From positions 1,674,001 to 1,738,000 of the forward strand of contig NZ_CP019511.1 in NCBI RefSeq assembly GCF_002002925.1: a DNA stretch of 64,000 nucleotides, written 5' to 3'. A model generated the notes under the pieces. The model saw only the letters and a program-made list of their open reading frames with translations, did no database searches and was not told the DNA's origin. Of the stretch, positions 1 to 64,000 are shown piece after piece. Each line of letters opens with the position of its first letter. Positions within the stretch are counted from its first letter, which is position 1. The translations under genes and the position numbers were made by a program. This DNA comes from Sphingomonas sp. LM7 (lineage in GTDB: Bacteria > Pseudomonadota > Alphaproteobacteria > Sphingomonadales > Sphingomonadaceae).

Positions 1-609
1 GACGCCGCCGGGATCGCCCAGCGTGCGGGCCGCGGCGTTGAGCACCGCACCCCGGACGAAGCCGCCGCTGCCGAACTGATGGTCGATGCGGACCGCCAGC
101 GCCGTAGACGGGAAGATCGACGGTCCGTTGGGTCCGGTCGCGGCGATTTCGGAGCCGACGCCGAACGCCGGCGCGAGCAGCAGCCCGGCGGAATCGTTGC
201 TGTAGAATTCGCTGTTGAGATCATAGAGGCCGGCGCGCAGCGTGCTGCGCTCGCCGATCTTCTGTTCGATCCACGCTTCGAGCAGCCGTAGCCGGTGGCT
301 TGCGACTTCGATATTGTCCACGCCCTGCAGCGTGCCGGCGCGATCGTTGGGCATCCCGCCCATATTGACCAGCACGTCGACATGCATCGTCGCGCCGTTC
401 CACCCGGCAAGCTTTTCGAGTTCGAGATCGGCAGTGAGATCGAGATTGTCGAGCCAATAGACCTTGGCGGGCCGCCCCCCGGCGCCGATTGCGATCATGT
501 CCATCACATAAGAGGCAGACAGATCGACACCGTCCTGCGCATGCGCCGCGGGCGCGAGCAACGCGGTCGCCAACAGGATAGCCGATAGTTTCGCCGGGGG
601 GACCCGCAT
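1..609 (-). CDS. OprB-like carbohydrate porin, partial (C-terminus beyond the left edge)
   Basis: The reverse strand is open from an ATG at 609 to the window edge, giving 203 codons. The first ~24 residues form a clear Sec signal peptide (Lys near the start, hydrophobic core, AHA cleavage site before Gln). The rest alternates short beta-like stretches typical of an outer-membrane barrel: a VYWLDNLDLTADL segment, a stretch describing a mean LRAGLYDLNSEFY strand, and an FGVGSEIAATGPNGPSIFP loop. These are hallmarks I associate with carbohydrate-selective OprB-family porins, which let sugars cross the outer membrane. The gene is transcribed away from the DUF1993 gene. The C-terminal half is missing from the window, so the terminal Phe/Tyr barrel signal cannot be checked. 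The family call is moderately firm; substrate is unknown. Confidence 0.7.
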   Translation of the reverse strand, partial: MRVPPAKLSAILLATALLAPAAHAQDGVDLSASYVMDMIAIGAGGRPAKVYWLDNLDLTADLELEKLAGWNGATMHVDVLVNMGGMPNDRAGTLQGVDNIEVASHRLRLLEAWIEQKIGERSTLRAGLYDLNSEFYSNDSAGLLLAPAFGVGSEIAATGPNGPSIFPSTALAVRIDHQFGSGGFVRGAVLNAAARTLGDPGGV

Positions 610-758
610 GTCGCACGCCTTCTTCGATGCTGATCCCCAGCTCAATTATAGACGGTCGCGCGACCAAGCGGATCGTGGTCCGACAATTCCTTTTGCGGGC
701 GGCGCCGACTTGCGGGCTTGCGCTAGCCAAGCCCCGCCGCGCGCCCTATTCGGGCGCC

Positions 759-1268
759 ATGGCCACCGAACTCTACGACCTCACGGTCCCCGCCTTCCTC
801 CGCGGCTTCAAGGCAATGGCAGCGTTCCTCGAAAAGGCGCGCGCGCATGCCGATGCCAAAGGAATTCCGCATGTCGATCTGCTGACGGCGCGGCTCTATG
901 AAGACATGGCTACGCTCACCTCGCAGGTGCAGCGCGCGAGCGACGCGGCCAAGTTCGCCGGCGCGCGGCTTGCGGGAATCGAGGCGCCGGCCATACCAGA
1001 CACCGAAGCGAGCTTTAACGAACTGAAAGCGCGGATCGCCGCGACGGTGGCGTTTCTGGAAAGCATCCCGCGCGACGCCATCGACGGGCGCGAGGATGCC
1101 GATGTCGAACTCAAGACCCCTTCGCGCAGCTTCCAGTTCAAGGGCCGCGGTTATCTGCTCGGCTTCGCCCTGCCCAATTTCTATTTCCACCTCACCACCG
1201 CCTATGGGATCCTGCGCCACAACGGCGTGCCACTCGGCAAGATGGACTATCTGGGCGGCATCGGTTGA
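759..1268 (+). CDS. DUF1993 family protein
   Basis: This encodes 169 residues beginning MATELYDLTVPAFLRGF, the typical N-terminus of the DUF1993 family. The frame is open for another 44 codons upstream, but those residues are Arg-rich and unlike the family, so the ATG at 759 is chosen. The protein is predicted soluble and mostly helical, with a conserved-looking LYEDMATLTSQVQ segment and a closing FYFHLTTAYGILRHNGVPLGK region carrying His residues that resemble a DinB-like helical bundle. The biochemical role of DUF1993 is not established. The stop overlaps the TTG start of the ketopantoate reductase gene by 4 bp, so the two are probably co-translated. Confidence 0.8.
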   Translation: MATELYDLTVPAFLRGFKAMAAFLEKARAHADAKGIPHVDLLTARLYEDMATLTSQVQRASDAAKFAGARLAGIEAPAIPDTEASFNELKARIAATVAFLESIPRDAIDGREDADVELKTPSRSFQFKGRGYLLGFALPNFYFHLTTAYGILRHNGVPLGKMDYLGGIG

Positions 1269-2128
1269 CCCGGATCGCAGTCATCGGCGCCGGCGCGATC
1301 GGCGGCACGCTTGCCGCCTGGCTCGCGCAGGCGCATGACGTCACGGTGTGCGCGCGCGCGCCGCTCGCCGATCTCGAGATCGTGACCCCCGAACGGACGA
1401 TCCGCGCCGCTCCGCGCATCCTCAATGATCCGGCCGAAGCCACGCCGGTCGACTGGGTACTGGCGACGACCAAGACCTATGACTGCGCCGCCGCCGCGGC
1501 GTGGCTGCCGGGGCTGATGGGACCCGAGACGCGGCTGGCGGTGATCCAGAACGGCGTCGAACAGCGCGATCGCTTTCCGATGGTGGCCGCCGAACGCACG
1601 GTGCCGGTGATCATCGACTTGCCGGCCGAGCGCACTGCGCCAGGCCGGATCGTCCAGCGCCGCGACGGCACGATCCTGGTCCCCGACGGCGAGACGGGCG
1701 CGGCGCTGGTGGCGCTGTTCGCCGATACGGTGATCGACGCGAAGACCACGCCCGACTTCGTCACTGCCGCGTGGCGCAAACTGGCGATCAACTGCTCGGG
1801 AATCGTCAGCGCAATCACGCGGCGCGCCGCCGAAGTCGCCAACGACGAAGCCGTCGCCGAGGTGATGCGCGAGCTGGTGCGCGAGTGCATCGCAGTCGGC
1901 CGCTCCGAAGGCGCGACGCTGCCGGACAAGCTCGCCGACCAGGTCGTCGAATGGACGCGCAAGGCGCATCCGGACTCAGTCAATTCGCTCCATGCCGATT
2001 TCGTCGCCGGGCGCCCGATGGAGCTGGATGCGCGCAATGGCGTGATCGTCCGGCTGGGTGCGAAGCACGGGATCGCGACGCCGTTGAACGCGGCGATGGC
2101 GGCGCTGCTGGCGGCGAGCCAAAAATAG
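1265..2128 (+). CDS. panE: 2-dehydropantoate 2-reductase (ketopantoate reductase)
   Basis: The 287-residue product would reduce ketopantoate to pantoate with NADPH in pantothenate/CoA synthesis. It starts at a TTG that overlaps the previous stop (TTGA). The Rossmann motif GAGAIGG lies at residues 7-13. The segment WRKLAINCSGIVSAI (around residues 170-185) carries the catalytic Lys and Asn environment of the ApbA/PanE family. The late segment with SVNSLHADFVAGRPMELD is the usual substrate-domain signature. Length is normal for the family. Paralogues of this family act on other 2-keto acids, so panE is the most likely assignment but not certain. Confidence 0.83.
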   Translation: MTRIAVIGAGAIGGTLAAWLAQAHDVTVCARAPLADLEIVTPERTIRAAPRILNDPAEATPVDWVLATTKTYDCAAAAAWLPGLMGPETRLAVIQNGVEQRDRFPMVAAERTVPVIIDLPAERTAPGRIVQRRDGTILVPDGETGAALVALFADTVIDAKTTPDFVTAAWRKLAINCSGIVSAITRRAAEVANDEAVAEVMRELVRECIAVGRSEGATLPDKLADQVVEWTRKAHPDSVNSLHADFVAGRPMELDARNGVIVRLGAKHGIATPLNAAMAALLAASQK

Positions 2129-2147
2129 CCCCCCTGCGGGGAATATC

Positions 2148-2759
2148 TTACAGTTCCACGATCCGGCTGCCGAGCCGTTCGGCTTCGGCGCGGTCGTGGG
2201 TGACCATCAGGATCGGCAGGCGCAGCGCGTCGCGCAGCCGCTCGATCAGGCCCATGATCTCTTCGCGCCGAGCGCGGTCGAGCGAGGACAAGGGCTCGTC
2301 CAGAAGCAGGAAGCGCGGGTTGGAGAGCAGCGCGCGCCCGATCGCCACACGCCGCGCCTCGCCGCCCGAAAGCGTGCGCGGCCAGCGATCGAGCAGCCCG
2401 GCAAGCCCAAGCAGTGCGATCGTCTCGTCGACATCGACGGCGCCTTCGCCGCTGCGCCAGCCATATAGAAGATTGGCCTGCACGCGCTTGTGCGGAAACA
2501 GCCGCGGCTCCTGGAAGACATAGCCGGCGCGGCGGCGCTCGGGCGGCACGTCGAGGCCGAGGGCGGCGTCGAACAGGGTCTCGTCGCCGATGCGGACATG
2601 CCCGCGATCGGGCTCGACCAGCCCCGCGACCATGCCGAGCACGCTGGTCTTGCCTGCTCCCGAGGGACCGAACAGCACGGTCAGGCCGTCGCCGCCCGCG
2701 ATCCGGCAGGCGATCTCGGTGTCGCCCAGCCGCTTGGCGACATCGATGTCAAAGGACAT
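2148..2759 (-). CDS. modC: Molybdate ABC transporter ATP-binding protein (short form)
   Basis: This 203-residue ATPase has Walker A GPSGAGKTS (around residue 32), signature LSGGEARR, Walker B FLLLDEPLSSLD and a following switch His. It overlaps the 3' end of modB by 11 bp and completes a modA-modB-modC order on the minus strand. Textbook ModC proteins are ~350 residues with a C-terminal TOBE/MOP domain that binds molybdate; this one stops straight after the ATPase domain, so that regulatory domain is absent. The short form is seen in other bacteria, and no frameshift is visible. Role: energises molybdate (or tungstate) import. Confidence 0.85.
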   Translation of the reverse strand: MSFDIDVAKRLGDTEIACRIAGGDGLTVLFGPSGAGKTSVLGMVAGLVEPDRGHVRIGDETLFDAALGLDVPPERRRAGYVFQEPRLFPHKRVQANLLYGWRSGEGAVDVDETIALLGLAGLLDRWPRTLSGGEARRVAIGRALLSNPRFLLLDEPLSSLDRARREEIMGLIERLRDALRLPILMVTHDRAEAERLGSRIVEL

Positions 2760-3438
2760 GCAGCCCCCGCCCCGCGCGCCGCGCGATCATCTCCGAGGCT
2801 ATAAGCGCGACGAGCGACAGCAGCACCGATACCCCCGCCAGCCGCAATACCAGCGCCTCGCCGCCCGGGGTCTGCAGCGCGGCATAGATCGCCAGTGGCA
2901 GCGTCTGGGTTTCGCCGGGAACATTCGAGACGAAGGTGATCGTCGCGCCGAACTCGCCGAGCGCGCGGGCGAAGCCGAGCACCACCCCGGCGATAACTCC
3001 GGGCAGGCTGAGCGGCAGCGTCACGGTGCGAAAGGTGCGCCAGCGGCTTGCTCCCAGCGTTCGCGCCGCCTGTTCGAGCCGCAGATCGACGCCCTCAATT
3101 GACAGCCGGATCGCGCGGACCATCAGCGGCAGCGCCATCACGCCCGCCGCCACCGCCGCACCGGTCCAGCGAAACAGCACGCTGACTTCGAACCAGCTTT
3201 CGAGCCACGCCCCGATCGGCCCTGCCGGGGCGAAGGCGAGCAGCAGCAGCCAGCCGGTCACCACCGGCGGCACGACCAGCGGCAGATGCACCAGCGCGTC
3301 CACCAGCACCTTGCCGGGAAAACGCGCGCGGGCGAGCAGATAGGCCAGCGCGAACGCCAGCGGCAGGCTTGCCAGCACCGCGACGCCGCCGACCTTGAGC
3401 GACAAGGCGACGATGCCCCATTCCTCGGGCGTCAGCAT
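2749..3438 (-). CDS. modB: Molybdate ABC transporter permease
   Basis: The 229-residue membrane protein starts at the ATG at 3438, one base past the modA stop codon. The frame is open further upstream but only as an Arg/Cys-rich shadow of modA. It has five to six hydrophobic segments and the EAA-type cytoplasmic loop (residues ~130-150, EQAARTLGASRWRTF) that docks on ModC. The motif FARALGEFGATITF is the diagnostic ModB/CysT-family segment. It should form the inner-membrane channel of the high-affinity molybdate importer. Confidence 0.9.
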   Translation of the reverse strand: MLTPEEWGIVALSLKVGGVAVLASLPLAFALAYLLARARFPGKVLVDALVHLPLVVPPVVTGWLLLLAFAPAGPIGAWLESWFEVSVLFRWTGAAVAAGVMALPLMVRAIRLSIEGVDLRLEQAARTLGASRWRTFRTVTLPLSLPGVIAGVVLGFARALGEFGATITFVSNVPGETQTLPLAIYAALQTPGGEALVLRLAGVSVLLSLVALIASEMIARRAGRGLHVL

Positions 3439-3439
3439 C

Positions 3440-4201
3440 TCACAGCGCCTGGAAGCCGAACCGCACGAAGATCGCCTTGCCCGCAGGCGACAGCAGGAAG
3501 CGGCGCAGTCCCTCGGCGTCGGGGCTGGTCGACGCCTTGAGCCGCGCGAGCGGATAGCGGATCGGTGGGTGGCTGCTTGCCGGGAGCATCCGCACCGCGC
3601 GCACCTGGCGCGAGGCGCGCGCATCGGTAACATAGACCACGCCCCATTCCGCCGCGCCGCGCTCGACCAGCGCCAGCGCCGCGCGGACATTCTCGGCGCG
3701 CACCACGCGCTGCGCGACTGCGTTCCACAAGCCCAGTTTCTGCAGCGACGCCTGCGCATAGCGGCCGGCGGGAACCGAAGCCGGATCGGCCAGCGCCACC
3801 CGGCCGCTCGCCAGCAACCGCGACAGCGGGATGTTTGCGGTCGCGGCGCGCGCGGTGACGGGCTGTACGACCACCAGGCGGTTGCCGAGCAGATTGGCTC
3901 GGGTGCCCGGGACGATCAGCCCGCGGCGCTGGACATCGTCCATCCACGGTTCGTCGGCCGAGAAGAACAGGTCCGCCGCCCCACCCGCCGCAACCTGTCG
4001 CGCGAGTGCGGAGGAAGCGGCAAAGGACAGCACCGGCCGGACATGGCCGAGCCGCGCCCAGACATCCGCCGCAGCGTTCATCGATTCCTGCAGGCTGGCG
4101 GCGGCCAGCACCAGCGGCGGGCGTTGCGCCGCCAGCGCACGCGCGGACGGCAGCGACGCCGCGGCCGCACCGATCAGAAATTCGCGCCGGTCCAACCGCA
4201 T
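3440..4201 (-). CDS. modA: Molybdate-binding periplasmic protein
   Basis: The 253-residue protein begins with a twin-arginine-like leader (DRREFLIG followed by an Ala-rich core), suggesting Tat export. The mature part has the ModA hallmarks LVLAAASLQESMN (first oxyanion-binding Ser) and FAASSALARQVAAGGAADLFFSAD (second binding Ser and hinge). The remainder has the bilobed periplasmic binding-protein pattern. It heads the modABC set; a glycosyltransferase gene on the same strand ends 61 bp upstream, so readthrough is possible. Whether it prefers molybdate or tungstate cannot be told from sequence alone. Confidence 0.88.
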   Translation of the reverse strand: MRLDRREFLIGAAAASLPSARALAAQRPPLVLAAASLQESMNAAADVWARLGHVRPVLSFAASSALARQVAAGGAADLFFSADEPWMDDVQRRGLIVPGTRANLLGNRLVVVQPVTARAATANIPLSRLLASGRVALADPASVPAGRYAQASLQKLGLWNAVAQRVVRAENVRAALALVERGAAEWGVVYVTDARASRQVRAVRMLPASSHPPIRYPLARLKASTSPDAEGLRRFLLSPAGKAIFVRFGFQAL

Positions 4202-4262
4202 GCCTCGTCTCCTGCCGGTCCGCTATGACGCAGGCGCAGCATCCAGGGCAAGGACTCCGCGG

Positions 4263-5306
4263 TCAGCCGAGGCGCGAGAGGCCGCGCTTCACGGCACGCA
4301 TCCCGCCGATCACCTGGCTGGTGAGCAGGTCCGCCGCCGCGCCGAGCGGCATCGGCTGGCTGCCGAGCGTGCGATGCAGCAGCAGCGAGCCCGAACGCAC
4401 ACTGGCACGGCAAACCCGCCACCAGAGCTGCGAAATCTCGCTGTCCACCGCCGTGAGATCCTCCCGATGCTGTGCGCCGAATTCCTGCCGCAGCACGGCG
4501 ATGCCGCTGAACAGCCGGTTGAGCGTCTCGATATCGGGCACCGGCTCGCGCGCCATGACGTGGCGGACCAGCAGCGCGGCGATATCCGGGGCGCCGTCGC
4601 CGAGCAGCGACTGGTGCCGCTCGCGCAGCAGCAGTTCGGCGTGGGCGCGCATCGTGCCGTTGAACACTTGCGACGCGCCGCCGGCATGGCAGCGATAGAG
4701 CATCAGCACTTCGTCGATCTGCGCGACGCGGCCGTGCGGGCGCAGTCGCTGATATAGGTCGAAATCCTCGACATAACGCATCTCGGGCCGCTCGAACGGA
4801 TCGAGCCGCCGCGCAGCATCGGCGCGGAACATCACCGAGGACCACGCGATCGGGTTCTGCACCAGCATCAGCCAGTCGATCAGCACCGGGGTCAACGGAC
4901 GTGGCCAATTGCCGGGGTGGCGCTTGTTGTCGATCAGATAGTCGGTCGCGCTGCTGACCAGCGCGACGTCCTGATGGGCATCGAGATAGGCGACCTGCTG
5001 CGCGAAGCGCTCAGGCAGGCTGATATCGTCCTGGTCGAGCCCCGCGACATAGCGTCCGCGCGCCGCGGCGAAGGCGATGTTGCGCGCCACCACCGGGCCG
5101 CCATTGACCTCTGCGCGGATGACCCGGACCCGCGGATCGTCGAGCCGTTCGAGCACTGCGACGCTGTCGTCCTTCGAACAATCGTCGACGGCGATCAACT
5201 CCCAGTGCGTCAGCGTCTGCGCGCGCAGGCTTGCCAGCGTTGCGGGCAGCAGCACCGCGCCGTTGTATACCGCCATGATGACGGAGACGGTCGGCGCCGC
5301 ACTCAT
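4263..5306 (-). CDS. Family 2 glycosyltransferase
   Basis: The 347-residue protein opens with PTVSVIMAVYNGAVLLPATL, the GT-A nucleotide-binding start of GT2 enzymes. It carries VDDCSKD (first Asp of the sugar-nucleotide site) and GLDQDD (DxD-like metal site), then an RYVEDFDLYQRL acceptor-loop segment. No membrane helix is visible in the N-terminal half. The ATG at 5306 overlaps the stop of the aminotransferase-flavoprotein fusion by 4 bp, so both proteins are made from one message and probably act in one pathway. A plausible job is attaching a modified amino sugar to a surface glycan or small molecule. Donor and acceptor are unknown. Confidence 0.85.
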   Translation of the reverse strand: MSAAPTVSVIMAVYNGAVLLPATLASLRAQTLTHWELIAVDDCSKDDSVAVLERLDDPRVRVIRAEVNGGPVVARNIAFAAARGRYVAGLDQDDISLPERFAQQVAYLDAHQDVALVSSATDYLIDNKRHPGNWPRPLTPVLIDWLMLVQNPIAWSSVMFRADAARRLDPFERPEMRYVEDFDLYQRLRPHGRVAQIDEVLMLYRCHAGGASQVFNGTMRAHAELLLRERHQSLLGDGAPDIAALLVRHVMAREPVPDIETLNRLFSGIAVLRQEFGAQHREDLTAVDSEISQLWWRVCRASVRSGSLLLHRTLGSQPMPLGAAADLLTSQVIGGMRAVKRGLSRLG

Positions 5307-7813
5307 GCGACTGCCTGTGCCTGCAGGTCGAGCAGTTGGTCCACGATCATGTGGCCGATGTCGTTCTGCCACAGCCACAGGCCGTTGGCCTTGCCGCTGA
5401 AGCTCGCTTCTCCGCCCAGCCGACCATCGGGAACATGCCCCGAGGCGAGGCCGATCCCGAAAACGCCGGGCACCGGCCGGCCCTCGATATCGATCACCCG
5501 GCATTGCTGGTCAACGAGGCGCGGCCGCCCTGGTGCGTCGGCAGCGAGCGCGATGCGATTGCCGTCGAGATCGTACAGCGGCAGCGCGCGCGGGCGATAG
5601 CCGAGCGCGCCGATGACGATATCCGCCGCTTCGATCTCGGCGCGGACCGCGGAATCCTCAATCGTGCCGATCCGGCGCAGCGCCATGCGCGGATCGGGCG
5701 CGCGGCCGCCGACGCCGAGCATGCGAAGCACGAGCTCGCGCGCCTCCAGCCGGAAGCCGGCGAGCCGATAGACGAACCCGCTGACCGGGCAGATATCCTG
5801 CGCGCCGAAGTCGGTGAAGCCGTCGGCACGCGCCGCCTCGACCGACGGATAGAAGGGCCGTAGCGGCCGGCGATGATAGAGCGCCAGTGCCCCCGCCCCC
5901 AGCGCCAATGCCGGTGCCGCCTTTAGCAGCAGCGCCGCCGCGGCAAGCGCGCTGGTCGATCCGCCGACGATCGCGATGCGCGGCGCGGGCACGCCCGCGA
6001 TCCGCGCGCGCAATGCGTCGAGCCCGCCGATGCGGAGGAATTCGTCGCCCGCCATCAGCCGCTCGCCGGCCAGCGTGCCCAGCGCCACCCCGGCGACCGG
6101 TTCGGCATAGACATTGGCGCGGGTCTGATAGCCGCCGGTCGCGATCACGAGCTTCTCCGCGCGCATCACCCGCACTTCGCCAGTGACGAGGTTACGCACT
6201 CGTGCTGCCCAGGCGCCGTCGGCGGTGCGCCGCGCCTCGACCACGTCGCTGCGGGTCACCACCGTGCCGCCCTGCCCCGCTACGATCGTCGCGAGTTGCG
6301 CGCCGGTCGCTTCGAGGAACGGCGTGGCGCGTGCCAGCGGCACGCCCAGCTTACCGACATGCATGGCGATTTCCTGGCCCGCGCTATGCACTTCGAGCGC
6401 AGCGATGCCGTCATTGGCATTGCCCTTGACCGCCGTCAGGAACGTCTCCGCCGTACTGTCCGACGTGATCGCATAGGTGCCGATCTCGCCGCGGCCGAGC
6501 ACCGCATCGCGCTCAACCACGGCCAGTCCCGAATTGGCCAGCCGGACCAGCGCATCGCTCTTGCTCGCCGCCGTGAGCAGCGCGGTTCCCGCGGGACCGC
6601 CGCCGACGATCAGCGCCGAATGGAGATGGCTGCCGCGCCGCTCCGACCCGACCAGCCCCTTGAGCCCCGAGGCTGCGCAGGCATCGATCAGCGCCCCGCA
6701 CACCCGCTCGACATCGCTCTGCGACATCCCGTCCGTGACCGGCAGCGACAGGATGCGCGCGCCGACATCGTCGCATACCGGCATCGGCTCGCTGACGCCG
6801 TGCGCGCGGAACCAGGGCTGCTCGCCCAGATGCGGGCTGAAGTAACTGGCCGCGCCGATGCCCTGCTCGGCGAGCGTATCGATGATCGCACGACGGTGCC
6901 CGGCAAAGGCGCGCGGCAACAGCAGCGACTGGAATTGCAGCGCCGGGCGCGATCCGCGCAACTCCTGGAACTCGAACCCTTTCTCGGCGGCGAACCCGCC
7001 CAGCATCTCGCGATAGACGGCGTCGAGCTGCATCCGGTGCGCCGCAATGCCCTCGATTTCCTCGAGCTTGGCGCGCGCCGCAAGGCCGAGCACTTCGGGA
7101 AGCTTGGCATTGAACCCAGGGCCCTCGGCCGAGCGCCCGCCTGCAAAGCCGAAATTGCTCATCCGGCGCAGCGCCGCGATCAGATCGGCGTCGCCCGAAT
7201 GGACGAGGCCGCCCTCTGCCGTGGCGAACACCTTGGTCGCATGCATCGAATAGACGATCGCGAAGGGCGCGCCGGCACCGAACTGGCCGCGGTCCGCATC
7301 CAGCGCGCCGAGCGAAGCCGCGGCGTCGATCACCACGCCCACGCCGCGCTCGGCATAGCCGCGGTAGCGCGCCAGATCGATGCCCGCGCCGAACGTGGCA
7401 TAAGGGACCACCGCGGCGATGCGATCGCCATATTTCTCGAATGCCCGCGCCTCGGCCTCGGCGCTTGCCGCCCAATCCTCGGGGTCGATGTCACACAGCA
7501 ACGGCGTCAGCCCTGCCCATTCCGCGGCATGCGCGGTTGCGGCGAAGGTGAAGCCCGGGATCAGCGCGAAATTACCCTTGCCCGCGCGCGGCCCCGCGGC
7601 ATGGCGGGTCGCCATCATCAGCCCCAGCGTGGCGTTGCCTACCGCAAGGCAGTCCCCTACCCCGCCGAACAGCTTCGCAGTCGCCGCGGCCTCGAAGCCG
7701 CGCACCACCGGCCCGCCATTCGAATAGACGCCGCGCGCCTCGATCTGCGCCAGCGCATCGCCCATCTGGCTCAGCTTTGGCGGGCACGGCGCGATCAGCG
7801 GCAGCCGATCCAT
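5303..7813 (-). CDS. Fusion of DegT/DnrJ/EryC1-type aminotransferase with FAD-dependent oxidoreductase
   Basis: A single 836-residue frame joins two complete domains. Residues 1-380 form a PLP sugar aminotransferase of the DegT/DnrJ/EryC1/StrS family: VGNATLGL cofactor loop near 58-65, VIDAA with Asp163, and the Schiff-base Lys194 in MHATK followed by AEGG. Residues ~398-836 form a flavoprotein with GGGPAG at 404-409, LVIATGGYQ near 555-563, a second dinucleotide motif (IAIVGGSTSA, 613-622) and a late VFGIGLASG FAD segment, a layout like class B flavin monooxygenases or ornithine/lysine N-hydroxylases. The linker (~380-398) is short and charged. The stop overlaps the GT2 start (ATGA). I infer formation and then oxidation of an amino sugar or amino acid derivative; the substrate is unknown. 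No frameshift is needed to explain the join. Confidence 0.8.
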   Translation of the reverse strand: MDRLPLIAPCPPKLSQMGDALAQIEARGVYSNGGPVVRGFEAAATAKLFGGVGDCLAVGNATLGLMMATRHAAGPRAGKGNFALIPGFTFAATAHAAEWAGLTPLLCDIDPEDWAASAEAEARAFEKYGDRIAAVVPYATFGAGIDLARYRGYAERGVGVVIDAAASLGALDADRGQFGAGAPFAIVYSMHATKVFATAEGGLVHSGDADLIAALRRMSNFGFAGGRSAEGPGFNAKLPEVLGLAARAKLEEIEGIAAHRMQLDAVYREMLGGFAAEKGFEFQELRGSRPALQFQSLLLPRAFAGHRRAIIDTLAEQGIGAASYFSPHLGEQPWFRAHGVSEPMPVCDDVGARILSLPVTDGMSQSDVERVCGALIDACAASGLKGLVGSERRGSHLHSALIVGGGPAGTALLTAASKSDALVRLANSGLAVVERDAVLGRGEIGTYAITSDSTAETFLTAVKGNANDGIAALEVHSAGQEIAMHVGKLGVPLARATPFLEATGAQLATIVAGQGGTVVTRSDVVEARRTADGAWAARVRNLVTGEVRVMRAEKLVIATGGYQTRANVYAEPVAGVALGTLAGERLMAGDEFLRIGGLDALRARIAGVPAPRIAIVGGSTSALAAAALLLKAAPALALGAGALALYHRRPLRPFYPSVEAARADGFTDFGAQDICPVSGFVYRLAGFRLEARELVLRMLGVGGRAPDPRMALRRIGTIEDSAVRAEIEAADIVIGALGYRPRALPLYDLDGNRIALAADAPGRPRLVDQQCRVIDIEGRPVPGVFGIGLASGHVPDGRLGGEASFSGKANGLWLWQNDIGHMIVDQLLDLQAQAVA

Positions 7814-7954
7814 AAACTCTCTCCAGCTTCGGTCCCGGCCGGACGCACCGGCACTCGTCGGACGAACCTAGCCGCGCCGAACCTTCCATTTCGTAAAGCT
7901 ATCCGCGACGGCGCCCGCATGGACGCGGGGCCACGCACAGGCTAGCGCGGAACG

Positions 7955-8491
7955 ATGATTCTCGGCCCACCAGAACAGATCGATTCGGCCACTCGCGCCT
8001 TTTGCGCGACCATCTCGCCCGAAACCCCGTTCTATGTGCCGGTTCGGCCCGCACCGGCATCCAAACCCGCATATTGCTTCGACAACTCAGTCACCTATGC
8101 ACAAGCGAATGGCGGCGAAGCGGTTTATGGCTGGGCGATCTGGCACTGGCCGGGCCGGTGGTTCGAGGCCGAGCACCACGCCGTGTGGCGCAGCCCCGAT
8201 GGCGACCTGCTCGACGTCACGCCGCAGGCCGGCGATCCCGTCCGCGTGCTGTTCCTGCCCGATCCCAGCGCACCCTACGATCCCAGCACGTTCCGCCCCA
8301 ACATCATGGCACCCGACGGCGACAGCGCGGACGTGCGCGAATATATCGCGCTGGTCGCCCAGCGCGGCGACATTACCCGAACCTATTGGGAACCGGGGAT
8401 GGACGTGCTGCCGCTGTTCAGCGCCGAGGACCAGCGCCGATTGGACCCGATCGACGCGCGCATGGCCGAGCTCCGCGCCGCGATCGCCTGA
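7955..8491 (+). CDS. Hypothetical protein, possible papain-fold (NlpC/transglutaminase-like) hydrolase
   Basis: The 178-residue protein starts at the ATG at 7955, divergent from the fusion gene. I do not recognise a named family. It has a Cys-Phe-Asp-Asn segment (near residue 41), then a GWAIWHWPGRW stretch, EAEHHAVW (His pair near 71) and DLLDVTP (Asp near 83). Cys, His and Asp in that order and spacing recall cysteine hydrolases of the papain fold, but this is inference from motif order only. There is no signal peptide or membrane helix. The gene ends 12 bp before the COG2509 flavoprotein gene on the same strand, so the two may be co-transcribed. Confidence 0.6.
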   Translation: MILGPPEQIDSATRAFCATISPETPFYVPVRPAPASKPAYCFDNSVTYAQANGGEAVYGWAIWHWPGRWFEAEHHAVWRSPDGDLLDVTPQAGDPVRVLFLPDPSAPYDPSTFRPNIMAPDGDSADVREYIALVAQRGDITRTYWEPGMDVLPLFSAEDQRRLDPIDARMAELRAAIA

Positions 8492-8503
8492 AGAGCTGCC
8501 AGC

Positions 8504-10120
8504 ATGTTGCGCCTCACCGAACTGACGCTGCCTCTCCATCATCCGGAGGAAGCGCTGCCCGCCGCGGTCTGCAAGCGGCTGCGCATCAGCCCGCGCGAAC
8601 TGGTCCGCTGCGTCGTCGCGCGGCGCGCCGCGGATGCGCGCGACAAGACCGACATCCGGCTGGTCTATTCGGTCGACGTCAACGTCAAGGATGAGGATGC
8701 GGTGCTCACCCGCTTCCGCAAGGACCGCAATGTCCAGCGCACGCCCAACACCCATTACAAGATCGTGCCGCAGACGCTGCCGGGCGGATCACCGCGCCCC
8801 GTGGTGATCGGTGCCGGGCCGTGCGGGCTGTTCGCTGGCTTGATCCTCGCACAGATGGGTCTCCGCCCGATCATCCTCGACCGCGGCAAGGTGGTGCGCG
8901 AACGGACCAAGGACACTTGGGGCCTGTGGCGGCGCAGCGTGCTCAACCCGGAGAGCAACGTTCAGTTCGGTGAGGGCGGCGCGGGCACCTTTTCCGACGG
9001 CAAGCTCTACAGCCGAATCAAGGACAATCGCCACCTCGACCGCAAGGTGCTGACCGAGTTCGTCAAGGCCGGCGCCCCGCCCGAGATACTGACCGAAGCG
9101 CATCCGCATATCGGCACCTTCCGGCTCGTCACGATGGTCGAGAGCATGCGCGAGACGATCGAGGGTCTGGGCGGCGAATATCGCTTCTCCACCCGCGTCG
9201 ACGGGCTCGACGTTGCCGCCGATGCGCAGGGCAAGCGGAAGATCCGCGGGCTGCACCTGAACGGCGGCGGATATCTCGAGGCCGATCATGTCGTGCTGGC
9301 GATCGGGCACAGCGCGCGCGATACCTTCGCGATGCTGGTCGAGGCAGGCGTGCATGTCGAGGCCAAGCCCTTTTCGATCGGCGTGCGGATCGAGCATCCG
9401 CAATCGTGGATCGACAAGGCCCGGTTCGGTGCCGACGCGGGCAATCCGATCCTGGGCGCGGCCGAATATCACATTTCGCACCACTGCAAGAACGGCCGCA
9501 CCGTCTACAGCTTCTGCATGTGCCCAGGCGGCACCGTGGTGGCGGCAACCTCTGAGGAGGGACGCGTCGCGACCAACGGCATGAGCCAATATTCGCGCAA
9601 CGAACGCAACGCCAATTCCGGGTTCGTCGTCGCGATCGACCCGGAGCGCGATTATCCCGGCGATCCGCTCGCCGGGATCGCGCTGCAGCGCCGGCTTGAA
9701 TCGGCGGCCTTCATTGCGGGCGGATCAGACTATCGGGCGCCCGCGCAGCGCGTCGGCGATTTCCTTGCCATGCAGCCTTCGACCGCGCTGGGCTCGATCA
9801 TGCCCTCCTATCGGCCGGGGGTGACCCCGACTGACCTAACGCAGTGCCTGCCTAATTTTGTCGTCGAGGCGATGCGCGAGGCGCTGCCGGTCTTCGGGCG
9901 GCAGATTCCGGGCTACGATCATCCCGATGTCGTGATGACCGGAGTCGAGACGCGCACGTCCTCGCCGGTGCGCTTCACGCGCGGCGACGATTTCCAGAGC
10001 CTCAACACCGCCGGGCTGTTCCCCGCCGGCGAAGGCGCAGGCTATGCCGGCGGCATCCTCTCGGCATCGGTGGACGGGATCAAGGTCGCCGAAGCCGTGG
10101 CGCTGAGCCTTGGCCGCTAG
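8504..10120 (+). CDS. FAD-dependent dehydrogenase, COG2509 type
   Basis: This 538-residue protein has an N-terminal ~95-residue domain rich in basic residues, then a Rossmann FAD site VVIGAGPCGLFAG (~residues 98-110). It then has the family signature NPESNVQFGEGGAGTFSDG followed by KLYSRIKD, and a C-terminal GEGAGYAGGILSASVDG FAD/flavin loop. This matches the uncharacterised FAD-dependent dehydrogenase group (COG2509), a widespread but functionally undefined family. It is cytosolic. Its stop lies 1 bp before the proposed GTG of the RNase H-like gene, and an alternative TTG start of that gene would overlap it by 11 bp. Confidence 0.85.
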   Translation: MLRLTELTLPLHHPEEALPAAVCKRLRISPRELVRCVVARRAADARDKTDIRLVYSVDVNVKDEDAVLTRFRKDRNVQRTPNTHYKIVPQTLPGGSPRPVVIGAGPCGLFAGLILAQMGLRPIILDRGKVVRERTKDTWGLWRRSVLNPESNVQFGEGGAGTFSDGKLYSRIKDNRHLDRKVLTEFVKAGAPPEILTEAHPHIGTFRLVTMVESMRETIEGLGGEYRFSTRVDGLDVAADAQGKRKIRGLHLNGGGYLEADHVVLAIGHSARDTFAMLVEAGVHVEAKPFSIGVRIEHPQSWIDKARFGADAGNPILGAAEYHISHHCKNGRTVYSFCMCPGGTVVAATSEEGRVATNGMSQYSRNERNANSGFVVAIDPERDYPGDPLAGIALQRRLESAAFIAGGSDYRAPAQRVGDFLAMQPSTALGSIMPSYRPGVTPTDLTQCLPNFVVEAMREALPVFGRQIPGYDHPDVVMTGVETRTSSPVRFTRGDDFQSLNTAGLFPAGEGAGYAGGILSASVDGIKVAEAVALSLGR

Positions 10121-10121
10121 C

Positions 10122-10493
10122 GTGGCGACGCGGGTGAAGATCTATTTCGACGGCGGATGTCGGCCCAATCCGGGCACGATGGAAGTTGCGGTGGTCGCGG
10201 CAGGGCAAACCACGATCCTGCGCGACCTGGGGCAAGGAACGAGCAGCGATGCCGAGTGGCTGGCGTTGATCCACGCGCTGACGATCGCCCTGACGCTCGG
10301 CACCGATTTCGTGCTGCTCGGCGACTCCGCGGACATCATCGGGAAGGCGAACGGCGCGGTGAAGTGCCGGGATGCCGGCCGCGTATATCTGAAACGCTTC
10401 CGCGCGCTGGCCGGGAGCCCGGCGCGTGTCCGTTATATCAAGCGCTCGCAAAACCTCGCGGGGATCGCGCTGGCGCGGTCGCACGTGCGATGA
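10122..10493 (+). CDS. RNase H-like protein with altered active site
   Basis: The 123-residue protein (GTG start at 10122; a TTG at 10110 is the alternative) has an RNase HI-like fold: [11 protein letters not shown] with Asp10, AEWLAL with Glu45 and GDSADII with Asp68. These are the first three carboxylates of the two-metal site. At the place where RNase HI has the fourth Asp (N-x3-D-x-LA), this protein reads NLAGIALA, with Ile instead of Asp. It may therefore be catalytically weakened or act on another nucleic-acid substrate; related plant-type RNase H proteins do vary here. It sits between a COG2509 flavoprotein and a pseudouridine synthase whose ATG overlaps its stop. Confidence 0.7.
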
Positions 10494-11023
10494 CGCTGAT
10501 CCGCTTCAACAAACCCTACGGCGTGCTCTGCCAGTTCACCGACGAAGGGTCGGGCCGCCCGACGCTGGCGGATTTCGTCGACGTGCCTGGCGTCTATCCC
10601 GCCGGACGGCTCGATCTCGACAGCGAGGGGCTGTTGCTGCTCACCGACGACGGCCGGCTGCAGGCGCGGATCGCCGACCCCAAATTCAAGATGCCGAAGA
10701 CCTATCTGGTGCAGGTCGAAGGCGAACCCGATACAGCGGCGCTGGCGGCGCTGCGATCGGGGGTGCAGCTCAAGGATGGCCCCACGCGCCCCGCCAAAGC
10801 CGAGCGTATCGACGCGCCCGACCTGTGGCCGCGCGACCCGCCGGTGCGTTTCCGCAAGACGGTGCCCGATTGCTGGCTGACACTGACGATTCGCGAAGGC
10901 CGCAACCGCCAGGTGCGCCGCATGACTGCGGCCGTGGGGCACCCTACCTTGCGGCTGGTGCGCTGGCGGATCGGCGAATGGTCACTCGACGACGTTCCGC
11001 CAGGCGAGTGGCGGGAAGCATAG
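10490..11023 (+). CDS. rluE: RluE-like 23S rRNA pseudouridine synthase
   Basis: The 177-residue enzyme isomerises a uridine in 23S rRNA to pseudouridine. It starts [12 protein letters not shown], has the RsuA-family catalytic motif [14 protein letters not shown] (catalytic Asp in RLDxDS, around residue 43), then KTYLVQVEG, and ends with [11 protein letters not shown] and [14 protein letters not shown]. It lacks the N-terminal S4 domain, as RluE does. The ATG overlaps the RNase H-like stop by 4 bp. The exact target uridine (2457 in E. coli RluE) is inferred from family only. Confidence 0.87.
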
Positions 11024-11052
11024 CGGTCGACCCACCCGCGTGGCGCGACCGC
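11023..11052. terminator. Candidate hairpin between convergent rluE and lepA
   Basis: GCGGTCG (11023-11029) and CGACCGC (11046-11052) can form a 7-bp stem with a 16-nt loop, in the 54 bp between two convergent genes. There is no T-tract on either strand, so intrinsic termination is uncertain. Confidence 0.3.
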
Positions 11053-11077
11053 TTCCTCCCACGACGGAGGGCTGCGC

Positions 11078-12874
11078 TCAGCTATCGTCGCCCATCCGAA
11101 GCGCGGCAATGAAGGCCTCCTGCGGGATGCTGACGCTGCCGTATTCGCGCATCTTCGCCTTACCCTTCTTCTGCTTTTCCAGCAGCTTGCGCTTGCGGGT
11201 TGCGTCGCCGCCATAGCATTTCGCGGTGACGTCCTTGCGCATCGCGCTGATCGTCTCGCGGGCGATCACCTTGCCGCCGATCGCCGCCTGGATCGGGATC
11301 TTGAACAGATGCCGCGGGATGAGTTCCTTCAGCCGCTCGACCATGCCGCGTCCGCGCACTTCGGCGGTGGCGCGGTGGACGATCATGCTCAGCGCATCCA
11401 CCGGCTCCTCGTTGACCAGGATGCCCATCTTCACCAGATCGCCCGGGCGGTGGCCGATCTGTTCGTAGTCGAAGCTGGCATAGCCCTTCGAAAGCGACTT
11501 CAGCCGGTCGTAAAAGTCGAACACGACTTCGTTGAGCGGCAGCTCGTAGGTCGCCTGCGCGCGGCCACCGACATAGGTCAGGTTCTTCTGGATGCCGCGC
11601 CGTTCCTGGCACAGCTTGAGGATCGAGCCGAGATATTCGTCGGGCACGTAGATCACCGCCTGGATCCACGGCTCCTCGATCTCCTCGATCTTGCTGGGAT
11701 CGGGCATATCAGCCGGGTTGTGCAGCTCGATCTCGCCACCATTGTGGGTGAGCTTGATCTTGTAGACCACCGAAGGCGCGGTGGTGATCAGATCGAGATC
11801 ATATTCGCGTGTCAGACGCTCCTGGATGATCTCGAGATGGAGGAGCCCGAGGAACCCGCAACGGAAGCCGAAACCGAGTGCCGCGCTGGTTTCCATCTCG
11901 AAGCTGAACGACGCATCGTTGAGCCGCAGCTTGGAGATGCTCTCGCGCAGCTTCTCGAAATCGGCGGCATCGACCGGGAACAGCCCGCAGAACACCACCG
12001 GCTGGACTTCCTTGAAGCCTTCCAGCGCCTGCGCGGTCGGCCGCTTGGCGTCGGTGAGCGTGTCGCCGACGCGCGCCTGCGCGACTTCCTTGATCTGCGC
12101 GGTGATGAAGCCGATTTCGCCGGGGCCGAGGTCCGGCAGTTGCTCGATCTTGGGGCGGAACGCGCCGACACGGTCGATCAGATGCGTCGTGCCCGCGGCC
12201 ATGAACTTGATCTGCTGGCCCTTTTTGATCGTCCCGTCGATCACCCGGACGAGGATGACCACGCCGAGATACGGATCGTACCAGCTGTCGACGAGCATCG
12301 CCTTGAGCGGGGCATCGGCGTCGCCCTTAGGCGCCGGGATACGCTCGACGATCGCGTCGAGGATTTCCTCGATACCGATGCCGGACTTGGCGCTGGCCAG
12401 CACTGCGTTCGAGGCGTCGATGCCGATGATCTCCTCGATCTCGTGCCGCACCTTTTCAGGCTCGGCGCTGGGGAGATCGATCTTGTTGATCACCGGAATG
12501 ATCTCGTGATCGTGTTCGATCGACTGATAGACGTTGGCGAGGGTCTGCGCCTCGACGCCCTGCGCCGCGTCGACCACGAGCAGCGCGCCTTCGCACGCAG
12601 CGAGGCTGCGGCTGACTTCATAGGCGAAGTCGACATGCCCTGGCGTGTCCATGAGGTTAAGGATGTGACCCTTCCAGTCGAGGCGCACGGTCTGCGCCTT
12701 GATGGTGATGCCGCGCTCCTTCTCGATATCCATATTGTCGAGCACCTGGCTCGACATCTCGCGCTCGGTGAGTCCCCCGGTGCGCTGGATCAACCGATCG
12801 GCGAGAGTCGACTTGCCGTGATCGATATGCGCGATGATCGAGAAGTTGCGGATCTTGGATAGTTCGGTGGCCAT
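11078..12874 (-). CDS. lepA: Elongation factor 4 (LepA GTPase)
   Basis: The 598-residue protein matches LepA over its whole length. It has the G1 motif [14 protein letters not shown] (~15-28), G3 DTPGHVDF, G4 NKIDLPSA, and the LepA-specific C-terminal domain with [17 protein letters not shown] near the end. LepA binds the ribosome and affects translocation and initiation under stress. It is transcribed alone here, convergent with rluE and divergent from the small exported protein and chemoreceptor pair. Confidence 0.97.
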
Positions 12875-12984
12875 GATCGCGCGGCGTTAGCAGGGGCAGC
12901 GCGCGATGCGAAGAGGGCGCGAGCGGGAAGTGCGGAAGCAGGGCTTAACGCGATCTTCACCGTGCACGCGACAAGGCACCCGCA

Positions 12985-13281
12985 ATGTCGCGCACTTTTT
13001 CCGGATTGCCCCTCCAGCTGCTTGGTGCGAGCACGGCCCTGTCCGCCATCGCCTTCGCGCCGCCAGCCGAGGGTGAATTGCTGCTGGTGCCGCTCGCGGG
13101 CCAGAATGCCGATAGCGCCACCGTATGGGCAACCGCGCTGGGTGCGCGAATCGTGGGACGCGGGCCGCTGCCCGGATCGCTCACGGTACAGGGAAAAACT
13201 GCGACGCTGGCTGCCGCCGCACTGCGCCATGCCACGCTGATCGTCGCGGCCCCACCCGCCGCGTGCGGAGCCGGCCGATGA
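12985..13281 (+). CDS. Small hypothetical protein, possibly exported
   Basis: The 98-residue product has a hydrophobic N-terminal stretch after MSRTF and is Ala/Leu rich throughout, ending in a Cys-Gly-Ala-Gly-Arg tail. I recognise no family. Its stop overlaps the chemoreceptor ATG by 4 bp (ATGA), which is the main reason to accept it as a gene: this spacing suggests translational coupling. A periplasmic partner of the receptor is possible, but that is only context-based inference. Confidence 0.5.
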   Translation: MSRTFSGLPLQLLGASTALSAIAFAPPAEGELLLVPLAGQNADSATVWATALGARIVGRGPLPGSLTVQGKTATLAAAALRHATLIVAAPPAACGAGR

Positions 13282-14810
13282 ACCAGGATTCGATCTTCGC
13301 TCCATTCCGTGCAGGTGGCGTGCGTGCGCTGCTCGCGCTGCTATGGCTCAACTGGCTGATGCTGACTCCGGTCGCGCTGATGCTGGGCAGCGCCAATCTC
13401 GCCATCTCGCTGATCGCCGGCCTTGCCGTGCTGATCGTGCCAAGCATCAACTTCCGCCGCGGCTCGCACGACGCCGCGGCGCGCTGCGCACTCGGCATCG
13501 CCGCATCCGTCTTCCCCGCGTTGTTCGTCGCGCTGTCGGCGGGCCGTCCGTGGCAGATGGACCTGCACATGTATTTCTTCGTCAGCATGTCGATGTTGCT
13601 GCTGCTGTGCGACTGGCGCCCGATGGTCGCCTTCGCCGCGATCACCGCAGCGCATCACCTGATCTTCTCGTGGGCGCTGCCCGAATGGGTGTTCCCGGGA
13701 TCGGGCTCGATCGGCCGCGTGCTGCTCCATGGCGGGCTGGTGGTCGGCGAGGCCGCGATCCTGATCTTCACGACCGAGCGCATCCAGCACCTGATCCTGC
13801 GCAGCCACAAGGCCCGCGAAATCGCCGATTCCGCACGGCGCGAGGCCGAGACGGCACGGCAGGAAGCGCAGACCGCGCTCCATGACCTGCGGGGCGCACA
13901 AGCACTCAGCCAGCAGCGGCTGCACGAGCGCAAGGCCGCGGAACGCGCGCTGGCCGAATCGCTCGACGGCCGCCGCGCCGCAATCTCGGCGGACATCGAG
14001 GAGCGGGTGCGCGCTCTGGCGACCGAACTCCGCGCCGCCGCCGCTACGCTTTCGGGGCAGGAGAACGCGCTCGACGGCATCGCCCGCCGCCTGTCCAACG
14101 AATATGCCCATCTGCGCGTCGCCAGCGACAAGTCGCTGACCCATGCCTCGCTCGTCGCCGCCGGCGCGACGCAACTGAGCCAGGCAGCCTATCAGGCGGG
14201 CGACAATGCCGAGCGCGCCAACGCGCTCGTCAATGAGACCAGCTTGACCGTCGAGGCGCTCGAACCCCGCATGATCGAGCTGACTCGCCAGATCGACGGC
14301 GCGCGCAGCATCCTCGACCTCGTCTCGGAGATCGCCGCGCAGAGCAATCTGCTCGCCCTCAACGCCACGATCGAGGCCGCGCGCAGCGGCGAAGCCGGGC
14401 TCGGCTTCGGTGTGGTCGCGCACGAAATGAAGCAAATGGCCGCGCGCACCGCATCGGCGACCAGCCAGATCGCCGAAAAGCTCGACCTGATCGGCACGGC
14501 GGCGCGCACCTTCGGCGACATCGTCTCGGGCACCACGTCGCGGATGGGCGCGGCGAGCGGATCGGCGCGGGCCGTATCGGCAGCGGTCGACGAACAGCGT
14601 CGCGCGATCGAGGCGATCTCGGAAGCGATCGACGCGGTGATGGCGGATGTCAGCGACACCGATGCGCGCAGCCGGATCATCGGCGATGCAGTCGATCAGA
14701 ACCGCGATCTCGCGGCGCACGCGTCCGAGCTGGCACGGCTGCTCGACGACCGCGCCAAGGCGCTCAGCGAGAATATGGAGCGGCTGCTCGGCGACCTTCG
14801 CGCGGCCTAG
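13278..14810 (+). CDS. Methyl-accepting chemotaxis protein with polytopic membrane sensor
   Basis: The 510-residue receptor starts at the ATG at 13278, overlapping the preceding stop. Residues ~15-190 hold about six transmembrane helices with almost no periplasmic loop, unlike the usual two-helix receptors. A basic linker and a coiled coil (~190-290, rich in Arg/Glu/Ala) follow. The cytoplasmic signalling tip EIAAQSNLLALNATIEAARS then GEAG (~residues 353-376) is the CheW/CheA contact hairpin. No HAMP domain is obvious. It probably senses a membrane-borne or energy-related signal. No other chemotaxis gene is in the window. Confidence 0.87.
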   Translation: MNQDSIFAPFRAGGVRALLALLWLNWLMLTPVALMLGSANLAISLIAGLAVLIVPSINFRRGSHDAAARCALGIAASVFPALFVALSAGRPWQMDLHMYFFVSMSMLLLLCDWRPMVAFAAITAAHHLIFSWALPEWVFPGSGSIGRVLLHGGLVVGEAAILIFTTERIQHLILRSHKAREIADSARREAETARQEAQTALHDLRGAQALSQQRLHERKAAERALAESLDGRRAAISADIEERVRALATELRAAAATLSGQENALDGIARRLSNEYAHLRVASDKSLTHASLVAAGATQLSQAAYQAGDNAERANALVNETSLTVEALEPRMIELTRQIDGARSILDLVSEIAAQSNLLALNATIEAARSGEAGLGFGVVAHEMKQMAARTASATSQIAEKLDLIGTAARTFGDIVSGTTSRMGAASGSARAVSAAVDEQRRAIEAISEAIDAVMADVSDTDARSRIIGDAVDQNRDLAAHASELARLLDDRAKALSENMERLLGDLRAA

Positions 14811-15328
14811 TCCGCCCCCGCCGCCTCGATCGCGGCGACCGCGGCTTCGAACCGCGCGTCGCCCTGCCCCGATATCAGCGCCCAGCGCACGCCGCGACGC
14901 TCGAGCTCGGCCTTCGACAGATCGAAGAAGCGCTGGCGCAGCTGGGCGGTGCCGAAGATGCGCGTGCCGTCCGCCACCCAGGGCAAGTCGATATCGAACA
15001 GCAGATAGAAGTCGGCGGTGCCCGTCCAGGCATCGAACCACGGATCGCGCTTGCCGAACAACATGTCGGCCCACACTGCGGTCATCAGCGGATCGGTGTC
15101 GAGGATCAGTGGATCCGCGCCCTCGGCAAGCATCATCCTGGTGCCTGCGTCATGATTCTGCGCGATCTCGATCAGATCGCGCATCGTGAACATGATCCCG
15201 TGGGTCTCGGCATAATCGCGACCATATTCGTCGAGCACCTCGCCGCCGAAATGCTCGGCGAGGCGCTTGGCGATCGTGGTCTTGCCCACGCTCTCGGGGC
15301 CGTGGAGGCAGATGGTACGCGGATTCAT
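14807..15328 (-). CDS. NadR-type nicotinamide riboside kinase (AAA ATPase)
   Basis: The 173-residue protein begins with a P-loop, GPESVGKTTIAKRL (~9-22), as in the kinase domain of NadR and free-standing nicotinamide riboside kinases. DEYGRDYAETHG and LILDTDPLMTAVWAD are further matches to that family. No NMN adenylyltransferase domain or HTH is present. The ATG at 15328 overlaps the pnuC stop by 4 bp. Together, PnuC would import nicotinamide riboside and this kinase would trap it as NMN for NAD synthesis. The pairing makes the function call strong. Confidence 0.85.
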   Translation of the reverse strand: MNPRTICLHGPESVGKTTIAKRLAEHFGGEVLDEYGRDYAETHGIMFTMRDLIEIAQNHDAGTRMMLAEGADPLILDTDPLMTAVWADMLFGKRDPWFDAWTGTADFYLLFDIDLPWVADGTRIFGTAQLRQRFFDLSKAELERRGVRWALISGQGDARFEAAVAAIEAAGAD

Positions 15329-15879
15329 GCTTTGGCTTTGGTCCAATGGATCAGGCCCCAGACGGACAGGGCAAGGAATATGAGATAGAGCCCGGCGGTG
15401 AGCCAGAGCCCCTTTATGGCGAACAATGGCACCGCGGCTAGATCGACGGCGATCCACAGCACCCAGCTTTCCCAGCGGCGCCGCGACTGGAGGATCTGCG
15501 CAGCGATGCTGGTCATCGCAATGCTGCCGTCCCACCACGGAAACGCAGCATCGGTGTAGCGATGCATCAGCGCACCCCATGCCACCGATGCGGCAACCAC
15601 GCCCGCGAGCCACCCGAGCCGTGCTGCATGCCCGAGTTGCTCCACCCGGACTTCGCCGGTCTCGGCGCGGGCGCGCGCCCAGTTCCACCAGCCATAGAGG
15701 TTCACAGCGATGAAGAAGAACTGGAGCAGCGCATCGCTGTAGAGCTTCTCGTGAAAGAATATCCACGCGTAGAGCGACACCATTACGAGGGCGAACGGGT
15801 AGTTCCACATGCTCCGCCGGGCCACCAGCGTCACGTTGATCAGCCCGAACAGGGTGGCGGCGGCTTCGATCGGGCTCAC
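15325..15879 (-). CDS. pnuC: Nicotinamide riboside transporter PnuC
   Basis: The 184-residue membrane protein (GTG start) has about seven transmembrane helices. It carries PnuC features: WNYPFALV near residue 25, LLQFFFIAVNLYGWWNWARA (the WxxW substrate motif) near 55, and WILWIAVDL-type helix VLWIAVDLAAVPLFAIKGLW near 140. PnuC proteins are facilitated-diffusion transporters driven by intracellular phosphorylation. Here the kinase is encoded immediately downstream with a 4-bp overlap. Divergent from the ferredoxin-NADP reductase gene. Confidence 0.9.
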   Translation of the reverse strand: MSPIEAAATLFGLINVTLVARRSMWNYPFALVMVSLYAWIFFHEKLYSDALLQFFFIAVNLYGWWNWARARAETGEVRVEQLGHAARLGWLAGVVAASVAWGALMHRYTDAAFPWWDGSIAMTSIAAQILQSRRRWESWVLWIAVDLAAVPLFAIKGLWLTAGLYLIFLALSVWGLIHWTKAKA

Positions 15880-15973
15880 CCGCAGACGCCTAGCAGCAAC
15901 ATTGCACAGGGGTCGAGTGGCTTGCCCTGCGGAATTGTCGCGCTACGCTGTCCCAAAATGCGAGAGGACAGCA

Positions 15974-17275
15974 ATGCGCCATGTCGCGGTGATCGGTTCA
16001 GGCCCAGCCGGCTATTATACGGCGGAGGCATGTCAGAAGGTTTTCGGCGAAGGCGTTCGCGTCGATATCATCGATCGGCTGCCGGTCCCGTTCGGGCTGA
16101 TCCGCACCGGCGTCGCGCCCGATCATCAGTCGATCAAGGGCGTGTCGCGGCGCTACGCCGCCGTCGCTCTGACCGACACGGTCCGCTTCGTGGGCAACGT
16201 CACGATCGGCCAGGACGTGTCGATCGACGAGCTTCGCACCCTGTACGACGCCGTTGTGCTTGCCACCGGCGCCCCGCATGACCGCGCGCTCGACGTGCCT
16301 GGGGCGACGCTGCCCGGCGTAGTGGGATCGGCCGCATTCGTCGGCTGGTATAATGGCCATCCCGATTATGCCGAGCTTGCTCCGCCGCTGGACGGCCCCG
16401 GCGCCGTGGTGATCGGCAACGGCAATGTCGCGATCGACGTGGCGCGGATCCTCGCCAAGTCCGAGGCGGAATTCGGCGCGTCGGACATCGTTGGCCATGC
16501 GCTGACTGCGCTGCAGGACGCGCATATCGACACGATCACTATCCTGGGCCGCCGCGGGCCGCACCAGATCGCGATGACGCCCAAGGAACTCGGCGAACTC
16601 GGCGAACTCGAGCGCGCGGTGCCGATCGTCGATCCCGGCGACCTGCCGCGCACGGAATTCGATGCCGCGCTCGATCCCGGTCAGCGCAAGTCGGTCACGC
16701 ATTTGCGCAACTTTGCGGTAGCCCAAGGCTCGGACAAGCCGATCCGGATCGTCTTCGATTTCTTCGCGATGCCCGTCGCGATCGAGGGCGACGGCAAGGT
16801 CGAGCGCGTCGTCGTCGAGCGGACCGCGCTCGACTCTGACGGCAATGCCAGCGGCACTGGCGAACGCTACGAGTTGCCCGCCAGCCTGGTGGTCAGTTGT
16901 ATCGGCTATCGCACCCCGCCGATCGAAGGCGTGCCCTATGACGACCGCTCGGGACGCTTCGCCAACGAGGACGGGCGCGTGCTGCCGGGTCTATACGCCG
17001 TCGGCTGGGCCCGCCGCGGCCCGACCGGGACGATCGGCACCAACCGTCCCGACGGCTTCGCGATCGCCGAGAAGATCGCCGCCGACCTGGGCGAAGGTTC
17101 GGACAAGCAGGGCCGCGCCGGGCTCGACGCACTGCTCGCCGGCCGCGGCGTCGATGTCGTGACTTTCCGCGACTGGCAGAAGATCGAGGCTGCCGAAATC
17201 GCGGCGGCGCGGACGGGCGCGCCGCGCGAGAAATTCACCAGCGTCGAGGCGATGCTGGCCGCCAAAAATCCCTGA
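15974..17275 (+). CDS. Ferredoxin-NADP+ reductase, adrenodoxin-reductase type
   Basis: The 433-residue flavoprotein starts at the ATG at 15974 with a GAGGACA ribosome-binding site. It has FAD motif VIGSGPAGYYTAEAC (~6-20), the signature RLPVPFGLIRTGVAPDH, NADP motif VVIGNGNVAIDVAR (~145), and the late GWARRGPTGTIGTNRPDG segment near the isoalloxazine ring. This matches FprA/adrenodoxin reductase enzymes, which pass electrons between NADPH and ferredoxin. No ferredoxin gene is adjacent. The frame is open further upstream but without family similarity. Confidence 0.9.
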   Translation: MRHVAVIGSGPAGYYTAEACQKVFGEGVRVDIIDRLPVPFGLIRTGVAPDHQSIKGVSRRYAAVALTDTVRFVGNVTIGQDVSIDELRTLYDAVVLATGAPHDRALDVPGATLPGVVGSAAFVGWYNGHPDYAELAPPLDGPGAVVIGNGNVAIDVARILAKSEAEFGASDIVGHALTALQDAHIDTITILGRRGPHQIAMTPKELGELGELERAVPIVDPGDLPRTEFDAALDPGQRKSVTHLRNFAVAQGSDKPIRIVFDFFAMPVAIEGDGKVERVVVERTALDSDGNASGTGERYELPASLVVSCIGYRTPPIEGVPYDDRSGRFANEDGRVLPGLYAVGWARRGPTGTIGTNRPDGFAIAEKIAADLGEGSDKQGRAGLDALLAGRGVDVVTFRDWQKIEAAEIAAARTGAPREKFTSVEAMLAAKNP

Positions 17276-17365
17276 TCGCGGACGCTTGCGCGACTCGATT
17301 CGCGTGGCTATAGGCCCCGCTCCAGCATCGGTTCGCCCACTCGCGGCGCCGGACCGATACTCCGT

Positions 17366-17442
17366 CGGGGAGTAGCTCAGCCTGGTAGAGCACTGTCTTC
17401 GGGAGGCAGGGGCCGGAGGTTCGAATCCTCTCTTCCCGACCA
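17366..17442 (+). tRNA. tRNA-Pro (anticodon CGG)
   Basis: A 77-nt cloverleaf can be drawn: acceptor stem CGGGGAG/CTTCCCG with one G-T pair, D arm containing AGCTCAGCCTGGTAGAGC, anticodon stem CTGTC/GGCAG with loop TTCGGGA (anticodon CGG, reads CCG), T arm GGAGG-TTCGAAT-CCTCT, and an encoded CCA end at 17440-17442. It lies 21 bp from the convergent M48 peptidase stop. Confidence 0.95.
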
Positions 17443-17463
17443 TTTTCGCATCACCAGCGCAGC

Positions 17464-19191
17464 TTATGTAGTTGCGTTTTGGGTCTGGAGCGAAGCCCAG
17501 CCGTTTCGGCACGCGTTCTTGAACTCCTGGATCGCCTTGACCTGACAGGTCTGCGCGGTTTTCTGCGCGCCCGGCATGTCCCCGCTCACGGCGCGGATCA
17601 TCATGTCGTCGGGATACAGCGCGCCCTCGGGAAAGCGCTGGAGTCCTGCCGATGTGGTGAACAACGCCGCCTCGATCCGGCCCATCGATGCCTGGGTGTG
17701 CGCGACGCGGCGATACGTCTCGGATGTCGCCTCTGGGTCCTGAAGCCCCTGAGCCAGGAGCGGCTCCGCATCGTCGGTATAACCTGCGACGGCATAGGCC
17801 ATGCCGCAGGCGAGCGCGAGGCGCTGGAGCGTTGGGCGTATCGGGCACAGGCCGGCAGCCTGCTCGCCCTGGCCGTCGGCGATCAGATCGCGGACATGGT
17901 TGGCGAGTATCGCCTGCGCCACAGGTCCCGGCGAAGCTAGGAAGCGCTGCCAGCTGTTGAGCGGCGTCGCGGCTACGGCGGCCAGCACCTTCGGCGCCCG
18001 TCCCCGGCCCCGTTTGGGCGCGGGCGTGGGCGCTGCGGCAACCGCGACGGGCGGTGCCGGCGGGTTGAACAGCAAGTCGGATTCGTTTGTGGCAGAGGCG
18101 AGGCGCAGCGCCTGATCCCTGGCCTTGACGTATTCCGCGGCGACTTCGGCGCGCTTGTCCGGGCGGCGGTGATAATGCGCCTTGGTGCCTTCCTGCGCCC
18201 AGCCTGAAAAGGCGCCGCCGATCGCGCCGATCAGCACGCTGGCGGTGTCGCCCTCGCTGACCAGTCCCTGGAACAGGCCGTGCGTGCCGGCCCCCTTCAG
18301 GATCGCGCCCATCGCGGTGGTGCGCATGTTGTTCTTGCGCAGGATGCGATCGACGCTGTCGAGGAACTGCGGGCCTTGGTGGATGTCGAACCCGGCCTTG
18401 TGCATCAATATCAGCGCGAACGCGTCGGCCTCTTCCTCATCCTCCTTGGCCCAGGACGGCGCAACGAGGCCGTTGGCGAATTCGCTCAGGTTGAGCCCGG
18501 TGCCGAGCGCGACGAAGAAGACGTTGCGCGACTTGTTGTTCGCCTCCATCTCCCAGCTGTTGCCCTTTTTCTTCCAGTCGCTGAACACCGCCAGGCCGAT
18601 CAGCGACGCGCCGACGCCAAGCGTCAGAAGATCCTTTTTGAGCTTGTCGCTCTTGCCGAACCGCTTGCGGTGATCGGCGATCGTGACATGCGCGAGTTCG
18701 TGCGCGAGCAGGAATGCCAGTTGATCGCGGCCGCGATCTCCCGCAGCGACGAGCTGGTCGAATACTCCGCGAGTGCACAATATCGCCGCCCCGGTGGCCA
18801 GCGTCGAGCAATTGATGTCGTCGCCGTCGATCACATAGAAGGACAGCGCCGAAGGAATGTTCGGCATCTTGGCAATCAATTCCCGAAGGATATCGATTGC
18901 CGCGGTTTCCATGAGCGGGTCGCGAATGATGTCGAATTCAACAAGCTGCTCGGGCGTGAGCGGCTTGAGCGGATCCGAGGCGAATTCGACCTCGCCGGCA
19001 TCGAGCTTTTGCTCGAACGACATGTTCTTGACCCGCTTCTGGCGATCCTTTTCCTCCTTCTTGCGTGCCTTTTCGGCGGCGCGGGAGTCCTGTCCGGTCT
19101 CGAACGCCGCTGTGCGCGGCGCCGGCACCGCGGAGGCGGGTGCCAGCAAGAGCGAAAGTGCGGCGAGCGCGCTGATTGTCGCCTGGATCAT
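17464..19191 (-). CDS. M48-family metallopeptidase with long C-terminal region
   Basis: The 575-residue protein begins at the ATG at 19191 with a signal peptide (MIQATISALAALSLLLAPASA). A highly charged Lys/Glu segment (~36-56) follows. The zinc site HELAH is at 164-168, and a downstream EADAFAL segment supplies the third ligand. The last ~200 residues look helical and TPR-like, with a Pro/Ala spacer in front, as in periplasmic BepA-type M48 peptidases that police outer-membrane proteins. The start overlaps the stop of the 135-residue gene upstream, making a three-gene operon with the CHASE2 protein. Substrate is unknown. Confidence 0.83.
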   Translation of the reverse strand: MIQATISALAALSLLLAPASAVPAPRTAAFETGQDSRAAEKARKKEEKDRQKRVKNMSFEQKLDAGEVEFASDPLKPLTPEQLVEFDIIRDPLMETAAIDILRELIAKMPNIPSALSFYVIDGDDINCSTLATGAAILCTRGVFDQLVAAGDRGRDQLAFLLAHELAHVTIADHRKRFGKSDKLKKDLLTLGVGASLIGLAVFSDWKKKGNSWEMEANNKSRNVFFVALGTGLNLSEFANGLVAPSWAKEDEEEADAFALILMHKAGFDIHQGPQFLDSVDRILRKNNMRTTAMGAILKGAGTHGLFQGLVSEGDTASVLIGAIGGAFSGWAQEGTKAHYHRRPDKRAEVAAEYVKARDQALRLASATNESDLLFNPPAPPVAVAAAPTPAPKRGRGRAPKVLAAVAATPLNSWQRFLASPGPVAQAILANHVRDLIADGQGEQAAGLCPIRPTLQRLALACGMAYAVAGYTDDAEPLLAQGLQDPEATSETYRRVAHTQASMGRIEAALFTTSAGLQRFPEGALYPDDMMIRAVSGDMPGAQKTAQTCQVKAIQEFKNACRNGWASLQTQNATT

Positions 19192-19595
19192 CGCTTGCCC
19201 TTTCGTGCGGGCTTGCGAGCAGGCGCAGCGGCGGGCGTCGGCTTGGTGTCGGGGCAAGAAAGCCGCGCGAGCCCGTTCATGGTCCGCGCACTCGACCGGC
19301 TTTCCAGATCCCCGCCACTGCGGGTACAGGGCGGCCCTTCGATGGCATCGCGTGTGACGACCTGATAGCGGTCCGCGCGCAGCTGCCGGCCCTTGTAGTT
19401 GACGAGCATCATTGTCGCCGAGCAGCGGATGATCGGCAGCGGCTCGGCAAGACTGTTGTCCTTGACCTTGAGGTCCACGACCTTGGCGCCCGTGTTATCG
19501 TACAGCGACACGATGGAGCCGGTGCCGCTCACCACTGCACCCCCGCAATCGAGTTCTGCTCCGGCAAGGCCGAGCAGCAGCAACAACGGCGTCAT
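19188..19595 (-). CDS. Hypothetical exported protein
   Basis: The 135-residue protein has a short hydrophobic leader (MTPLLLLLGLAGA), three further Cys residues, and a basic Pro/Ala/Lys C-terminal tail (PTPAAAPARKPARKGKR). I recognise no family. Its ATG overlaps the CHASE2 stop by 4 bp and its stop overlaps the M48 ATG by 4 bp, so it is the middle gene of a tightly packed operon. The basic tail could bind nucleic acid or an acidic surface, but nothing beyond composition supports that. Confidence 0.65.
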   Translation of the reverse strand: MTPLLLLLGLAGAELDCGGAVVSGTGSIVSLYDNTGAKVVDLKVKDNSLAEPLPIIRCSATMMLVNYKGRQLRADRYQVVTRDAIEGPPCTRSGGDLESRSSARTMNGLARLSCPDTKPTPAAAPARKPARKGKR

Positions 19596-21181
19596 GTCGC
19601 ATTCTCCGGTTGATCGTCGAGGGGGGCTGCCGCGCGGAAGGCGAGCCAGCGGTGAAGTTGAAGCGCCCCCAGCACGAGCGCGGCGAGCGGCAGCAGCAGG
19701 AGCAGATACGGGGCGATGAGCGCGATTCCCGCAACTCCCAGCACGGCAAGCAGCGCTATCGCACTGCGGCGCCCGGAAAAGGGCTGGAGCGCGTGGTGGA
19801 AGTCTGGGCCGGAGAGGATGCCGGCAACCACCGTCGACAAGCCCGCGAGCGTGAGCGCCACGGAGATCGGCCAGGCGAACGCCACGACGCAGAGCATCGC
19901 CACCGCGACCAGCATGACTGATCCTGCGAACGCCACCGCGGCGGTGCGCAGCGCGATCTCACGGTGCGTCGCCCGCGTGCGGCACAGGTGCGCCGCGGCG
20001 CGTGACAGCAGCCAGGGCAGGACGAGCAGCGCGAACAGCTTGAGCAACTCGTCGAGGCCGATCTTCGGTCCGTCGGCAAAGTCTTCCGGCCAGCGCGGAT
20101 AGGCGCCGCCCCAGCTGAGCAGATTATCCAGCGCCATTGCATGGATCGCGACGCCGGGCAGCTTGCCGACACCGGGCACGACATGATCGTCACCCATGCC
20201 GGCGCCCGCCCCGATCATCACCACCCGCCCCTCGAGCATAGCAGCGAGTTCGCCGAACTGGTTCTGCGCGAGCAGCATCCACGATACAGGAATAACGAGA
20301 TGGTGGGTGCAGGGCGGCTCCGCGTCCCTGCCAAGCAATTCGCGCCGCAAGGTGGCGAGCATGGTGCGGGTTCGGCACCCGACGCCCTCTGCCGAGCCGG
20401 AGAAGCGCCATTGCTCCGCGGGGTAGCTGCCGCCGAAGCGCAATACCATCGGCCGCGCGTCACCGCGCTCGATGCGTTGCAACAGCCCGGATGCGCAGCC
20501 CGGCAGCGGCGCCGTGCCGGCGCAGACGAGCCGATAGAGCGACGCCGCCGCAATATCGCGGTCATCGCTGCGCAGCGAATAGTCGCCGGGATGGTCCGCG
20601 TTCCAACTGACCCCAGCCTCGATCGCAACCCGCTTCAGCGAGGAAAGATCAGCGCGGCTGCCGATCGGGCCCGTGACCACCGGGATTCCGGCACTGCGCG
20701 CCGCGGCGATCGCCTCCACCAACGCATCATGGCCGCCCGAAGCCGGCACGCTCGCATCCGGTTCTGCGAAGAGATCCTCGGCGCTGTCGCGCGGCGGGCG
20801 GGCGGGATTGCGGAACTCGCTATCGATGAAGATCGCCCGCGCACGCGCCGCGATGAGCACCCGCACGATCTGGGCCTGGACTTGCGAGGAGAGCGGGAAG
20901 CCTAGCTCCAGGCTCGGATGGTCGAGATCTGCGGCCCCCACTTGTATCAGCGCGATATGGCGCGCCGCCGCGTCGGGATAGCGCCCGGCGAACAATCGCT
21001 GCGCAACCGAATCGGTCATCGATTCGACACGCGAGTCGAGACCGAACGGGTCGAAGCAGGCGACCCACAGCACGCTCATCGCCCAGACCAGCCACAGCGC
21101 GCGGCCAAGCGGGGTCGCGGCGAGGTCCGCCGCGATCTTCCGGCGATTTCCGCCGCGCTTCGATTGCTGTCCCCCGGCCAT
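19592..21181 (-). CDS. CHASE2-domain membrane protein without output domain
   Basis: The 529-residue protein (ATG at 21181; a TTG at 21196 is possible) has one N-terminal membrane helix, then an extracytoplasmic CHASE2-like sensor region. Typical motifs are GFPLSSQVQAQIVRVL, AIFIDSEF, and the closing GRVVMIGAGAGMGDDHVV with PGVAIHAMALDNLL (~350-385). About three to four helices follow in the C-terminal 150 residues, and then the protein ends. CHASE2 sensors normally feed a kinase, cyclase or GGDEF domain; none is fused here. Output may therefore pass through the co-encoded M48 peptidase or the 135-residue protein. It is divergent from the M16 peptidase. Confidence 0.8.
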   Translation of the reverse strand: MAGGQQSKRGGNRRKIAADLAATPLGRALWLVWAMSVLWVACFDPFGLDSRVESMTDSVAQRLFAGRYPDAAARHIALIQVGAADLDHPSLELGFPLSSQVQAQIVRVLIAARARAIFIDSEFRNPARPPRDSAEDLFAEPDASVPASGGHDALVEAIAAARSAGIPVVTGPIGSRADLSSLKRVAIEAGVSWNADHPGDYSLRSDDRDIAAASLYRLVCAGTAPLPGCASGLLQRIERGDARPMVLRFGGSYPAEQWRFSGSAEGVGCRTRTMLATLRRELLGRDAEPPCTHHLVIPVSWMLLAQNQFGELAAMLEGRVVMIGAGAGMGDDHVVPGVGKLPGVAIHAMALDNLLSWGGAYPRWPEDFADGPKIGLDELLKLFALLVLPWLLSRAAAHLCRTRATHREIALRTAAVAFAGSVMLVAVAMLCVVAFAWPISVALTLAGLSTVVAGILSGPDFHHALQPFSGRRSAIALLAVLGVAGIALIAPYLLLLLPLAALVLGALQLHRWLAFRAAAPLDDQPENAT

Positions 21182-21465
21182 TCGTGTCCGCCCCAAACAC
21201 CGAATATGGACAACCTATCTTCGACTCCGTGAAGTTTTCAAGCCGAAGTGGATCGAGTTGGGACAGTATCGCGCAAATAATGCGCAACGCTCTTGTTGTG
21301 ACGCGGCGATGACGCGGAGGCTTGCCAAGCTGCCGGCCGCCAGAACATTCGCAACCTCGAATAGAACGCCGCATCCGCGAACGGAAAATGGCGTCGGCCG
21401 CGCATTGCTGTCGGGCAACGGATAGGTCTACATCCTGCCGCACCTCGTTGCGAAGGATACCATTT

Positions 21466-24315
21466 TTGCACGCTAAACTGGCTCGCCGTCTGATCGCCGC
21501 AACCCTGCTCGCCGGCGTTGCCGCCCCCGCCGCCGTAAAGGCGCAGACGCCTGCCGCGCCGCGCAGCATCGCCGTCCCGCCGATCGCCTTCACCGAACGC
21601 ACCCTGCCCAACGGGCTCCGCGTGATCGCGATCCGCGACACCGCCACGCCCAGCGTGAGCGTGCAGGTTTGGTATGATGTCGGGTCGAAGCACGATCCGG
21701 ACGGCCGCTCGGGCTTCGCGCATCTGTTCGAGCACATCCTGTCGCGCAAGACACGCAACATGCCCTACAACATGATCAACCGGCTGACCGAGAATGTCGG
21801 CGGGGTGCGCAATGCCTCAACCTGGTTCGATCGCACCAATTATTACGAAACCGTCCCTGCTCAATATCTCGAGACGATGCTGTGGACGCATGCCGAGCGC
21901 ATGGCGCGCCCGGTGATCGACGCGGAAGTGTTCAACACCGAACGCAATGTCGTGAAGGAGGAGTTCCGCCAGCGCATCCTCGCTCCCGCCTACGGCCGGC
22001 TGCGGCTGGCGCTCGACGAGAACAGCCATGACAGCGTGCCCGAGCGGCGCGCAGGCATCGGCAGCCTCGAGCAACTCGACGCCGCGACGCTGGAGGACGC
22101 GCTTGCCTTTCATGAAGCCTATTACGGGCCCGACACCGCGACGCTGATCGTCGCGGGCAATTTCGATCCCGCGCGGCTCGACACGCTGGTCGATCGCTAT
22201 TTCGCCGCGGTCCCGCGCCGCAAATCGGCGCTGCCGCTGGCGATCACGGCGCGCGAAAAGCCTCGCACTGCGCCGCGGACGGTGACGGTCTATGCGCCCA
22301 ACGTGCCGCTGCCGCTGATCGCGAGCAGCTGGCGCATCCCGGGATCGGCGCATCCAGACATGGCGCCATTGGTGGTGCTCGACGCGATCCTCGCCAATGG
22401 CGACAATTCGCGGCTCCAGCGTGCGCTGGTGCTCGACCGGCCGATCGCCAGCGCCGCAAGTACCAATCTCAACGATGTCGAGGGCAATGGCTTTCTCGCA
22501 CCCGTGGTGACGCTCGCCACCGGAGCGACGGTAGAGCAGGCCGAGACGGCGCTCGCTGCCGAGATCGCGCGGCTGCGCGACGCACCGGTGAGCGCGGCGG
22601 AGCTGGCCGAGGCGCGCAACGAACTGATGGCCGAGGCACTGGCCGGGCGCGAAACCGCGTCAGGCCGGGCTTTCGCGCTGGGTGAGGCGCTGGTGCGCAC
22701 CGGCGATCCCAAGGCGGCGGACAAGCGGCTCGCGGCGATCAACCGGGTCACCGCTGCCGACGTCCGGCGTGTGGCACAGCTGTACCTGAAGCCCGAATCG
22801 CGCGTGGACTTCCGCTATCTCGACGAATCCAAGCGCCCTGCCGACACGAAGGACGATTGGCGGAATCCAGTGCCGATGCCGCATTGGGCGACGGTGCCCC
22901 CCGCAACCCGTGCGCCGCTGACCCTGGCCCCCGAAGGCGAACGCGAACAGCCGCCCGCACCTTCTGCCGCTGTGGCGGTCACCGATCCGGTGATCGCAGA
23001 AGCGCGGCTCGCCAACGGCATGCGATTCGTGACCGCGCGCACCGGCAGCGTACCGATCGCCACGCTGACCCTGGTGTTCAAGGGCGGCAGCGCCACCGAT
23101 CCGCACGGCCGTGCCGGCCTCGCCGAAATGACCGCGCTGATTGCCACCAAGGGCACGGCGACGCGCTCGGCAAAGCAGATCGCGGCCGAGCTCGAGGCGT
23201 TGGGCGCGACGATCTCCGCCGATGCAGCGCCCGACGGGACGGTGTTGAGCGTCACCGCGCCCGTGGCCGCGCTGGCGGCGGCGGGTGCAGTGCTCGCCGA
23301 TGTGGCGCGCAATGCATCTTTCCCCGCCGATGAGTTCGAGCAGGAACGCCGTCGCACGATCGACCGGCTGCAAGTGTCGATGAAGACCCCCGGCCCGCTT
23401 GCCACCATGGTGATGCAGCGCGCGATCTACGGCGCTGCGCCCTATGGCGGAGTTGGCACGCCGGCTTCGCTGGGCGCGATCGGTCGCGATGCGCTGGTGG
23501 CGCAGCGCGGCCGTTGGTGGCGGCCCGACGATGCCGCGCTGATCGTTACCGGCGGCATCACGCCCGCCGAGGCACGGCGGATCGGCGACACACTGTTCGC
23601 CGATTGGCGGGCAAGCGGACCGGCACCAGCGGCTCCCACCGATGCGGCGGGCAACGCGGGCAAACCGCGGGTGATCGTGATCGACATGCCTGGTGCCGGC
23701 CAGGCCGCAGTCGCGGCGGGGCTGCGCATCCCCGCGCGGCGCGACGCCGCCTATCCCGACCTGATGATCGCCAATGCCGTGCTCGGCGCCGGATCGAATG
23801 GTCGCCTGTTCCAGGAAGTCCGCGTCAAGCGGGCATTGTCCTATGGTGCGTATAGTGCGCTGTCGGCGCGTGCCGATGCGGGAACGATGAGTGCCACCGC
23901 TCAGACCAAGAACGAAAGCGCACCCGATGTCGCCGCAATCTTCGCCGCCGAGCTCGCGCGGCTGGCCGGCGAGCCGCTCGATTCAGATACCGTGGCGCAG
24001 CGCGTCGCCTTCCTCCAGGGCGGCGTGTCGCGCCAGTCGGAGACCAGCGCTGGGTTCGCCAATGCGCTGGCGGGCCTCGTCCTGCAGGGCGTCGAGCCTG
24101 GCGAGGCGGCGAAGCTGCGCACGCGGATCGGCGCGGTGACCCCGGACGCCGCCTCTGCGGCCGCGCGCCGGACGATCCCCGCGGACGGCGCGACGATCGT
24201 CATCGTCGGCGACGCCAAGCTGTTCGTCGACAAGCTGCGCGAACGCTATCCGCAGCTGGAAGTGATCCCGATCGCAGCGCTCGATCTGAACCGGCCGGAG
24301 CTCAAGGCGCAATAA
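21466..24315 (+). CDS. M16-family zinc peptidase, tandem-domain, exported
   Basis: The chosen TTG start (21466) follows an AAGGA site and gives a signal peptide (MHAKLARRLIAATLLAGVAAPAAVKAQ); upstream in-frame residues are Arg/Cys-rich and unlike coding sequence. The 949-residue protein has two M16 halves. The N-terminal half carries the inverted zinc motif HLFEH at 86-90 with the distal Glu in ERNVVKEEFRQR. The C-terminal half (from ~residue 510) begins RLANGMRFVTARTGSVP and lacks the HxxEH, as is normal for the inactive partner. Likely a periplasmic pitrilysin-like enzyme degrading peptides. Confidence 0.88.
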   Translation: MHAKLARRLIAATLLAGVAAPAAVKAQTPAAPRSIAVPPIAFTERTLPNGLRVIAIRDTATPSVSVQVWYDVGSKHDPDGRSGFAHLFEHILSRKTRNMPYNMINRLTENVGGVRNASTWFDRTNYYETVPAQYLETMLWTHAERMARPVIDAEVFNTERNVVKEEFRQRILAPAYGRLRLALDENSHDSVPERRAGIGSLEQLDAATLEDALAFHEAYYGPDTATLIVAGNFDPARLDTLVDRYFAAVPRRKSALPLAITAREKPRTAPRTVTVYAPNVPLPLIASSWRIPGSAHPDMAPLVVLDAILANGDNSRLQRALVLDRPIASAASTNLNDVEGNGFLAPVVTLATGATVEQAETALAAEIARLRDAPVSAAELAEARNELMAEALAGRETASGRAFALGEALVRTGDPKAADKRLAAINRVTAADVRRVAQLYLKPESRVDFRYLDESKRPADTKDDWRNPVPMPHWATVPPATRAPLTLAPEGEREQPPAPSAAVAVTDPVIAEARLANGMRFVTARTGSVPIATLTLVFKGGSATDPHGRAGLAEMTALIATKGTATRSAKQIAAELEALGATISADAAPDGTVLSVTAPVAALAAAGAVLADVARNASFPADEFEQERRRTIDRLQVSMKTPGPLATMVMQRAIYGAAPYGGVGTPASLGAIGRDALVAQRGRWWRPDDAALIVTGGITPAEARRIGDTLFADWRASGPAPAAPTDAAGNAGKPRVIVIDMPGAGQAAVAAGLRIPARRDAAYPDLMIANAVLGAGSNGRLFQEVRVKRALSYGAYSALSARADAGTMSATAQTKNESAPDVAAIFAAELARLAGEPLDSDTVAQRVAFLQGGVSRQSETSAGFANALAGLVLQGVEPGEAAKLRTRIGAVTPDAASAAARRTIPADGATIVIVGDAKLFVDKLRERYPQLEVIPIAALDLNRPELKAQ

Positions 24316-24394
24316 ACGCGATCCACCCTACATCGCGGAAAACCACTTCACCTGCGCGCGGGCGCAGATATGGTGTGCTCGACGAAACCGGGGG

Positions 24395-26818
24395 GTGGGC
24401 GTGTTGGACAGCAGTTTGATGGTTGCCGTGAGGCTGTTCGAGGAACTCGAGCCGCTGGACTCAAACCGGCGCGAGACCCGGCTTGCCGACACGCCTCCCG
24501 AAGTTGCCATACAGGTCCGCGCGCTGCTGGAAGGCGCCGCACGGCGCGGCGTGCTGGACGGTCCGACGCCCGAATTCGAGGCCGCAACGGCGCCCGCGCC
24601 GGGCTCCTCTTTCGTCCCCGGCGCGCGCGTCGGCCCGTTCGAGATCATTGCGTCGATCGGCATGGGGGGCATGGGTGAAGTCTATCTCGCCGAGCGCCAG
24701 GACGCCGGCTTTACCCAGCGCGTGGCGATCAAGCTGCTGCGCATCGATTCGATGCTCAGCGCCGAGATCTTCGCGCGCGAACGTCGGCTGCTTGCCCAGG
24801 TAGACCATCCCAATATCGCGCGGCTGATCGACGGCGGGATCACGCCCGAAGGCCGTCCCTGGATGGCGATGGACTATATCGACGGCGAGCCGCTGGATCG
24901 CTGGTGCGAAGCCAACACGCCGACGCTCGAAACGCGGCTGCGCATCTTCGCGCAGATTTGCGAAGCCGTTTCCCATGCGCATGCCAATCTGATCGTCCAT
25001 CGCGACCTCAAGCCGTCGAACGTGATGATCGATGCCAGCGGCCGCGCGCATCTGCTCGATTTCGGCGTCGCCAAGCTGCTCGCGGACGGCGGCGACGCGC
25101 TCGCCCAGACCCAGGCGCTGATCACCCCCGACTATGCCGCCCCCGAACAGTTCGATTCCGGCCCGGTGACGACGGCCACCGACGTGCACGCGCTCGGGGC
25201 CTTGCTGTTCGAGCTGCTGACCGGACGGCGGCCCTGGCAATCAGGCGGATCGCTGCCGACGATCGTCCGCCGCGTGGTGACAGAGGAACCGCCGCTGCCG
25301 AGCAAGGTCGCCGCCACTCTCGCCCATGCGCCCGTGCCGCCCGTGCGGCTCAAGGGTGATCTCGATGCGATCGTGCTCAAGGCGATGCGCAAGGAGCCGC
25401 TCCAGCGCTATGCGACGGTCGAGGCGCTGAGCGAGGACATCGAACGCGCCCAGAGCTTTCGTCCGGTTCAGGCTCGCCAGGGATCACGGCGCTATGCCTT
25501 TGGCAGGTTCGTGCGGCGCAACCGCGTTCCGATCGCGGCGGTCGCTGCAGTGATCGTCGCGGTGCTGCTCGGCGCGGTGGCGTTCGCGATTCAGGCACAG
25601 CGCACCGGAGTCGAGCGCGATCTCGCCCGCGCCGAGGCGCGCCGATCGGATTCCATCGTCCAGACGCTGACGCTGATGCTGGGCACCACTCCGAGTTCGG
25701 CAGACCTGACGCTGAAACAGGCGCTCGACCAGTCGGCAGCGCGGATGCTCGCGCGGCTCGACGGCTCCGAACGCTCGGGACAGACCATCGCCGCGATGGG
25801 CGACCTGTTCGTCAACATCCAAGACCCAAAGGGCGCCTTCGTGCTCTACAGGGGCGCGCTCGACCGCGGCATCGGCCGCGACAGCTCGATCTGGACCGCC
25901 CGCCTGCGCGCCGGCCTCGCCGACACCGGGATATCGGTCGGCCAGGGGGAGATCGCTCCGAAGCTGCTCGACGAGGCGGACCAGGTATTCCGCACCGACC
26001 CGCAGCGCTACGCCGTCGATCTCCAGCAGACCCTGCTTTCCCGCGCGGCGATCGCCCGGCGCAAGGGCGATTACGACACTGCGATCGGGATACTGATGGC
26101 CGACCTTCCCGGTGCCGAACGCGCGCTCGCGGCGAACGACAGCGCGCTGCTCACGCGCTACAACAACATGCTGGTGTATCTGATCGAGTCCAATCGCGGC
26201 GATGAGATCCCGCCGCTGCTCGAACGGATCGACCGGACGCTCGCCCATCCTGGCGCGCGCGACGTGATCCAGGCGTTCAACATCGATCAGTTGCGCGCAA
26301 CCTGGCAGTTGCGTCAGGGCAATCCGGCGGCTGCCGAGCAGACAGTCACCGCCGCCGCCGAGCGCCGCCGTCGCCTGTTCGGCGAGAGCGCGGGCCTGGC
26401 AACCGATCTGATGCAGCTCGGCAAGGCGCGGATCGCCAAGCGCGACTTCGTCGGTGCCGAGACGGCGCTGGGCGAGTCCGAAACGCTCGCGGTGCGCTTC
26501 CTCGGGCCGGTGGCCCTGCCTACCATCGTCATCAAGCTCGCGCTGGCGCAGACCCGCGCGGAACGCGGCGATGTGGCGGCGGCAACCGCGACGCTCGCCG
26601 AGGCGGCAAAGGCAATGGCGCCGCTGCCCACGCCCAATCCGCTCACCGGCCAATATGCGATGACGCAAGCGGTGGTGGCACTCAAGGCCGGCAACAAGCC
26701 GCAGGCGCAGGCAGCGGCAGCGCGCGCGCGGTCCGCGTTTGCGGCGATGGGGCCGGCGGGCAGCTTCGGCCTGACGTCGATCGCCACGATCGAGCGGCGG
26801 ATCGCGGCGCTTCCCTGA
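24395..26818 (+). CDS. Transmembrane serine/threonine protein kinase with TPR-like sensor region
   Basis: The 807-residue protein (GTG start; a GTG at 24401 is equally possible) has an acidic N-terminal ~75 residues, then a full Hanks kinase. It shows GMGGMGEVYLAE (89-100), Lys113 in VAIKLL, HRDLKPSN (202-209), DFG (222-224) and APE (249-251). A single transmembrane helix follows the kinase (RVPIAAVAAVIVAVLLGAVA, ~370-390). The ~400-residue C-terminus is helical and repeat-like and would be extracytoplasmic. All catalytic residues are present. The gene ends 3 bp from the convergent ECF sigma factor gene; this kinase/sigma pairing is recurrent and suggests functional coupling, which is inference. 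Confidence 0.9.
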   Translation: MGVLDSSLMVAVRLFEELEPLDSNRRETRLADTPPEVAIQVRALLEGAARRGVLDGPTPEFEAATAPAPGSSFVPGARVGPFEIIASIGMGGMGEVYLAERQDAGFTQRVAIKLLRIDSMLSAEIFARERRLLAQVDHPNIARLIDGGITPEGRPWMAMDYIDGEPLDRWCEANTPTLETRLRIFAQICEAVSHAHANLIVHRDLKPSNVMIDASGRAHLLDFGVAKLLADGGDALAQTQALITPDYAAPEQFDSGPVTTATDVHALGALLFELLTGRRPWQSGGSLPTIVRRVVTEEPPLPSKVAATLAHAPVPPVRLKGDLDAIVLKAMRKEPLQRYATVEALSEDIERAQSFRPVQARQGSRRYAFGRFVRRNRVPIAAVAAVIVAVLLGAVAFAIQAQRTGVERDLARAEARRSDSIVQTLTLMLGTTPSSADLTLKQALDQSAARMLARLDGSERSGQTIAAMGDLFVNIQDPKGAFVLYRGALDRGIGRDSSIWTARLRAGLADTGISVGQGEIAPKLLDEADQVFRTDPQRYAVDLQQTLLSRAAIARRKGDYDTAIGILMADLPGAERALAANDSALLTRYNNMLVYLIESNRGDEIPPLLERIDRTLAHPGARDVIQAFNIDQLRATWQLRQGNPAAAEQTVTAAAERRRRLFGESAGLATDLMQLGKARIAKRDFVGAETALGESETLAVRFLGPVALPTIVIKLALAQTRAERGDVAAATATLAEAAKAMAPLPTPNPLTGQYAMTQAVVALKAGNKPQAQAAAARARSAFAAMGPAGSFGLTSIATIERRIAALP

Positions 26819-26821
26819 GCG

Positions 26822-27331
26822 TCAGTCGGCGATCGCTAGTCCGCTATAGAGTATTGCACGCGCCTGCACCCATAGCCGGCGCACGGTGCGATCGGTGACG
26901 CCCAGCACGAACCCGGTCTCGCGCTCGTCGAGCCCGGCGAAGAAGCGGCAATCGACCACTTGCGCCAGCCGCGGATCGGCCAAGGCCAGCCGGCGCATCG
27001 CGTCACCCAGCCCGGCAAGCTCCTCATCGTCCGCCGCGGTGGCGGCCTGGGATTCGATGGCGCGAGTATAGCCATGGACTTCCGCCGCGCGCTTGCCGGC
27101 CAGCCGCGCGCGCGCCGCGTCGATCATGATGTGGCGCATCGCCGTCGCCGCGCAGCCGAGGAAATGGCGGTCGCTGTCCCAATCCTCGCGCTGGCGGATC
27201 TTGAGATAGGCTTCGCTGATCAGCGCAGTGGCCTGGATCGTGTTCGGGCTGCCGGCGCGACGATGCTCGCGCTGCGCGATATGATGCAGCTCGTCGTACA
27301 GGACTCGAATCAGTTCCTCGGACGACTGCAT
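26822..27331 (-). CDS. ECF-type RNA polymerase sigma factor (Sigma70_ECF family)
   Basis: The 169-residue protein begins MQSSEELIRVLYDELHHIAQ, a start shared by the PF07638-type ECF factors often found near Ser/Thr kinases. Region 2 is seen in NTIQATALISEAYLKI and FLGCAATAMRHIMIDAARAR. Region 4 is a helix-turn-helix, LDERETGFVLGVTDRTVRRLW. An ATG at 27388 would add 19 residues without homology. No anti-sigma factor is adjacent; a phosphorylation switch by the convergent kinase is a possible alternative. Target promoters are not identified. The OmpA-like lipoprotein gene lies upstream on the same strand. Confidence 0.85.
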   Translation of the reverse strand: MQSSEELIRVLYDELHHIAQREHRRAGSPNTIQATALISEAYLKIRQREDWDSDRHFLGCAATAMRHIMIDAARARLAGKRAAEVHGYTRAIESQAATAADDEELAGLGDAMRRLALADPRLAQVVDCRFFAGLDERETGFVLGVTDRTVRRLWVQARAILYSGLAIAD

Positions 27332-27437
27332 CGCTACAGCATCCCGGGCAGGCCCGACGAACGCAAGTGCGAACTCGACACGCGGCACATCACAAGGCCA
27401 TCAAATCGCCAGCCATACTGCACGCAATGCCAGCAGA

Positions 27438-28523
27438 TCAGCGCTTTACCAGTTCTACACGCCGGTTCTTCGCCTTGCCGTCGTCGGTGGCGTTGTCGGC
27501 GACCGGCTTGGTCTGGCCATAGCCTTTGGCGGTCAGCCGATCGATTGCGATGCCCTGTGCCAGCAGCGCGCCGAGCACGGCGCTGGCACGACCGGTGGAC
27601 AGCTGCTGGTTGTGCGCGGCGGCCCCCGAATTGTCGGTATGGCCCTGAACCTCGAGCCTGAGTTGGGGATGCGCTTTGAGCAGCTTGATGATCTCGGCGA
27701 GGATCGGCTGCGAATCCGGCTTGATAGCCGTCGCGTCGGTATCGAAGTTGATGTACAGAGCCACATGGCCCTGCGCGTCGAGCGCGGCCTTCATTTGCTC
27801 CGCGTCGAGCAGCTTCGCCTTCATCTCCAGCGCTTTCTTCTCGACGATGGTCAGCCAGTAGCTGTCGTCCTCGTCCTGCCAGCGCTTCCACACCTCGACC
27901 CAGATCTCACCGGCCGGCGTACGGACCATATAGGTGCCGCCCTTCTCGGCACCCAGATTGTAGAGGCCGCGGTGGCGGTTGTCGGCGAACTTCAGCTTGG
28001 CGTCGGTGATCTCCTTGCCGGAGCCCTCCCAGACCGTGCCCCCGCCCAGATCCTTGACGAGCTTCTCATAGGTCTTCTGCGCCTGGAAGATCGACACGCC
28101 CTTGCCGAGCGCGCGCCTCGTGTAGAGCTGCCCCTCGACGGGGATCACCTTCTTCCCGTCAAAGAATTCGTAGCGGTCATAGGCGACGTCATGCTGGAGC
28201 TCCCGCGAGGAATCGCCCGGCCGGTTCTTGAGCGACAGCGGCTCATAGCCTTCCATCAGGCTGAAATAGGGCCAAGCACCACCCGGTGCGCTGCCCATCG
28301 GCGCGCTGGCCGGATCGAAGCCAGCCGGCGCCGCCGCGACTGCGCCGGCTGGCGCGCCGACATTCGCAATCACGGTAGCGTTCTCGATGACATTGGCGGC
28401 GATGCCGTTCGCGGTTTCGTCAGGCTGCGACGCACAGGCGCCCAGCGCCAGCGTCGCCAGCGCGCAGCCCCAGCGCGCGCGGTTCCTTCGAAGACCCGAA
28501 ATTCCCAAAGCCCGTTCACGCAT
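27438..28523 (-). CDS. OmpA-family lipoprotein
   Basis: The 361-residue protein has an N-terminal lipobox LALGAC with lipidated Cys30 and a GGGAGG ribosome-binding site 6 nt before its ATG. Residues ~100-240 have no family I recognise. Residues ~255-361 form an OmpA_C peptidoglycan-binding domain: YINFDTDATAIKPDSQPIL, LEVQGHTDNSG and NRRVELVKR. It should anchor the outer membrane to peptidoglycan. It is divergent from another small lipoprotein gene across a 153-bp region, and lies upstream of the ECF sigma gene on the same strand. Confidence 0.85.
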   Translation of the reverse strand: MRERALGISGLRRNRARWGCALATLALGACASQPDETANGIAANVIENATVIANVGAPAGAVAAAPAGFDPASAPMGSAPGGAWPYFSLMEGYEPLSLKNRPGDSSRELQHDVAYDRYEFFDGKKVIPVEGQLYTRRALGKGVSIFQAQKTYEKLVKDLGGGTVWEGSGKEITDAKLKFADNRHRGLYNLGAEKGGTYMVRTPAGEIWVEVWKRWQDEDDSYWLTIVEKKALEMKAKLLDAEQMKAALDAQGHVALYINFDTDATAIKPDSQPILAEIIKLLKAHPQLRLEVQGHTDNSGAAAHNQQLSTGRASAVLGALLAQGIAIDRLTAKGYGQTKPVADNATDDGKAKNRRVELVKR

Positions 28524-28676
28524 CGCCCACCTCCCTGTCGCTGCTCAGGACAAGACGGCGGTTTGCGGCGCAAACGGACATCGCCGGCAAATTTCTCGTG
28601 AGCCGGGCGCTGCATGTCCGCTTCGATCCGCCGCCGCCGTCTAGCCCGGCAATGGGGTTCAAAAGGGAGGATGATC

Positions 28677-29282
28677 ATGCGACACGCGATGACGATGTGC
28701 ACGGCAGTGGTGGTTGCGGGGTTGGCGCTGGCCGGCTGCGGCGGCCGCCAGACTGCGGAGAACGGCGAAACTGCCGTTGCCGGCGGCGGTGCGGCTGGGG
28801 GCGGTCACGACATCGACCCCTGCACGCTGATCACGCCCCGGGAAATGACTGCGATCACCACCGACAAGGTGACCGGCACCAATCGCGACGGCGTGTCCTG
28901 CACCTATCGAAGCGAGCCCAATGACGGCGTCCAGATCACCGTCCGCGCCACCGGCGGCGCCAAGGCGATGGAAGTGGTGCACCGTTCCGCCGAGCTGCTG
29001 GGCGGCATGGGCGGCACAGTCGCTGACAAGGGCGGTGCTGGCGCGGATGTCGCCGAGATGCTCAAGAAGGACACGGGCGCCGTCCCGGCGCTCGGCGACG
29101 AAGCCGTGTGGGGGCCAAACGACACACTGTCGGTGCGCAAAGGCGATGCGTTCGTCGAGGTGACGCCGCCGCTGATGCACGATCCGGCGAATCACAGCGG
29201 CTATCCGCTGATCAGGAAGGAAGAGAAGCGCGCCATCGCTCAGGCGGTCGCCGTGAAGCTGATCGAGAAGCTGCCGCGCTGA
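28677..29282 (+). CDS. Small lipoprotein of unknown function
   Basis: The ATG at 28677 is preferred because GGGAGG lies 6 nt upstream; an ATG at 28671 abuts that site. The 201-residue protein has the lipobox LALAGC (Cys21) followed by a Gly/Ala-rich spacer. The mature domain starts DPCTLITPREMTAIT and contains VSCTYRSEPND and a GDEAVWGPNDTLSVRKGD segment. That pattern resembles small exported DUF3558-like proteins, with two Cys that could pair. Function unknown. Divergent from the OmpA-like lipoprotein and 22 bp upstream of the Crp/Fnr gene. Confidence 0.75.
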   Translation: MRHAMTMCTAVVVAGLALAGCGGRQTAENGETAVAGGGAAGGGHDIDPCTLITPREMTAITTDKVTGTNRDGVSCTYRSEPNDGVQITVRATGGAKAMEVVHRSAELLGGMGGTVADKGGAGADVAEMLKKDTGAVPALGDEAVWGPNDTLSVRKGDAFVEVTPPLMHDPANHSGYPLIRKEEKRAIAQAVAVKLIEKLPR

Positions 29283-29304
29283 TTAGCGCAGCGGAGGCCG
29301 CGCG

Positions 29305-30039
29305 GTGGCAGTTGTCAAATATCCGTCATTGGGGTTCACTTCGCGAGTGACCCCGATGGCGCCCGCAGAGCAGCAGGAGGACGGATATCCCCTCCCCTTC
29401 GTGGCGAAGGCGTTTGCCTGCTCGGCCGACATCGCCGCACAGGTCGTGCGGCGCGGGCGCCTGCGCCATTTCGGGGACCGGGCGATCATCCTGCGGCAGG
29501 GCGACTGGCTCACGCTCGCCTATCTGCTGATCTCGGGCCGGGCACAGGCGCTGTTGTACGGCGCCGACGGGCAGATCATCTTGCTCCACGACTTCCGGTC
29601 CGGAGACCTGTTCGGCGCGATCGGTGAGATCGACTCGGTTCGCCAGGACGCCGATGTGGTCGCGCTGGACCCGGTAGAGACGTTCGTGCTCGAAGCGGCC
29701 GAACTCGCCCGGCTGGCGGAACAGCACGGCGCCATCGGCCTAGCCCTGTCGCGCATGCTGATGGCGCGCCTTCGCCAGATGACCGGGCGGATCTATGAGC
29801 GCGCCGCGTTGTCGGCGGTAGGCCGTGTCTATGCCGAGCTGTTGCGAGAGGCACGGCGAGCACCCGATCTCCGGATCAGCCCTGCGCCGATATTGTCGGA
29901 ACTTGCGCTTCGGGTGGCGACGACGCGCGAGACGGCCTCCCGCGCCGTGAATGCGCTGGATCGCCGGGGCATCATCCGCCGCGACGCATATTCGCTGACG
30001 GTGGTGGCGCCGCACCGGCTGGAGGCGCTGATCATTTGA
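29305..30039 (+). CDS. Crp/Fnr-family transcriptional regulator
   Basis: The GTG at 29305 has GGAGG 7 nt upstream, so it is preferred to the ATG at 29356. The 244-residue protein has a cyclic-nucleotide-binding beta roll (~35-150: LRQGDWLTLAYLLISGRAQ, FRSGDLFGAIGEID). A dimerisation helix follows (~150-185), then a winged helix with ILSELALRVATTRETASRAVNALDRRG (~200-228). No N-terminal Cys cluster for an iron-sulfur centre is present. The classic cAMP-binding RS motif is not evident, so the ligand is unclear. Its 3' end overlaps the convergent TPR/SLOG gene by 8 bp. Confidence 0.88.
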   Translation: MAVVKYPSLGFTSRVTPMAPAEQQEDGYPLPFVAKAFACSADIAAQVVRRGRLRHFGDRAIILRQGDWLTLAYLLISGRAQALLYGADGQIILLHDFRSGDLFGAIGEIDSVRQDADVVALDPVETFVLEAAELARLAEQHGAIGLALSRMLMARLRQMTGRIYERAALSAVGRVYAELLREARRAPDLRISPAPILSELALRVATTRETASRAVNALDRRGIIRRDAYSLTVVAPHRLEALII

Positions 30040-31612
30040 GCGCGTAGAGCCCGATCGGCGGCTCTGCTGCGTGCGGTTCGAGTTCGCCGACATAATCGGC
30101 GCGAACGCCGTCGCTCCCCCTTGCCGCCAGCGCCGCCGCAAAGTCCTGGGTGACGCAGGCGGAGCCCGCGGGCGTCGATGCCGCCGCCGCTTCCGCAGGG
30201 CTGGTCGCTTCTGCCGGCAACCGCAGCGCGTTCGAGAAGGGGTCCTCGAAGGGCACGACTGCGCAAAAATCACCCCCCACGCGATGACCGTCGCGAGCCA
30301 GTGCGAGGATCAGGTCAGCCGCATCCTGCAAATTCTTGTGTGCGAGCAGCACCCGCTCGCCCGACAGATACGGCGCGACGACGGGAACGGATACCCTCGT
30401 AATGGCTTCGCCGACCGTTGCCAGCCATCGTTCGATCGTGTCGGCCTTTGCGGACTGGGCAGGCATGATCGCGATCACCGCGAGCGCCGCGCGTGCTTCC
30501 GCCTCCAGCGTCTCCGCAACCTGGGACGCACCCGCGGTCTCGCGTGGCGCCTGCACGATCCGCTGGCGCCGATTGCTCGCCGCCCAGATGTCTTGCGCCT
30601 GGAGCGTCGCGCTGGCGCCGGACGCGGCAGCATCGTCGCCGGCGACCACGAGCAGCTGGGTCGCCTCGCTTTCCAGCTGGCGTGCGTTGAGCACTGCCGC
30701 GCCCATGGCGATCTCGTCGGCAAGCCCGATCGTCACCGTTCCCGGCGGCGATCCGAACGGGCGGACGGCCCGCACCGTCTCCGCCTGATCGACTAGGGCG
30801 TCGAACCGCCGCCGCCACGCCGCACCGAACGGGTCCACCGATACCGATGCAAAGGCTGCTGCTCCCCCGGGGAGCACGGCGTGCAGCTGCGCTCCGCGCG
30901 CGAGGAGCGCCTCTGCGATGAGGATGTCGGCGCCCGCTGCCAGCGCGCCATAGCCGAAGCCGATCCTCTCTTCTTCCAGCAAGGCCAGGATTTCCCGGTC
31001 CAGATCCTTGCGGCCGACGGCGTCGGAATCGAACGACATGTGTCCGCCGAAATGGAGCGAGCGCGGGGGCCGATGCGCGTCGAGCCAGGACGCGTCCCGC
31101 CCCTGCGCCGTGAGAACCAGCCTGAACTGGCGCAGCGTGGTGGCATGATCTTCCCAAGCCTTTGGCGCCAGCGCGATGGCTTCGGCGAACGCCGCGCGCG
31201 CCTCGTCGTGCCGGTTCAGCAGCAGAAGCGCCTCGGCGCGGGTAGCGGCGCGATAATAGGGCGTTTCGGGCTCGTCGGGATGCGCATCGATGCTGCCGAG
31301 CACCTCCAGCGCCAGGCTCTCCGCCTCGTCGACGCTGCCGCCCAGCGCCGCCAATGTCGCCGCGTTGATCAGCGGATATGTCGCCGGCTGCAATTCCGCC
31401 GAGCGCCTGTAGGCGGCGGCAGCCTCGCGATAGAGAAGCTGCCGCTCCTGCGCAGACGAACGGAGCGCGAGATCCTTCAGCAACCGCCCCTTGACGATCA
31501 GCATCGCCACGTCGTCGGGCGAAGCGTCCGCCGCGGCAAAGCGGCGAAGCGCCTCATCAATCGCCCCGGCACGAGCCAGCGCGATGATGGCAGCGGGAGA
31601 CGAACTGCTCAT
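30032..31612 (-). CDS. TPR-S / SLOG-like / degenerate class III cyclase protein
   Basis: The 526-residue protein has three parts. Residues ~1-180 are helical repeats with KGRLLKDLAL, ATYPLINAATLAAL, PYYRAATRAEALLLL and WEDHATTLRQFRLVL, a pattern I associate with the TPR-S sensor domain of conflict-type systems. Residues ~185-320 begin SLHFGGHMSFD and contain GFGYGALAAGADILIAEALL and LHAVLPGG, a Rossmann-like SLOG-type nucleotide-binding region. Residues ~370-526 follow the order of a class III nucleotide cyclase (GHRVGGDFCAVVPFEDPF, ACVTQDFAAAL, final GLYALK) but lack the metal-binding Asp segment near the start, reading AVIAIMPAQS. I infer a nucleotide-sensing, non-catalytic cyclase fold. 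Neighbours are a Crp/Fnr regulator and a TIR protein. Confidence 0.7.
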   Translation of the reverse strand: MSSSSPAAIIALARAGAIDEALRRFAAADASPDDVAMLIVKGRLLKDLALRSSAQERQLLYREAAAAYRRSAELQPATYPLINAATLAALGGSVDEAESLALEVLGSIDAHPDEPETPYYRAATRAEALLLLNRHDEARAAFAEAIALAPKAWEDHATTLRQFRLVLTAQGRDASWLDAHRPPRSLHFGGHMSFDSDAVGRKDLDREILALLEEERIGFGYGALAAGADILIAEALLARGAQLHAVLPGGAAAFASVSVDPFGAAWRRRFDALVDQAETVRAVRPFGSPPGTVTIGLADEIAMGAAVLNARQLESEATQLLVVAGDDAAASGASATLQAQDIWAASNRRQRIVQAPRETAGASQVAETLEAEARAALAVIAIMPAQSAKADTIERWLATVGEAITRVSVPVVAPYLSGERVLLAHKNLQDAADLILALARDGHRVGGDFCAVVPFEDPFSNALRLPAEATSPAEAAAASTPAGSACVTQDFAAALAARGSDGVRADYVGELEPHAAEPPIGLYALK

Positions 31613-31664
31613 GGTGCAACTCCGCGTCGGTTATCTTTGTGACGCTCGATGCGTTTATCGGCCA

Positions 31665-32258
31665 TCACGGTGGTGGCGGCCCGGTATTGGTGCCGGTGTC
31701 ATCGTGCGAGAAAAACGGGTGGACCGAGGGGCCGCGCAGCACATCCAGCTTCAGGGGATAGAACGTCTCGAGTTCCGCATCCTTCCACGGCTTTCCATTC
31801 TTCTTCTTGACATGGTTGATGCAATATATTGCCTGCACCTTCGAGCCGTCCGTCGTGGTAAATTGGGTCAATGTCTTGCCTGTGAACGTGTGGCGCCCGC
31901 CCGTAATTACGAGGCCCTCCGCGGAACCGAATTTATATCCCGGCGCGTCCAGGACCACCACGAGATAGCTCTTCCAGCGCCACTTCAAATCGCCAAGTCC
32001 CCAACCCACCGGCTTTCTGGCCCCGCTCTTAATCTCACTCGTCCAGATCGGAATCAGGTCTTCAATTTTGGCGGATGAATTGACATCACCCGCATGTATC
32101 AAAAAAGCTTCTACCTTGCCGTGATAACCGTGCATCGTCTGGCCCGGTGTCACATAGTAGAAATAGGCATAGGGCGCCGAACCGGCGCGCGTCTGTTCCC
32201 CTGCCTCGTCCACGACTACCGCGTTTCCGCTGTCGCGTGGCTCCGAACCTGCGCTCAT
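31665..32258 (-). CDS. Unknown protein, lower GC than neighbours
   Basis: The ATG at 32258 follows a strong AGGGAGGG site, so it is preferred to the ATG 18 bp upstream. The 197-residue product has no signal peptide or membrane helix. It is rich in aromatic and Gly/Thr residues (YAYFYYVTPGQ, GWGLGDLKWRWKSY, GGRHTFTGKTLTQF) and ends in a Pro-rich tail. The alternating pattern suggests a beta-rich soluble fold. I recognise no family. Counting 31801-31860 directly gives 29 G or C in 60, clearly below the surrounding DNA, which hints at recent acquisition. It sits between the TPR/SLOG and TIR genes on the same strand. Confidence 0.7.
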   Translation of the reverse strand: MSAGSEPRDSGNAVVVDEAGEQTRAGSAPYAYFYYVTPGQTMHGYHGKVEAFLIHAGDVNSSAKIEDLIPIWTSEIKSGARKPVGWGLGDLKWRWKSYLVVVLDAPGYKFGSAEGLVITGGRHTFTGKTLTQFTTTDGSKVQAIYCINHVKKKNGKPWKDAELETFYPLKLDVLRGPSVHPFFSHDDTGTNTGPPPP

Positions 32259-32291
32259 CTTACCCTCCCTCGACATAGTGGCTTACGCTAT

Positions 32292-33908
32292 TCACTCTCC
32301 TTCACACGCCGAACGGCGGCCATCGTCACTCCGCGGCTCTAGCAACGGGCTTCTCCGTCCCCATCCCTGCTGATCGCTCTGCAGCTTACGCTTCAGCGCC
32401 AACCAGTCGCTGTTCTGCGGGTCTCGCGATGTCAGGAAATCGACCGCCTCGCGGGCTTGCTTGAGCCGCGCACGCGCGCCGGCCTTGTCGTCGCTTCTGA
32501 ACAGGGAAAGTGCCAGGCCTCGGCGCGCTGCCGCCAGCCGGAACCGGACATCCAGATTGTCGGGCCGATCGAGTGGCGCGATGATGGCATGCTGCCGCAG
32601 GCGCGCGTCGCGCGAGCGCGCCCAGAGCCCGCGCATGTAGAAGCTGTCGGCGAGATAGCCATAAGCGTTGGCCAGGCTCAGCAGGATATGTTCGTCACCG
32701 GGCGCGAGCCGCAACGCGCGGGCCAGCATCAGCAGCGCGCGGTCGTAGGAACGCTGCGCAGCCCGATAGTCCCGCGTGCCGTAGAGTTGGACATTGCCGA
32801 GATTGATCGAAGCCGAAGCCGCTTTCATCAGAGGCTCGGGCTCGGTCGGCGTCGCCCTGGCCAGACGGTCGGCCGTCGCAGCGGCAGCGGCGTATTGCGC
32901 CTGCGCCCGCGGCCAATCGCGCATCTCCTCGTACACGCGGCCGATTCCCATCAAGCTCTTGGTGTGCGCGAGCAGATATTGATCGCCCGCTCCGCGCTGG
33001 ACCTGCTCGGCCGTGGTCTGTCGCGCCTCGTCGAACGCGGCGAGTGCGCTCCGGGCCCTGCCCTCGACAAGCAAGTCGTCGCCAACCGCTTGAAGGATGC
33101 GCGCGCGCCGCACCAGCGACTCGTCCGGAAGCCCCGACACGTCGTTCCGCCCGCCATAATATCGCAGCGCGCGGGCGTTGACGGCGGTCATCGTGTCGAG
33201 CCGCCCCACCTTCCGCAACCGGTCACGCAGATCCGTCAGCATGAACTCCACCAGCCCTTCCGCCTCGGCGCGCTGGCGCTCGGCTTCGCGCCGGGCGGTC
33301 AGGGCAAAGCTCGTCAACACCGTCATGACTAGCATCGCGGCGAGCGCGCCCGCCGTGACCGCCATCACGCGTCGGATGCGGCGCTGCGCGTCGCGCTGGA
33401 CAAGGGCATCGAGATCGACTTCCGACAGCCCGGCGACCAGCTTGAGCAGGCCGAGGCGGTGGCCGTCGCCCTCCTTTCTCAGATCGGCGGCGAGCGGCTC
33501 GACACCCCCGGCCGAAAGCGCCTCCGGAAAACACAGGACCGGATCGCCGCGGACGATCGCGGCCAGCACGGGCCGGTCGGGGTGCAGTTCGCGAAACGTC
33601 TCGATTTCCTTGCGCACCCAGATCGAGGCGGCGCTGTCCGGGGAGCATAGGACGACAAGGCTCTGCGATCCCGCCAGCGCCGACCGCACCTTTGCGCTGA
33701 GATCATGTCCAGCGGACAGTTCTTCCCGATCGAGGAAGATCGGCGCCAGCCTTGCCGGGAGCGCCCCCGTTGCGCGTTTGCCGATCAGCCGGCGTGGCAT
33801 ATGAAAGGATTCGAGCCGCTTGTGCACCAGGCGCGCCACCGCCGCATCCTTGTGGCTGTAGCTTAGAAACGCACGGTACTGGCGAACAACTTCCTGTTCT
33901 TCCGCCAC
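32292..33908 (-). CDS. TIR-domain protein with transmembrane helix and TPR region
   Basis: A GTG at 33908 (after a weak GCAGG) is chosen; a TTG at 33962 adds 18 residues. The 538-residue protein starts with a TIR domain: RAFLSYSHKDAA (BB-like start), PIFLDREELSAGHDL, and SPDSAASIWVRKEIETF, where Glu101 occupies the position of the catalytic Glu of NAD-cleaving TIR domains. A single helix (~181-203) follows, then ~330 residues of TPR-like repeats (ALAAFDEARQTTAEQV, WPRAQAQYAAAAATADRLA, AAQRSYDRALLMLARAL). The TIR would face the cytosol and the repeats the periplasm. NADase activity is inferred from the Glu, not shown. Confidence 0.82.
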   Translation of the reverse strand: MAEEQEVVRQYRAFLSYSHKDAAVARLVHKRLESFHMPRRLIGKRATGALPARLAPIFLDREELSAGHDLSAKVRSALAGSQSLVVLCSPDSAASIWVRKEIETFRELHPDRPVLAAIVRGDPVLCFPEALSAGGVEPLAADLRKEGDGHRLGLLKLVAGLSEVDLDALVQRDAQRRIRRVMAVTAGALAAMLVMTVLTSFALTARREAERQRAEAEGLVEFMLTDLRDRLRKVGRLDTMTAVNARALRYYGGRNDVSGLPDESLVRRARILQAVGDDLLVEGRARSALAAFDEARQTTAEQVQRGAGDQYLLAHTKSLMGIGRVYEEMRDWPRAQAQYAAAAATADRLARATPTEPEPLMKAASASINLGNVQLYGTRDYRAAQRSYDRALLMLARALRLAPGDEHILLSLANAYGYLADSFYMRGLWARSRDARLRQHAIIAPLDRPDNLDVRFRLAAARRGLALSLFRSDDKAGARARLKQAREAVDFLTSRDPQNSDWLALKRKLQSDQQGWGRRSPLLEPRSDDGRRSACEGE

Positions 33909-34126
33909 GACCTGCCCCGCTGCGACGATCGACCGGAAAGCTGGCAGACCATCGTCCCGCAAGCAAGTATTTCAGCGTAGGCCAATGAAAGCGGCCCCAA
34001 CATGCGATTCTGAGCTCCAGACGAGGATAGCCTTTTTCGTCGCCATTACTTGAGCGAAACGGGCGAGAGGTTACGCAGATCACCTGCTCACCCCTCGCCC
34101 GCCCGCCCGGCCCTGAACTGACGCGC

Positions 34127-36637
34127 CTACTCGTAGCGCAGGGCATTGACCGGATTGGTGCGCGCGACGCGGAAGGCATGCGCGCCGATCGTCGCGACGG
34201 CGATCAGCAGCGCAAGCAGCCCCGCCGCCACGAAGGGCGTGGGCGTCAGGCCGATGCGGACGTCGAACTGGTTGAGCCAGTCGCGCATCACCCACCACGC
34301 CACCGGCCACGCGATCAGATTGGCGATCAGCACGGGGCGACTGAACTGCCAGACGAGGAGCTGCACGATGTCGCGGGTCCGCGCGCCGAGCACCTTGCGG
34401 ATGCCGATTTCCTTGGTACGGCGCTCGGCAGTGAAGGCCGCGAGACCGAACAGCCCGAGACAGCCGATCACCGCGGCGAGGATCGCGAACATCCCGAACA
34501 GCTGGGCGCGGGTTTCGTCACGACGGTACAGGTTGTGTACGATGTCGGTCACCGAACGCGCCTCGAACGGGATCTCGGGCAGCATGCGCTTCCAGATCGC
34601 CTCGACCTTGTCGCGCACCGGCCTCGCTTCGCCAGCATGCCGGACAAGCAATGTCGAATAGCCGCGCGTCTGATAGAAATAGAGGATTGGCTGGAGCGGC
34701 TCGCGGACGCTGCGATACCGCACGTCGCTGACCACGCCGACGATCGTCGCCGGCACCCAGGTACCGGCCTCGCTGATGGTCAGGCCAGCCTGTAGCTGCT
34801 TGCCGATCGCTGCCTGTGGCGTCGCGAAGCCGAGCCGCTTGGCCGCCATCTCGGACAGGATCACGTTTATGCCGCGCGCCGCCAGCGCCCGCTCGGCATC
34901 TATATCGACCGGCGAGGGCGTCGTGGCATCGTCCATCGCCACCGCTTCCGAAAAGGTGCGTCCGGCGAGCAGCTTCATCCCCAGCGTGTCGATCACCCCG
35001 GGGTCTATGCCGTAGATGCCGAGTTGCGCGTTGCGCGTCTGGCCCGGCAGGCGCACCGAGGTCATCGAGTTGTTGCCGGGATTGACCCCGATGGAGGTGC
35101 GCGCGACCGAAGAGACGCCGGGCACTTGCCGGACCTCCTCGATAAAGGCACGCGACACCGCTTCCGCCTGCGGCGTGTTGAGACGCAGCACCTGCAACAG
35201 CCCGTCGCGGCGATATCCCGCATCCATCGTTCGCGCGTAGATCGTCTGCGAATAAACTATCGCGGTGCAGATGAGCAGACCGATCGAGACGGCGAACTGC
35301 CCCACCACGAGCAGGTTGCGCAGTCGTCCATTGCCCTCGGCATCGGCGGCCGACTTGTTGGCCTTGAGCACGACGGCGGGCTGGAAGCGCGATAGATACA
35401 GCGCCGGATAGGCGCCCCCTGCGATCCCGACGATCACCGCCAGAAGCACGACTGGCAGCAGAATGCCGTGCGCACCGAAATAGCGGATCTGCATCGTCGC
35501 ATCCAGAAAGGTGTTGAGCGGCGGCAGCGCCAGTTCCGCGAAGGCAAGCGCGACCAGGGTTGCAATCCCCGCCACCAGCACGGATTCGCCGATGAACTGA
35601 ACGATCAATTGCTTGCGGGTCGCGCCCAGCACCTTGCGCAGCGCCACTTCGCGCGCGCGCTGCGATGCCCGTGCCGTGGCGAGATTGGTGAAGTTGATGC
35701 ATGCCATCCCCAGGATCATCAGCGCCACCACAGCGAAGGTGAAGATGGTCCGCTTGTCGCTACCGGGCGAGAAGCCCGATTGCTGTGCCTCGCCCAGATG
35801 CACGTCGCGGACGTTGGTCAGCCGGAAATCCTGGTCGGTGCCCGGATTGGTGACGGGTCCGCCATCGGCAGGATCGTTTGGGATGTTGCGCTTCTCCCAG
35901 GCGGGGAACTGCGCCTCCATCTGCGCCACGTCGGTGCCCGGGCGGACCTTCACATAGACATAGCCGCCTTGCGCGTTCCACGACGTCAGCATGCTGGTGT
36001 TGTTGCGGTAATAGGTCTGCGGATCGAACCGCGCGACGATGTCGAGGCGCAAATGGCTATTCTTCGGCAGGTCCGCGAAAACCCCGGTGACGCGGTAATC
36101 CTCGCGCAGTTCGTCGCTTATCAGCGTCACTGTCTGCCCGACCGGATCGGCATTGCCGAAATACTTCTTCGCCTCGCTCTCGCTCAGCACCACGCCATGC
36201 GGGTCGTCCAGCGCATGCGCGCGATCGCCGCGGACGAAGGAGATCGGCAGGATTTCGAAGATGTTGCCGTCGGCGAAATAGCTGTCGCGCGGACGGAATG
36301 CCTGTCCCTTGTAGACGACGTTGATGCCGCGATCGGCGAGGTAGACGCGCTTGAGAATCTGGGGGAAATCCTTCTGCAGCGCGATGCCCGAGGCGAAGCT
36401 CGACATCTGCAGCTTATATTCCTCGCCGCCATCAGCCGTGGGCTTGTAGAAATCCTGGAGCTGATATGCCTGCTCGGCCTCGGGCATCCAGTCGTCATAG
36501 CTGGACTCGTAGCGCACATAGGTGAGAATCAGCAGGCACGCGGCGATGCCGAGTGACAGCCCGAAGATGTTGATGAAGGCATAAACCTTGTTCTTGGCCA
36601 GGGCCCGCAGGCCGACGGTCACGTAATTGCGCCACAT
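34127..36637 (-). CDS. FtsX/MacB-type ABC transporter permease (second copy)
   Basis: The 836-residue protein starts at the ATG at 36637; upstream in-frame codons are a shadow of the next gene. Layout: a membrane helix after MWRNYVTVGLRALAKNKVYA, a large MacB-type periplasmic domain (~45-270), four helices of a first FtsX domain, a second periplasmic domain (~450-650), then a second FtsX domain ending NPVNALRYE. KEIGIRKVLGA occurs in the coupling loop. This is the eight-helix type of ABC export permease. It lies 10 bp downstream of its paralogue and closes the adaptor-ATPase-permease-permease operon. Substrate unknown; such systems export peptides, lipids or antibiotics. Confidence 0.88.
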   Translation of the reverse strand: MWRNYVTVGLRALAKNKVYAFINIFGLSLGIAACLLILTYVRYESSYDDWMPEAEQAYQLQDFYKPTADGGEEYKLQMSSFASGIALQKDFPQILKRVYLADRGINVVYKGQAFRPRDSYFADGNIFEILPISFVRGDRAHALDDPHGVVLSESEAKKYFGNADPVGQTVTLISDELREDYRVTGVFADLPKNSHLRLDIVARFDPQTYYRNNTSMLTSWNAQGGYVYVKVRPGTDVAQMEAQFPAWEKRNIPNDPADGGPVTNPGTDQDFRLTNVRDVHLGEAQQSGFSPGSDKRTIFTFAVVALMILGMACINFTNLATARASQRAREVALRKVLGATRKQLIVQFIGESVLVAGIATLVALAFAELALPPLNTFLDATMQIRYFGAHGILLPVVLLAVIVGIAGGAYPALYLSRFQPAVVLKANKSAADAEGNGRLRNLLVVGQFAVSIGLLICTAIVYSQTIYARTMDAGYRRDGLLQVLRLNTPQAEAVSRAFIEEVRQVPGVSSVARTSIGVNPGNNSMTSVRLPGQTRNAQLGIYGIDPGVIDTLGMKLLAGRTFSEAVAMDDATTPSPVDIDAERALAARGINVILSEMAAKRLGFATPQAAIGKQLQAGLTISEAGTWVPATIVGVVSDVRYRSVREPLQPILYFYQTRGYSTLLVRHAGEARPVRDKVEAIWKRMLPEIPFEARSVTDIVHNLYRRDETRAQLFGMFAILAAVIGCLGLFGLAAFTAERRTKEIGIRKVLGARTRDIVQLLVWQFSRPVLIANLIAWPVAWWVMRDWLNQFDVRIGLTPTPFVAAGLLALLIAVATIGAHAFRVARTNPVNALRYE

Positions 36638-36647
36638 GGTCTGGTTC

Positions 36648-39107
36648 CTATTCGTAGCGAAGCGCGTGGACGGGATTGGCGCGGGCGGCGCGCATGGCAT
36701 GGCCGGCGACGGTGGCGACTGCGATGGCGAGCGCCAGCAGCCCGGCAACGGCGAAGGGCGTCGGGCCGAGCGGCACGCGGACGTCGAAGCCGTTGAGCCA
36801 TGCGCGCATCGCCCACCAGGCAATTGGCCAGGCGAACAGATTGGCAAGCACCACCGGCCTGGAGAACTGCCAAACCAGCAGCCGCACGATGTGGCGCACC
36901 TTCGCGCCGAGCACCTTGCGAATGCCGATCTCCTTGGTCCGCCGCTCGGTCGCGAAGGCGGCGAGGCTGTAGAGCCCGAGGCAGGCGATTAGCACGGCGA
37001 GCCCGGAGAAGCTCGCGAACAGCGCACCTCGGGCGCGATCGGCGGCATAGATCTCGCGCACGATATCGTCGGCGAAACGCGCCTCGAACGGAATTTCGGG
37101 CTCGAAGCGGCGCCAGACCTTGTTCAGCGCCGCCATCACTTCGGCCGGACGCGCGGCGGCGTAGCGGACCAGCACCTGGCTCGTGCGTTCGGGGGCATAG
37201 ACATAGACGATCGGCTCGATCGCGTCGCGTGCGGTGCGGAACCGGGTATCCTCGACGACGCCGACGATCATGGACGGCACCAGCACGAGGCCATAGGCGG
37301 CGACGCGCACGCTCTGTCCGATCGCCGCCTGGGGCGTGCGATAGCCGAGCCTGGCCGCGCCGGCCCGGTTGACCACCACGTTGATGCCGCGCGAGACCAG
37401 ATCCGCCTCCGACCCGCCGACCCGATCGGCGGCAAAGCGATCGCCTAGCCGGCGCCCGGCGAGGAGATTCACGTCCATCGTCCGAAGCAGGTCCGCGTCG
37501 ATGCCGTACAGCCCCATCGAGATATAGTCGGTGGCGCCGGGCAGCTGCATCAGCCGAAGCGTCTTCTGCGTCGATCCCAGCCCGAGTTCGGTGCGGCCCA
37601 CCCCGGCAACCCCCGGAATCGCCAGCATCGCGGCGCGCGCCGCTTCATATTCGGAGCCTTGGGTGAAGCGCCAGGCATTGTCGATCTGGACCAGCCCATC
37701 GCGCCGATAGCCGGGATCGACGCGCTCGACGAAGCGGGTCTGCGACACGATGACGATGGTGCTGGCGATCAGCCCGATCGCGATGGCGAACTGGACCACG
37801 ACCAGCGCAGTACGGAAGCGGCCATTACCTGGCGTCTCGACCGAGGCGCGATTGGCGCGAAGCACTTCGGCCGGCTGAAAGCGGCTGAGATAGAAAGCCG
37901 GATAGAGCCCGCCGAGCAGCCCGGTCGCGGCGAACAGCCCGAGCGCCGGCCACAGCATCCCGCCCGGGCCGGTATAGGCGATGCGGATGTCCGCGCCGAT
38001 CCAGGCGCCGAGCCAGGGCGTGGCCAGCTCGACGATCGACAGCGCGATCAGCATCGCCGCTCCCGCCATCACCAGGCTTTCGCCGAGGAACTGTACAATC
38101 AGCTGTCTGCGCGAGGCGCCGAGCACCTTGCGCAGCGCCACTTCGCGCGCCCGCTGGGCGGCTCGCGCAGTCGATAGGTTGACGAAGTTCATCACTGCCA
38201 TGCCGAGCGTCAGCAGCGCGACGATCGCAAAGGTGGCTAGCGTGCGCGGATCGCCGCCGGGCGCCAGCGCGCCTTCCTGCGTGCCGCCGAGGTGGAGATC
38301 GGTCAGCGACACCAGATGGAGGTCGATCAAGTCGGACATCGCCGCCGGCTTGCCGTCGATCACTTCGGTGGGGATCGCGCGCTTCTCCCAGCCAGGCAGC
38401 GCGGCATTGATCGCGGCCACGTCGGCATTGGCGCGCAGCTTGATATAATGGTGCTGGTTGAAATTGCCCCAGCCGCGAAGCTCGGCGGGAGTTTGGTTGG
38501 GATCGCGGCGGAACAGGATGGCGAGGCGCAGGCTGGTGTTGCGTGGCAGATCGCGCAGCACGCCGGTGACGCGGTAGTCGCGCTTGCCCGAACCGGCGCC
38601 GAGGCTCAGTTGCTTGCCCAGCGCTTCGGCGGTGCCGAAGTGGCGGATCGCCTCGCGCTGCGTCAGCACGATCGAATTGGTGTCGGGAAGCGCAGTCGCT
38701 GCCGAGCCCTGTGCGAACGGCAGCGCGAACACCGTGAAGAAGCCCGCATCCACTGTAGTCGCGTCGAGGAACACCGGCTGGCCGTCGCGCTCGGTGACGG
38801 TCTTCCCAGCGGCCAGCGAAGTCATCGCCTCGATTTGCGGGAAGCCGGCGGGCAGCCGCTCGTAGAGCGGGTACGAACTCGACTGGAGCTGCACCGCGGG
38901 CTGGGCCGGCGGATGGAGCGTCGACTGGACCTGATAGACGCGGCTGCTGTCGGGCATCCAGCTATCATATGCGCGCTCGTAGCGGACATAGTTGAGGATC
39001 AGCAGGCACCCGGCGAGCCCGAGCGCCAGCCCACCGATGTTGATTGCGGCATAGACGCGGTTACGCGCCAGCAGCCGCAGCGCGATCGTCAGATAGTTAC
39101 GCCACAT
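36648..39107 (-). CDS. FtsX/MacB-type ABC transporter permease (first copy)
   Basis: The 819-residue protein is a full-length paralogue of the downstream permease: same opening (MWRNYLTIALRLLARNRVYA), the coupling motif AREVALRKVLGASRRQLIVQF, KEIGIRKVLGAKVRHIVRLL near the end, and NPVHALRYE at the C-terminus. It has two FtsX domains and two periplasmic domains. Two paralogous permeases beside one ATPase suggest a heterodimeric transporter, with each permease contacting one ATPase copy. The ATG at 39107 lies 24 bp from the ATPase stop. The periplasmic domains differ more than the FtsX cores, so they may recognise different partners. Confidence 0.88.
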   Translation of the reverse strand: MWRNYLTIALRLLARNRVYAAINIGGLALGLAGCLLILNYVRYERAYDSWMPDSSRVYQVQSTLHPPAQPAVQLQSSSYPLYERLPAGFPQIEAMTSLAAGKTVTERDGQPVFLDATTVDAGFFTVFALPFAQGSAATALPDTNSIVLTQREAIRHFGTAEALGKQLSLGAGSGKRDYRVTGVLRDLPRNTSLRLAILFRRDPNQTPAELRGWGNFNQHHYIKLRANADVAAINAALPGWEKRAIPTEVIDGKPAAMSDLIDLHLVSLTDLHLGGTQEGALAPGGDPRTLATFAIVALLTLGMAVMNFVNLSTARAAQRAREVALRKVLGASRRQLIVQFLGESLVMAGAAMLIALSIVELATPWLGAWIGADIRIAYTGPGGMLWPALGLFAATGLLGGLYPAFYLSRFQPAEVLRANRASVETPGNGRFRTALVVVQFAIAIGLIASTIVIVSQTRFVERVDPGYRRDGLVQIDNAWRFTQGSEYEAARAAMLAIPGVAGVGRTELGLGSTQKTLRLMQLPGATDYISMGLYGIDADLLRTMDVNLLAGRRLGDRFAADRVGGSEADLVSRGINVVVNRAGAARLGYRTPQAAIGQSVRVAAYGLVLVPSMIVGVVEDTRFRTARDAIEPIVYVYAPERTSQVLVRYAAARPAEVMAALNKVWRRFEPEIPFEARFADDIVREIYAADRARGALFASFSGLAVLIACLGLYSLAAFATERRTKEIGIRKVLGAKVRHIVRLLVWQFSRPVVLANLFAWPIAWWAMRAWLNGFDVRVPLGPTPFAVAGLLALAIAVATVAGHAMRAARANPVHALRYE

Positions 39108-39131
39108 GCGGCCGATCCCCCTCCTTACCGA

Positions 39132-39812
39132 TCAGGCCGCGCGGCGGCGTTCCTGCAGGATGCGGCCGTCGAGCATCGACACGATCCGCCCGGCATAATC
39201 GGCGTGCGCGGGCGAGTGGGTGACCATCACGATCGTCGAGCCCTCGCCGTTGAGCGTCTGGAGCATCCGCATCACTTCCTCGCCATGATGCGTGTCGAGA
39301 TTGCCGGTCGGCTCGTCTGCGAGGATCAGCTTGGGGTTGGCGACCAGCGCGCGGGCCACGGCGACGCGCTGCTGCTGGCCGCCCGAGAGCTGGCTCGGAC
39401 GATGCTTGGCGCGGTGCGCGATCCCGACCTTGTCCATCACTTCGTCCACCCGGCGCTTGCGCTCGGATGCGGAGACATTGTGGTAGAGCAAGGCGAGCTC
39501 GACATTGTCGCGCACGCTCAGCTCATCGACCAGATTGAAGCTCTGGAAGATGAAGCCGATGCTCTCTTTGCGCACATCTGCGAGCTTGCTCTCGGAAAGC
39601 CCGGCGACTTCCTTGCCGTTGAACACATAGCTGCCGCTGGACGGGCTATCGAGCATCCCGATCATGTTGAGCAAAGTCGATTTGCCGCACCCCGAAGGCC
39701 CCATGATCGCGACGAACTCGCCCTCGGCGATGTCGAGATCGATCGCGTCGAGCGCCGTCGTCTGGACCGTGTCGGTGCGATAGACCTTGGAGAGTTCGCG
39801 CATCGTCAGCAT
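39132..39812 (-). CDS. ABC transporter ATP-binding protein (MacB/LolD type)
   Basis: The 226-residue ATPase has Walker [10 protein letters not shown] (~37-45), signature [15 protein letters not shown], Walker [13 protein letters not shown] and switch His in [13 protein letters not shown]. It starts with [23 protein letters not shown], typical of MacB/LolD-type ATPases. It lies between the adaptor gene (20 bp upstream) and the two permeases, and energises both. Complete and normal length. Confidence 0.92.
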
Positions 39813-39832
39813 GAAATTCCCTTTCCTTTTAA

Positions 39833-41083
39833 TTATTTGGACAAGTCCAGCCGAGTCTTGTCGGTGTATCCGGTGTAGGGCGAGGTCAGCACCTTCTCGC
39901 CGGCCTGAAGCCCCTCGAGCACTTCGATAAACTCGGCGTTGCGGCGGCCTAGACGGACGTTGCGCTTAACTGCGCTGCCGCCGTCGGGGGTCACCACGAA
40001 GATCCAGTTGCCGCCGGTCTCGTTGTAGAAGGCGCCGGTGGGCACCAGCAGCGCCGGCGCCGGATCGCCAAGCGTCAGCCGCGCCTGCATCGTCTGCCCG
40101 CGCTGGATGTTGGCCGGTTCGGGCCCGACGAACTGCAGATCGACCTGGAACTGGCCGTTCTGGACCTGCGGGTAGATCTTGGTGACCTTGGCGTCGTAGC
40201 GCTTGCCGCCGAAATCGAGGCTGGCACGCTGCTGGAGCTGGACGCGGCCAAGATAGAATTCATCGACCCCGGCGATCAACTTGTTGCGGCCCGGGCTGTC
40301 GATCTGCCCCACCCGCTCGCCGCGCTGGAGCGACTGGCCGACCTGCACGGAGAAGCCCGAAAGCTGCCCTGCCACCGGCGCACGGAGCTGAAGCGCGTCG
40401 AGGTTCGCACGGGCGATCGACAGGCCGGACTGCATCGATTGTGCTGCCGCCTGTTGCTGCGAGAGCTGGCTGGTCTGGAGCCGCGCATCGGTCGATTGGC
40501 TGCGCCGGAGCGCCGCATAGTTGCGCTGACGATATTCGTAATCGGCCTGAGTATCGTCGAACTGCTTGGCAGTAACGAAGCCGCGCGCGGCGAGCGGCTT
40601 TTCGCGCTCATACTGACGCCGCGTCTTGTCGAGCGCGAGTCCCGCCTCGAGCACTGCGCGCTCGTTCGAAAGCCGTGTCTGGGCAAGCGCCAGTTCCTGG
40701 CTGCGCATGTTGTTGATCTGCTGCTCGACTTCGGTCTGGCGCGCCAGCGTCGAGAGCTGAAGCTCCGCGTTGGACAGCAGTGCAATCGGCTGGCCCTGCG
40801 CGACGGTGGCGCCGTCCTCGACCAGCATCTTCTCGACCCGGCCGCCCTCCACGGCGTCGATATAGACGGTGAGCAACGGCGTGACACGGGCGCGCAGCGG
40901 AATGAAGTCGTCGAAGGTGCCCCGGGTCACGCTCGACACCGTCACATGGTCGGCACCCACCGTCTGGCTCGAACCCGATGGCGCGAACCACCAGAACAGC
41001 GCCGCGGCGAGCAGCACCACCGCCGCGCCGATCGCGGCCTTGATCCTGGTCGACAGCTTCCGCGTCTCGACGACTGCGTCCAT
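39833..41083 (-). CDS. Periplasmic adaptor (HlyD/RND-type membrane fusion protein) of the efflux operon
   Basis: The 416-residue start at 41083 (MDAVVETRKLS) is preferred because the sigma-54 promoter predicts a transcript beginning near 41141, which rules out the ATG at 41146 and leaves the ATG at 41125 as the only other good option. It has one N-terminal membrane anchor (~20-38), a beta-barrel/lipoyl half-motif (VEDGATVAQGQPIALL), a long coiled-coil hairpin (~110-230), a second lipoyl half (LRAPVAGQLSGF) and a C-terminal barrel. It would link the ABC pump to an outer-membrane channel. No TolC gene is in the operon. Confidence 0.87.
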   Translation of the reverse strand: MDAVVETRKLSTRIKAAIGAAVVLLAAALFWWFAPSGSSQTVGADHVTVSSVTRGTFDDFIPLRARVTPLLTVYIDAVEGGRVEKMLVEDGATVAQGQPIALLSNAELQLSTLARQTEVEQQINNMRSQELALAQTRLSNERAVLEAGLALDKTRRQYEREKPLAARGFVTAKQFDDTQADYEYRQRNYAALRRSQSTDARLQTSQLSQQQAAAQSMQSGLSIARANLDALQLRAPVAGQLSGFSVQVGQSLQRGERVGQIDSPGRNKLIAGVDEFYLGRVQLQQRASLDFGGKRYDAKVTKIYPQVQNGQFQVDLQFVGPEPANIQRGQTMQARLTLGDPAPALLVPTGAFYNETGGNWIFVVTPDGGSAVKRNVRLGRRNAEFIEVLEGLQAGEKVLTSPYTGYTDKTRLDLSK

Positions 41084-41150
41084 CCCGCTGCCGGTGACCG
41101 GACGGTCTCCCCCATTTTTCTGCATCCGAACGACACCCATGGTCATGCCC

Positions 41151-41168
41151 GAGCAACCCCCGTGCCAA
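41151..41168 (-). promoter_or_regulatory. Sigma-54 (-24/-12) promoter of the ABC efflux operon
   Basis: Read on the minus strand, 41168-41151 is TTGGCACG-GGGG-TTGCTC. This matches the sigma-54 consensus TGGCACG-N4-TTGC exactly, including the invariant GG (41166-41165) and GC (41154-41153). Counting from the -12 C puts the transcript start near 41141. The neighbouring NtrC-family regulator is the obvious activator. Confidence 0.85.
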
Positions 41169-41198
41169 GGCGGGCACTCCAGACGGCAGCGAGACTGA

Positions 41199-41399
41199 TC
41201 ACAGGATTGCCCCCACACAAGCGTCCGGTTTCGAACACTTCTGTCCGAAATCGAACGCCACGCGGATCGAGGCCGAACCCAGCTGCAGCAGCGCGTGCCC
41301 GCGCTGCCCGCGCACCGCGATGTCGAGCACGGCCTGCGGTTTGCCCGAGAAGGCGAGGACCACGCAGGCGAACGCACCCAGCAGGACGGCATTTCGCAC
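41199..41399 (-). CDS. Possible small exported protein
   Basis: A GTG at 41399 opens 66 codons with a hydrophobic leader (RNAVLLGAFACVVLAFSG) and a mature part ending in two Cys (KCSKPDACVGAIL). The codons from the start to about residue 50 end almost always in G or C, which is what this genome does in real genes and not in random frames. Against it: short, no strong ribosome-binding site, no family, and its 3' end covers the candidate enhancer repeats and lies just upstream of the sigma-54 promoter. Confidence 0.35.
   Translation of the reverse strand: MRNAVLLGAFACVVLAFSGKPQAVLDIAVRGQRGHALLQLGSASIRVAFDFGQKCSKPDACVGAIL
41223..41256. promoter_or_regulatory. Tandem 14-bp motif, candidate NtrC-type enhancer site
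   Basis: GTCCGGTTTCGAAC (41223-41236) and GTCCGAAATCGAAC (41243-41256) agree at 11 of 14 positions and start 20 bp apart, about two helical turns. They lie about 55-90 bp upstream of the -24 element of the efflux promoter, a normal distance for a bound sigma-54 activator. A third related copy is at 41652-41665 beside the regulator gene. Confidence 0.5.
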
Positions 41400-41511
41400 C
41401 AATTTTCCGGCCCTGTTCCCAGACACTCGCGTGATCCCCGCTCCGAACAATCCGGAGAAGCATGAGCACAAGGCATGCCAAACGGGATTATTGCGGTGAT
41501 TGCCGGCTTCC

Positions 41512-41590
41512 CCCGTCCGGCCTGAGCCCGTCGAAAAGGCCGCTCTTGTCTCGGAGAGAAGTCAAGAACGACAGGCTCAGCACGAACGGG
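41512..41590. repeat. Imperfect intergenic inverted repeat, sphingomonad style
   Basis: The arms 41512-41533 (CCCGTCCGGCCTGAGCCCGTCG) and 41569-41590 are inverted copies agreeing at 18 of 22 positions, around a 35-bp centre. The right arm read in reverse begins CCCGTTCGTGCTGAGCCTG, an element I recall as a frequent intergenic repeat in Sphingomonas and related genomes. It could fold as RNA or be a relic of a miniature mobile element. Confidence 0.65.
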
Positions 41591-41660
41591 GACCAGGGCA
41601 TCCCTTCGTCGGCGAGGCGAAGACAAGATCGGCTTGGCACGCAAATTGATTGTCCGGAAA

Positions 41661-41677
41661 CGTACAGGCGCTGTACG
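41661..41677. promoter_or_regulatory. Perfect palindrome upstream of the regulator gene, possible operator
   Basis: CGTACAG-GCG-CTGTACG is a perfect 7-3-7 inverted repeat ending 12 bp before the regulator ATG. It overlaps the third copy of the GTCCG motif. Its place suits an autoregulatory operator, but no binding protein is known. Confidence 0.45.
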
Positions 41678-41689
41678 GGAGTGGACGGC

Positions 41690-43073
<1,384 letters not shown>

Positions 43074-43084
<11 letters not shown>

Positions 43085-44396
43085 CCAGCGCTTCACGATC
43101 GGGCTGGTCGCCTGGATCGTCACGCTGGTGGCCGCGCTGCTGGCGTGCATTGCCGCGTTCCTGACGCCGGGGCTCGGCGCCGCGCGCATCGTCGCGGTCG
43201 GCATCGCCGCCGCCACCTTCGCCGGACTGTGGCGGCACATCACTCGCACCAACCGCACCGTCGCGCGGTTCATCGAAGCGCTCAAGTTCGGCGACACTGC
43301 GATCCAGTTCGATGCACAGGGCGGCGCGGGCTTCGGCGAACTGGGAGTGTCGCTCAACCAGGTGCTCGCCCGGTTTCGCGCCGAGCAGGATCGCGTCGCG
43401 GGCGAGTTGCGATATCTCGACGCGCTGATCGACGACATGCCCGTCGCGGTGCTCACCGTCGATGCCGAGGGCCATGTCACGCTCGCCAACAAGGCGGCAC
43501 GGCGCCTGTTCAACGGCGAGCACGGCACCCTCGCCGAGGACTTCGTCGGATATGGCGCGACCTTCGCCCGTCGTCTTGCGAGCGATTCGCAGAACGAAGA
43601 GTTATTGATACTCACTATCAACGGCCGTCCCCAGCGGGTGCTGGTTCGCACCGCCACGCTGGAGCGCCTCGGCCGGCGTACCCGCGCAGTCAGCATCCAG
43701 CCGATTCAGGGCACGCTCGACGCAGTAGAGATGGCTGCGCAGACCGATCTTGTCCGCGTGCTCACGCATGAAATCCTAAATTCTCTCACCCCGGTCACGT
43801 CACTAGCATCGACTGCCGCCGACTTGCTCGGCGACGCCGGTCTCTCCGCCGATCCGCGGATCGGCGACGCCCGCATTGCCGTCGAGACGCTCGCCCGCCG
43901 CGCACAGGGACTGAGCAATTTCATCGAAGCCTATCGCGCCGTGGCGCAGACTCCCGAGATCAAGCGCCGGCACTTCGCCGCGCGTCCGTGGGCAGGCGAA
44001 CTCGCGCGCATCTTCGCGACGAAGGCGGCCGGCGTGCCGCTGCACGTAGATGTGGTTCCAGAAAGCCTCGCGCTTGATGCCGATCCGGATCTGCTTGCAC
44101 AGGTGGTGATCAACCTGATGCAGAACGCCGCGCAGGCGGTGGATGCGATCGAACGGCCGCGCCTCACGCTCCGGCTGCTCGGCGATGCGCAGGCCACACT
44201 GATCGAAGTCGAGGACAACGGCCCTGGCGTTCCCGACAGCCTGCGCCAGGACGTGTTCCTGCCCTTCTTCACCACCCGGGCGGCCGGCACCGGCGTCGGC
44301 CTCAACCTCGCCCGCCAGATCGTCATCGCGCATGGCGGCGCGATCGACGTCACCGATGCGCCCGCCGGCGGCGCGCTGTTCCGGATCGTGTTGTAG
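43074..44396 (+). CDS. Sensor histidine kinase, NtrY/NtrB-like
   Basis: The 440-residue kinase has two N-terminal membrane helices (~10-55) with a very short loop between them, so there is little periplasmic sensor. A HAMP-like linker (~55-110) and a PAS domain (~115-215, DDMPVAVLTVDAEGHVTLANKAA) follow. The phospho-acceptor is His232 in VLTHEILNSLTP, and the ATPase has N-box QVVINLMQNAAQAV, G1 VEDNGPGVP and G2 GTGVGLNLARQI. The HEILNSLTP H-box matches kinases paired with NtrC-type regulators. The signal is probably membrane or cytoplasmic in origin. Confidence 0.9.
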
Positions 44397-44404
44397 AGAC
44401 CCGC

Positions 44405-44525
44405 AATTCCTCCCTCGTGGCGCCGAAGGCGACGGAGGGGGCCTGTCCGCTGGTACCTCGCTCGTGGAGAGATCACCTCTACCAGCTTCGCCGGCCTCCC
44501 TCCCGCGCTGCGCGAGGGAGGAATT
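44405..44525. repeat. Inverted repeat between convergent genes
   Basis: AATTCCTCCCTCG (44405-44417) and its exact inverted copy (44513-44525) flank two internal GC-rich hairpins, for example CTCCCTCCCGCGC with GCGCGAGGGAG. The element fills the gap between the kinase stop and the gspK stop and could act as a two-way terminator or be a miniature mobile element. Confidence 0.6.
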
Positions 44526-45393
44526 AGGTGCCGCTAGGCAACGGCGGTGCCCCCGGCGGCACGGCGGCATTACGCCAGCGCTCGACGGGCACGACTTCGA
44601 CCTTGCCGTCCGGCAGCCGTCGCCGCTGGATCAGCGTCGCCGCCTGCTGGCTGGTGCCGCCGATCGTCGCGCGCGTCCGCACCCAGAAGGTGTTCGAGCG
44701 GAAGGACGTGCCCCAGGGCAACGTCACATTCTGGTCGGTCAGGTCCTTGACGGTCAGGAACCCCTGCCGCTCGCGCACGGCGATCAGCCGCTGGGCAACC
44801 ACCGGATCGCGGAACAGCAGCATCAGCATCTCCTGCCCGGCCGCGTTGAGATTGAGCCCGGTCTTGCCCGGCAGCGCCGTCACCAGCTTCTCCAGCCGAT
44901 CCGCGACCTTGGGCTCGACCCCGGCAAGCCGCAGCGGGCGCAGGTCGGTCACTGGCCCGTTCAGCCGGACATATTCCACCGCGGCGACCATCTGCTCGGG
45001 CTTGAGGCCCACTTCGTTGCCGATCGACTGGAACAGGATTGTCGAAGCGACTTCACCCGTGCGCACCGAATTGATGTTGAAGCGTCCCTCGGCATCGGCG
45101 ATCGCAAGGTCGAAGGTGCCGCCTTCGATCGGCGCGCCCTTTTCGGAAAGCTTTGCCCAGGCCTCGCCGGCATGATCTGTTTCGGGCGATTGTTCGGAAT
45201 CGCGGCGCAGCGCGATCAGCGCAGAGAGTTCGCCGCCGCGCACGATTGCCTGCGCGCGCGCCGCCTCGCGGGTGCGCAGGCCACGGTCGAGCGCCAGTTC
45301 CTCGCGGTTGATCATCAGAACGACCAGCCCCGCGGCGATCGCGACGAACATCAGCACGTTGACCAGGATCATGCCCTCTTCGCCGCGCTTCAT
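44524..45393 (-). CDS. gspK: Type II secretion pseudopilin GspK
   Basis: The 289-residue start at 45393 overlaps the gspJ stop (ATGA). The prepilin leader is MKRGEEG with cleavage before MILVN; the +5 residue is Asn, not Glu, as expected for the tip pseudopilin GspK. After the membrane helix come features of the large GspK domain: FDLAIADAEGRFNINSVRTG (the conserved DxxGxxNxN calcium-region motif) and GLNLNAAGQEMLMLL. GspK caps the GspIJK tip of the pseudopilus. Length is normal. Confidence 0.9.
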   Translation of the reverse strand: MKRGEEGMILVNVLMFVAIAAGLVVLMINREELALDRGLRTREAARAQAIVRGGELSALIALRRDSEQSPETDHAGEAWAKLSEKGAPIEGGTFDLAIADAEGRFNINSVRTGEVASTILFQSIGNEVGLKPEQMVAAVEYVRLNGPVTDLRPLRLAGVEPKVADRLEKLVTALPGKTGLNLNAAGQEMLMLLFRDPVVAQRLIAVRERQGFLTVKDLTDQNVTLPWGTSFRSNTFWVRTRATIGGTSQQAATLIQRRRLPDGKVEVVPVERWRNAAVPPGAPPLPSGT

Positions 45394-45938
45394 TGCCCGG
45401 GCTCCTCGGGCCGCGCAGGAAGCGCGATCACCCGGCGCAGCGAGCCCGGCGTGCCGCCCGGCCCGGCGACCTGCATCTCGATCGCCACGGCGCGCGGCCA
45501 GCGCTCCTTGCCCTCGTCGTTCACCGGCCAGCGATCGACCCACGCCCCGTCCCAGAAGCGCCAGCGCGCATTGGCCACGCCCGCGAGCACCAGCTGCGGC
45601 GCGGGCCCGACGGAGCGCACCAGCGCACCACCGGCGACGCCATAGCGCAGTTTGATCGCCGCGCCGCCCATCCCGGGTGCCGCGCGGGTGAAGCTCAGAG
45701 TGGCGCCGCTTCCCGAGATCGGGCCACCGGCGATCTGCTCGATATCGCTGGAGACGATGAACATCGTGCGCTGCAGGTCGGCAAGCCTATCGAAGCGCTT
45801 CTCGGTACGTCCCTGGACGTTGATGATGCCGTCGACCAGCGCCAGCCCGGCCACGGCGATCAATGCGAACAGCCCCATCGAGATCATCAGCTCGATCAGC
45901 GTGAAGCCGGTCTCGCCGGCTCCGGGGCCGCGCTTCAC
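45390..45938 (-). CDS. gspJ: Type II secretion minor pseudopilin GspJ
   Basis: The 182-residue protein (GTG start) has a prepilin leader ending ETG with cleavage before FTLIE and the Glu+5 at residue 16. The mature part has RLADLQRTMFIVSSDIEQIAGGP and a WRFWDGAWVDRWP stretch typical of GspJ. It overlaps gspK and the LpoA-like gene by 4 bp each, forming a three-gene unit. GspJ joins GspI and GspK at the pseudopilus tip. Confidence 0.9.
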   Translation of the reverse strand: MKRGPGAGETGFTLIELMISMGLFALIAVAGLALVDGIINVQGRTEKRFDRLADLQRTMFIVSSDIEQIAGGPISGSGATLSFTRAAPGMGGAAIKLRYGVAGGALVRSVGPAPQLVLAGVANARWRFWDGAWVDRWPVNDEGKERWPRAVAIEMQVAGPGGTPGSLRRVIALPARPEEPGQ

Positions 45939-46978
45939 GACCCCGAGCTCACCGCCACCGGTTCATAGCCGTGCGGCCGCGCCACAAGGATCGCGAAGTC
46001 GCGTGCGACCGAACCATCGGTGCGGAAGCGCACCGGGCCGGTCACGCCGCGAAAGCCCTTGCCGTCCAGCAGGCCCTGCCCGTTCAGCGTGTTGGCGGCG
46101 CGCAACGTGTTGGCGATCCCCGCGGCGTCATAGGCAAGCGCCGTGATCGTGCCCGCATCGCCGCCATTACGCGCAGCGAACTCGCTCGCGAACGTGCCGA
46201 ACGCGGCCGGATCGGGGCTGGCGATCCATGCCCCGTCCAGCGCTTCCAGCGCCTCGGGCCGGTTGTCGATTCCCTGCAGCGTGCAGAGCAGCTGGATGCC
46301 GGTATCCTTGAGCCCGCGCGCCGCCGCGAGTACTGCGGGGCCGCTGCCGGGCAGCAGCACAGCGTCCGGCGCATCGCCCGCCGCGGGAAGCGGCTGGCCG
46401 GTCTTCACTTCGATCACGCGCAGGCGCAGTCCGAGCTCGGCTTCCATCTGCCCCGCCGCCAGCGACGCCGCGGCGCTCCACGGCGTGCCGTCGTCGATCA
46501 CCGCGACGTTCTTGATGCCGCGCGACCGGGCGTAGCGCAGGACCGCGCTGGTCAGCTGCCGCGCCGTGATTCCGAAGATATAGGTGCCCGGCGTGCGCAG
46601 CACCGCGTCGTTGCTGAACGCGATGATCGGCACCCGCCCGGCAACGCTGCCGCTCACCGCGGGGACTTCCTCGGCCAGCAGCGGTCCCAGGATCAACGCG
46701 GGCTTGCGGCGCAGCGCCTGCCCGGCAGCAGCGGCGGCGCCTGCGGCAGTTCCGCCAGTGTCGAAGCTCAGCACGTATTGGCTGTTTTCGGCGAGCAACG
46801 CCGCTTGCCGCATGCTAAGACCCAGCCGCGCTCGCGGTCCCGTGAGCGGCACCAGCAGGGCGATCGGGCGCTTGTCCTTCTTCTCGGCTGTTGCAAGAGC
46901 ATGCGAGGGAAGCACGACCGATGCCGCTGACGCGACCAGGCCTGATTGCAGCAACCGCAGCAGGGACCGCCGGTCCAT
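45935..46978 (-). CDS. LpoA/LppC-like periplasmic-binding-fold protein
   Basis: The 347-residue protein (ATG at 46978; an ATG at 47008 is possible) has an export leader starting MDRRSLLRLLQSG, with twin Arg resembling a weak Tat motif. No lipobox Cys is visible. The rest is a periplasmic-binding-protein type I fold: IALLVPLTGPRARLGLSMRQAALLA, GPLLAEEVPAVSG, VPIIAFSND and DAVLLPGSGPAVLAAARGL. It fits LpoA/LppC (penicillin-binding-protein activators) and branched-chain amino-acid-binding proteins; no ABC transporter genes are nearby. Its place first in the gspJK operon suggests a secretion-linked job. Confidence 0.72.
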   Translation of the reverse strand: MDRRSLLRLLQSGLVASAASVVLPSHALATAEKKDKRPIALLVPLTGPRARLGLSMRQAALLAENSQYVLSFDTGGTAAGAAAAAGQALRRKPALILGPLLAEEVPAVSGSVAGRVPIIAFSNDAVLRTPGTYIFGITARQLTSAVLRYARSRGIKNVAVIDDGTPWSAAASLAAGQMEAELGLRLRVIEVKTGQPLPAAGDAPDAVLLPGSGPAVLAAARGLKDTGIQLLCTLQGIDNRPEALEALDGAWIASPDPAAFGTFASEFAARNGGDAGTITALAYDAAGIANTLRAANTLNGQGLLDGKGFRGVTGPVRFRTDGSVARDFAILVARPHGYEPVAVSSGS

Positions 46979-47001
46979 TGCCGACTCCGGAGTGGGGGGG
47001 T

Positions 47002-47694
47002 GTGGCACGCCGGCCTATTATCGTCTTCACTGGGCTCGGCATAGCGGCTTATCTGATCGCGCTGCTGGTCACGCTGCCCGCCAGCGCAGTGCTCCAGAAC
47101 CGGCCATGGCGCACCGGCGTGGCCGGGACGGTGTGGAACGGCGAGGTCGGCGTCGCCGGCGGCGCCCGGTTCGAATGGCAGATGGCCCCGCTACGCGCGC
47201 TGACCAGCCTTGCTTATGCCGCGGACTGGAAGGCGACGGGGCCGAATACCGATCTCGGCGGCCGCATCCTCGCGCATCTCAGCGGACGGACGGTGCTCGA
47301 CAAGGTCAGCGGGTCGGCCGACGGCAGCCTGCTCCAGGGCCTCCAGCCCAACCTTCCCTTCACCTGCGACCTGACGATGCAAATCGAAATGGAGCGCATC
47401 GCGTTTGGCGGCGGAGACCGCATGCTGAGCGGCAACGCGACCAGCGATCCCGGCAGCTGCCGCCCGAAGACCGGCGGCGCGGCCTCCGCCCTCCCTGCGC
47501 TGATCTTCACTGCCGAGCATATCGGCACGCGCACCCTGATCCGCATCGCCCCGATGGCGCAGCGCCGCCGCACGCTGGTGACGCTGGAGCTGGAGGAAAA
47601 CGGCACGCTCGACTTGTCGATAACCCCCGACGGCGCAACGATGATGCCGTTCCTCGGGCTACCGGCAGGCGCGCGGATCCAGGGGCAGATGTAG
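47002..47694 (+). CDS. gspN: Type II secretion protein GspN
   Basis: The GTG at 47002 follows a G-rich site and gives 230 residues; upstream frame residues overlap the divergent gene and are not GspN-like. One N-terminal membrane helix (IIVFTGLGIAAYLIALLVTLP) leads to a periplasmic domain with GVAGTVWNGEVGVAGG and LSGRTVLDKVSGSADGSLL, typical of GspN. GspN is an accessory inner-membrane part of the secretion machine. It is divergent from the LpoA-like gene by 23 bp. Confidence 0.82.
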   Translation: MARRPIIVFTGLGIAAYLIALLVTLPASAVLQNRPWRTGVAGTVWNGEVGVAGGARFEWQMAPLRALTSLAYAADWKATGPNTDLGGRILAHLSGRTVLDKVSGSADGSLLQGLQPNLPFTCDLTMQIEMERIAFGGGDRMLSGNATSDPGSCRPKTGGAASALPALIFTAEHIGTRTLIRIAPMAQRRRTLVTLELEENGTLDLSITPDGATMMPFLGLPAGARIQGQM

Positions 47695-47720
47695 CGGCGA
47701 GGTGATTACGAGCGCTCTTG

Positions 47721-48263
47721 CTAGAGACGCATTCCAAGCCAGATGACCGCTTCGGTCGACGTAGATACCACGGGGCTCATCAGCGCCGGCCAGAAGCCCT
47801 TTTTTGGCACGCGAGCCATCGACAGGTCGTGATGTTCCTGCTCCTCCGCGATTATCTCCCGCAAGGCGGCGACGGCCTCCTGGTCGATTGCATCGAGCGC
47901 TTCGACTTGCTGCTGCATGTGGCGCAGGACTACGCTCTCGATCGCGACGGTAGTGGCCGCGATCGCCTGCCGTCCGGCAAGGCCAGTGACCGCGCCAAGG
48001 GCGAACCCACCGGCGCCGCACCAGAAATAGCTACGGCAACGACGACGGTTTCGGCGCGCAAGTTCAGCACCGAAGCGTGCCCGGTGCCGGCGCTCATGCT
48101 CGAGGAAGTGATCGAGCTCGGCGACCATTTCAGGCGCGCGCCATCGCGCGAACCAGCGTTGCGCCCGATAGATGCAGATTGCGCCATGCTCGCCGGCGTG
48201 ATCGACCTTCATGACACGGTCGCCCAAGCTCTCCCCGCTTCTCAGTCGCGCGGCAGGGGTCAT
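47721..48263 (-). CDS. coq7: Coq7-type demethoxyubiquinone hydroxylase
   Basis: The 180-residue start at 48263 is preferred to a TTG at 48293. This di-iron ferritin-like enzyme adds the last hydroxyl in ubiquinone synthesis. Iron ligands are visible in VDHAGEHGA, LEHERRH and IAEEQEHHD, giving paired ExxH motifs. C-terminal hydrophobic residues fit its known membrane association. It ends the gspLMEF block, 16 bp after gspF, and may simply be carried along by that operon. Known family; co-transcription is inferred from spacing. Confidence 0.9.
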   Translation of the reverse strand: MTPAARLRSGESLGDRVMKVDHAGEHGAICIYRAQRWFARWRAPEMVAELDHFLEHERRHRARFGAELARRNRRRCRSYFWCGAGGFALGAVTGLAGRQAIAATTVAIESVVLRHMQQQVEALDAIDQEAVAALREIIAEEQEHHDLSMARVPKKGFWPALMSPVVSTSTEAVIWLGMRL

Positions 48264-48279
48264 TGCGCTTCGATCGGCT

Positions 48280-49506
48280 TCAAAGTGTAACAAGGTTGTT
48301 TAGGTTGATGATCGGCAGCAGGATCGCGAGCACCATGAGCAGCACCAGTCCGCCCATCACCAGCAGCACCAGCGGCTCGACGAGCGCAACGAGCGTCGAG
48401 ACCAGCGCATCGAGCTCGCGTTCGAGTTCGTGCGCCGCGCGGCCGAGCGCCGGCGCCAGCCGCCCGCTCGATTCGCCGCTGGCGACGATCGCGACCAGCA
48501 TCGTCGGGAACACCGCCGCCTCGTGCATCGCCGCGCGCAGCGAGATGCCTTCGCGCACGCGCTGGGCGACGCCGAGCGCTTTTTGCTGCACCCAGCGATT
48601 GGGCGTCACTGCCGCGGCAGCGTGCAGCGCCTCGACCAGCGGCACTGCGCTCCCGACCAGCGTCGCTAGGCTCCCGGCGAAGCGGGCGGCGTTGATCTGG
48701 CGGCTGAAGCGGCGGAACGGGCGGCGCTCGGTGAACATGCGGTCGAGCCGCAGCCGGTTCGCCGGCACGCGCGTCCAGCGCAGCGCGAACAACGCGCCAA
48801 TCGCCAGGGCAAGCAGCAGATACAGCCCGAAATTCTGCAGGAACCAGCTGATCGCGATCAGCATCCGCGTCAGCAGCGGCAGATCGGCGCCGCGCGACAC
48901 GAAAACGCGGACGATGTCGGGCACGACATAGACCAGCAGCAGCACCATCATCCCCACCGACACCAGCGCGAGCAGCGCCGGATAGAGCAGCGCCAACTGG
49001 AGCTTCTGGCCATTGGCCTGACGGTTCTCGACGAACTCGGCGAGGTGATTGAGCACGTCGGGCAGCCGCCCCGACGCCTCGCCCGCCGACACCGAGGCGC
49101 GATAGAATTCGGGGAATGTCTTGGGATGCTGCGACAATGCCGTGGCGAAGCTGCGCCCGTCGAGGATCGCTCCGCGGACGTCGAGCAGCACCGAACTGAC
49201 CTGCGCCTGTTCGGATTGCGCGGCGACGAGACGCAGCGATTCCTCGATCGCGATATCGGATCCGGCCAGTGTGGCGATCTGGCGCGTCACCGTGGCCAGC
49301 GCCTTTGGCGAGATGCCCGCGCGCCGCAGCCTGGGCAATTCGATGCTGCCGATCGATCGCCCTCGCTCGCCTGCCGACTCGACCGATAGCGGCAATAACG
49401 CCTGCTCGCGAAGCAACGCACGAGCGGCGGCGGGCGAGGACGCCTCGATGACGCCCTTGCGCTTGGCGCCGGTGCGGTCGGCGGCGCGGTAGGAATAAGC
49501 GGGCAC
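48280..49506 (-). CDS. gspF: Type II secretion inner-membrane platform protein GspF
   Basis: The GTG at 49506 follows GGAGGAGCTA. The 408-residue protein begins PAYSYRAADRTGAKRKGVIEA, the standard GspF start, and has two T2SSF repeats (GSDIAIEESLRLVAAQS near 80-100; GSAVPLVEALHAAA near 290) separated by membrane helices, with about three helices in all. It couples the GspE ATPase to pseudopilus growth. Confidence 0.95.
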   Translation of the reverse strand: MPAYSYRAADRTGAKRKGVIEASSPAAARALLREQALLPLSVESAGERGRSIGSIELPRLRRAGISPKALATVTRQIATLAGSDIAIEESLRLVAAQSEQAQVSSVLLDVRGAILDGRSFATALSQHPKTFPEFYRASVSAGEASGRLPDVLNHLAEFVENRQANGQKLQLALLYPALLALVSVGMMVLLLVYVVPDIVRVFVSRGADLPLLTRMLIAISWFLQNFGLYLLLALAIGALFALRWTRVPANRLRLDRMFTERRPFRRFSRQINAARFAGSLATLVGSAVPLVEALHAAAAVTPNRWVQQKALGVAQRVREGISLRAAMHEAAVFPTMLVAIVASGESSGRLAPALGRAAHELERELDALVSTLVALVEPLVLLVMGGLVLLMVLAILLPIINLNNLVTL

Positions 49507-49531
49507 TAGCTCCTCCGCGGCCTGGGAAGGA

Positions 49532-51019
<1,488 letters not shown>

Positions 51020-51021
51020 AT

Positions 51022-51513
51022 CTAGAAATCCACGCTCGCGGAGACGCGGCCCGGGCTCGGGCGGCGCTGGATCGAGAGGCGGCGCACCCGCAAGTCGCTC
51101 GACGCGCTGAGGTCGGCGAGCCACGCCATCAGCGAGTCATAGCTCGCATCGGTTAGGGTGACGCGGATGCCGCCGGGGATCGCCTCGGGCGCCACGACCA
51201 GCCCGAATGTCGTAGCCGAGCTGGTCACAACCTGCGCCGCCGGGCCCTGGCGGCGCGGCGCCTGCGCGGTAGTCAGCGTGCCCGCGGCACGAACCCGCGC
51301 GCTCAGCGTCTCATAGGTGCGGATGTCGGCGAGCGCGTCGGCGCGCGCGGCCTGGAGCGGCTTGATCACGCCGAAGACAAGCACCGCAACGGTCAGCAGT
51401 GTACCGAGCACCGAAACCAGCACGCGCTCGCGCCGGCTGAGCCCGCCCCACCAGGTGTCGAAGCGGAGCAAGGCGGCATCCAGCGCGGGCATCCGGGTGA
51501 TCAGGATTCTCAT
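51022..51513 (-). CDS. gspM: Type II secretion platform protein GspM
   Basis: The 163-residue protein has a short cytoplasmic start with WWGGLSRRERVLVSV, one membrane helix (~32-52) and a periplasmic ferredoxin-like domain with a long coiled helix (LQAARADALADIRTYETLSARVRA). The ATG overlaps the gspL stop by 4 bp. GspM binds GspL and GspC in the inner-membrane platform. Confidence 0.88.
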   Translation of the reverse strand: MRILITRMPALDAALLRFDTWWGGLSRRERVLVSVLGTLLTVAVLVFGVIKPLQAARADALADIRTYETLSARVRAAGTLTTAQAPRRQGPAAQVVTSSATTFGLVVAPEAIPGGIRVTLTDASYDSLMAWLADLSASSDLRVRRLSIQRRPSPGRVSASVDF

Positions 51514-52643
51514 GCGTTGCTCGCCGTAATGCGAATGCTGCCGTCGGGCGAGCGAGTCACGCTTCCCGGCACGCGCGATTCGCGCAGCGCCGCTTCGATA
51601 CGGCTGACGAGCGCGGGATCGCTGCCGTCCAGGTCGAGCGTCAGCGCATTGGCCTGATAATTGATCGCGCGGATGGTGATCGCACCCGTAAGCGGCCCGA
51701 GCGCGCCCGAGATGCGCGTCAGCAGCGGCAGGAAGATATCGGGCGGCGCGCTGCCGCCCGTGGGCAACAGATCGGCGACGCTCGCCGCCAGGTCGCCGCT
51801 CAAATTGGCGCCCGGTGCAGCGACTGCGACCAGCGCGCGGGTATCGGCTTCACGGCGATCGGCGATCGTCCGCAGCATCACTGTGTCCGCAGCTGCGATT
51901 ACGACATGCGCCGCCGCGCCCAGCGCGACGATCCAGCCGAGCCGCCGCCAGATGTTCGGCAACGCCGTACGGCGGCGTGTGTACAGGCCCTGGCGCAAGT
52001 CGAGCGCAGGCGCGAGCAGTCGCTCGGACAGTGCCGCGGGCGCCAGCGTCGAGCCGCCGGCCGCCATTTCCGCCGGAAGCGGCGCGCCATATGCCAGCGC
52101 CGGCGGGCGCCCTGCCCCCTGCCACGCTGCCTGCAGGATCGCCGGCGAAACCGCGAAACCGGTGCCGTCGCCGGCGCGCACCACTGCGCGGTCAGCCGCG
52201 AGATCGACTGCCCATGTGCCCGCATCCGGACGCGGCAGCGCGAGCGCATCGGGGACCATCGCGGCATGGCCGAGCCCGGCGGCATCGGCGGTGTCGATCC
52301 AGCCGGCCATCACGTCGTGCCGCACCACGGCCACCAGATAGCGTTTCGGCGCGATCTCGGCGCCCAATGCAAGGTGGACGCTCTCGACCGGCTCGGCGAT
52401 CTGGTCCTCGATCGCAAAGGGCAATGCTTCCAGACGCTTGGTGCGATTCGGCAGCGGCAAGTCGACTGCGAGCAGCCGTACCTGCTCGGTCGGCACAAGC
52501 ACGGTTGCAGGGCCTCCCGGCTCGGCTATGATCAGCCTGCCGCCCGCCAGCGTCCACACACCCGCGGCGAGTGGTTCCGGCGCGTCGGGCGCTCCTATGG
52601 CACGACCGGAGGCTGTCACATTTGCTTCATGGGAAGGACGCAT
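51510..52643 (-). CDS. gspL: Type II secretion platform protein GspL
   Basis: The 377-residue protein starts at the ATG at 52643 (GTG at 52619 possible). The N-terminal half is the actin-like cytoplasmic domain that grips GspE (VLVPTEQVRLLAVDLPLPNRTKR, ALPFAIEDQIAEPVE). A single membrane helix (~225-245) and a periplasmic ferredoxin-like domain follow. It heads gspLMEF. Only 9 bp separate its ATG from the divergent gspG ATG, so promoter elements for one must lie inside the other, or one start is further in. Confidence 0.87.
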   Translation of the reverse strand: MRPSHEANVTASGRAIGAPDAPEPLAAGVWTLAGGRLIIAEPGGPATVLVPTEQVRLLAVDLPLPNRTKRLEALPFAIEDQIAEPVESVHLALGAEIAPKRYLVAVVRHDVMAGWIDTADAAGLGHAAMVPDALALPRPDAGTWAVDLAADRAVVRAGDGTGFAVSPAILQAAWQGAGRPPALAYGAPLPAEMAAGGSTLAPAALSERLLAPALDLRQGLYTRRRTALPNIWRRLGWIVALGAAAHVVIAAADTVMLRTIADRREADTRALVAVAAPGANLSGDLAASVADLLPTGGSAPPDIFLPLLTRISGALGPLTGAITIRAINYQANALTLDLDGSDPALVSRIEAALRESRVPGSVTRSPDGSIRITASNA

Positions 52644-52652
52644 GGGGCGGGG

Positions 52653-53135
52653 ATGCGCATAGTTTTGAAACAGTTTAGTGACATCGCACTGCTTAGGCAG
52701 AACCGCAAGCGCCGCACAACTCCCAACGGCGAAGCAGGCTTCACGTTGCTGGAGATGATGATCGTGCTGGTGATCATAGCCGTGATCGCCGGGCTGATCA
52801 CCGTCAACGTGATGGGCCGGCCCGACGAGGCCAAGGCGACCACCACCAAATCGAGCATCAGCAGCATCGGCGCGGCGCTCAAGATGTACCGCCTCGACAG
52901 CGGTAGTTACCCGACGACCGAGCAAGGGCTGAAGGCGCTGGTCGAGCGGCCGACGACGGCACCGGTCCCAGGCAGCTGGGCGCAGGGAGGCTATCTCTCG
53001 GCACCCGCGCTCGACGCCTGGCAAAAGCCGTACGACTATCAGTCGGATGGCATGACCTTCACGATCCGCTCGCTCGGTCGCGACGGCAAGCCGGGTGGCG
53101 AAGGAGTCGACGCCGATATCGACGGCAAGGGCTGA
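52653..53135 (+). CDS. gspG: Type II secretion major pseudopilin GspG
   Basis: The 160-residue protein has a long leader (MRIVLKQFSD...NGEAG) and cleavage before FTLLE with Glu+5 at residue 34. The major-pseudopilin signature is plain: MYRLDSGSYPTTEQGLKALV and WGYPY-like PYDYQSDG, ending GGEGVDADI, the calcium-site region. It is the first gene of gspGHICD. A G-rich ribosome-binding site lies directly upstream. Confidence 0.93.
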   Translation: MRIVLKQFSDIALLRQNRKRRTTPNGEAGFTLLEMMIVLVIIAVIAGLITVNVMGRPDEAKATTTKSSISSIGAALKMYRLDSGSYPTTEQGLKALVERPTTAPVPGSWAQGGYLSAPALDAWQKPYDYQSDGMTFTIRSLGRDGKPGGEGVDADIDGKG

Positions 53136-53140
53136 CGCGG

Positions 53141-53623
53141 GTGCGGGGGGCACCACGGCACGAACGAAATCGCGAAGCAGGCTTCACCCTGCTCGAAATG
53201 ATGATCGTGCTCGTCGTCATCGCCGTGATGGCGGGCGCCGTGACGCTCGGCATCGGCAGTGTCACCCGCGCGCCCAGCGTCGAGACCGAAGCGCGACGCC
53301 TCGCCACCCGGCTCCAGGCGGCTGCCGACGATGCGATGCTCGGCGACCGGATGATGGCCTTCACCGTCGAGAAGCACGGCTATGGCTTTGCTACGATCGG
53401 CGCGAGTGGCCAGATGGTCGCGCGAACCGACGACGCCTTCGGCTTCCACCGCCTGCCCGGCGGGATGGTGGTGACGTTGAGCGTGCGCCCGCCGGTGATC
53501 CTCGGGGTCGACGGCGCCGGCCGGCCGCTCTCCGCGGTGGTCGAAAGCGGCACGCAACGCTGGGTCGTCACCTATGACGGCCTGACCGCGCGCGCGGCCC
53601 CGGCGCCGGTGCCCAAGGCATGA
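53141..53623 (+). CDS. gspH: Type II secretion minor pseudopilin GspH
   Basis: The 160-residue protein (GTG start) has a prepilin leader with cleavage G14|F15, FTLLE and Glu+5 at residue 19. The body has ARRLATRLQAAADDAMLGDRMMAFTV, a usual GspH helix. It follows gspG by 5 bp and overlaps gspI by 4 bp. Confidence 0.88.
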   Translation: MRGAPRHERNREAGFTLLEMMIVLVVIAVMAGAVTLGIGSVTRAPSVETEARRLATRLQAAADDAMLGDRMMAFTVEKHGYGFATIGASGQMVARTDDAFGFHRLPGGMVVTLSVRPPVILGVDGAGRPLSAVVESGTQRWVVTYDGLTARAAPAPVPKA

Positions 53624-54003
53624 AGTCCTCCCCATCCCGTGCCCGGCGAGCGGGAGAAGACGGCTTCTCCCTCATCGAAGCCCTCGTCGCGCTCGCAGTC
53701 CTCGCCATCGCCACCGTCGGCCTGATGCGCACCGTCGAATCGCATATCGATTCCACCCGTGGCCTCGAACGGCGCACCGCCGCGATGTGGGTCGCCGAGA
53801 ACAAACTCGCCGAACTCGAAGCCAGGGCGCCCGCCGCCGACGCCGAACAAGTCGAGATGCTCGGCCAGATATGGCGAATCGCAGTCGTCCGCCGCGGCAC
53901 CGACGATCCCGAGATCCAGCGCGTGCGAATCAAGGTATATCCGGCGCAGGAGACCACGCCCCTTGCATCGCTCGACGGCTTCGTGGACGGACGCAGGGGA
54001 TGA
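53620..54003 (+). CDS. gspI: Type II secretion minor pseudopilin GspI
   Basis: The 127-residue protein has leader ending EDG with cleavage before FSLIE and Glu+5 at residue 20. It carries ERRTAAMWVAENKLAELEA, the classic GspI segment. ATG overlaps the gspH stop; its stop overlaps the gspC ATG. Confidence 0.9.
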   Translation: MKSSPSRARRAGEDGFSLIEALVALAVLAIATVGLMRTVESHIDSTRGLERRTAAMWVAENKLAELEARAPAADAEQVEMLGQIWRIAVVRRGTDDPEIQRVRIKVYPAQETTPLASLDGFVDGRRG

Positions 54004-54809
54004 CGGCTTTGCTTTCCCTCACGCCGCGCCAGGCGCGCACCGGGCTAGACCTGCTCACCGGGCTCGTCGTGATCTCGGTCGCAGTGGCGCTGGCCGGGCT
54101 GACCTGGCGGCTGGCGGGGCATGCCGGCACCGGCGCGATCACCATTCCGTCGGGCCGTAGCGGACCGGCCGTCGCGCCCGATATCGCCCCGGTGATCGCG
54201 CTGGCGCCGTTCGGCAAGGTCGCCACGGCCGATGCCGCACAGCCGACCAGCCTGCCGCTTGAGCTCAAGGGCGTGATCGCCGCAGTGCCCGCCGAGCTTT
54301 CCACGGCCTTCATTGCGGTCGGCGGTGCAGCCGCGGCGCCCTTCCATGTCGGTGAGGTGGTCAACGGCGCCACGATCCAGTCGATCCTGCGCGATCGGGT
54401 GATCCTCTCAGCCAATGGGCGCAGCGAATACCTCGCCTTCCCCGACCCCACTCTCTCGCCCGAGCAGCGCCAGGCGGCACAGAATCAGGCTGCACAGGCC
54501 ACCACGCAGCAGCCGGTCACGGCGCCCGCCCCCGGAGCCCCCCCGCCCCCCTCCGCGCCGCCCGCGGCGGCGGCAGCGGCGCTGCTCCAGCGGTTCGACG
54601 CGAGCCCGGTCAGCGGCGGCTTCCGCATCGGCGACAACGGCCCGCCCGGCATGGTCGCGGGCGATGTCATCCAGTCGGTCAACGGCACCTCGCTCGGCGA
54701 TCCCAACGCCGCCAACGCCGCCTTCGCCTCCGCCCAGGCCAGCGGCTCCGCCCAGATCCAGATCCTCCGCGACGGGAAGCGGCTGACGCTTACCGTGCCG
54801 CTTCGCTAA
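54000..54809 (+). CDS. gspC: Type II secretion protein GspC with PDZ domain
   Basis: The 269-residue protein starts at the ATG at 54000 overlapping gspI. One membrane helix (~18-38) leads to the homology region (~65-145: PLELKGVIAAVP, FHVGEVVNGATIQSILRDRVIL), a Gln/Ala/Pro-rich linker (~155-195) and a C-terminal PDZ domain (GFRIGDNGPPGMVAGDVIQSVNG). GspC links the inner platform to the GspD secretin and may select substrates. Confidence 0.9.
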   Translation: MTALLSLTPRQARTGLDLLTGLVVISVAVALAGLTWRLAGHAGTGAITIPSGRSGPAVAPDIAPVIALAPFGKVATADAAQPTSLPLELKGVIAAVPAELSTAFIAVGGAAAAPFHVGEVVNGATIQSILRDRVILSANGRSEYLAFPDPTLSPEQRQAAQNQAAQATTQQPVTAPAPGAPPPPSAPPAAAAAALLQRFDASPVSGGFRIGDNGPPGMVAGDVIQSVNGTSLGDPNAANAAFASAQASGSAQIQILRDGKRLTLTVPLR

Positions 54810-54819
54810 AGAGACCATA

Positions 54820-56889
54820 GTGAACCAGATTCGCGCCACCTTCGCTGCTCTCGCGCTCGCCGGCATCGCGCTCGATGCCGTCGCCTTCGCGCAGACCGCC
54901 GAGCAGGCCCAGCCGGGCGACATCGTGATCAACATGCGCGGAGTCGAGCTTGCCGACGTCGCTGACCAGATCTCGCGGATCACCGGCCGCACGCTGATCC
55001 TCGATCCCGCGGTGAAGGGCGTAGTCACCGTCACTTCGGCGACGCCGCTCTCGCCTTCGGGCGTGTGGGAGCTGTTCCAGTCGGTGCTGCGCGCCAATGG
55101 CTTTTCCGCAGTGCGCTCGGGCCGCGCGTGGCGGATCGTCCCGGCCGCCAATGCCGTGCGCGACGGCGGCGTGCCCAGCCGCGCGGCGGGCGGCCAGGAA
55201 CTCGTCACGCGGATGGTCCGGCTCGCCAACGTGCCTTCAGCGGATGTCGCCCGCGTCGTCCGCCCGCTGGTCGCGACCTTCGGCAGCGTCGAGCCGCTGA
55301 CCAGCCCCAACGCCGTCGTCATTACCGACTATGCCGACAATGTCCGCCGCGTCGAGGCGATCGCCCGCCAGCTCGACGGGGGCAGCGGCGCCAGCTTCGC
55401 GACGATCACGCTGCGCAACGGCAATGCCGCCGATGTCGCCCAGTCGCTCACCACCGTGCTCGGCGATCAGCAGGGCGGCACCGGCGCGCGCGTCGCCGCC
55501 GATGCGCGCAGCAACACCGTCATCATCCGCGGTACACCGGCCGCGGTCGCCGAGGCGCGTCGCATCGCCGCATCGCTCGACCAGCCCGGCGGCGCCACGC
55601 CGATCACCCGGATGTTCCGCCTCAACTATGCCGACGCCGAGACCGTGACCGAAGTGCTGCGCGGCGTGCTCGGCCAGGGCGAGAGCGCCGACAATCCGGT
55701 CGCCCGCAGCCTGTCGGGCTCGGCCAGTAACCCTTTCGCGCGGCTGAGCAATTCGACGCAGGGCATTTCGGCGCTTTCGAACAGCGCCGCTTCCACAGGC
55801 GGTGGGCTCGGCAATGCCATGCAGGCGGCGAACGCAGCCACCCAGCCGGTAATGCAGAACCAGCCGGCGCAGACTCCGCAGGGCTTCTCGACGCCCGACA
55901 TCACCGTCCAGCCCGCGCCCGAACTCAACGCCGTGGTGGTACGCGGCACGCCCACCGCGATCGCGTCGATCGAGGGCCTGATCACCGATCTCGACGTGCG
56001 CCGCCCGCAGGTGCTGATCGAGGCCGCGATCGCCGAAATCACCGGCGACGATGCCGAGGCACTCGGCGTCCAGCTCGGCACCAGCGGCGCTGCGCTGACT
56101 CAAGTCGAGGGTGCCGGCACGTCGTTCGATCAGGCGGGCGCCTCGCTGGGCGGCATCCTGAAGGCGCTGGGCGTGCCCGCGGGCGCGCTGATCGGCAACG
56201 GCTTCACCGGCAACCTCGCGATCGGCGACAATTTCTCGATCCTTGTTCAGGCGCTGGGCACCTCGACGCGCGCGAACCTGCTCTCGACTCCGCAGATCAC
56301 CGTGCTCGACAATGTCGCGGGCGAGTTCGTGTCTGGGCAGAACGTGCCGTTCGTCACCGGATCGGTGCTGACCGATTCAACCTCGGTCGCGCCCTACACC
56401 ACGATCGAGCGCAAGGACGTGGGCATCACCCTGCGCGTCCTCCCGCGGATCAATGCCGGCGACACGATCCGGCTGCAGGTCAATCAGGAGGCCTCGTCGA
56501 TCGCCGCCGCGCAGACCAGCGCCGCGTCGGACCTCGTCACCAATCGCCGCGCGATCAACACCACGGTGCTCGCCGACAACGGCCAGACGATCGTGCTCGG
56601 CGGCCTGATCACCGACGATCGCGAGGATACCCGCCAGCAAGTGCCGATCCTCGGCGACATCCCGATCGTCGGCGAACTGTTCAAGAGCCGCCGCGAAACC
56701 CGCCAGAAGCGCACCCTGTTCATTTTCCTCAAGCCGACGATCCTGCGCGATCCCGCCGATGCCGCCGCCGCGGCCAAGGACAAATACGCCCGGCTTCGCG
56801 CAGAGGAAATCGCCAACACCCGCCGCTCCAGCCTATTGCTCGCCCCGCCGACGCCGCGGCTGACCGTTGAGATCGACGGGATCTATTAG
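54820..56889 (+). CDS. gspD: Type II secretion outer-membrane secretin GspD
   Basis: The 689-residue secretin (GTG start after AAAGAGA) has a signal peptide ending AFAQT, an N0 domain (IVINMRGVELADVADQISRITGR), N1-N3 repeats (for example VVITDYADNVRRVEAIARQLD) and a C-terminal pore domain with VPFVTGSV, TTIERKDVGITLRVLP and the secretin signature TVLADNGQTIVLGGLI. The C-terminus carries no obvious pilotin-binding tail beyond ~690. It forms the outer-membrane channel. Confidence 0.95.
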   Translation: MNQIRATFAALALAGIALDAVAFAQTAEQAQPGDIVINMRGVELADVADQISRITGRTLILDPAVKGVVTVTSATPLSPSGVWELFQSVLRANGFSAVRSGRAWRIVPAANAVRDGGVPSRAAGGQELVTRMVRLANVPSADVARVVRPLVATFGSVEPLTSPNAVVITDYADNVRRVEAIARQLDGGSGASFATITLRNGNAADVAQSLTTVLGDQQGGTGARVAADARSNTVIIRGTPAAVAEARRIAASLDQPGGATPITRMFRLNYADAETVTEVLRGVLGQGESADNPVARSLSGSASNPFARLSNSTQGISALSNSAASTGGGLGNAMQAANAATQPVMQNQPAQTPQGFSTPDITVQPAPELNAVVVRGTPTAIASIEGLITDLDVRRPQVLIEAAIAEITGDDAEALGVQLGTSGAALTQVEGAGTSFDQAGASLGGILKALGVPAGALIGNGFTGNLAIGDNFSILVQALGTSTRANLLSTPQITVLDNVAGEFVSGQNVPFVTGSVLTDSTSVAPYTTIERKDVGITLRVLPRINAGDTIRLQVNQEASSIAAAQTSAASDLVTNRRAINTTVLADNGQTIVLGGLITDDREDTRQQVPILGDIPIVGELFKSRRETRQKRTLFIFLKPTILRDPADAAAAAKDKYARLRAEEIANTRRSSLLLAPPTPRLTVEIDGIY

Positions 56890-57305
56890 TCCGTAGGCAG
56901 CGGCACCCGGACGCGCTGCGCGCCGCGCGTGAAAAAGGCTGCGTCGATCGCTAGGCTCGCGAGCTGCCAACCCTCTACGCTTTCGCCGATCTGGAGCGCG
57001 CGCGTGCCATCGGCAGTGCGGACCAGCGCGACGGCATCGGCGCCGAGCCGCCCGACGATCCCGACCAGCGCCGGCGCATCCCCGGGAAGTGCTGCCTCGG
57101 CCTCCTCTCCCGCCACGCCGAACAACGGCCGCTCGTACATTGCGGCGAGCGGCGCGAAAGGCGAGGGAGCGGCAAGCGGCATCGCAGGCGGCGCAGCCCG
57201 CTCCGTCTTCCCCCCGCTTCCCCGCGGCATCAGCAGCGCCAGCGGCATTAGCACGGCGAAGCCGCCGGCCAGCCCGATCGCGATCCGGTTCGCCCGCACG
57301 GTCAT
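56886..57305 (-). CDS. GspC/PilP-like small secretion-associated protein
   Basis: The 139-residue start at 57305 overlaps the upstream stop (ATGA). One membrane helix (IGLAGGFAVLMPLALLM) is followed by PLFGV and a GIVGRLGADAVALVRTADGTRALQIGESVEGWQLASL segment. That pattern resembles the homology region of GspC and the core of PilP. No PDZ domain. It ends the second platform-like trio and converges on gspD with a 4-bp overlap of stops. Distinct from the main gspC gene at 54000. Confidence 0.65.
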   Translation of the reverse strand: MTVRANRIAIGLAGGFAVLMPLALLMPRGSGGKTERAAPPAMPLAAPSPFAPLAAMYERPLFGVAGEEAEAALPGDAPALVGIVGRLGADAVALVRTADGTRALQIGESVEGWQLASLAIDAAFFTRGAQRVRVPLPTD

Positions 57306-57760
57306 GGCACCGCCACCGCTTCGCCGGTAAGCCGGACGCCCCCCGCCACCGGCTCGACCGACCAGCGCCGCAAGCGCATCAGCGGCCGTTCGCGCTCGAA
57401 CGCGTCGGCGAGCGCCAGCACTGCCTTCTCGGCGCCCGAGGCACGGATCCGCAACGCCGCCAGTCCTTCGGACGCCTCGATGGCGCTGGTCTCCTCGACG
57501 AGCACCCCGCCCGCCTTGGCGAGCCGCTGGACGCGCGCCATCATCGCCGCACGCCCCGCCGCGGCCTCGCCGACGCCGAGCGTTAGCTCCTCCGTAAGGA
57601 TCGGCACGCGCCGCTCGGGCATCGCCGCGGCCTGCGCCAAACGCTCCCGCTCGGCCCGCACCGCGGCCAACTGCCCCAGCGCCTTCCCCGTCGCGGGGGC
57701 CAGCAGCGCGACTGCCAGCAGCCCGGCCCCGACGCCAGGAACAAGCCGCGGCACCCTCAT
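57302..57760 (-). CDS. PilO/GspM-like protein
   Basis: The 152-residue protein has an N-terminal hydrophobic helix (VGAGLLAVALLAPATGKAL), an Arg/Glu-rich coiled segment (LAAVRAERERLAQAAA), and a ferredoxin-like beta-alpha-beta region (GLAALRIRASGAEKAVLALADAFE then MRLRRWSVEPVAGGVRLTGEAVA). That is the fold order of PilO and GspM periplasmic proteins. Overlaps its upstream and downstream neighbours by 4 bp each. Confidence 0.65.
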   Translation of the reverse strand: MRVPRLVPGVGAGLLAVALLAPATGKALGQLAAVRAERERLAQAAAMPERRVPILTEELTLGVGEAAAGRAAMMARVQRLAKAGGVLVEETSAIEASEGLAALRIRASGAEKAVLALADAFERERPLMRLRRWSVEPVAGGVRLTGEAVAVP

Positions 57761-58308
57761 TGCGTGGTCCCCGCAAAAGTGACGATCATCCGCGCATCGG
57801 CCTGGCGCTGGCCGGTGTTACGCAGCCGGGCGAGCGCAGGCGCCCGGCGCATCGCGGCACGCAGCCGGTCCGGATCGGCCGCGGCGACATCGATCTCGAG
57901 AACCCCTTGCGCCGATCGCTGGACCCGCACCAGAGTCGCATCCGTCGGCAGCGCACGCGCCAGCGCTTCCAGCGTCGCGCCCAGCGGCATCCGGCGCAGC
58001 ACTGCGTCGATTTGCCCCCGCGCTTCATCGGCGGTACGCGCCGCCTCGATCCGCGGCGACGCGTCCCCTGCGAGATCGGCGGCCGCCGCGCGCTGCTGCG
58101 CCGCGAGCAGCTTCGCTCCCGCGATCGTAGTCAACGGCCCCGCCGCGATCAGCACCGCAACCAGCGCCGCCACGCTACCCTCGGGCCATTTCGCTACACC
58201 CTCCGGCACGGCGGCAACCGCCGGCCGGCGCTTCGCGAACGCGACCAGCCGGTGCGCCAGGCTCGGCGCCGGCGCGGTCGGTTCGGGATCTGGGCTGCCG
58301 AGTTGCAT
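57757..58308 (-). CDS. PilN/GspL-C-terminal-like protein
   Basis: The 183-residue protein has a ~50-residue cytoplasmic start, one membrane helix (VAALVAVLIAAGPLTTIAGAKLL), a coiled segment and a C-terminal region (LEALARALPTDATLVRVQRSAQGVLEIDVAAADPDRLRAAM) like the periplasmic domain of PilN or of GspL. It lacks the actin-like domain of a full GspL. First gene of a three-gene unit on the minus strand; the main gspL and gspM are intact elsewhere. Confidence 0.65.
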   Translation of the reverse strand: MQLGSPDPEPTAPAPSLAHRLVAFAKRRPAVAAVPEGVAKWPEGSVAALVAVLIAAGPLTTIAGAKLLAAQQRAAAADLAGDASPRIEAARTADEARGQIDAVLRRMPLGATLEALARALPTDATLVRVQRSAQGVLEIDVAAADPDRLRAAMRRAPALARLRNTGQRQADARMIVTFAGTTQ

Positions 58309-58435
58309 GACGCCTGCCGATTAGCCGCTGCGGCGCCCAAGGGCAAAGCGTCACAATCGCGTCCGCGAAGAGTCATCGTCCCGCAACCCCAATGGCATCA
58401 CGCCGTAAAGCGCCCCTCGCAAAGGGCAGTGCGAC

Positions 58436-58455
58436 CCGGGTCGCCAAGGACCCGG
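58436..58455 (+). promoter_or_regulatory. Perfect hairpin in the phoX-like leader
   Basis: CCGGGTC-GCCAAG-GACCCGG forms a 7-bp stem and 6-nt loop, ending 19 bp before the ATG at 58475. It may affect message stability or translation. No T-tract follows. Confidence 0.4.
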
Positions 58456-58474
58456 ATGATCCTGGGGGATTTCC

Positions 58475-60922
58475 ATGAACGATCTGACGCCCACGGCCTT
58501 CGGCTATACCGACGGCGATGTCGACACCAACCACAGCAGCACCGTCACGCTCAACGAACTGGCCGCACAGCGCCTGTCGCGCCGCCAGACGCTGCGCGGC
58601 GGATCGGCGATCGTCGCCGCGACGCTGGGCGGCTCGCTCCTCGCCGCCTGCGATTCGAACGCCGTCGAGACCGATCCCGCCCCAACCGTGAGCGCCGGCG
58701 CCGCAGGCACCACCAGCTCCGGCCGCGTCGTGACGCTGACCGGCACCGCCAGCTCGAGCGGCGCGGTTGCATGGACGCAGACCGGCGGCACCGCAGTCGC
58801 GCTCAATGGCCCGACCGGCAACACCGTGACCTTCCTCGCACCCAGCGTCACCAGCGCGACCGTGCTCACCTTCCAGTTCGCGGCGTCGGACGGCAAGACC
58901 GCGGCAAGCGCCACCACCACCGTGACGGTGAACCCCGCCCAGCTCGGCTTCACTGCCGTCGCCAAGAACAAGCTCGACGTGGTCAGCGTCCCCGCAGGCT
59001 ATAGCGTGCAGGTGGTCAACCGCCTCGGCGATCCGATCGCTGCCGGCGTCGCGGCCTACAAGAACGACGGCACCGACACCAATTTCGCCCAGCGCATCGG
59101 CGATCATGGCGATGCCCTGTGCTGGTTCGGCCTCAGCGCCGCCGGCGCCCGCGACGATCTCGGCTCGACGCGCGGCCTGCTCGTCCAGAACCACGAGAAC
59201 ATCACTCAGAAATATCTTCACGCCGCCGGCGCCTCGGGCAGCCCGCGTCCGGAAGCCGAGGCGATCAAGGAGATCGAGTGCCACGGGGTGAGCGTCACCG
59301 AGCTGAACGAAGGCGCCAACCGCGCCTGGACCGTGGTGCAGGCAAGCAGCTTCAACCGCCGCATCACTCCGAACACCCCGATGGTGTTCAACGGCCCGGT
59401 CCGGGGCACCGACTATCTCAAGACGGTCTACTCGCCTGCCGGCACCGCCGGCCGCGGCACGATCAACAATTGCGCCAACGGCGTCACCCCCTGGGCGACC
59501 AACCTGACCTGCGAAGAGAATTGGGCCGGCTATTTCCGCCGCAGCGGCGACGTCGCCCGCACGCCCAAGGAAACCACCGCGCTCAGCCGTTACGGCGTCT
59601 CGGCAACCGCGGGCGGCAGCTATGGCTGGGCCACCGTGGTTGCCGCCGATGGTGCCGACACGCGCTTCCGCCGCTGGGATGCGCGCGCGACGGGCGCCTC
59701 GGCAACCGACGATTTCCGCAACGAACCCAACCAGTTCGGCTGGGTAGTCGAGATCGATCCGTACAGCCCTTCCGCGGCGCCGCGGAAGCGCACGGCGCTC
59801 GGCCGCCTCGGCCATGAGGGCGCCTGGCCCGGCCTGCTCGTCGCCGGCCGCAAGCCCGCCTGGTACATGGGTGACGATTCGCAGCGCGAATATATGTACA
59901 AGTTCGTCTCGGCGACGCCTTGGGTCGCTGCCGACGCCAACGCCACCGATCGCCTCGCGATGGGCGACAAGTATCTCGACAACGGCACGCTCTACGTCGC
60001 CAAGTTCAACGCCGATGGCAGCGGCAGCTGGATCCCGCTGGTGTTCGGCCAGAACGGCATCACAGCGGCGAACCCGACCTACGCCTTCGCCGATCAGGCC
60101 GATGTGCTGGTCCATCCTCGCCTCGCCGCCGACGTCGTCGGCGCGACGCCGATGGACCGGCCGGAATGGACTGCAGTCAATCCGGTGACCGGCGAAGTCT
60201 ATCTGACGCTGACCAACAACAGCAGCCGCTCGATCACCACCACCGACGCCGCCAATCCGCGCCACTATAACGATCCCAAGGGCGCCGCGGCGCAGACCGG
60301 CAATCCCAACGGCCACGTCATCCGCCTGCGTGAGACCGGCAACACCACCGAAGCGACTGCCTTCACTTGGGACATCTATCTGTTCGGTGCCGGCGTCGAT
60401 CTCGACGCGGCGAACATCAACCTCTCCGGCCTCACCGCGGACAACGACTTCTCGAGCCCCGACGGCCTGTGGTTCGGCCGGTCGAGCAACGCCTCGGGCC
60501 AGGGCAAGCCGCTGTTGTGGCTGCAGACCGACGACGGCGCCTATACCGACGTCACCAACTGCATGATGCTGGCGGCAATGCCGGGATCGGTGGGCGACGG
60601 CGGCGCGCGCACGATCACCAACACTGCGGTCGGCGGTGCGACGGCCACCCAGGCCACCCGCGTTGGCGCCACGGCAACCGCCGCGACGCTCAAGCGCTTC
60701 CTCGTCGGCCCGGTCGATTGCGAGATCACCGGCGTCGACACCACGCCGGACGGCCGCACGCTGTTCGTCGGGATCCAGCACCCAGGTGACGGCGGCACCG
60801 TCGCCGCGCCGGGCGGCCACTGGCCCGACAGCCAGGCGACCGGCACGGCGGGCGCCAGCGTCCGTCCGCGCTCGGCCGTCGCCGTGATCACCAAGAATGA
60901 CGGCGGCGTCGTCGCCCTCTGA
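58475..60922 (+). CDS. PhoX/DUF839-family phosphatase-like Tat lipoprotein
   Basis: The 815-residue protein has a Tat-type leader (twin Arg at 36-37 in SRRQTLRGG) that ends in a lipobox LLAAC with Cys59, so it appears to be a Tat-exported lipoprotein with Asp at +2. Residues ~68-160 form an Ig/PKD-like domain. The large remainder is PhoX/DUF839: RGLLVQNHEN, CEENWAGYFRR, GRLGHEGAW, YMGDDSQREYMYKFVS, FSSPDGLWFGRS and LLWLQTDDG. PhoX enzymes are calcium-iron alkaline phosphatases releasing phosphate from phosphoesters. Type II secretion genes lie next door and are a plausible route to the cell surface. A terminator follows. Confidence 0.87.
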   Translation: MNDLTPTAFGYTDGDVDTNHSSTVTLNELAAQRLSRRQTLRGGSAIVAATLGGSLLAACDSNAVETDPAPTVSAGAAGTTSSGRVVTLTGTASSSGAVAWTQTGGTAVALNGPTGNTVTFLAPSVTSATVLTFQFAASDGKTAASATTTVTVNPAQLGFTAVAKNKLDVVSVPAGYSVQVVNRLGDPIAAGVAAYKNDGTDTNFAQRIGDHGDALCWFGLSAAGARDDLGSTRGLLVQNHENITQKYLHAAGASGSPRPEAEAIKEIECHGVSVTELNEGANRAWTVVQASSFNRRITPNTPMVFNGPVRGTDYLKTVYSPAGTAGRGTINNCANGVTPWATNLTCEENWAGYFRRSGDVARTPKETTALSRYGVSATAGGSYGWATVVAADGADTRFRRWDARATGASATDDFRNEPNQFGWVVEIDPYSPSAAPRKRTALGRLGHEGAWPGLLVAGRKPAWYMGDDSQREYMYKFVSATPWVAADANATDRLAMGDKYLDNGTLYVAKFNADGSGSWIPLVFGQNGITAANPTYAFADQADVLVHPRLAADVVGATPMDRPEWTAVNPVTGEVYLTLTNNSSRSITTTDAANPRHYNDPKGAAAQTGNPNGHVIRLRETGNTTEATAFTWDIYLFGAGVDLDAANINLSGLTADNDFSSPDGLWFGRSSNASGQGKPLLWLQTDDGAYTDVTNCMMLAAMPGSVGDGGARTITNTAVGGATATQATRVGATATAATLKRFLVGPVDCEITGVDTTPDGRTLFVGIQHPGDGGTVAAPGGHWPDSQATGTAGASVRPRSAVAVITKNDGGVVAL

Positions 60923-60940
60923 ACCTTCCCGCCCGACTTG

Positions 60941-60975
60941 GGGGAGGTCTCGCAAGGGGCCTCCCCTTTTCTTTG
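60941..60975 (+). terminator. Rho-independent terminator after the PhoX-like gene
   Basis: GGGGAGG (60941-60947) pairs with CCTCCCC (60960-60966) across a 12-nt loop and is followed by TTTTCTTT. It begins 18 bp after the stop codon. Confidence 0.8.
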
Positions 60976-61371
60976 CGCAGTCGGCAGCCCAAGGTCTAAT
61001 CCAATTGGGTCGGATGCAGCTGGCCCCCGAGGCGCGCCTGGCTGCGGCGTGACAACGGCTTGAGTGTAGGATTTCGCCTGCTGAAATCGACGCTTGGGCA
61101 CTTGGCCCTCGCTCTTTGACGACGTCGGTCCCGGCCAGAACGCAAACGCGCGTTGGGCTCAGTCTTTGCAATTTTCCGCGTGGCTCCGCTGCCGCTGGAA
61201 CGTGCGCGATAGTGTGACCCTAGTGTGACCTTTGGTTTCGCAATGCCCCCGCTGCGCAGCTCTCGCCTCGACCAGCCAGCGCTTCCAATCAGGTGCAGAC
61301 TGGCGAAGGGGCTCAGCTTCCGGCTTGCTATTGTCATGAAGGTGCTCAGCCTGACGACCATTCCTTCCTTC

Positions 61372-61455
61372 GTTACCCCGGCTTTGAGCCAGGGGCCCGC
61401 TGCCTTCAACGATCAGGAAGAAGAAGTGGGAATCCCGACTCAAAGCCGGCGTGAC
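61372..61455. repeat. Inverted repeat in the intergenic region
   Basis: GTTACCCCGGCTTTGAG (61372-61388) and CTCAAAGCCGGCGTGAC (61439-61455) are inverted copies agreeing at 15 of 17 positions, 50 bp apart. This is a different element from those at 41512 and 44405. It lies just downstream of the small lipoprotein stop. Confidence 0.6.
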
Positions 61456-61482
61456 TGAAAAAAAGCGTGTCGGGCTTCCAAA

Positions 61483-61866
61483 CTACCGGTCGGTGCGGCT
61501 CACGATATTCGCCGTGCCGTCGGGCGTGATGCTGATCATGTGCGCCACGCCGCCCGGGCAATTGGCCCGCCACAGCGGCTTGCCGTCCTGATCGGGCAGC
61601 CGCACCGACGAGTTGACCGACTGGCAGTCGATCCCTGCGTCCATCAGCGCGCGGATAAAGACCACGTTGCGCTGACGGTCGGACATGGCGAGCACTGCCT
61701 CCAGCGCATTGCCCGCCGCAGCATCGTTGCCGGTCGCATTCGCCTCCGCACCGGCATTGCCGGGCTCGGCGACGGCGCTGTTCGCCGTCTCGTTCCGCTC
61801 CGCGGCGGGTCCGCACCCGGCAAGCGCCAGCGCTGCGATCGTCGGCAAGAACATGACCATCTTCAT
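61483..61866 (-). CDS. Small lipoprotein of unknown function
   Basis: The ATG at 61866 lies 6 nt after GGAGAG, so it is preferred to the ATG abutting that site at 61872. The 127-residue product has a lipobox ALALAGC, an Asn/Ala/Glu-rich spacer with low complexity (~25-50), and a compact domain with IDCQSVNSSVRL and WRANCPGGVAHMISITPDGTANIV. The two late Cys could form a disulfide. I do not recognise a family. Encoded 102 bp upstream-side of the amidohydrolase stop on the same strand. Confidence 0.7.
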   Translation of the reverse strand: MKMVMFLPTIAALALAGCGPAAERNETANSAVAEPGNAGAEANATGNDAAAGNALEAVLAMSDRQRNVVFIRALMDAGIDCQSVNSSVRLPDQDGKPLWRANCPGGVAHMISITPDGTANIVSRTDR

Positions 61867-61968
61867 CCGCATCTCTCCAGGCTGCCGGGCGCCGCGGGGC
61901 GCACCGGATTCATGTCGCTGCACTGGCAATGCCGAACCGGTCGTGAAGGTTCCGCAACGAAATGTCGC

Positions 61969-63279
61969 TCAGTGCTGATAAGCCTTGGGCAGCGGCCCCT
62001 CCTTGGGATCCCAGTAGCGGTCGCGCAGCCGGGTCTGGCGGCTGGTCATCGGCTGCTCGACGCCGTCGATGAACACGCTGACCGCCGAGCTGCCGATCTC
62101 GAGCGGATCGCCGTCCCAGATCACCACGTCGCCATGCCGGCCGGGCTTAAGCGAGCCGAATGCGTCGCCCATCCCCAACGCCTCGGCCGGCCGCGAGGTG
62201 ATCGTCGCGAACGCCTCGCCCCAGCTGAGCCCGCTCGCCCCGGGCATCTTGCCCAGCGCGACGAGGTTGCCGGCGAACTGCTTCTCCCAGCGTGCCTGGC
62301 GAGCCTCGTCCTGGTTGATCGTGCCGATGCCGACCAGCACGCCCGCGGCCTTCATCCGGCCGATGTTCGATTGAGTGGCTGCCAATTGCTCGAAGCTCTC
62401 GGGCAAGTCGGCGAGCGCCGAGGCGATCACCGGCACGCCTGCCGCGGCGATCTCGCGCGCCACCGTCCAGCCCTCGGCCGCGCCCACCAGCACCATCCGC
62501 AGCGTCGGCACCTCGCGCTTGAGCGCCAGCATCGCCAGGATGTCCGAAGCGCGCTCGACATGGACGAGCAGCGGCATCCGCCCCTGCACCACTGGCACCA
62601 GCGCCTCGGCATCGGCGCGGGTCAGCAGCGCGTCCTTGCCGCGATCGGCGAAGCTCGCCGGGCTGCGGACATAGTCGCGCACTTCGAACAGCGCGTTCTT
62701 GAGCATCGCATAGGCCGCGGCGCGGCTCCCGCCCGCGGCGCGTGCGCCGGCCTCGCCATATTCCATGAACTGGAAAGCGCGCGGTCTGGCGACTGCGCCC
62801 ATGTCGGCGCCCAGATCGATGATTGCACCCTGCCCGGCGAAGATCGAGCCGTTGCTGTTGTCCGGCGCCACGACGGCGCGGGTGACGCCTTCGAGCCGGT
62901 TGATCGCCAGCGGGCTGCTCTTCGGACTGACTGCCGGCGCCACGTCGAGCGCGGCGTTGAACGGCGAGCTTCCCGCGGCGGTATCGTTGGTCCCCGAAAC
63001 GGCATCGACTTCGACGATGCCCATCCGGGTGAAGCCGGCGAAGATGCCGGGCGTGACCCAGCGCCCGCCGGCATCGACGATGCGCGCGCCCGCCGGCGCG
63101 GCAACCCCGGCACCTGAAGCAACGACGCGGCCGTCGCGGATCACCACCGTGCCGCCCTCGGACGGTCCGGTGCCGTCGCCGATCACGAGCTTGGCATTGG
63201 TGATGACCACGGTCTGCGCGGCGGCAGGCGAGGCGATGGCGAGCATCGCGCTCGCCGAGAGGAGCAGCGTCCTGATCAC
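61969..63279 (-). CDS. Amidohydrolase-family protein lacking the usual HxH metal motif
   Basis: The GTG at 63279 overlaps the previous stop (GTGA) and gives a signal peptide (IRTLLLSASAMLAIASPAAAQ) in a 436-residue protein. It has the amidohydrolase small beta-sandwich (VVITNAKLVIGDGTGP, GTVVIRDGRVVASG) and closes with LKPGRHGDVVIWDGDPLEIGSS. Where most members read PGLIDxHxH, it reads PGIFAGFTRMG, with no His pair. A later His (LLVHVERASD) is present. It could bind one metal or act as a non-catalytic partner of the complete-looking neighbour upstream. Confidence 0.8.
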   Translation of the reverse strand: MIRTLLLSASAMLAIASPAAAQTVVITNAKLVIGDGTGPSEGGTVVIRDGRVVASGAGVAAPAGARIVDAGGRWVTPGIFAGFTRMGIVEVDAVSGTNDTAAGSSPFNAALDVAPAVSPKSSPLAINRLEGVTRAVVAPDNSNGSIFAGQGAIIDLGADMGAVARPRAFQFMEYGEAGARAAGGSRAAAYAMLKNALFEVRDYVRSPASFADRGKDALLTRADAEALVPVVQGRMPLLVHVERASDILAMLALKREVPTLRMVLVGAAEGWTVAREIAAAGVPVIASALADLPESFEQLAATQSNIGRMKAAGVLVGIGTINQDEARQARWEKQFAGNLVALGKMPGASGLSWGEAFATITSRPAEALGMGDAFGSLKPGRHGDVVIWDGDPLEIGSSAVSVFIDGVEQPMTSRQTRLRDRYWDPKEGPLPKAYQH

Positions 63280-64000
63280 TTCACGTCTCCCTCGCCGGGC
63301 TGGCCCAGCTCGAAATCGGATACCGGCCGTAGCTTCGGGTTGCTGGCGTCGTAGAGCAACGCGCCGTCGACCCACACCATCTGAGGCCGCGTGTAGACGC
63401 TGAACGGATTGCCGTTCCACAGCACGAGGTCCGCCATCTTGCCGGGCTTGAGGCTGCCGGTCTTGTCGGCGATGCCCAGCGCCCTGGCCGGGTTGATCGC
63501 CAGCCAGCGCCATGCCGCCGCCTCGGAGATGTCGAAGCCGGCCTTGCGCCCTGCCGAGCGCGCCTTGGCGACTTCCTGGTTGAGCCGCTGGATGCCGTTC
63601 TGGTCGTCCGAATGGATCATCGCGCACGCGCCTTCCTTTTCCAGGATAGCGAGGTTCTCGTTGACTGCGTCATAGGCTTCCATCTTGAAGCCGTACCAGT
63701 CGGCCCACACTGCGGCGCAGGTGTTGTTGGCCTTGAGGAGGTCGGCGATCTTGTACGCCTCGACGGCGTGATGGAACGCCGTCACCTTGTACCCGAACTC
63801 CTTGGCCATATCCATGACCACGGCCATCTCGTCGGCGCGGTAGCAATGGTTCTGGACGAGGATCTCGCCTTCCAGCACGCCGCGAAGCGTGTCCATCGCG
63901 ATATCGCGGGTCGGCGGTTCGCCGCCCTTGTCCTCATATTTGTCCCAGCGGCGCTTATATTCGACTGCCTTGGCCCAGGTCTGGCGATCGACGGCGATGT
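63276..64000 (-). CDS. Amidohydrolase-family protein, partial (N-terminus beyond the right edge)
   Basis: The frame runs from the stop at 63276 to the window edge, about 240 residues. It has ILVQNHCYRADEMAVVMDMAKEFG, VTAFHHAVEAYKIADLL (His ligands), IHSDDQNGIQRLNQEVA (Asp ligand region), NPARALGIADKTGSLKPGKMADLVLWNGNPF and a C-terminal ELGQPGEGDVK. These fit an imidazolonepropionase-like metal-dependent hydrolase. The N-terminal HxH is outside the window. Translational coupling with the downstream paralogue (GTGA overlap) suggests a two-subunit enzyme. Confidence 0.82.
   Translation of the reverse strand, partial: IAVDRQTWAKAVEYKRRWDKYEDKGGEPPTRDIAMDTLRGVLEGEILVQNHCYRADEMAVVMDMAKEFGYKVTAFHHAVEAYKIADLLKANNTCAAVWADWYGFKMEAYDAVNENLAILEKEGACAMIHSDDQNGIQRLNQEVAKARSAGRKAGFDISEAAAWRWLAINPARALGIADKTGSLKPGKMADLVLWNGNPFSVYTRPQMVWVDGALLYDASNPKLRPVSDFELGQPGEGDVK

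Follow-up and report, generated by a model that had tools for sequence, protein, structure and literature searches.

A DegT aminotransferase–flavoprotein fusion coupled to a GT2 glycosyltransferase in Sphingomonas, a candidate enzyme for amine formation and N-oxidation

A 64,000-nucleotide stretch of the Sphingomonas sp. LM7 genome (here called the window) carries a single gene in which a DegT-type aminotransferase is joined to a flavoprotein, with a GT2 glycosyltransferase gene directly downstream (Table 1). We judge it somewhat better than an even chance that the fusion is a two-step enzyme that converts a ketone to an amine and the amine to an N-hydroxylamine, or beyond, coupled to the GT2 enzyme and serving a surface glycan. 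The first-pass annotation knew of no described pathway with a DegT-FAD fusion, and a literature search likewise turned up none. The two annotated fusion records that we examined were both named for the aminotransferase half only.

Table 1. Features of the fusion locus, in window coordinates; the 65-sequence FAD-family set omits the weak matches G503 and G596.
Feature	Position	Strand	Basis
DegT aminotransferase-linker-FAD/NAD(P) flavoprotein fusion gene	5303..7813	minus	836 aa, unbroken ORF and Pfam domains
DegT/DnrJ/EryC1/StrS aminotransferase domain, residues 1-380 (about)	6674..7813	minus	Pfam
Asp163	7325..7327	minus	D in 41/41 fusions
Lys194, in S-x-H-x-T-K	7232..7234	minus	K in 41/41 fusions
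Inter-domain linker, residues 381-396	6626..6673	minus	sequence and length vary among fusions
Flavoprotein domain, residues 397-836 (about), two dinucleotide-binding sites	5306..6625	minus	structure model and Foldseek
FAD-binding motif GGGPAG, residues 404-409	6587..6604	minus	G404, G406, P407 identical in 65/65 FAD-family sequences
Second dinucleotide motif GGSTSA, residues 617-622, putative NAD(P)H site	5948..5965	minus	G617, S621, A622 in 65/65, S619 in 64/65
D-x-C motif, residues 673-675, family hallmark	5789..5797	minus	D673 and C675 identical in 65/65
GY motif, residues 738-739	5597..5602	minus	present in 65/65 FAD-family sequences
GT2 glycosyltransferase, 347 aa	4263..5306	minus	Glycos_transf_2 PF00535, 109.5 bits, cut-off 23.3

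The two domains had been placed in one open frame with no strand given; the frame runs without a stop on the minus strand, and the plus strand at the same positions is interrupted. A missed stop or frameshift at residues 380 to 398 was looked for and none was found, the stretch being in frame in all 41 aligned fusions, where 18 to 26 aa separate the counterparts of residues 376 and 399. These counts come from an alignment of 42 rows and exclude L048, a protein with the reversed domain order that was misplaced in the alignment and was compared by BLAST; also outside the 41 is a relative from S. xinjiangensis (L037), whose frame is broken inside the DegT part. Both sites, described earlier as intact, are so throughout: Lys194, Asp163, G404, G406, P407, G617, S619, S621, and A622 are identical in 41/41 fusions. 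Chance read-through of two adjoining genes, or an assembly error, is ruled out because the frame is conserved across the fusions; the motifs are conserved on either side of a variable linker, and the fusion is present in many assemblies from two overlapping genome collections. We give such an artefact almost no credence.

The N-terminal half matched DegT_DnrJ_EryC1 (PF01041) over residues 20 to 375 at 186.8 bits, against a cut-off of 19.8. Lys194 is presumably the lysine that forms the Schiff base with PLP, and Asp163 we take to be the partner of the PLP ring nitrogen. With the profile, the PLP lysine, the ring-nitrogen aspartate, and the fold of the PF01041 family all present, the DegT half is predicted to be a PLP-dependent aminotransferase. 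Its closest named relatives are the nucleotide-sugar enzymes DesI, PseC, ArnB, and perosamine synthase, and AHBA synthase is among its fold relatives. The window protein scored 162 bits with the DesI equivalog model TIGR04427, far under the cut-off of 650.

The flavoprotein half matched Pyr_redox_2 over residues 400 to 632 (30.3 bits; cut-off, 26.1). Among eight members of its family scanned against NCBIfam, the window protein included, none reached the cut-off of any family. The window protein had no match to PF13434 (SidA/IucD/PvdA) at an E value of 0.1, and only L051 (26.2 bits) and L053 (23.6 bits) passed the PF13434 cut-off of 21.3 among 14 family members scanned. The flavin half belongs to a family without a name. 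Its structure model (m0092fd1d509d; pLDDT, 83.8; pTM, 0.82) was compared with known structures by two methods. Among the matches listed by Foldseek, ranks 1 to 48 were taken by N-hydroxylating monooxygenases together with DiatB, a flavin monooxygenase; with VIA-align, other two-Rossmann flavoproteins, namely, FMO and the disulfide reductase YpdA, outranked the N-hydroxylases. No acyl-CoA dehydrogenase fold was found among the 50 matches listed by each method, and FrbG was absent from the matches listed. The GY motif resembles what we take to be the ATGY motif of N-hydroxylases. The oxidation of an amine nitrogen, offered as an example in the first-pass annotation, is the role best supported by the Foldseek neighbors and the family profile scans, which suggest it for the flavin half.

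Loci were counted by profile searches of all six frames, the frames from a simple gene caller being doubtful in parts of some loci. The full-length fusion is found in 19 of 36 genomes of the same genus, at 56 to 79% identity, with a GT2 gene adjoining every time. In the window the GT2 start codon overlaps the fusion stop codon as ATGA, and a GT2 gene directly follows (-6 to +39 bp) in 57/57 intact DegT-FAD rows, some genomes being counted twice, which supports the coupling noted earlier. When the FAD half alone was used as bait, a DegT gene was fused or adjacent in 17 of the 20 genomes bearing a relative (7 of 9 genera), in varying order; the weak matches G503 and G596 (135 to 139 bits, without DegT) stay in this denominator as misses. 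The reversed fusion, FAD-DegT, occurs in one alphaproteobacterium and on one Acidobacteriota plasmid, and the two halves are neighboring genes in several more lineages. Because the halves are fused or adjacent in 17/20 genomes, in variable order and with reversed fusions, they probably form a functional module. Relatives of the FAD half pair directly with three types of PLP enzyme (DegT, class I/II, and Cys/Met type), and some adjoin other PLP enzymes and N-acyltransferases. One (L045) is fused to a glucosamine-6-phosphate-isomerase-like domain; a Shinella NRPS/PKS cluster contains others, as does Priestia, and polysaccharide genes lie close to the DegT/FAD pair in several lineages. Pfam bore out the names of the neighboring genes, except for the CBS domain at L063, which fell below the cut-off.

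A keto-sugar nucleotide had been put forward as the substrate, and we searched carrier genomes for the enzymes that would supply one. The window's own genome has RmlA and RmlB by profile search. In fusion-bearing G006, neither RmlA nor RmlB was over the cut-off; in fusion-bearing G034, estimated to be 100% complete, none of RmlA, RmlB, and GMD was. Since G034 carries the fusion without these three enzymes over the cut-off, the usual dTDP- or GDP-linked keto-sugar nucleotide is not supported as the general substrate of the fusion, and a dTDP-4-keto-6-deoxy sugar in particular was rejected for G034, given that neither RmlA nor RmlB was over the cut-off there. RmlB was over the cut-off in 18 of 20 fusion carriers (all but G006 and G034) and in 10 of 13 noncarriers, a tally that omits the less complete G007, G015, G020, and G035 and counts the remnant-bearing G018 as a noncarrier; having RmlB is not clearly associated with carrying the fusion. 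GMD was over the cut-off in 9 of the 20 carriers. A profile search with PF02719 in three genomes gave three matches in G034, the best at 39.6 bits, at a low Pfam cut-off that cannot separate UDP-GlcNAc dehydratases from other sugar-nucleotide enzymes.

The computations show which fold classes the two halves belong to, that their motifs are intact, that they stay coupled in either order, and that a GT2 gene accompanies the fusion. That the flavin half oxidizes nitrogen, which step comes first, that the substrate is a sugar, and that the product is transferred are inferred, as follows. With PLP and an amino donor, the DegT half would turn the keto group of a sugar, or of a compound resembling one, into a primary amine. 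The flavin half, as a putative class B type N-oxygenase using FAD and NAD(P)H, would then oxidize the amine to a hydroxylamine and might carry it further to an oxime, nitroso, or nitro group. The coupled GT2 enzyme would transfer the product, or glycosylate it, in a surface glycan. An order of amination, oxidation, and transfer is plausible. In the most specific form of this proposal, a family whose fold differs from what we understand to be that of the nitrososugar enzymes would turn a keto sugar into an N-hydroxy, nitroso, or nitro amino sugar, which Sphingomonas, as well as other bacteria, would build into surface glycans. This form is tentative, and we rate it as rather doubtful.

The flavin half could instead act first. 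It would oxidize an alcohol, carried by a sugar, a polyol, or a sugar nucleotide, and the DegT half would aminate the resulting ketone; the protein would then be a self-contained alcohol-to-amine enzyme that makes no N-O bond. A dehydrogenase and a DegT aminotransferase are a common pair, as in 3-dehydrogenase/3-aminotransferase routes; this order would account for a fusion in G034 with neither RmlB nor GMD to supply a 4-keto sugar, and no ketone-making gene was recognized beside the fusion in the window. Against it, the two-dinucleotide (FAD and NAD(P)H) fold is presumably not that of the usual sugar-alcohol oxidase and dehydrogenase classes, the closest structures among the matches listed are monooxygenases and disulfide reductases, and N-oxidation is a better match for those relatives that have other PLP enzymes and N-acyltransferases as neighbors; we consider it unlikely. 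Alternatively, the flavin half could be a monooxygenase or reductase of class B type that acts on something other than the new amine (a carbon, an imine, a sulfur, or a Baeyer-Villiger substrate) and is tied to DegT only through a common pathway; we consider this quite improbable. The VIA-align ranking of FMO and YpdA is in its favor, and N-oxidation does not explain the invariant D-x-C motif; the repeated direct pairing with three PLP enzyme types and the DegT fusions in both orders nevertheless favor the new amine itself as the substrate.

The substrate itself might not be a sugar: the fusion would then serve a small-molecule metabolite that the GT2 enzyme glycosylates, a reading compatible with N-oxidation. 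DegT enzymes also produce amino-inositols and amino-benzoates, and the AHBA synthase relative, the Shinella and Priestia loci, and the enzymes missing over the cut-off in G034 all lend themselves to it. The nucleotide-sugar enzymes that are the best named DegT relatives, the polysaccharide genes that several lineages have close to the pair, and the sugar-phosphate-isomerase-like domain in L045 speak for a sugar, and a nonsugar metabolite seems to us an unlikely substrate.

The DegT-FAD pairing marks a recurrent two-step modification, adjoining glycan genes, for which we found no description. Amine formation followed by N-oxidation of that amine is its most likely chemistry, and the occurrence of the pair in both orders or as neighbors points to an uncharted route to N-O groups on cell-surface sugars. 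If this is correct, N-oxidized sugars in the surface polysaccharides of soil bacteria become directly testable, and the enzymes that install N-O bonds would gain a new family in the flavin half. Such sugars would then occur not in antibiotics alone but also, hidden and repeatedly, on bacterial surfaces, to which they could possibly bring metal binding, redox, or radical chemistry.

Among known systems, the 4-aminotransferase DesI (PDB 2po3), which acts on dTDP-4-keto-6-deoxyglucose, and an uncharacterized Bacillus cereus protein (3ju7) have the DegT fold, PLP lysine, and aspartate in common with the fusion and are 30 to 32% identical to its DegT half over the domain; each is a chain on its own, of 424 and 377 aa, respectively, whereas the DegT half here is joined to a flavoprotein. 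The class B N-hydroxylating monooxygenases (SidA, PvdA, KtzI, and putrescine NMO) share two dinucleotide sites and the GY motif with the flavin half and are nearest to its model by Foldseek, yet identity is only about 13 to 17%, and the window protein, unlike that family, falls under the PF13434 cut-off. To our knowledge, these enzymes act mostly on amino acids or diamines and are not fused to an aminotransferase. In the calicheamicin pathway, the aminotransferase CalS13 and then N-hydroxylation by CalE10 act on a TDP-sugar; those are two separate proteins, the oxidase being, as we understand it, a P450, whereas here a single fused protein is found. The nitrososynthases ORF36, KijD3, and DnmZ are flavin enzymes that oxidize the amine of a nucleotide sugar; theirs is, we believe, an acyl-CoA dehydrogenase fold, in contrast to the two-Rossmann model of the flavin half. 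A precedent for N-hydroxylating a nucleotide-bound amine is FrbG of FR-900098 biosynthesis, which passages of PMC7347517 describe as a flavin N-hydroxylase with group B similarities that acts on a CMP conjugate; FrbG serves a phosphonate pathway, not a sugar pathway.

The DegT aminotransferase half and the flavin half are encoded in a single open reading frame, as the first-pass annotation had proposed. Pfam placed a DegT/DnrJ/EryC1/StrS aminotransferase at residues 20 to 375 and gave a modest match to Pyr_redox_2 at residues 400 to 632. The start codon of the GT2 glycosyltransferase gene lies within the stop of the fusion (ATGA), an overlap that had likewise been claimed, and the key residues of the two halves (PLP lysine, aspartate, and dinucleotide glycines) proved identical in all 41 aligned fusions. 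The inter-domain stretch in these proteins varies in sequence and spans 18 to 26 residues. A D-x-C motif is invariant in 65 of 65 flavin-family members.

Coordinates of features in the window and in the compared loci (L-numbers)
Record	Feature	Coordinates	Strand	Remarks
Window	ABC transporter set	2148-4201	minus	downstream of GT2
Window	GT2 gene	4263-5306	minus	
Window	Fusion gene	5303-7813	minus	836 residues, no stop
Window	D-x-C motif	5789-5797		residues 673-675
Window	Divergent gene	7955-8491	plus	178 aa, upstream of fusion
L037, Sphingomonas xinjiangensis	Split DegT half of fusion	7998-9190		
L045, Oxalobacteraceae bacterium BJB404	Flavin-isomerase-like fusion	7998-10151		
L050, Erwinia rhapontici plasmid	Gene set	11920-22912		
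L052, Rahnella sikkimica plasmid	Gene set	11920-22827		
L053, Priestia megaterium QM B1551 plasmid pBM700	Cluster	9494-17598		also in L101
L063	DegT partner	7908-9389		
L076 (genome G018)	Fusion remnant	10046-10506		
L095	DegT partner	6627-8117		

A full-length fusion was found in 19 of 36 other genomes of the genus (56 to 79% identity), and in a second collection, overlapping the first, records of Sphingomonas or Sphingomonadales yielded 24 relatives (56 to 91%). Such conservation shows that the fusion did not arise by accident in a single assembly. For other genera of the order, 24 genomes were examined, and none gave a match that extended to the flavin half. All 57 intact DegT-FAD fusion rows, in which several genomes appear twice, have GT2 next, at -6 to +39 bp. 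In one congeneric genome (G007) the fusion is in two pieces on two contigs; in another (G018) the middle is deleted, and the remnant matches only residues 1 to 47 and about 726 to 835, with a GT2 relative still beside it, indicating that the module can be lost. In S. xinjiangensis, among the 24, the DegT half is broken into two frames; the flavin half and GT2 each occupy one open frame. The break is either a sequencing error or true decay.

The ABC transporter set (binding protein, permease, and ATPase by Pfam) appears by eye to be of the molybdate type; its binding protein was found in 21 loci, some from the same genome, at varying distance. The divergent gene gave no Pfam match; its relatives, present in 10 loci (two from this genome), mostly sit immediately upstream of the fusion.

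With the FAD half alone as query, relatives were found in 20 genomes; the searches were positive in 9 of 299, 7 of 289, 1 of 274, and 9 of 59 genomes, in overlapping sets, and the family is rare, with no member found in most genomes sampled. DegT is fused or adjacent in 17 of the 20 (7 of 9 by genus), a tally biased towards coupling, since both coupled and uncoupled members had been used to seed the search profiles. By our own uncomputed estimate, adjacency to one of the few DegT genes per genome would arise by chance well under one per cent of the time. The exceptions are G202 and the weak matches G503 and G596, where the loci examined held no PLP or amino-sugar partner.

The same two domains occur in reversed order, FAD then DegT, on a plasmid of the acidobacterium Granulicella tundricola (41% and 49% identity). 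The neighboring gene there is a GT2-family glycosyltransferase (65.4 bits), which did not reach E 1e-10 when the GT2 of the window served as query, and polysaccharide export, Wzz, and sugar transferase genes are annotated nearby. An alphaproteobacterial genome (G395) also has a reversed fusion, with a GT2-family gene just upstream. As separate genes, DegT directly precedes FAD in G583, G198, and G541, and FAD directly precedes DegT in nine genomes, which belong to two genera within a single family of another proteobacterial class. By Pfam, the neighbors of the pair in G121 include chain-length (Wzz/Wzc) and polysaccharide-flippase genes. G583 has both kinds as well as FkbM-type methyltransferases, which also occur beside the pair in G198, and G885 has a flippase gene. 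The DegT partners in L063 and L095 (about 490 aa), each overlapping the FAD gene, have an N-terminal CBS domain, scoring 31.7 bits in L095 (above the cut-off of 24) and 20.8 bits, below it, in L063.

The two reversed fusions cluster in the FAD tree (support 98/96), where the unfused G583 pair adjoins the Sphingomonas fusion with weak support (84/76); the DegT tree leaves the placement of all three ambiguous. On the simplest reading of these sequences, an adjacent pair would have fused twice, once per order. Because long branches lead to the DegT partners of G198 and G541 and to those of the FAD-first genera, more than one DegT subfamily may have been paired with the FAD family.

Among six lineages without DegT, a PLP enzyme lies next to the FAD gene or one gene away in three. 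In Shinella the FAD gene overlaps a Cys/Met-type PLP gene inside an NRPS/PKS cluster. In Erwinia and Rahnella it is followed by a fusion of nucleotidyltransferase and aminotransferase, and an AAC(3)-type acyltransferase domain is encoded farther downstream in the cluster; the two plasmid gene sets match, sharing the FAD member, this fusion, CDP-alcohol phosphatidyltransferase, HAD, AAC(3)/HAD-IIIC, MaoC/SDR (one gene or two), ATP-grasp, and MFS. The Oxalobacteraceae bacterium has a flavin half of 40% identity joined to a glucosamine-6-phosphate-isomerase-like domain (PF01182, 57.6 bits), another amino-sugar coupling.

We favor, at little better than even, a two-step enzyme: the DegT half would convert a ketone to an amine, a step well supported for the class, the flavin half would oxidize the amine to a hydroxylamine or beyond, and GT2 would transfer the product. 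Our confidence is held there by the equivocal sequence profiles and by the other PLP genes standing beside the FAD gene in only half of the unpaired lineages. The main rival runs in the opposite direction, the flavin half making a ketone that the DegT half aminates. The keto-sugar-nucleotide substrate first suggested is not supported as a general one: G034 (estimated 100% complete, about five contigs) has the fusion with intact residues and GT2, yet neither RmlA nor RmlB exceeded the cut-off and GMD gave no match, and in G006 (99%) RmlA and RmlB were likewise not over cut-off. Either, therefore, the substrate lies outside the 4-keto-6-deoxy sugars of the dTDP/GDP routes, or it differs between species.

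The open-access literature searched, with subscription papers mostly outside coverage, yielded no description of the fusion, its two orders, or the unnamed flavin family, and the first-pass annotation likewise knew of no described pathway with this fusion; each half is a known kind of enzyme. In Priestia, another of the lineages without DegT, the FAD gene has two ATP-grasp genes on one side and an AAC(3)-type N-acyltransferase on the other; next come a PLP fusion of the Erwinia/Rahnella kind (nucleotidyltransferase with a CobD-like domain; 173 bits against TIGR01140, below cut-off) and a second DXR gene (NF009114, 656 bits). This additional copy points to self-protection against an inhibitor of DXR. 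Fosmidomycin and FR-900098, the known inhibitors of this kind, are both N-hydroxy-N-acyl compounds. In FR-900098 biosynthesis, a flavin N-hydroxylase acts on a CMP conjugate (PMC7347517). The gene table shows no PEP mutase within the 49 kb of the Priestia plasmid seen, though this table may be incomplete. The cluster resembles a pathway to a hydroxamate of the fosmidomycin type, perhaps with a phosphate ester in place of the phosphonate.
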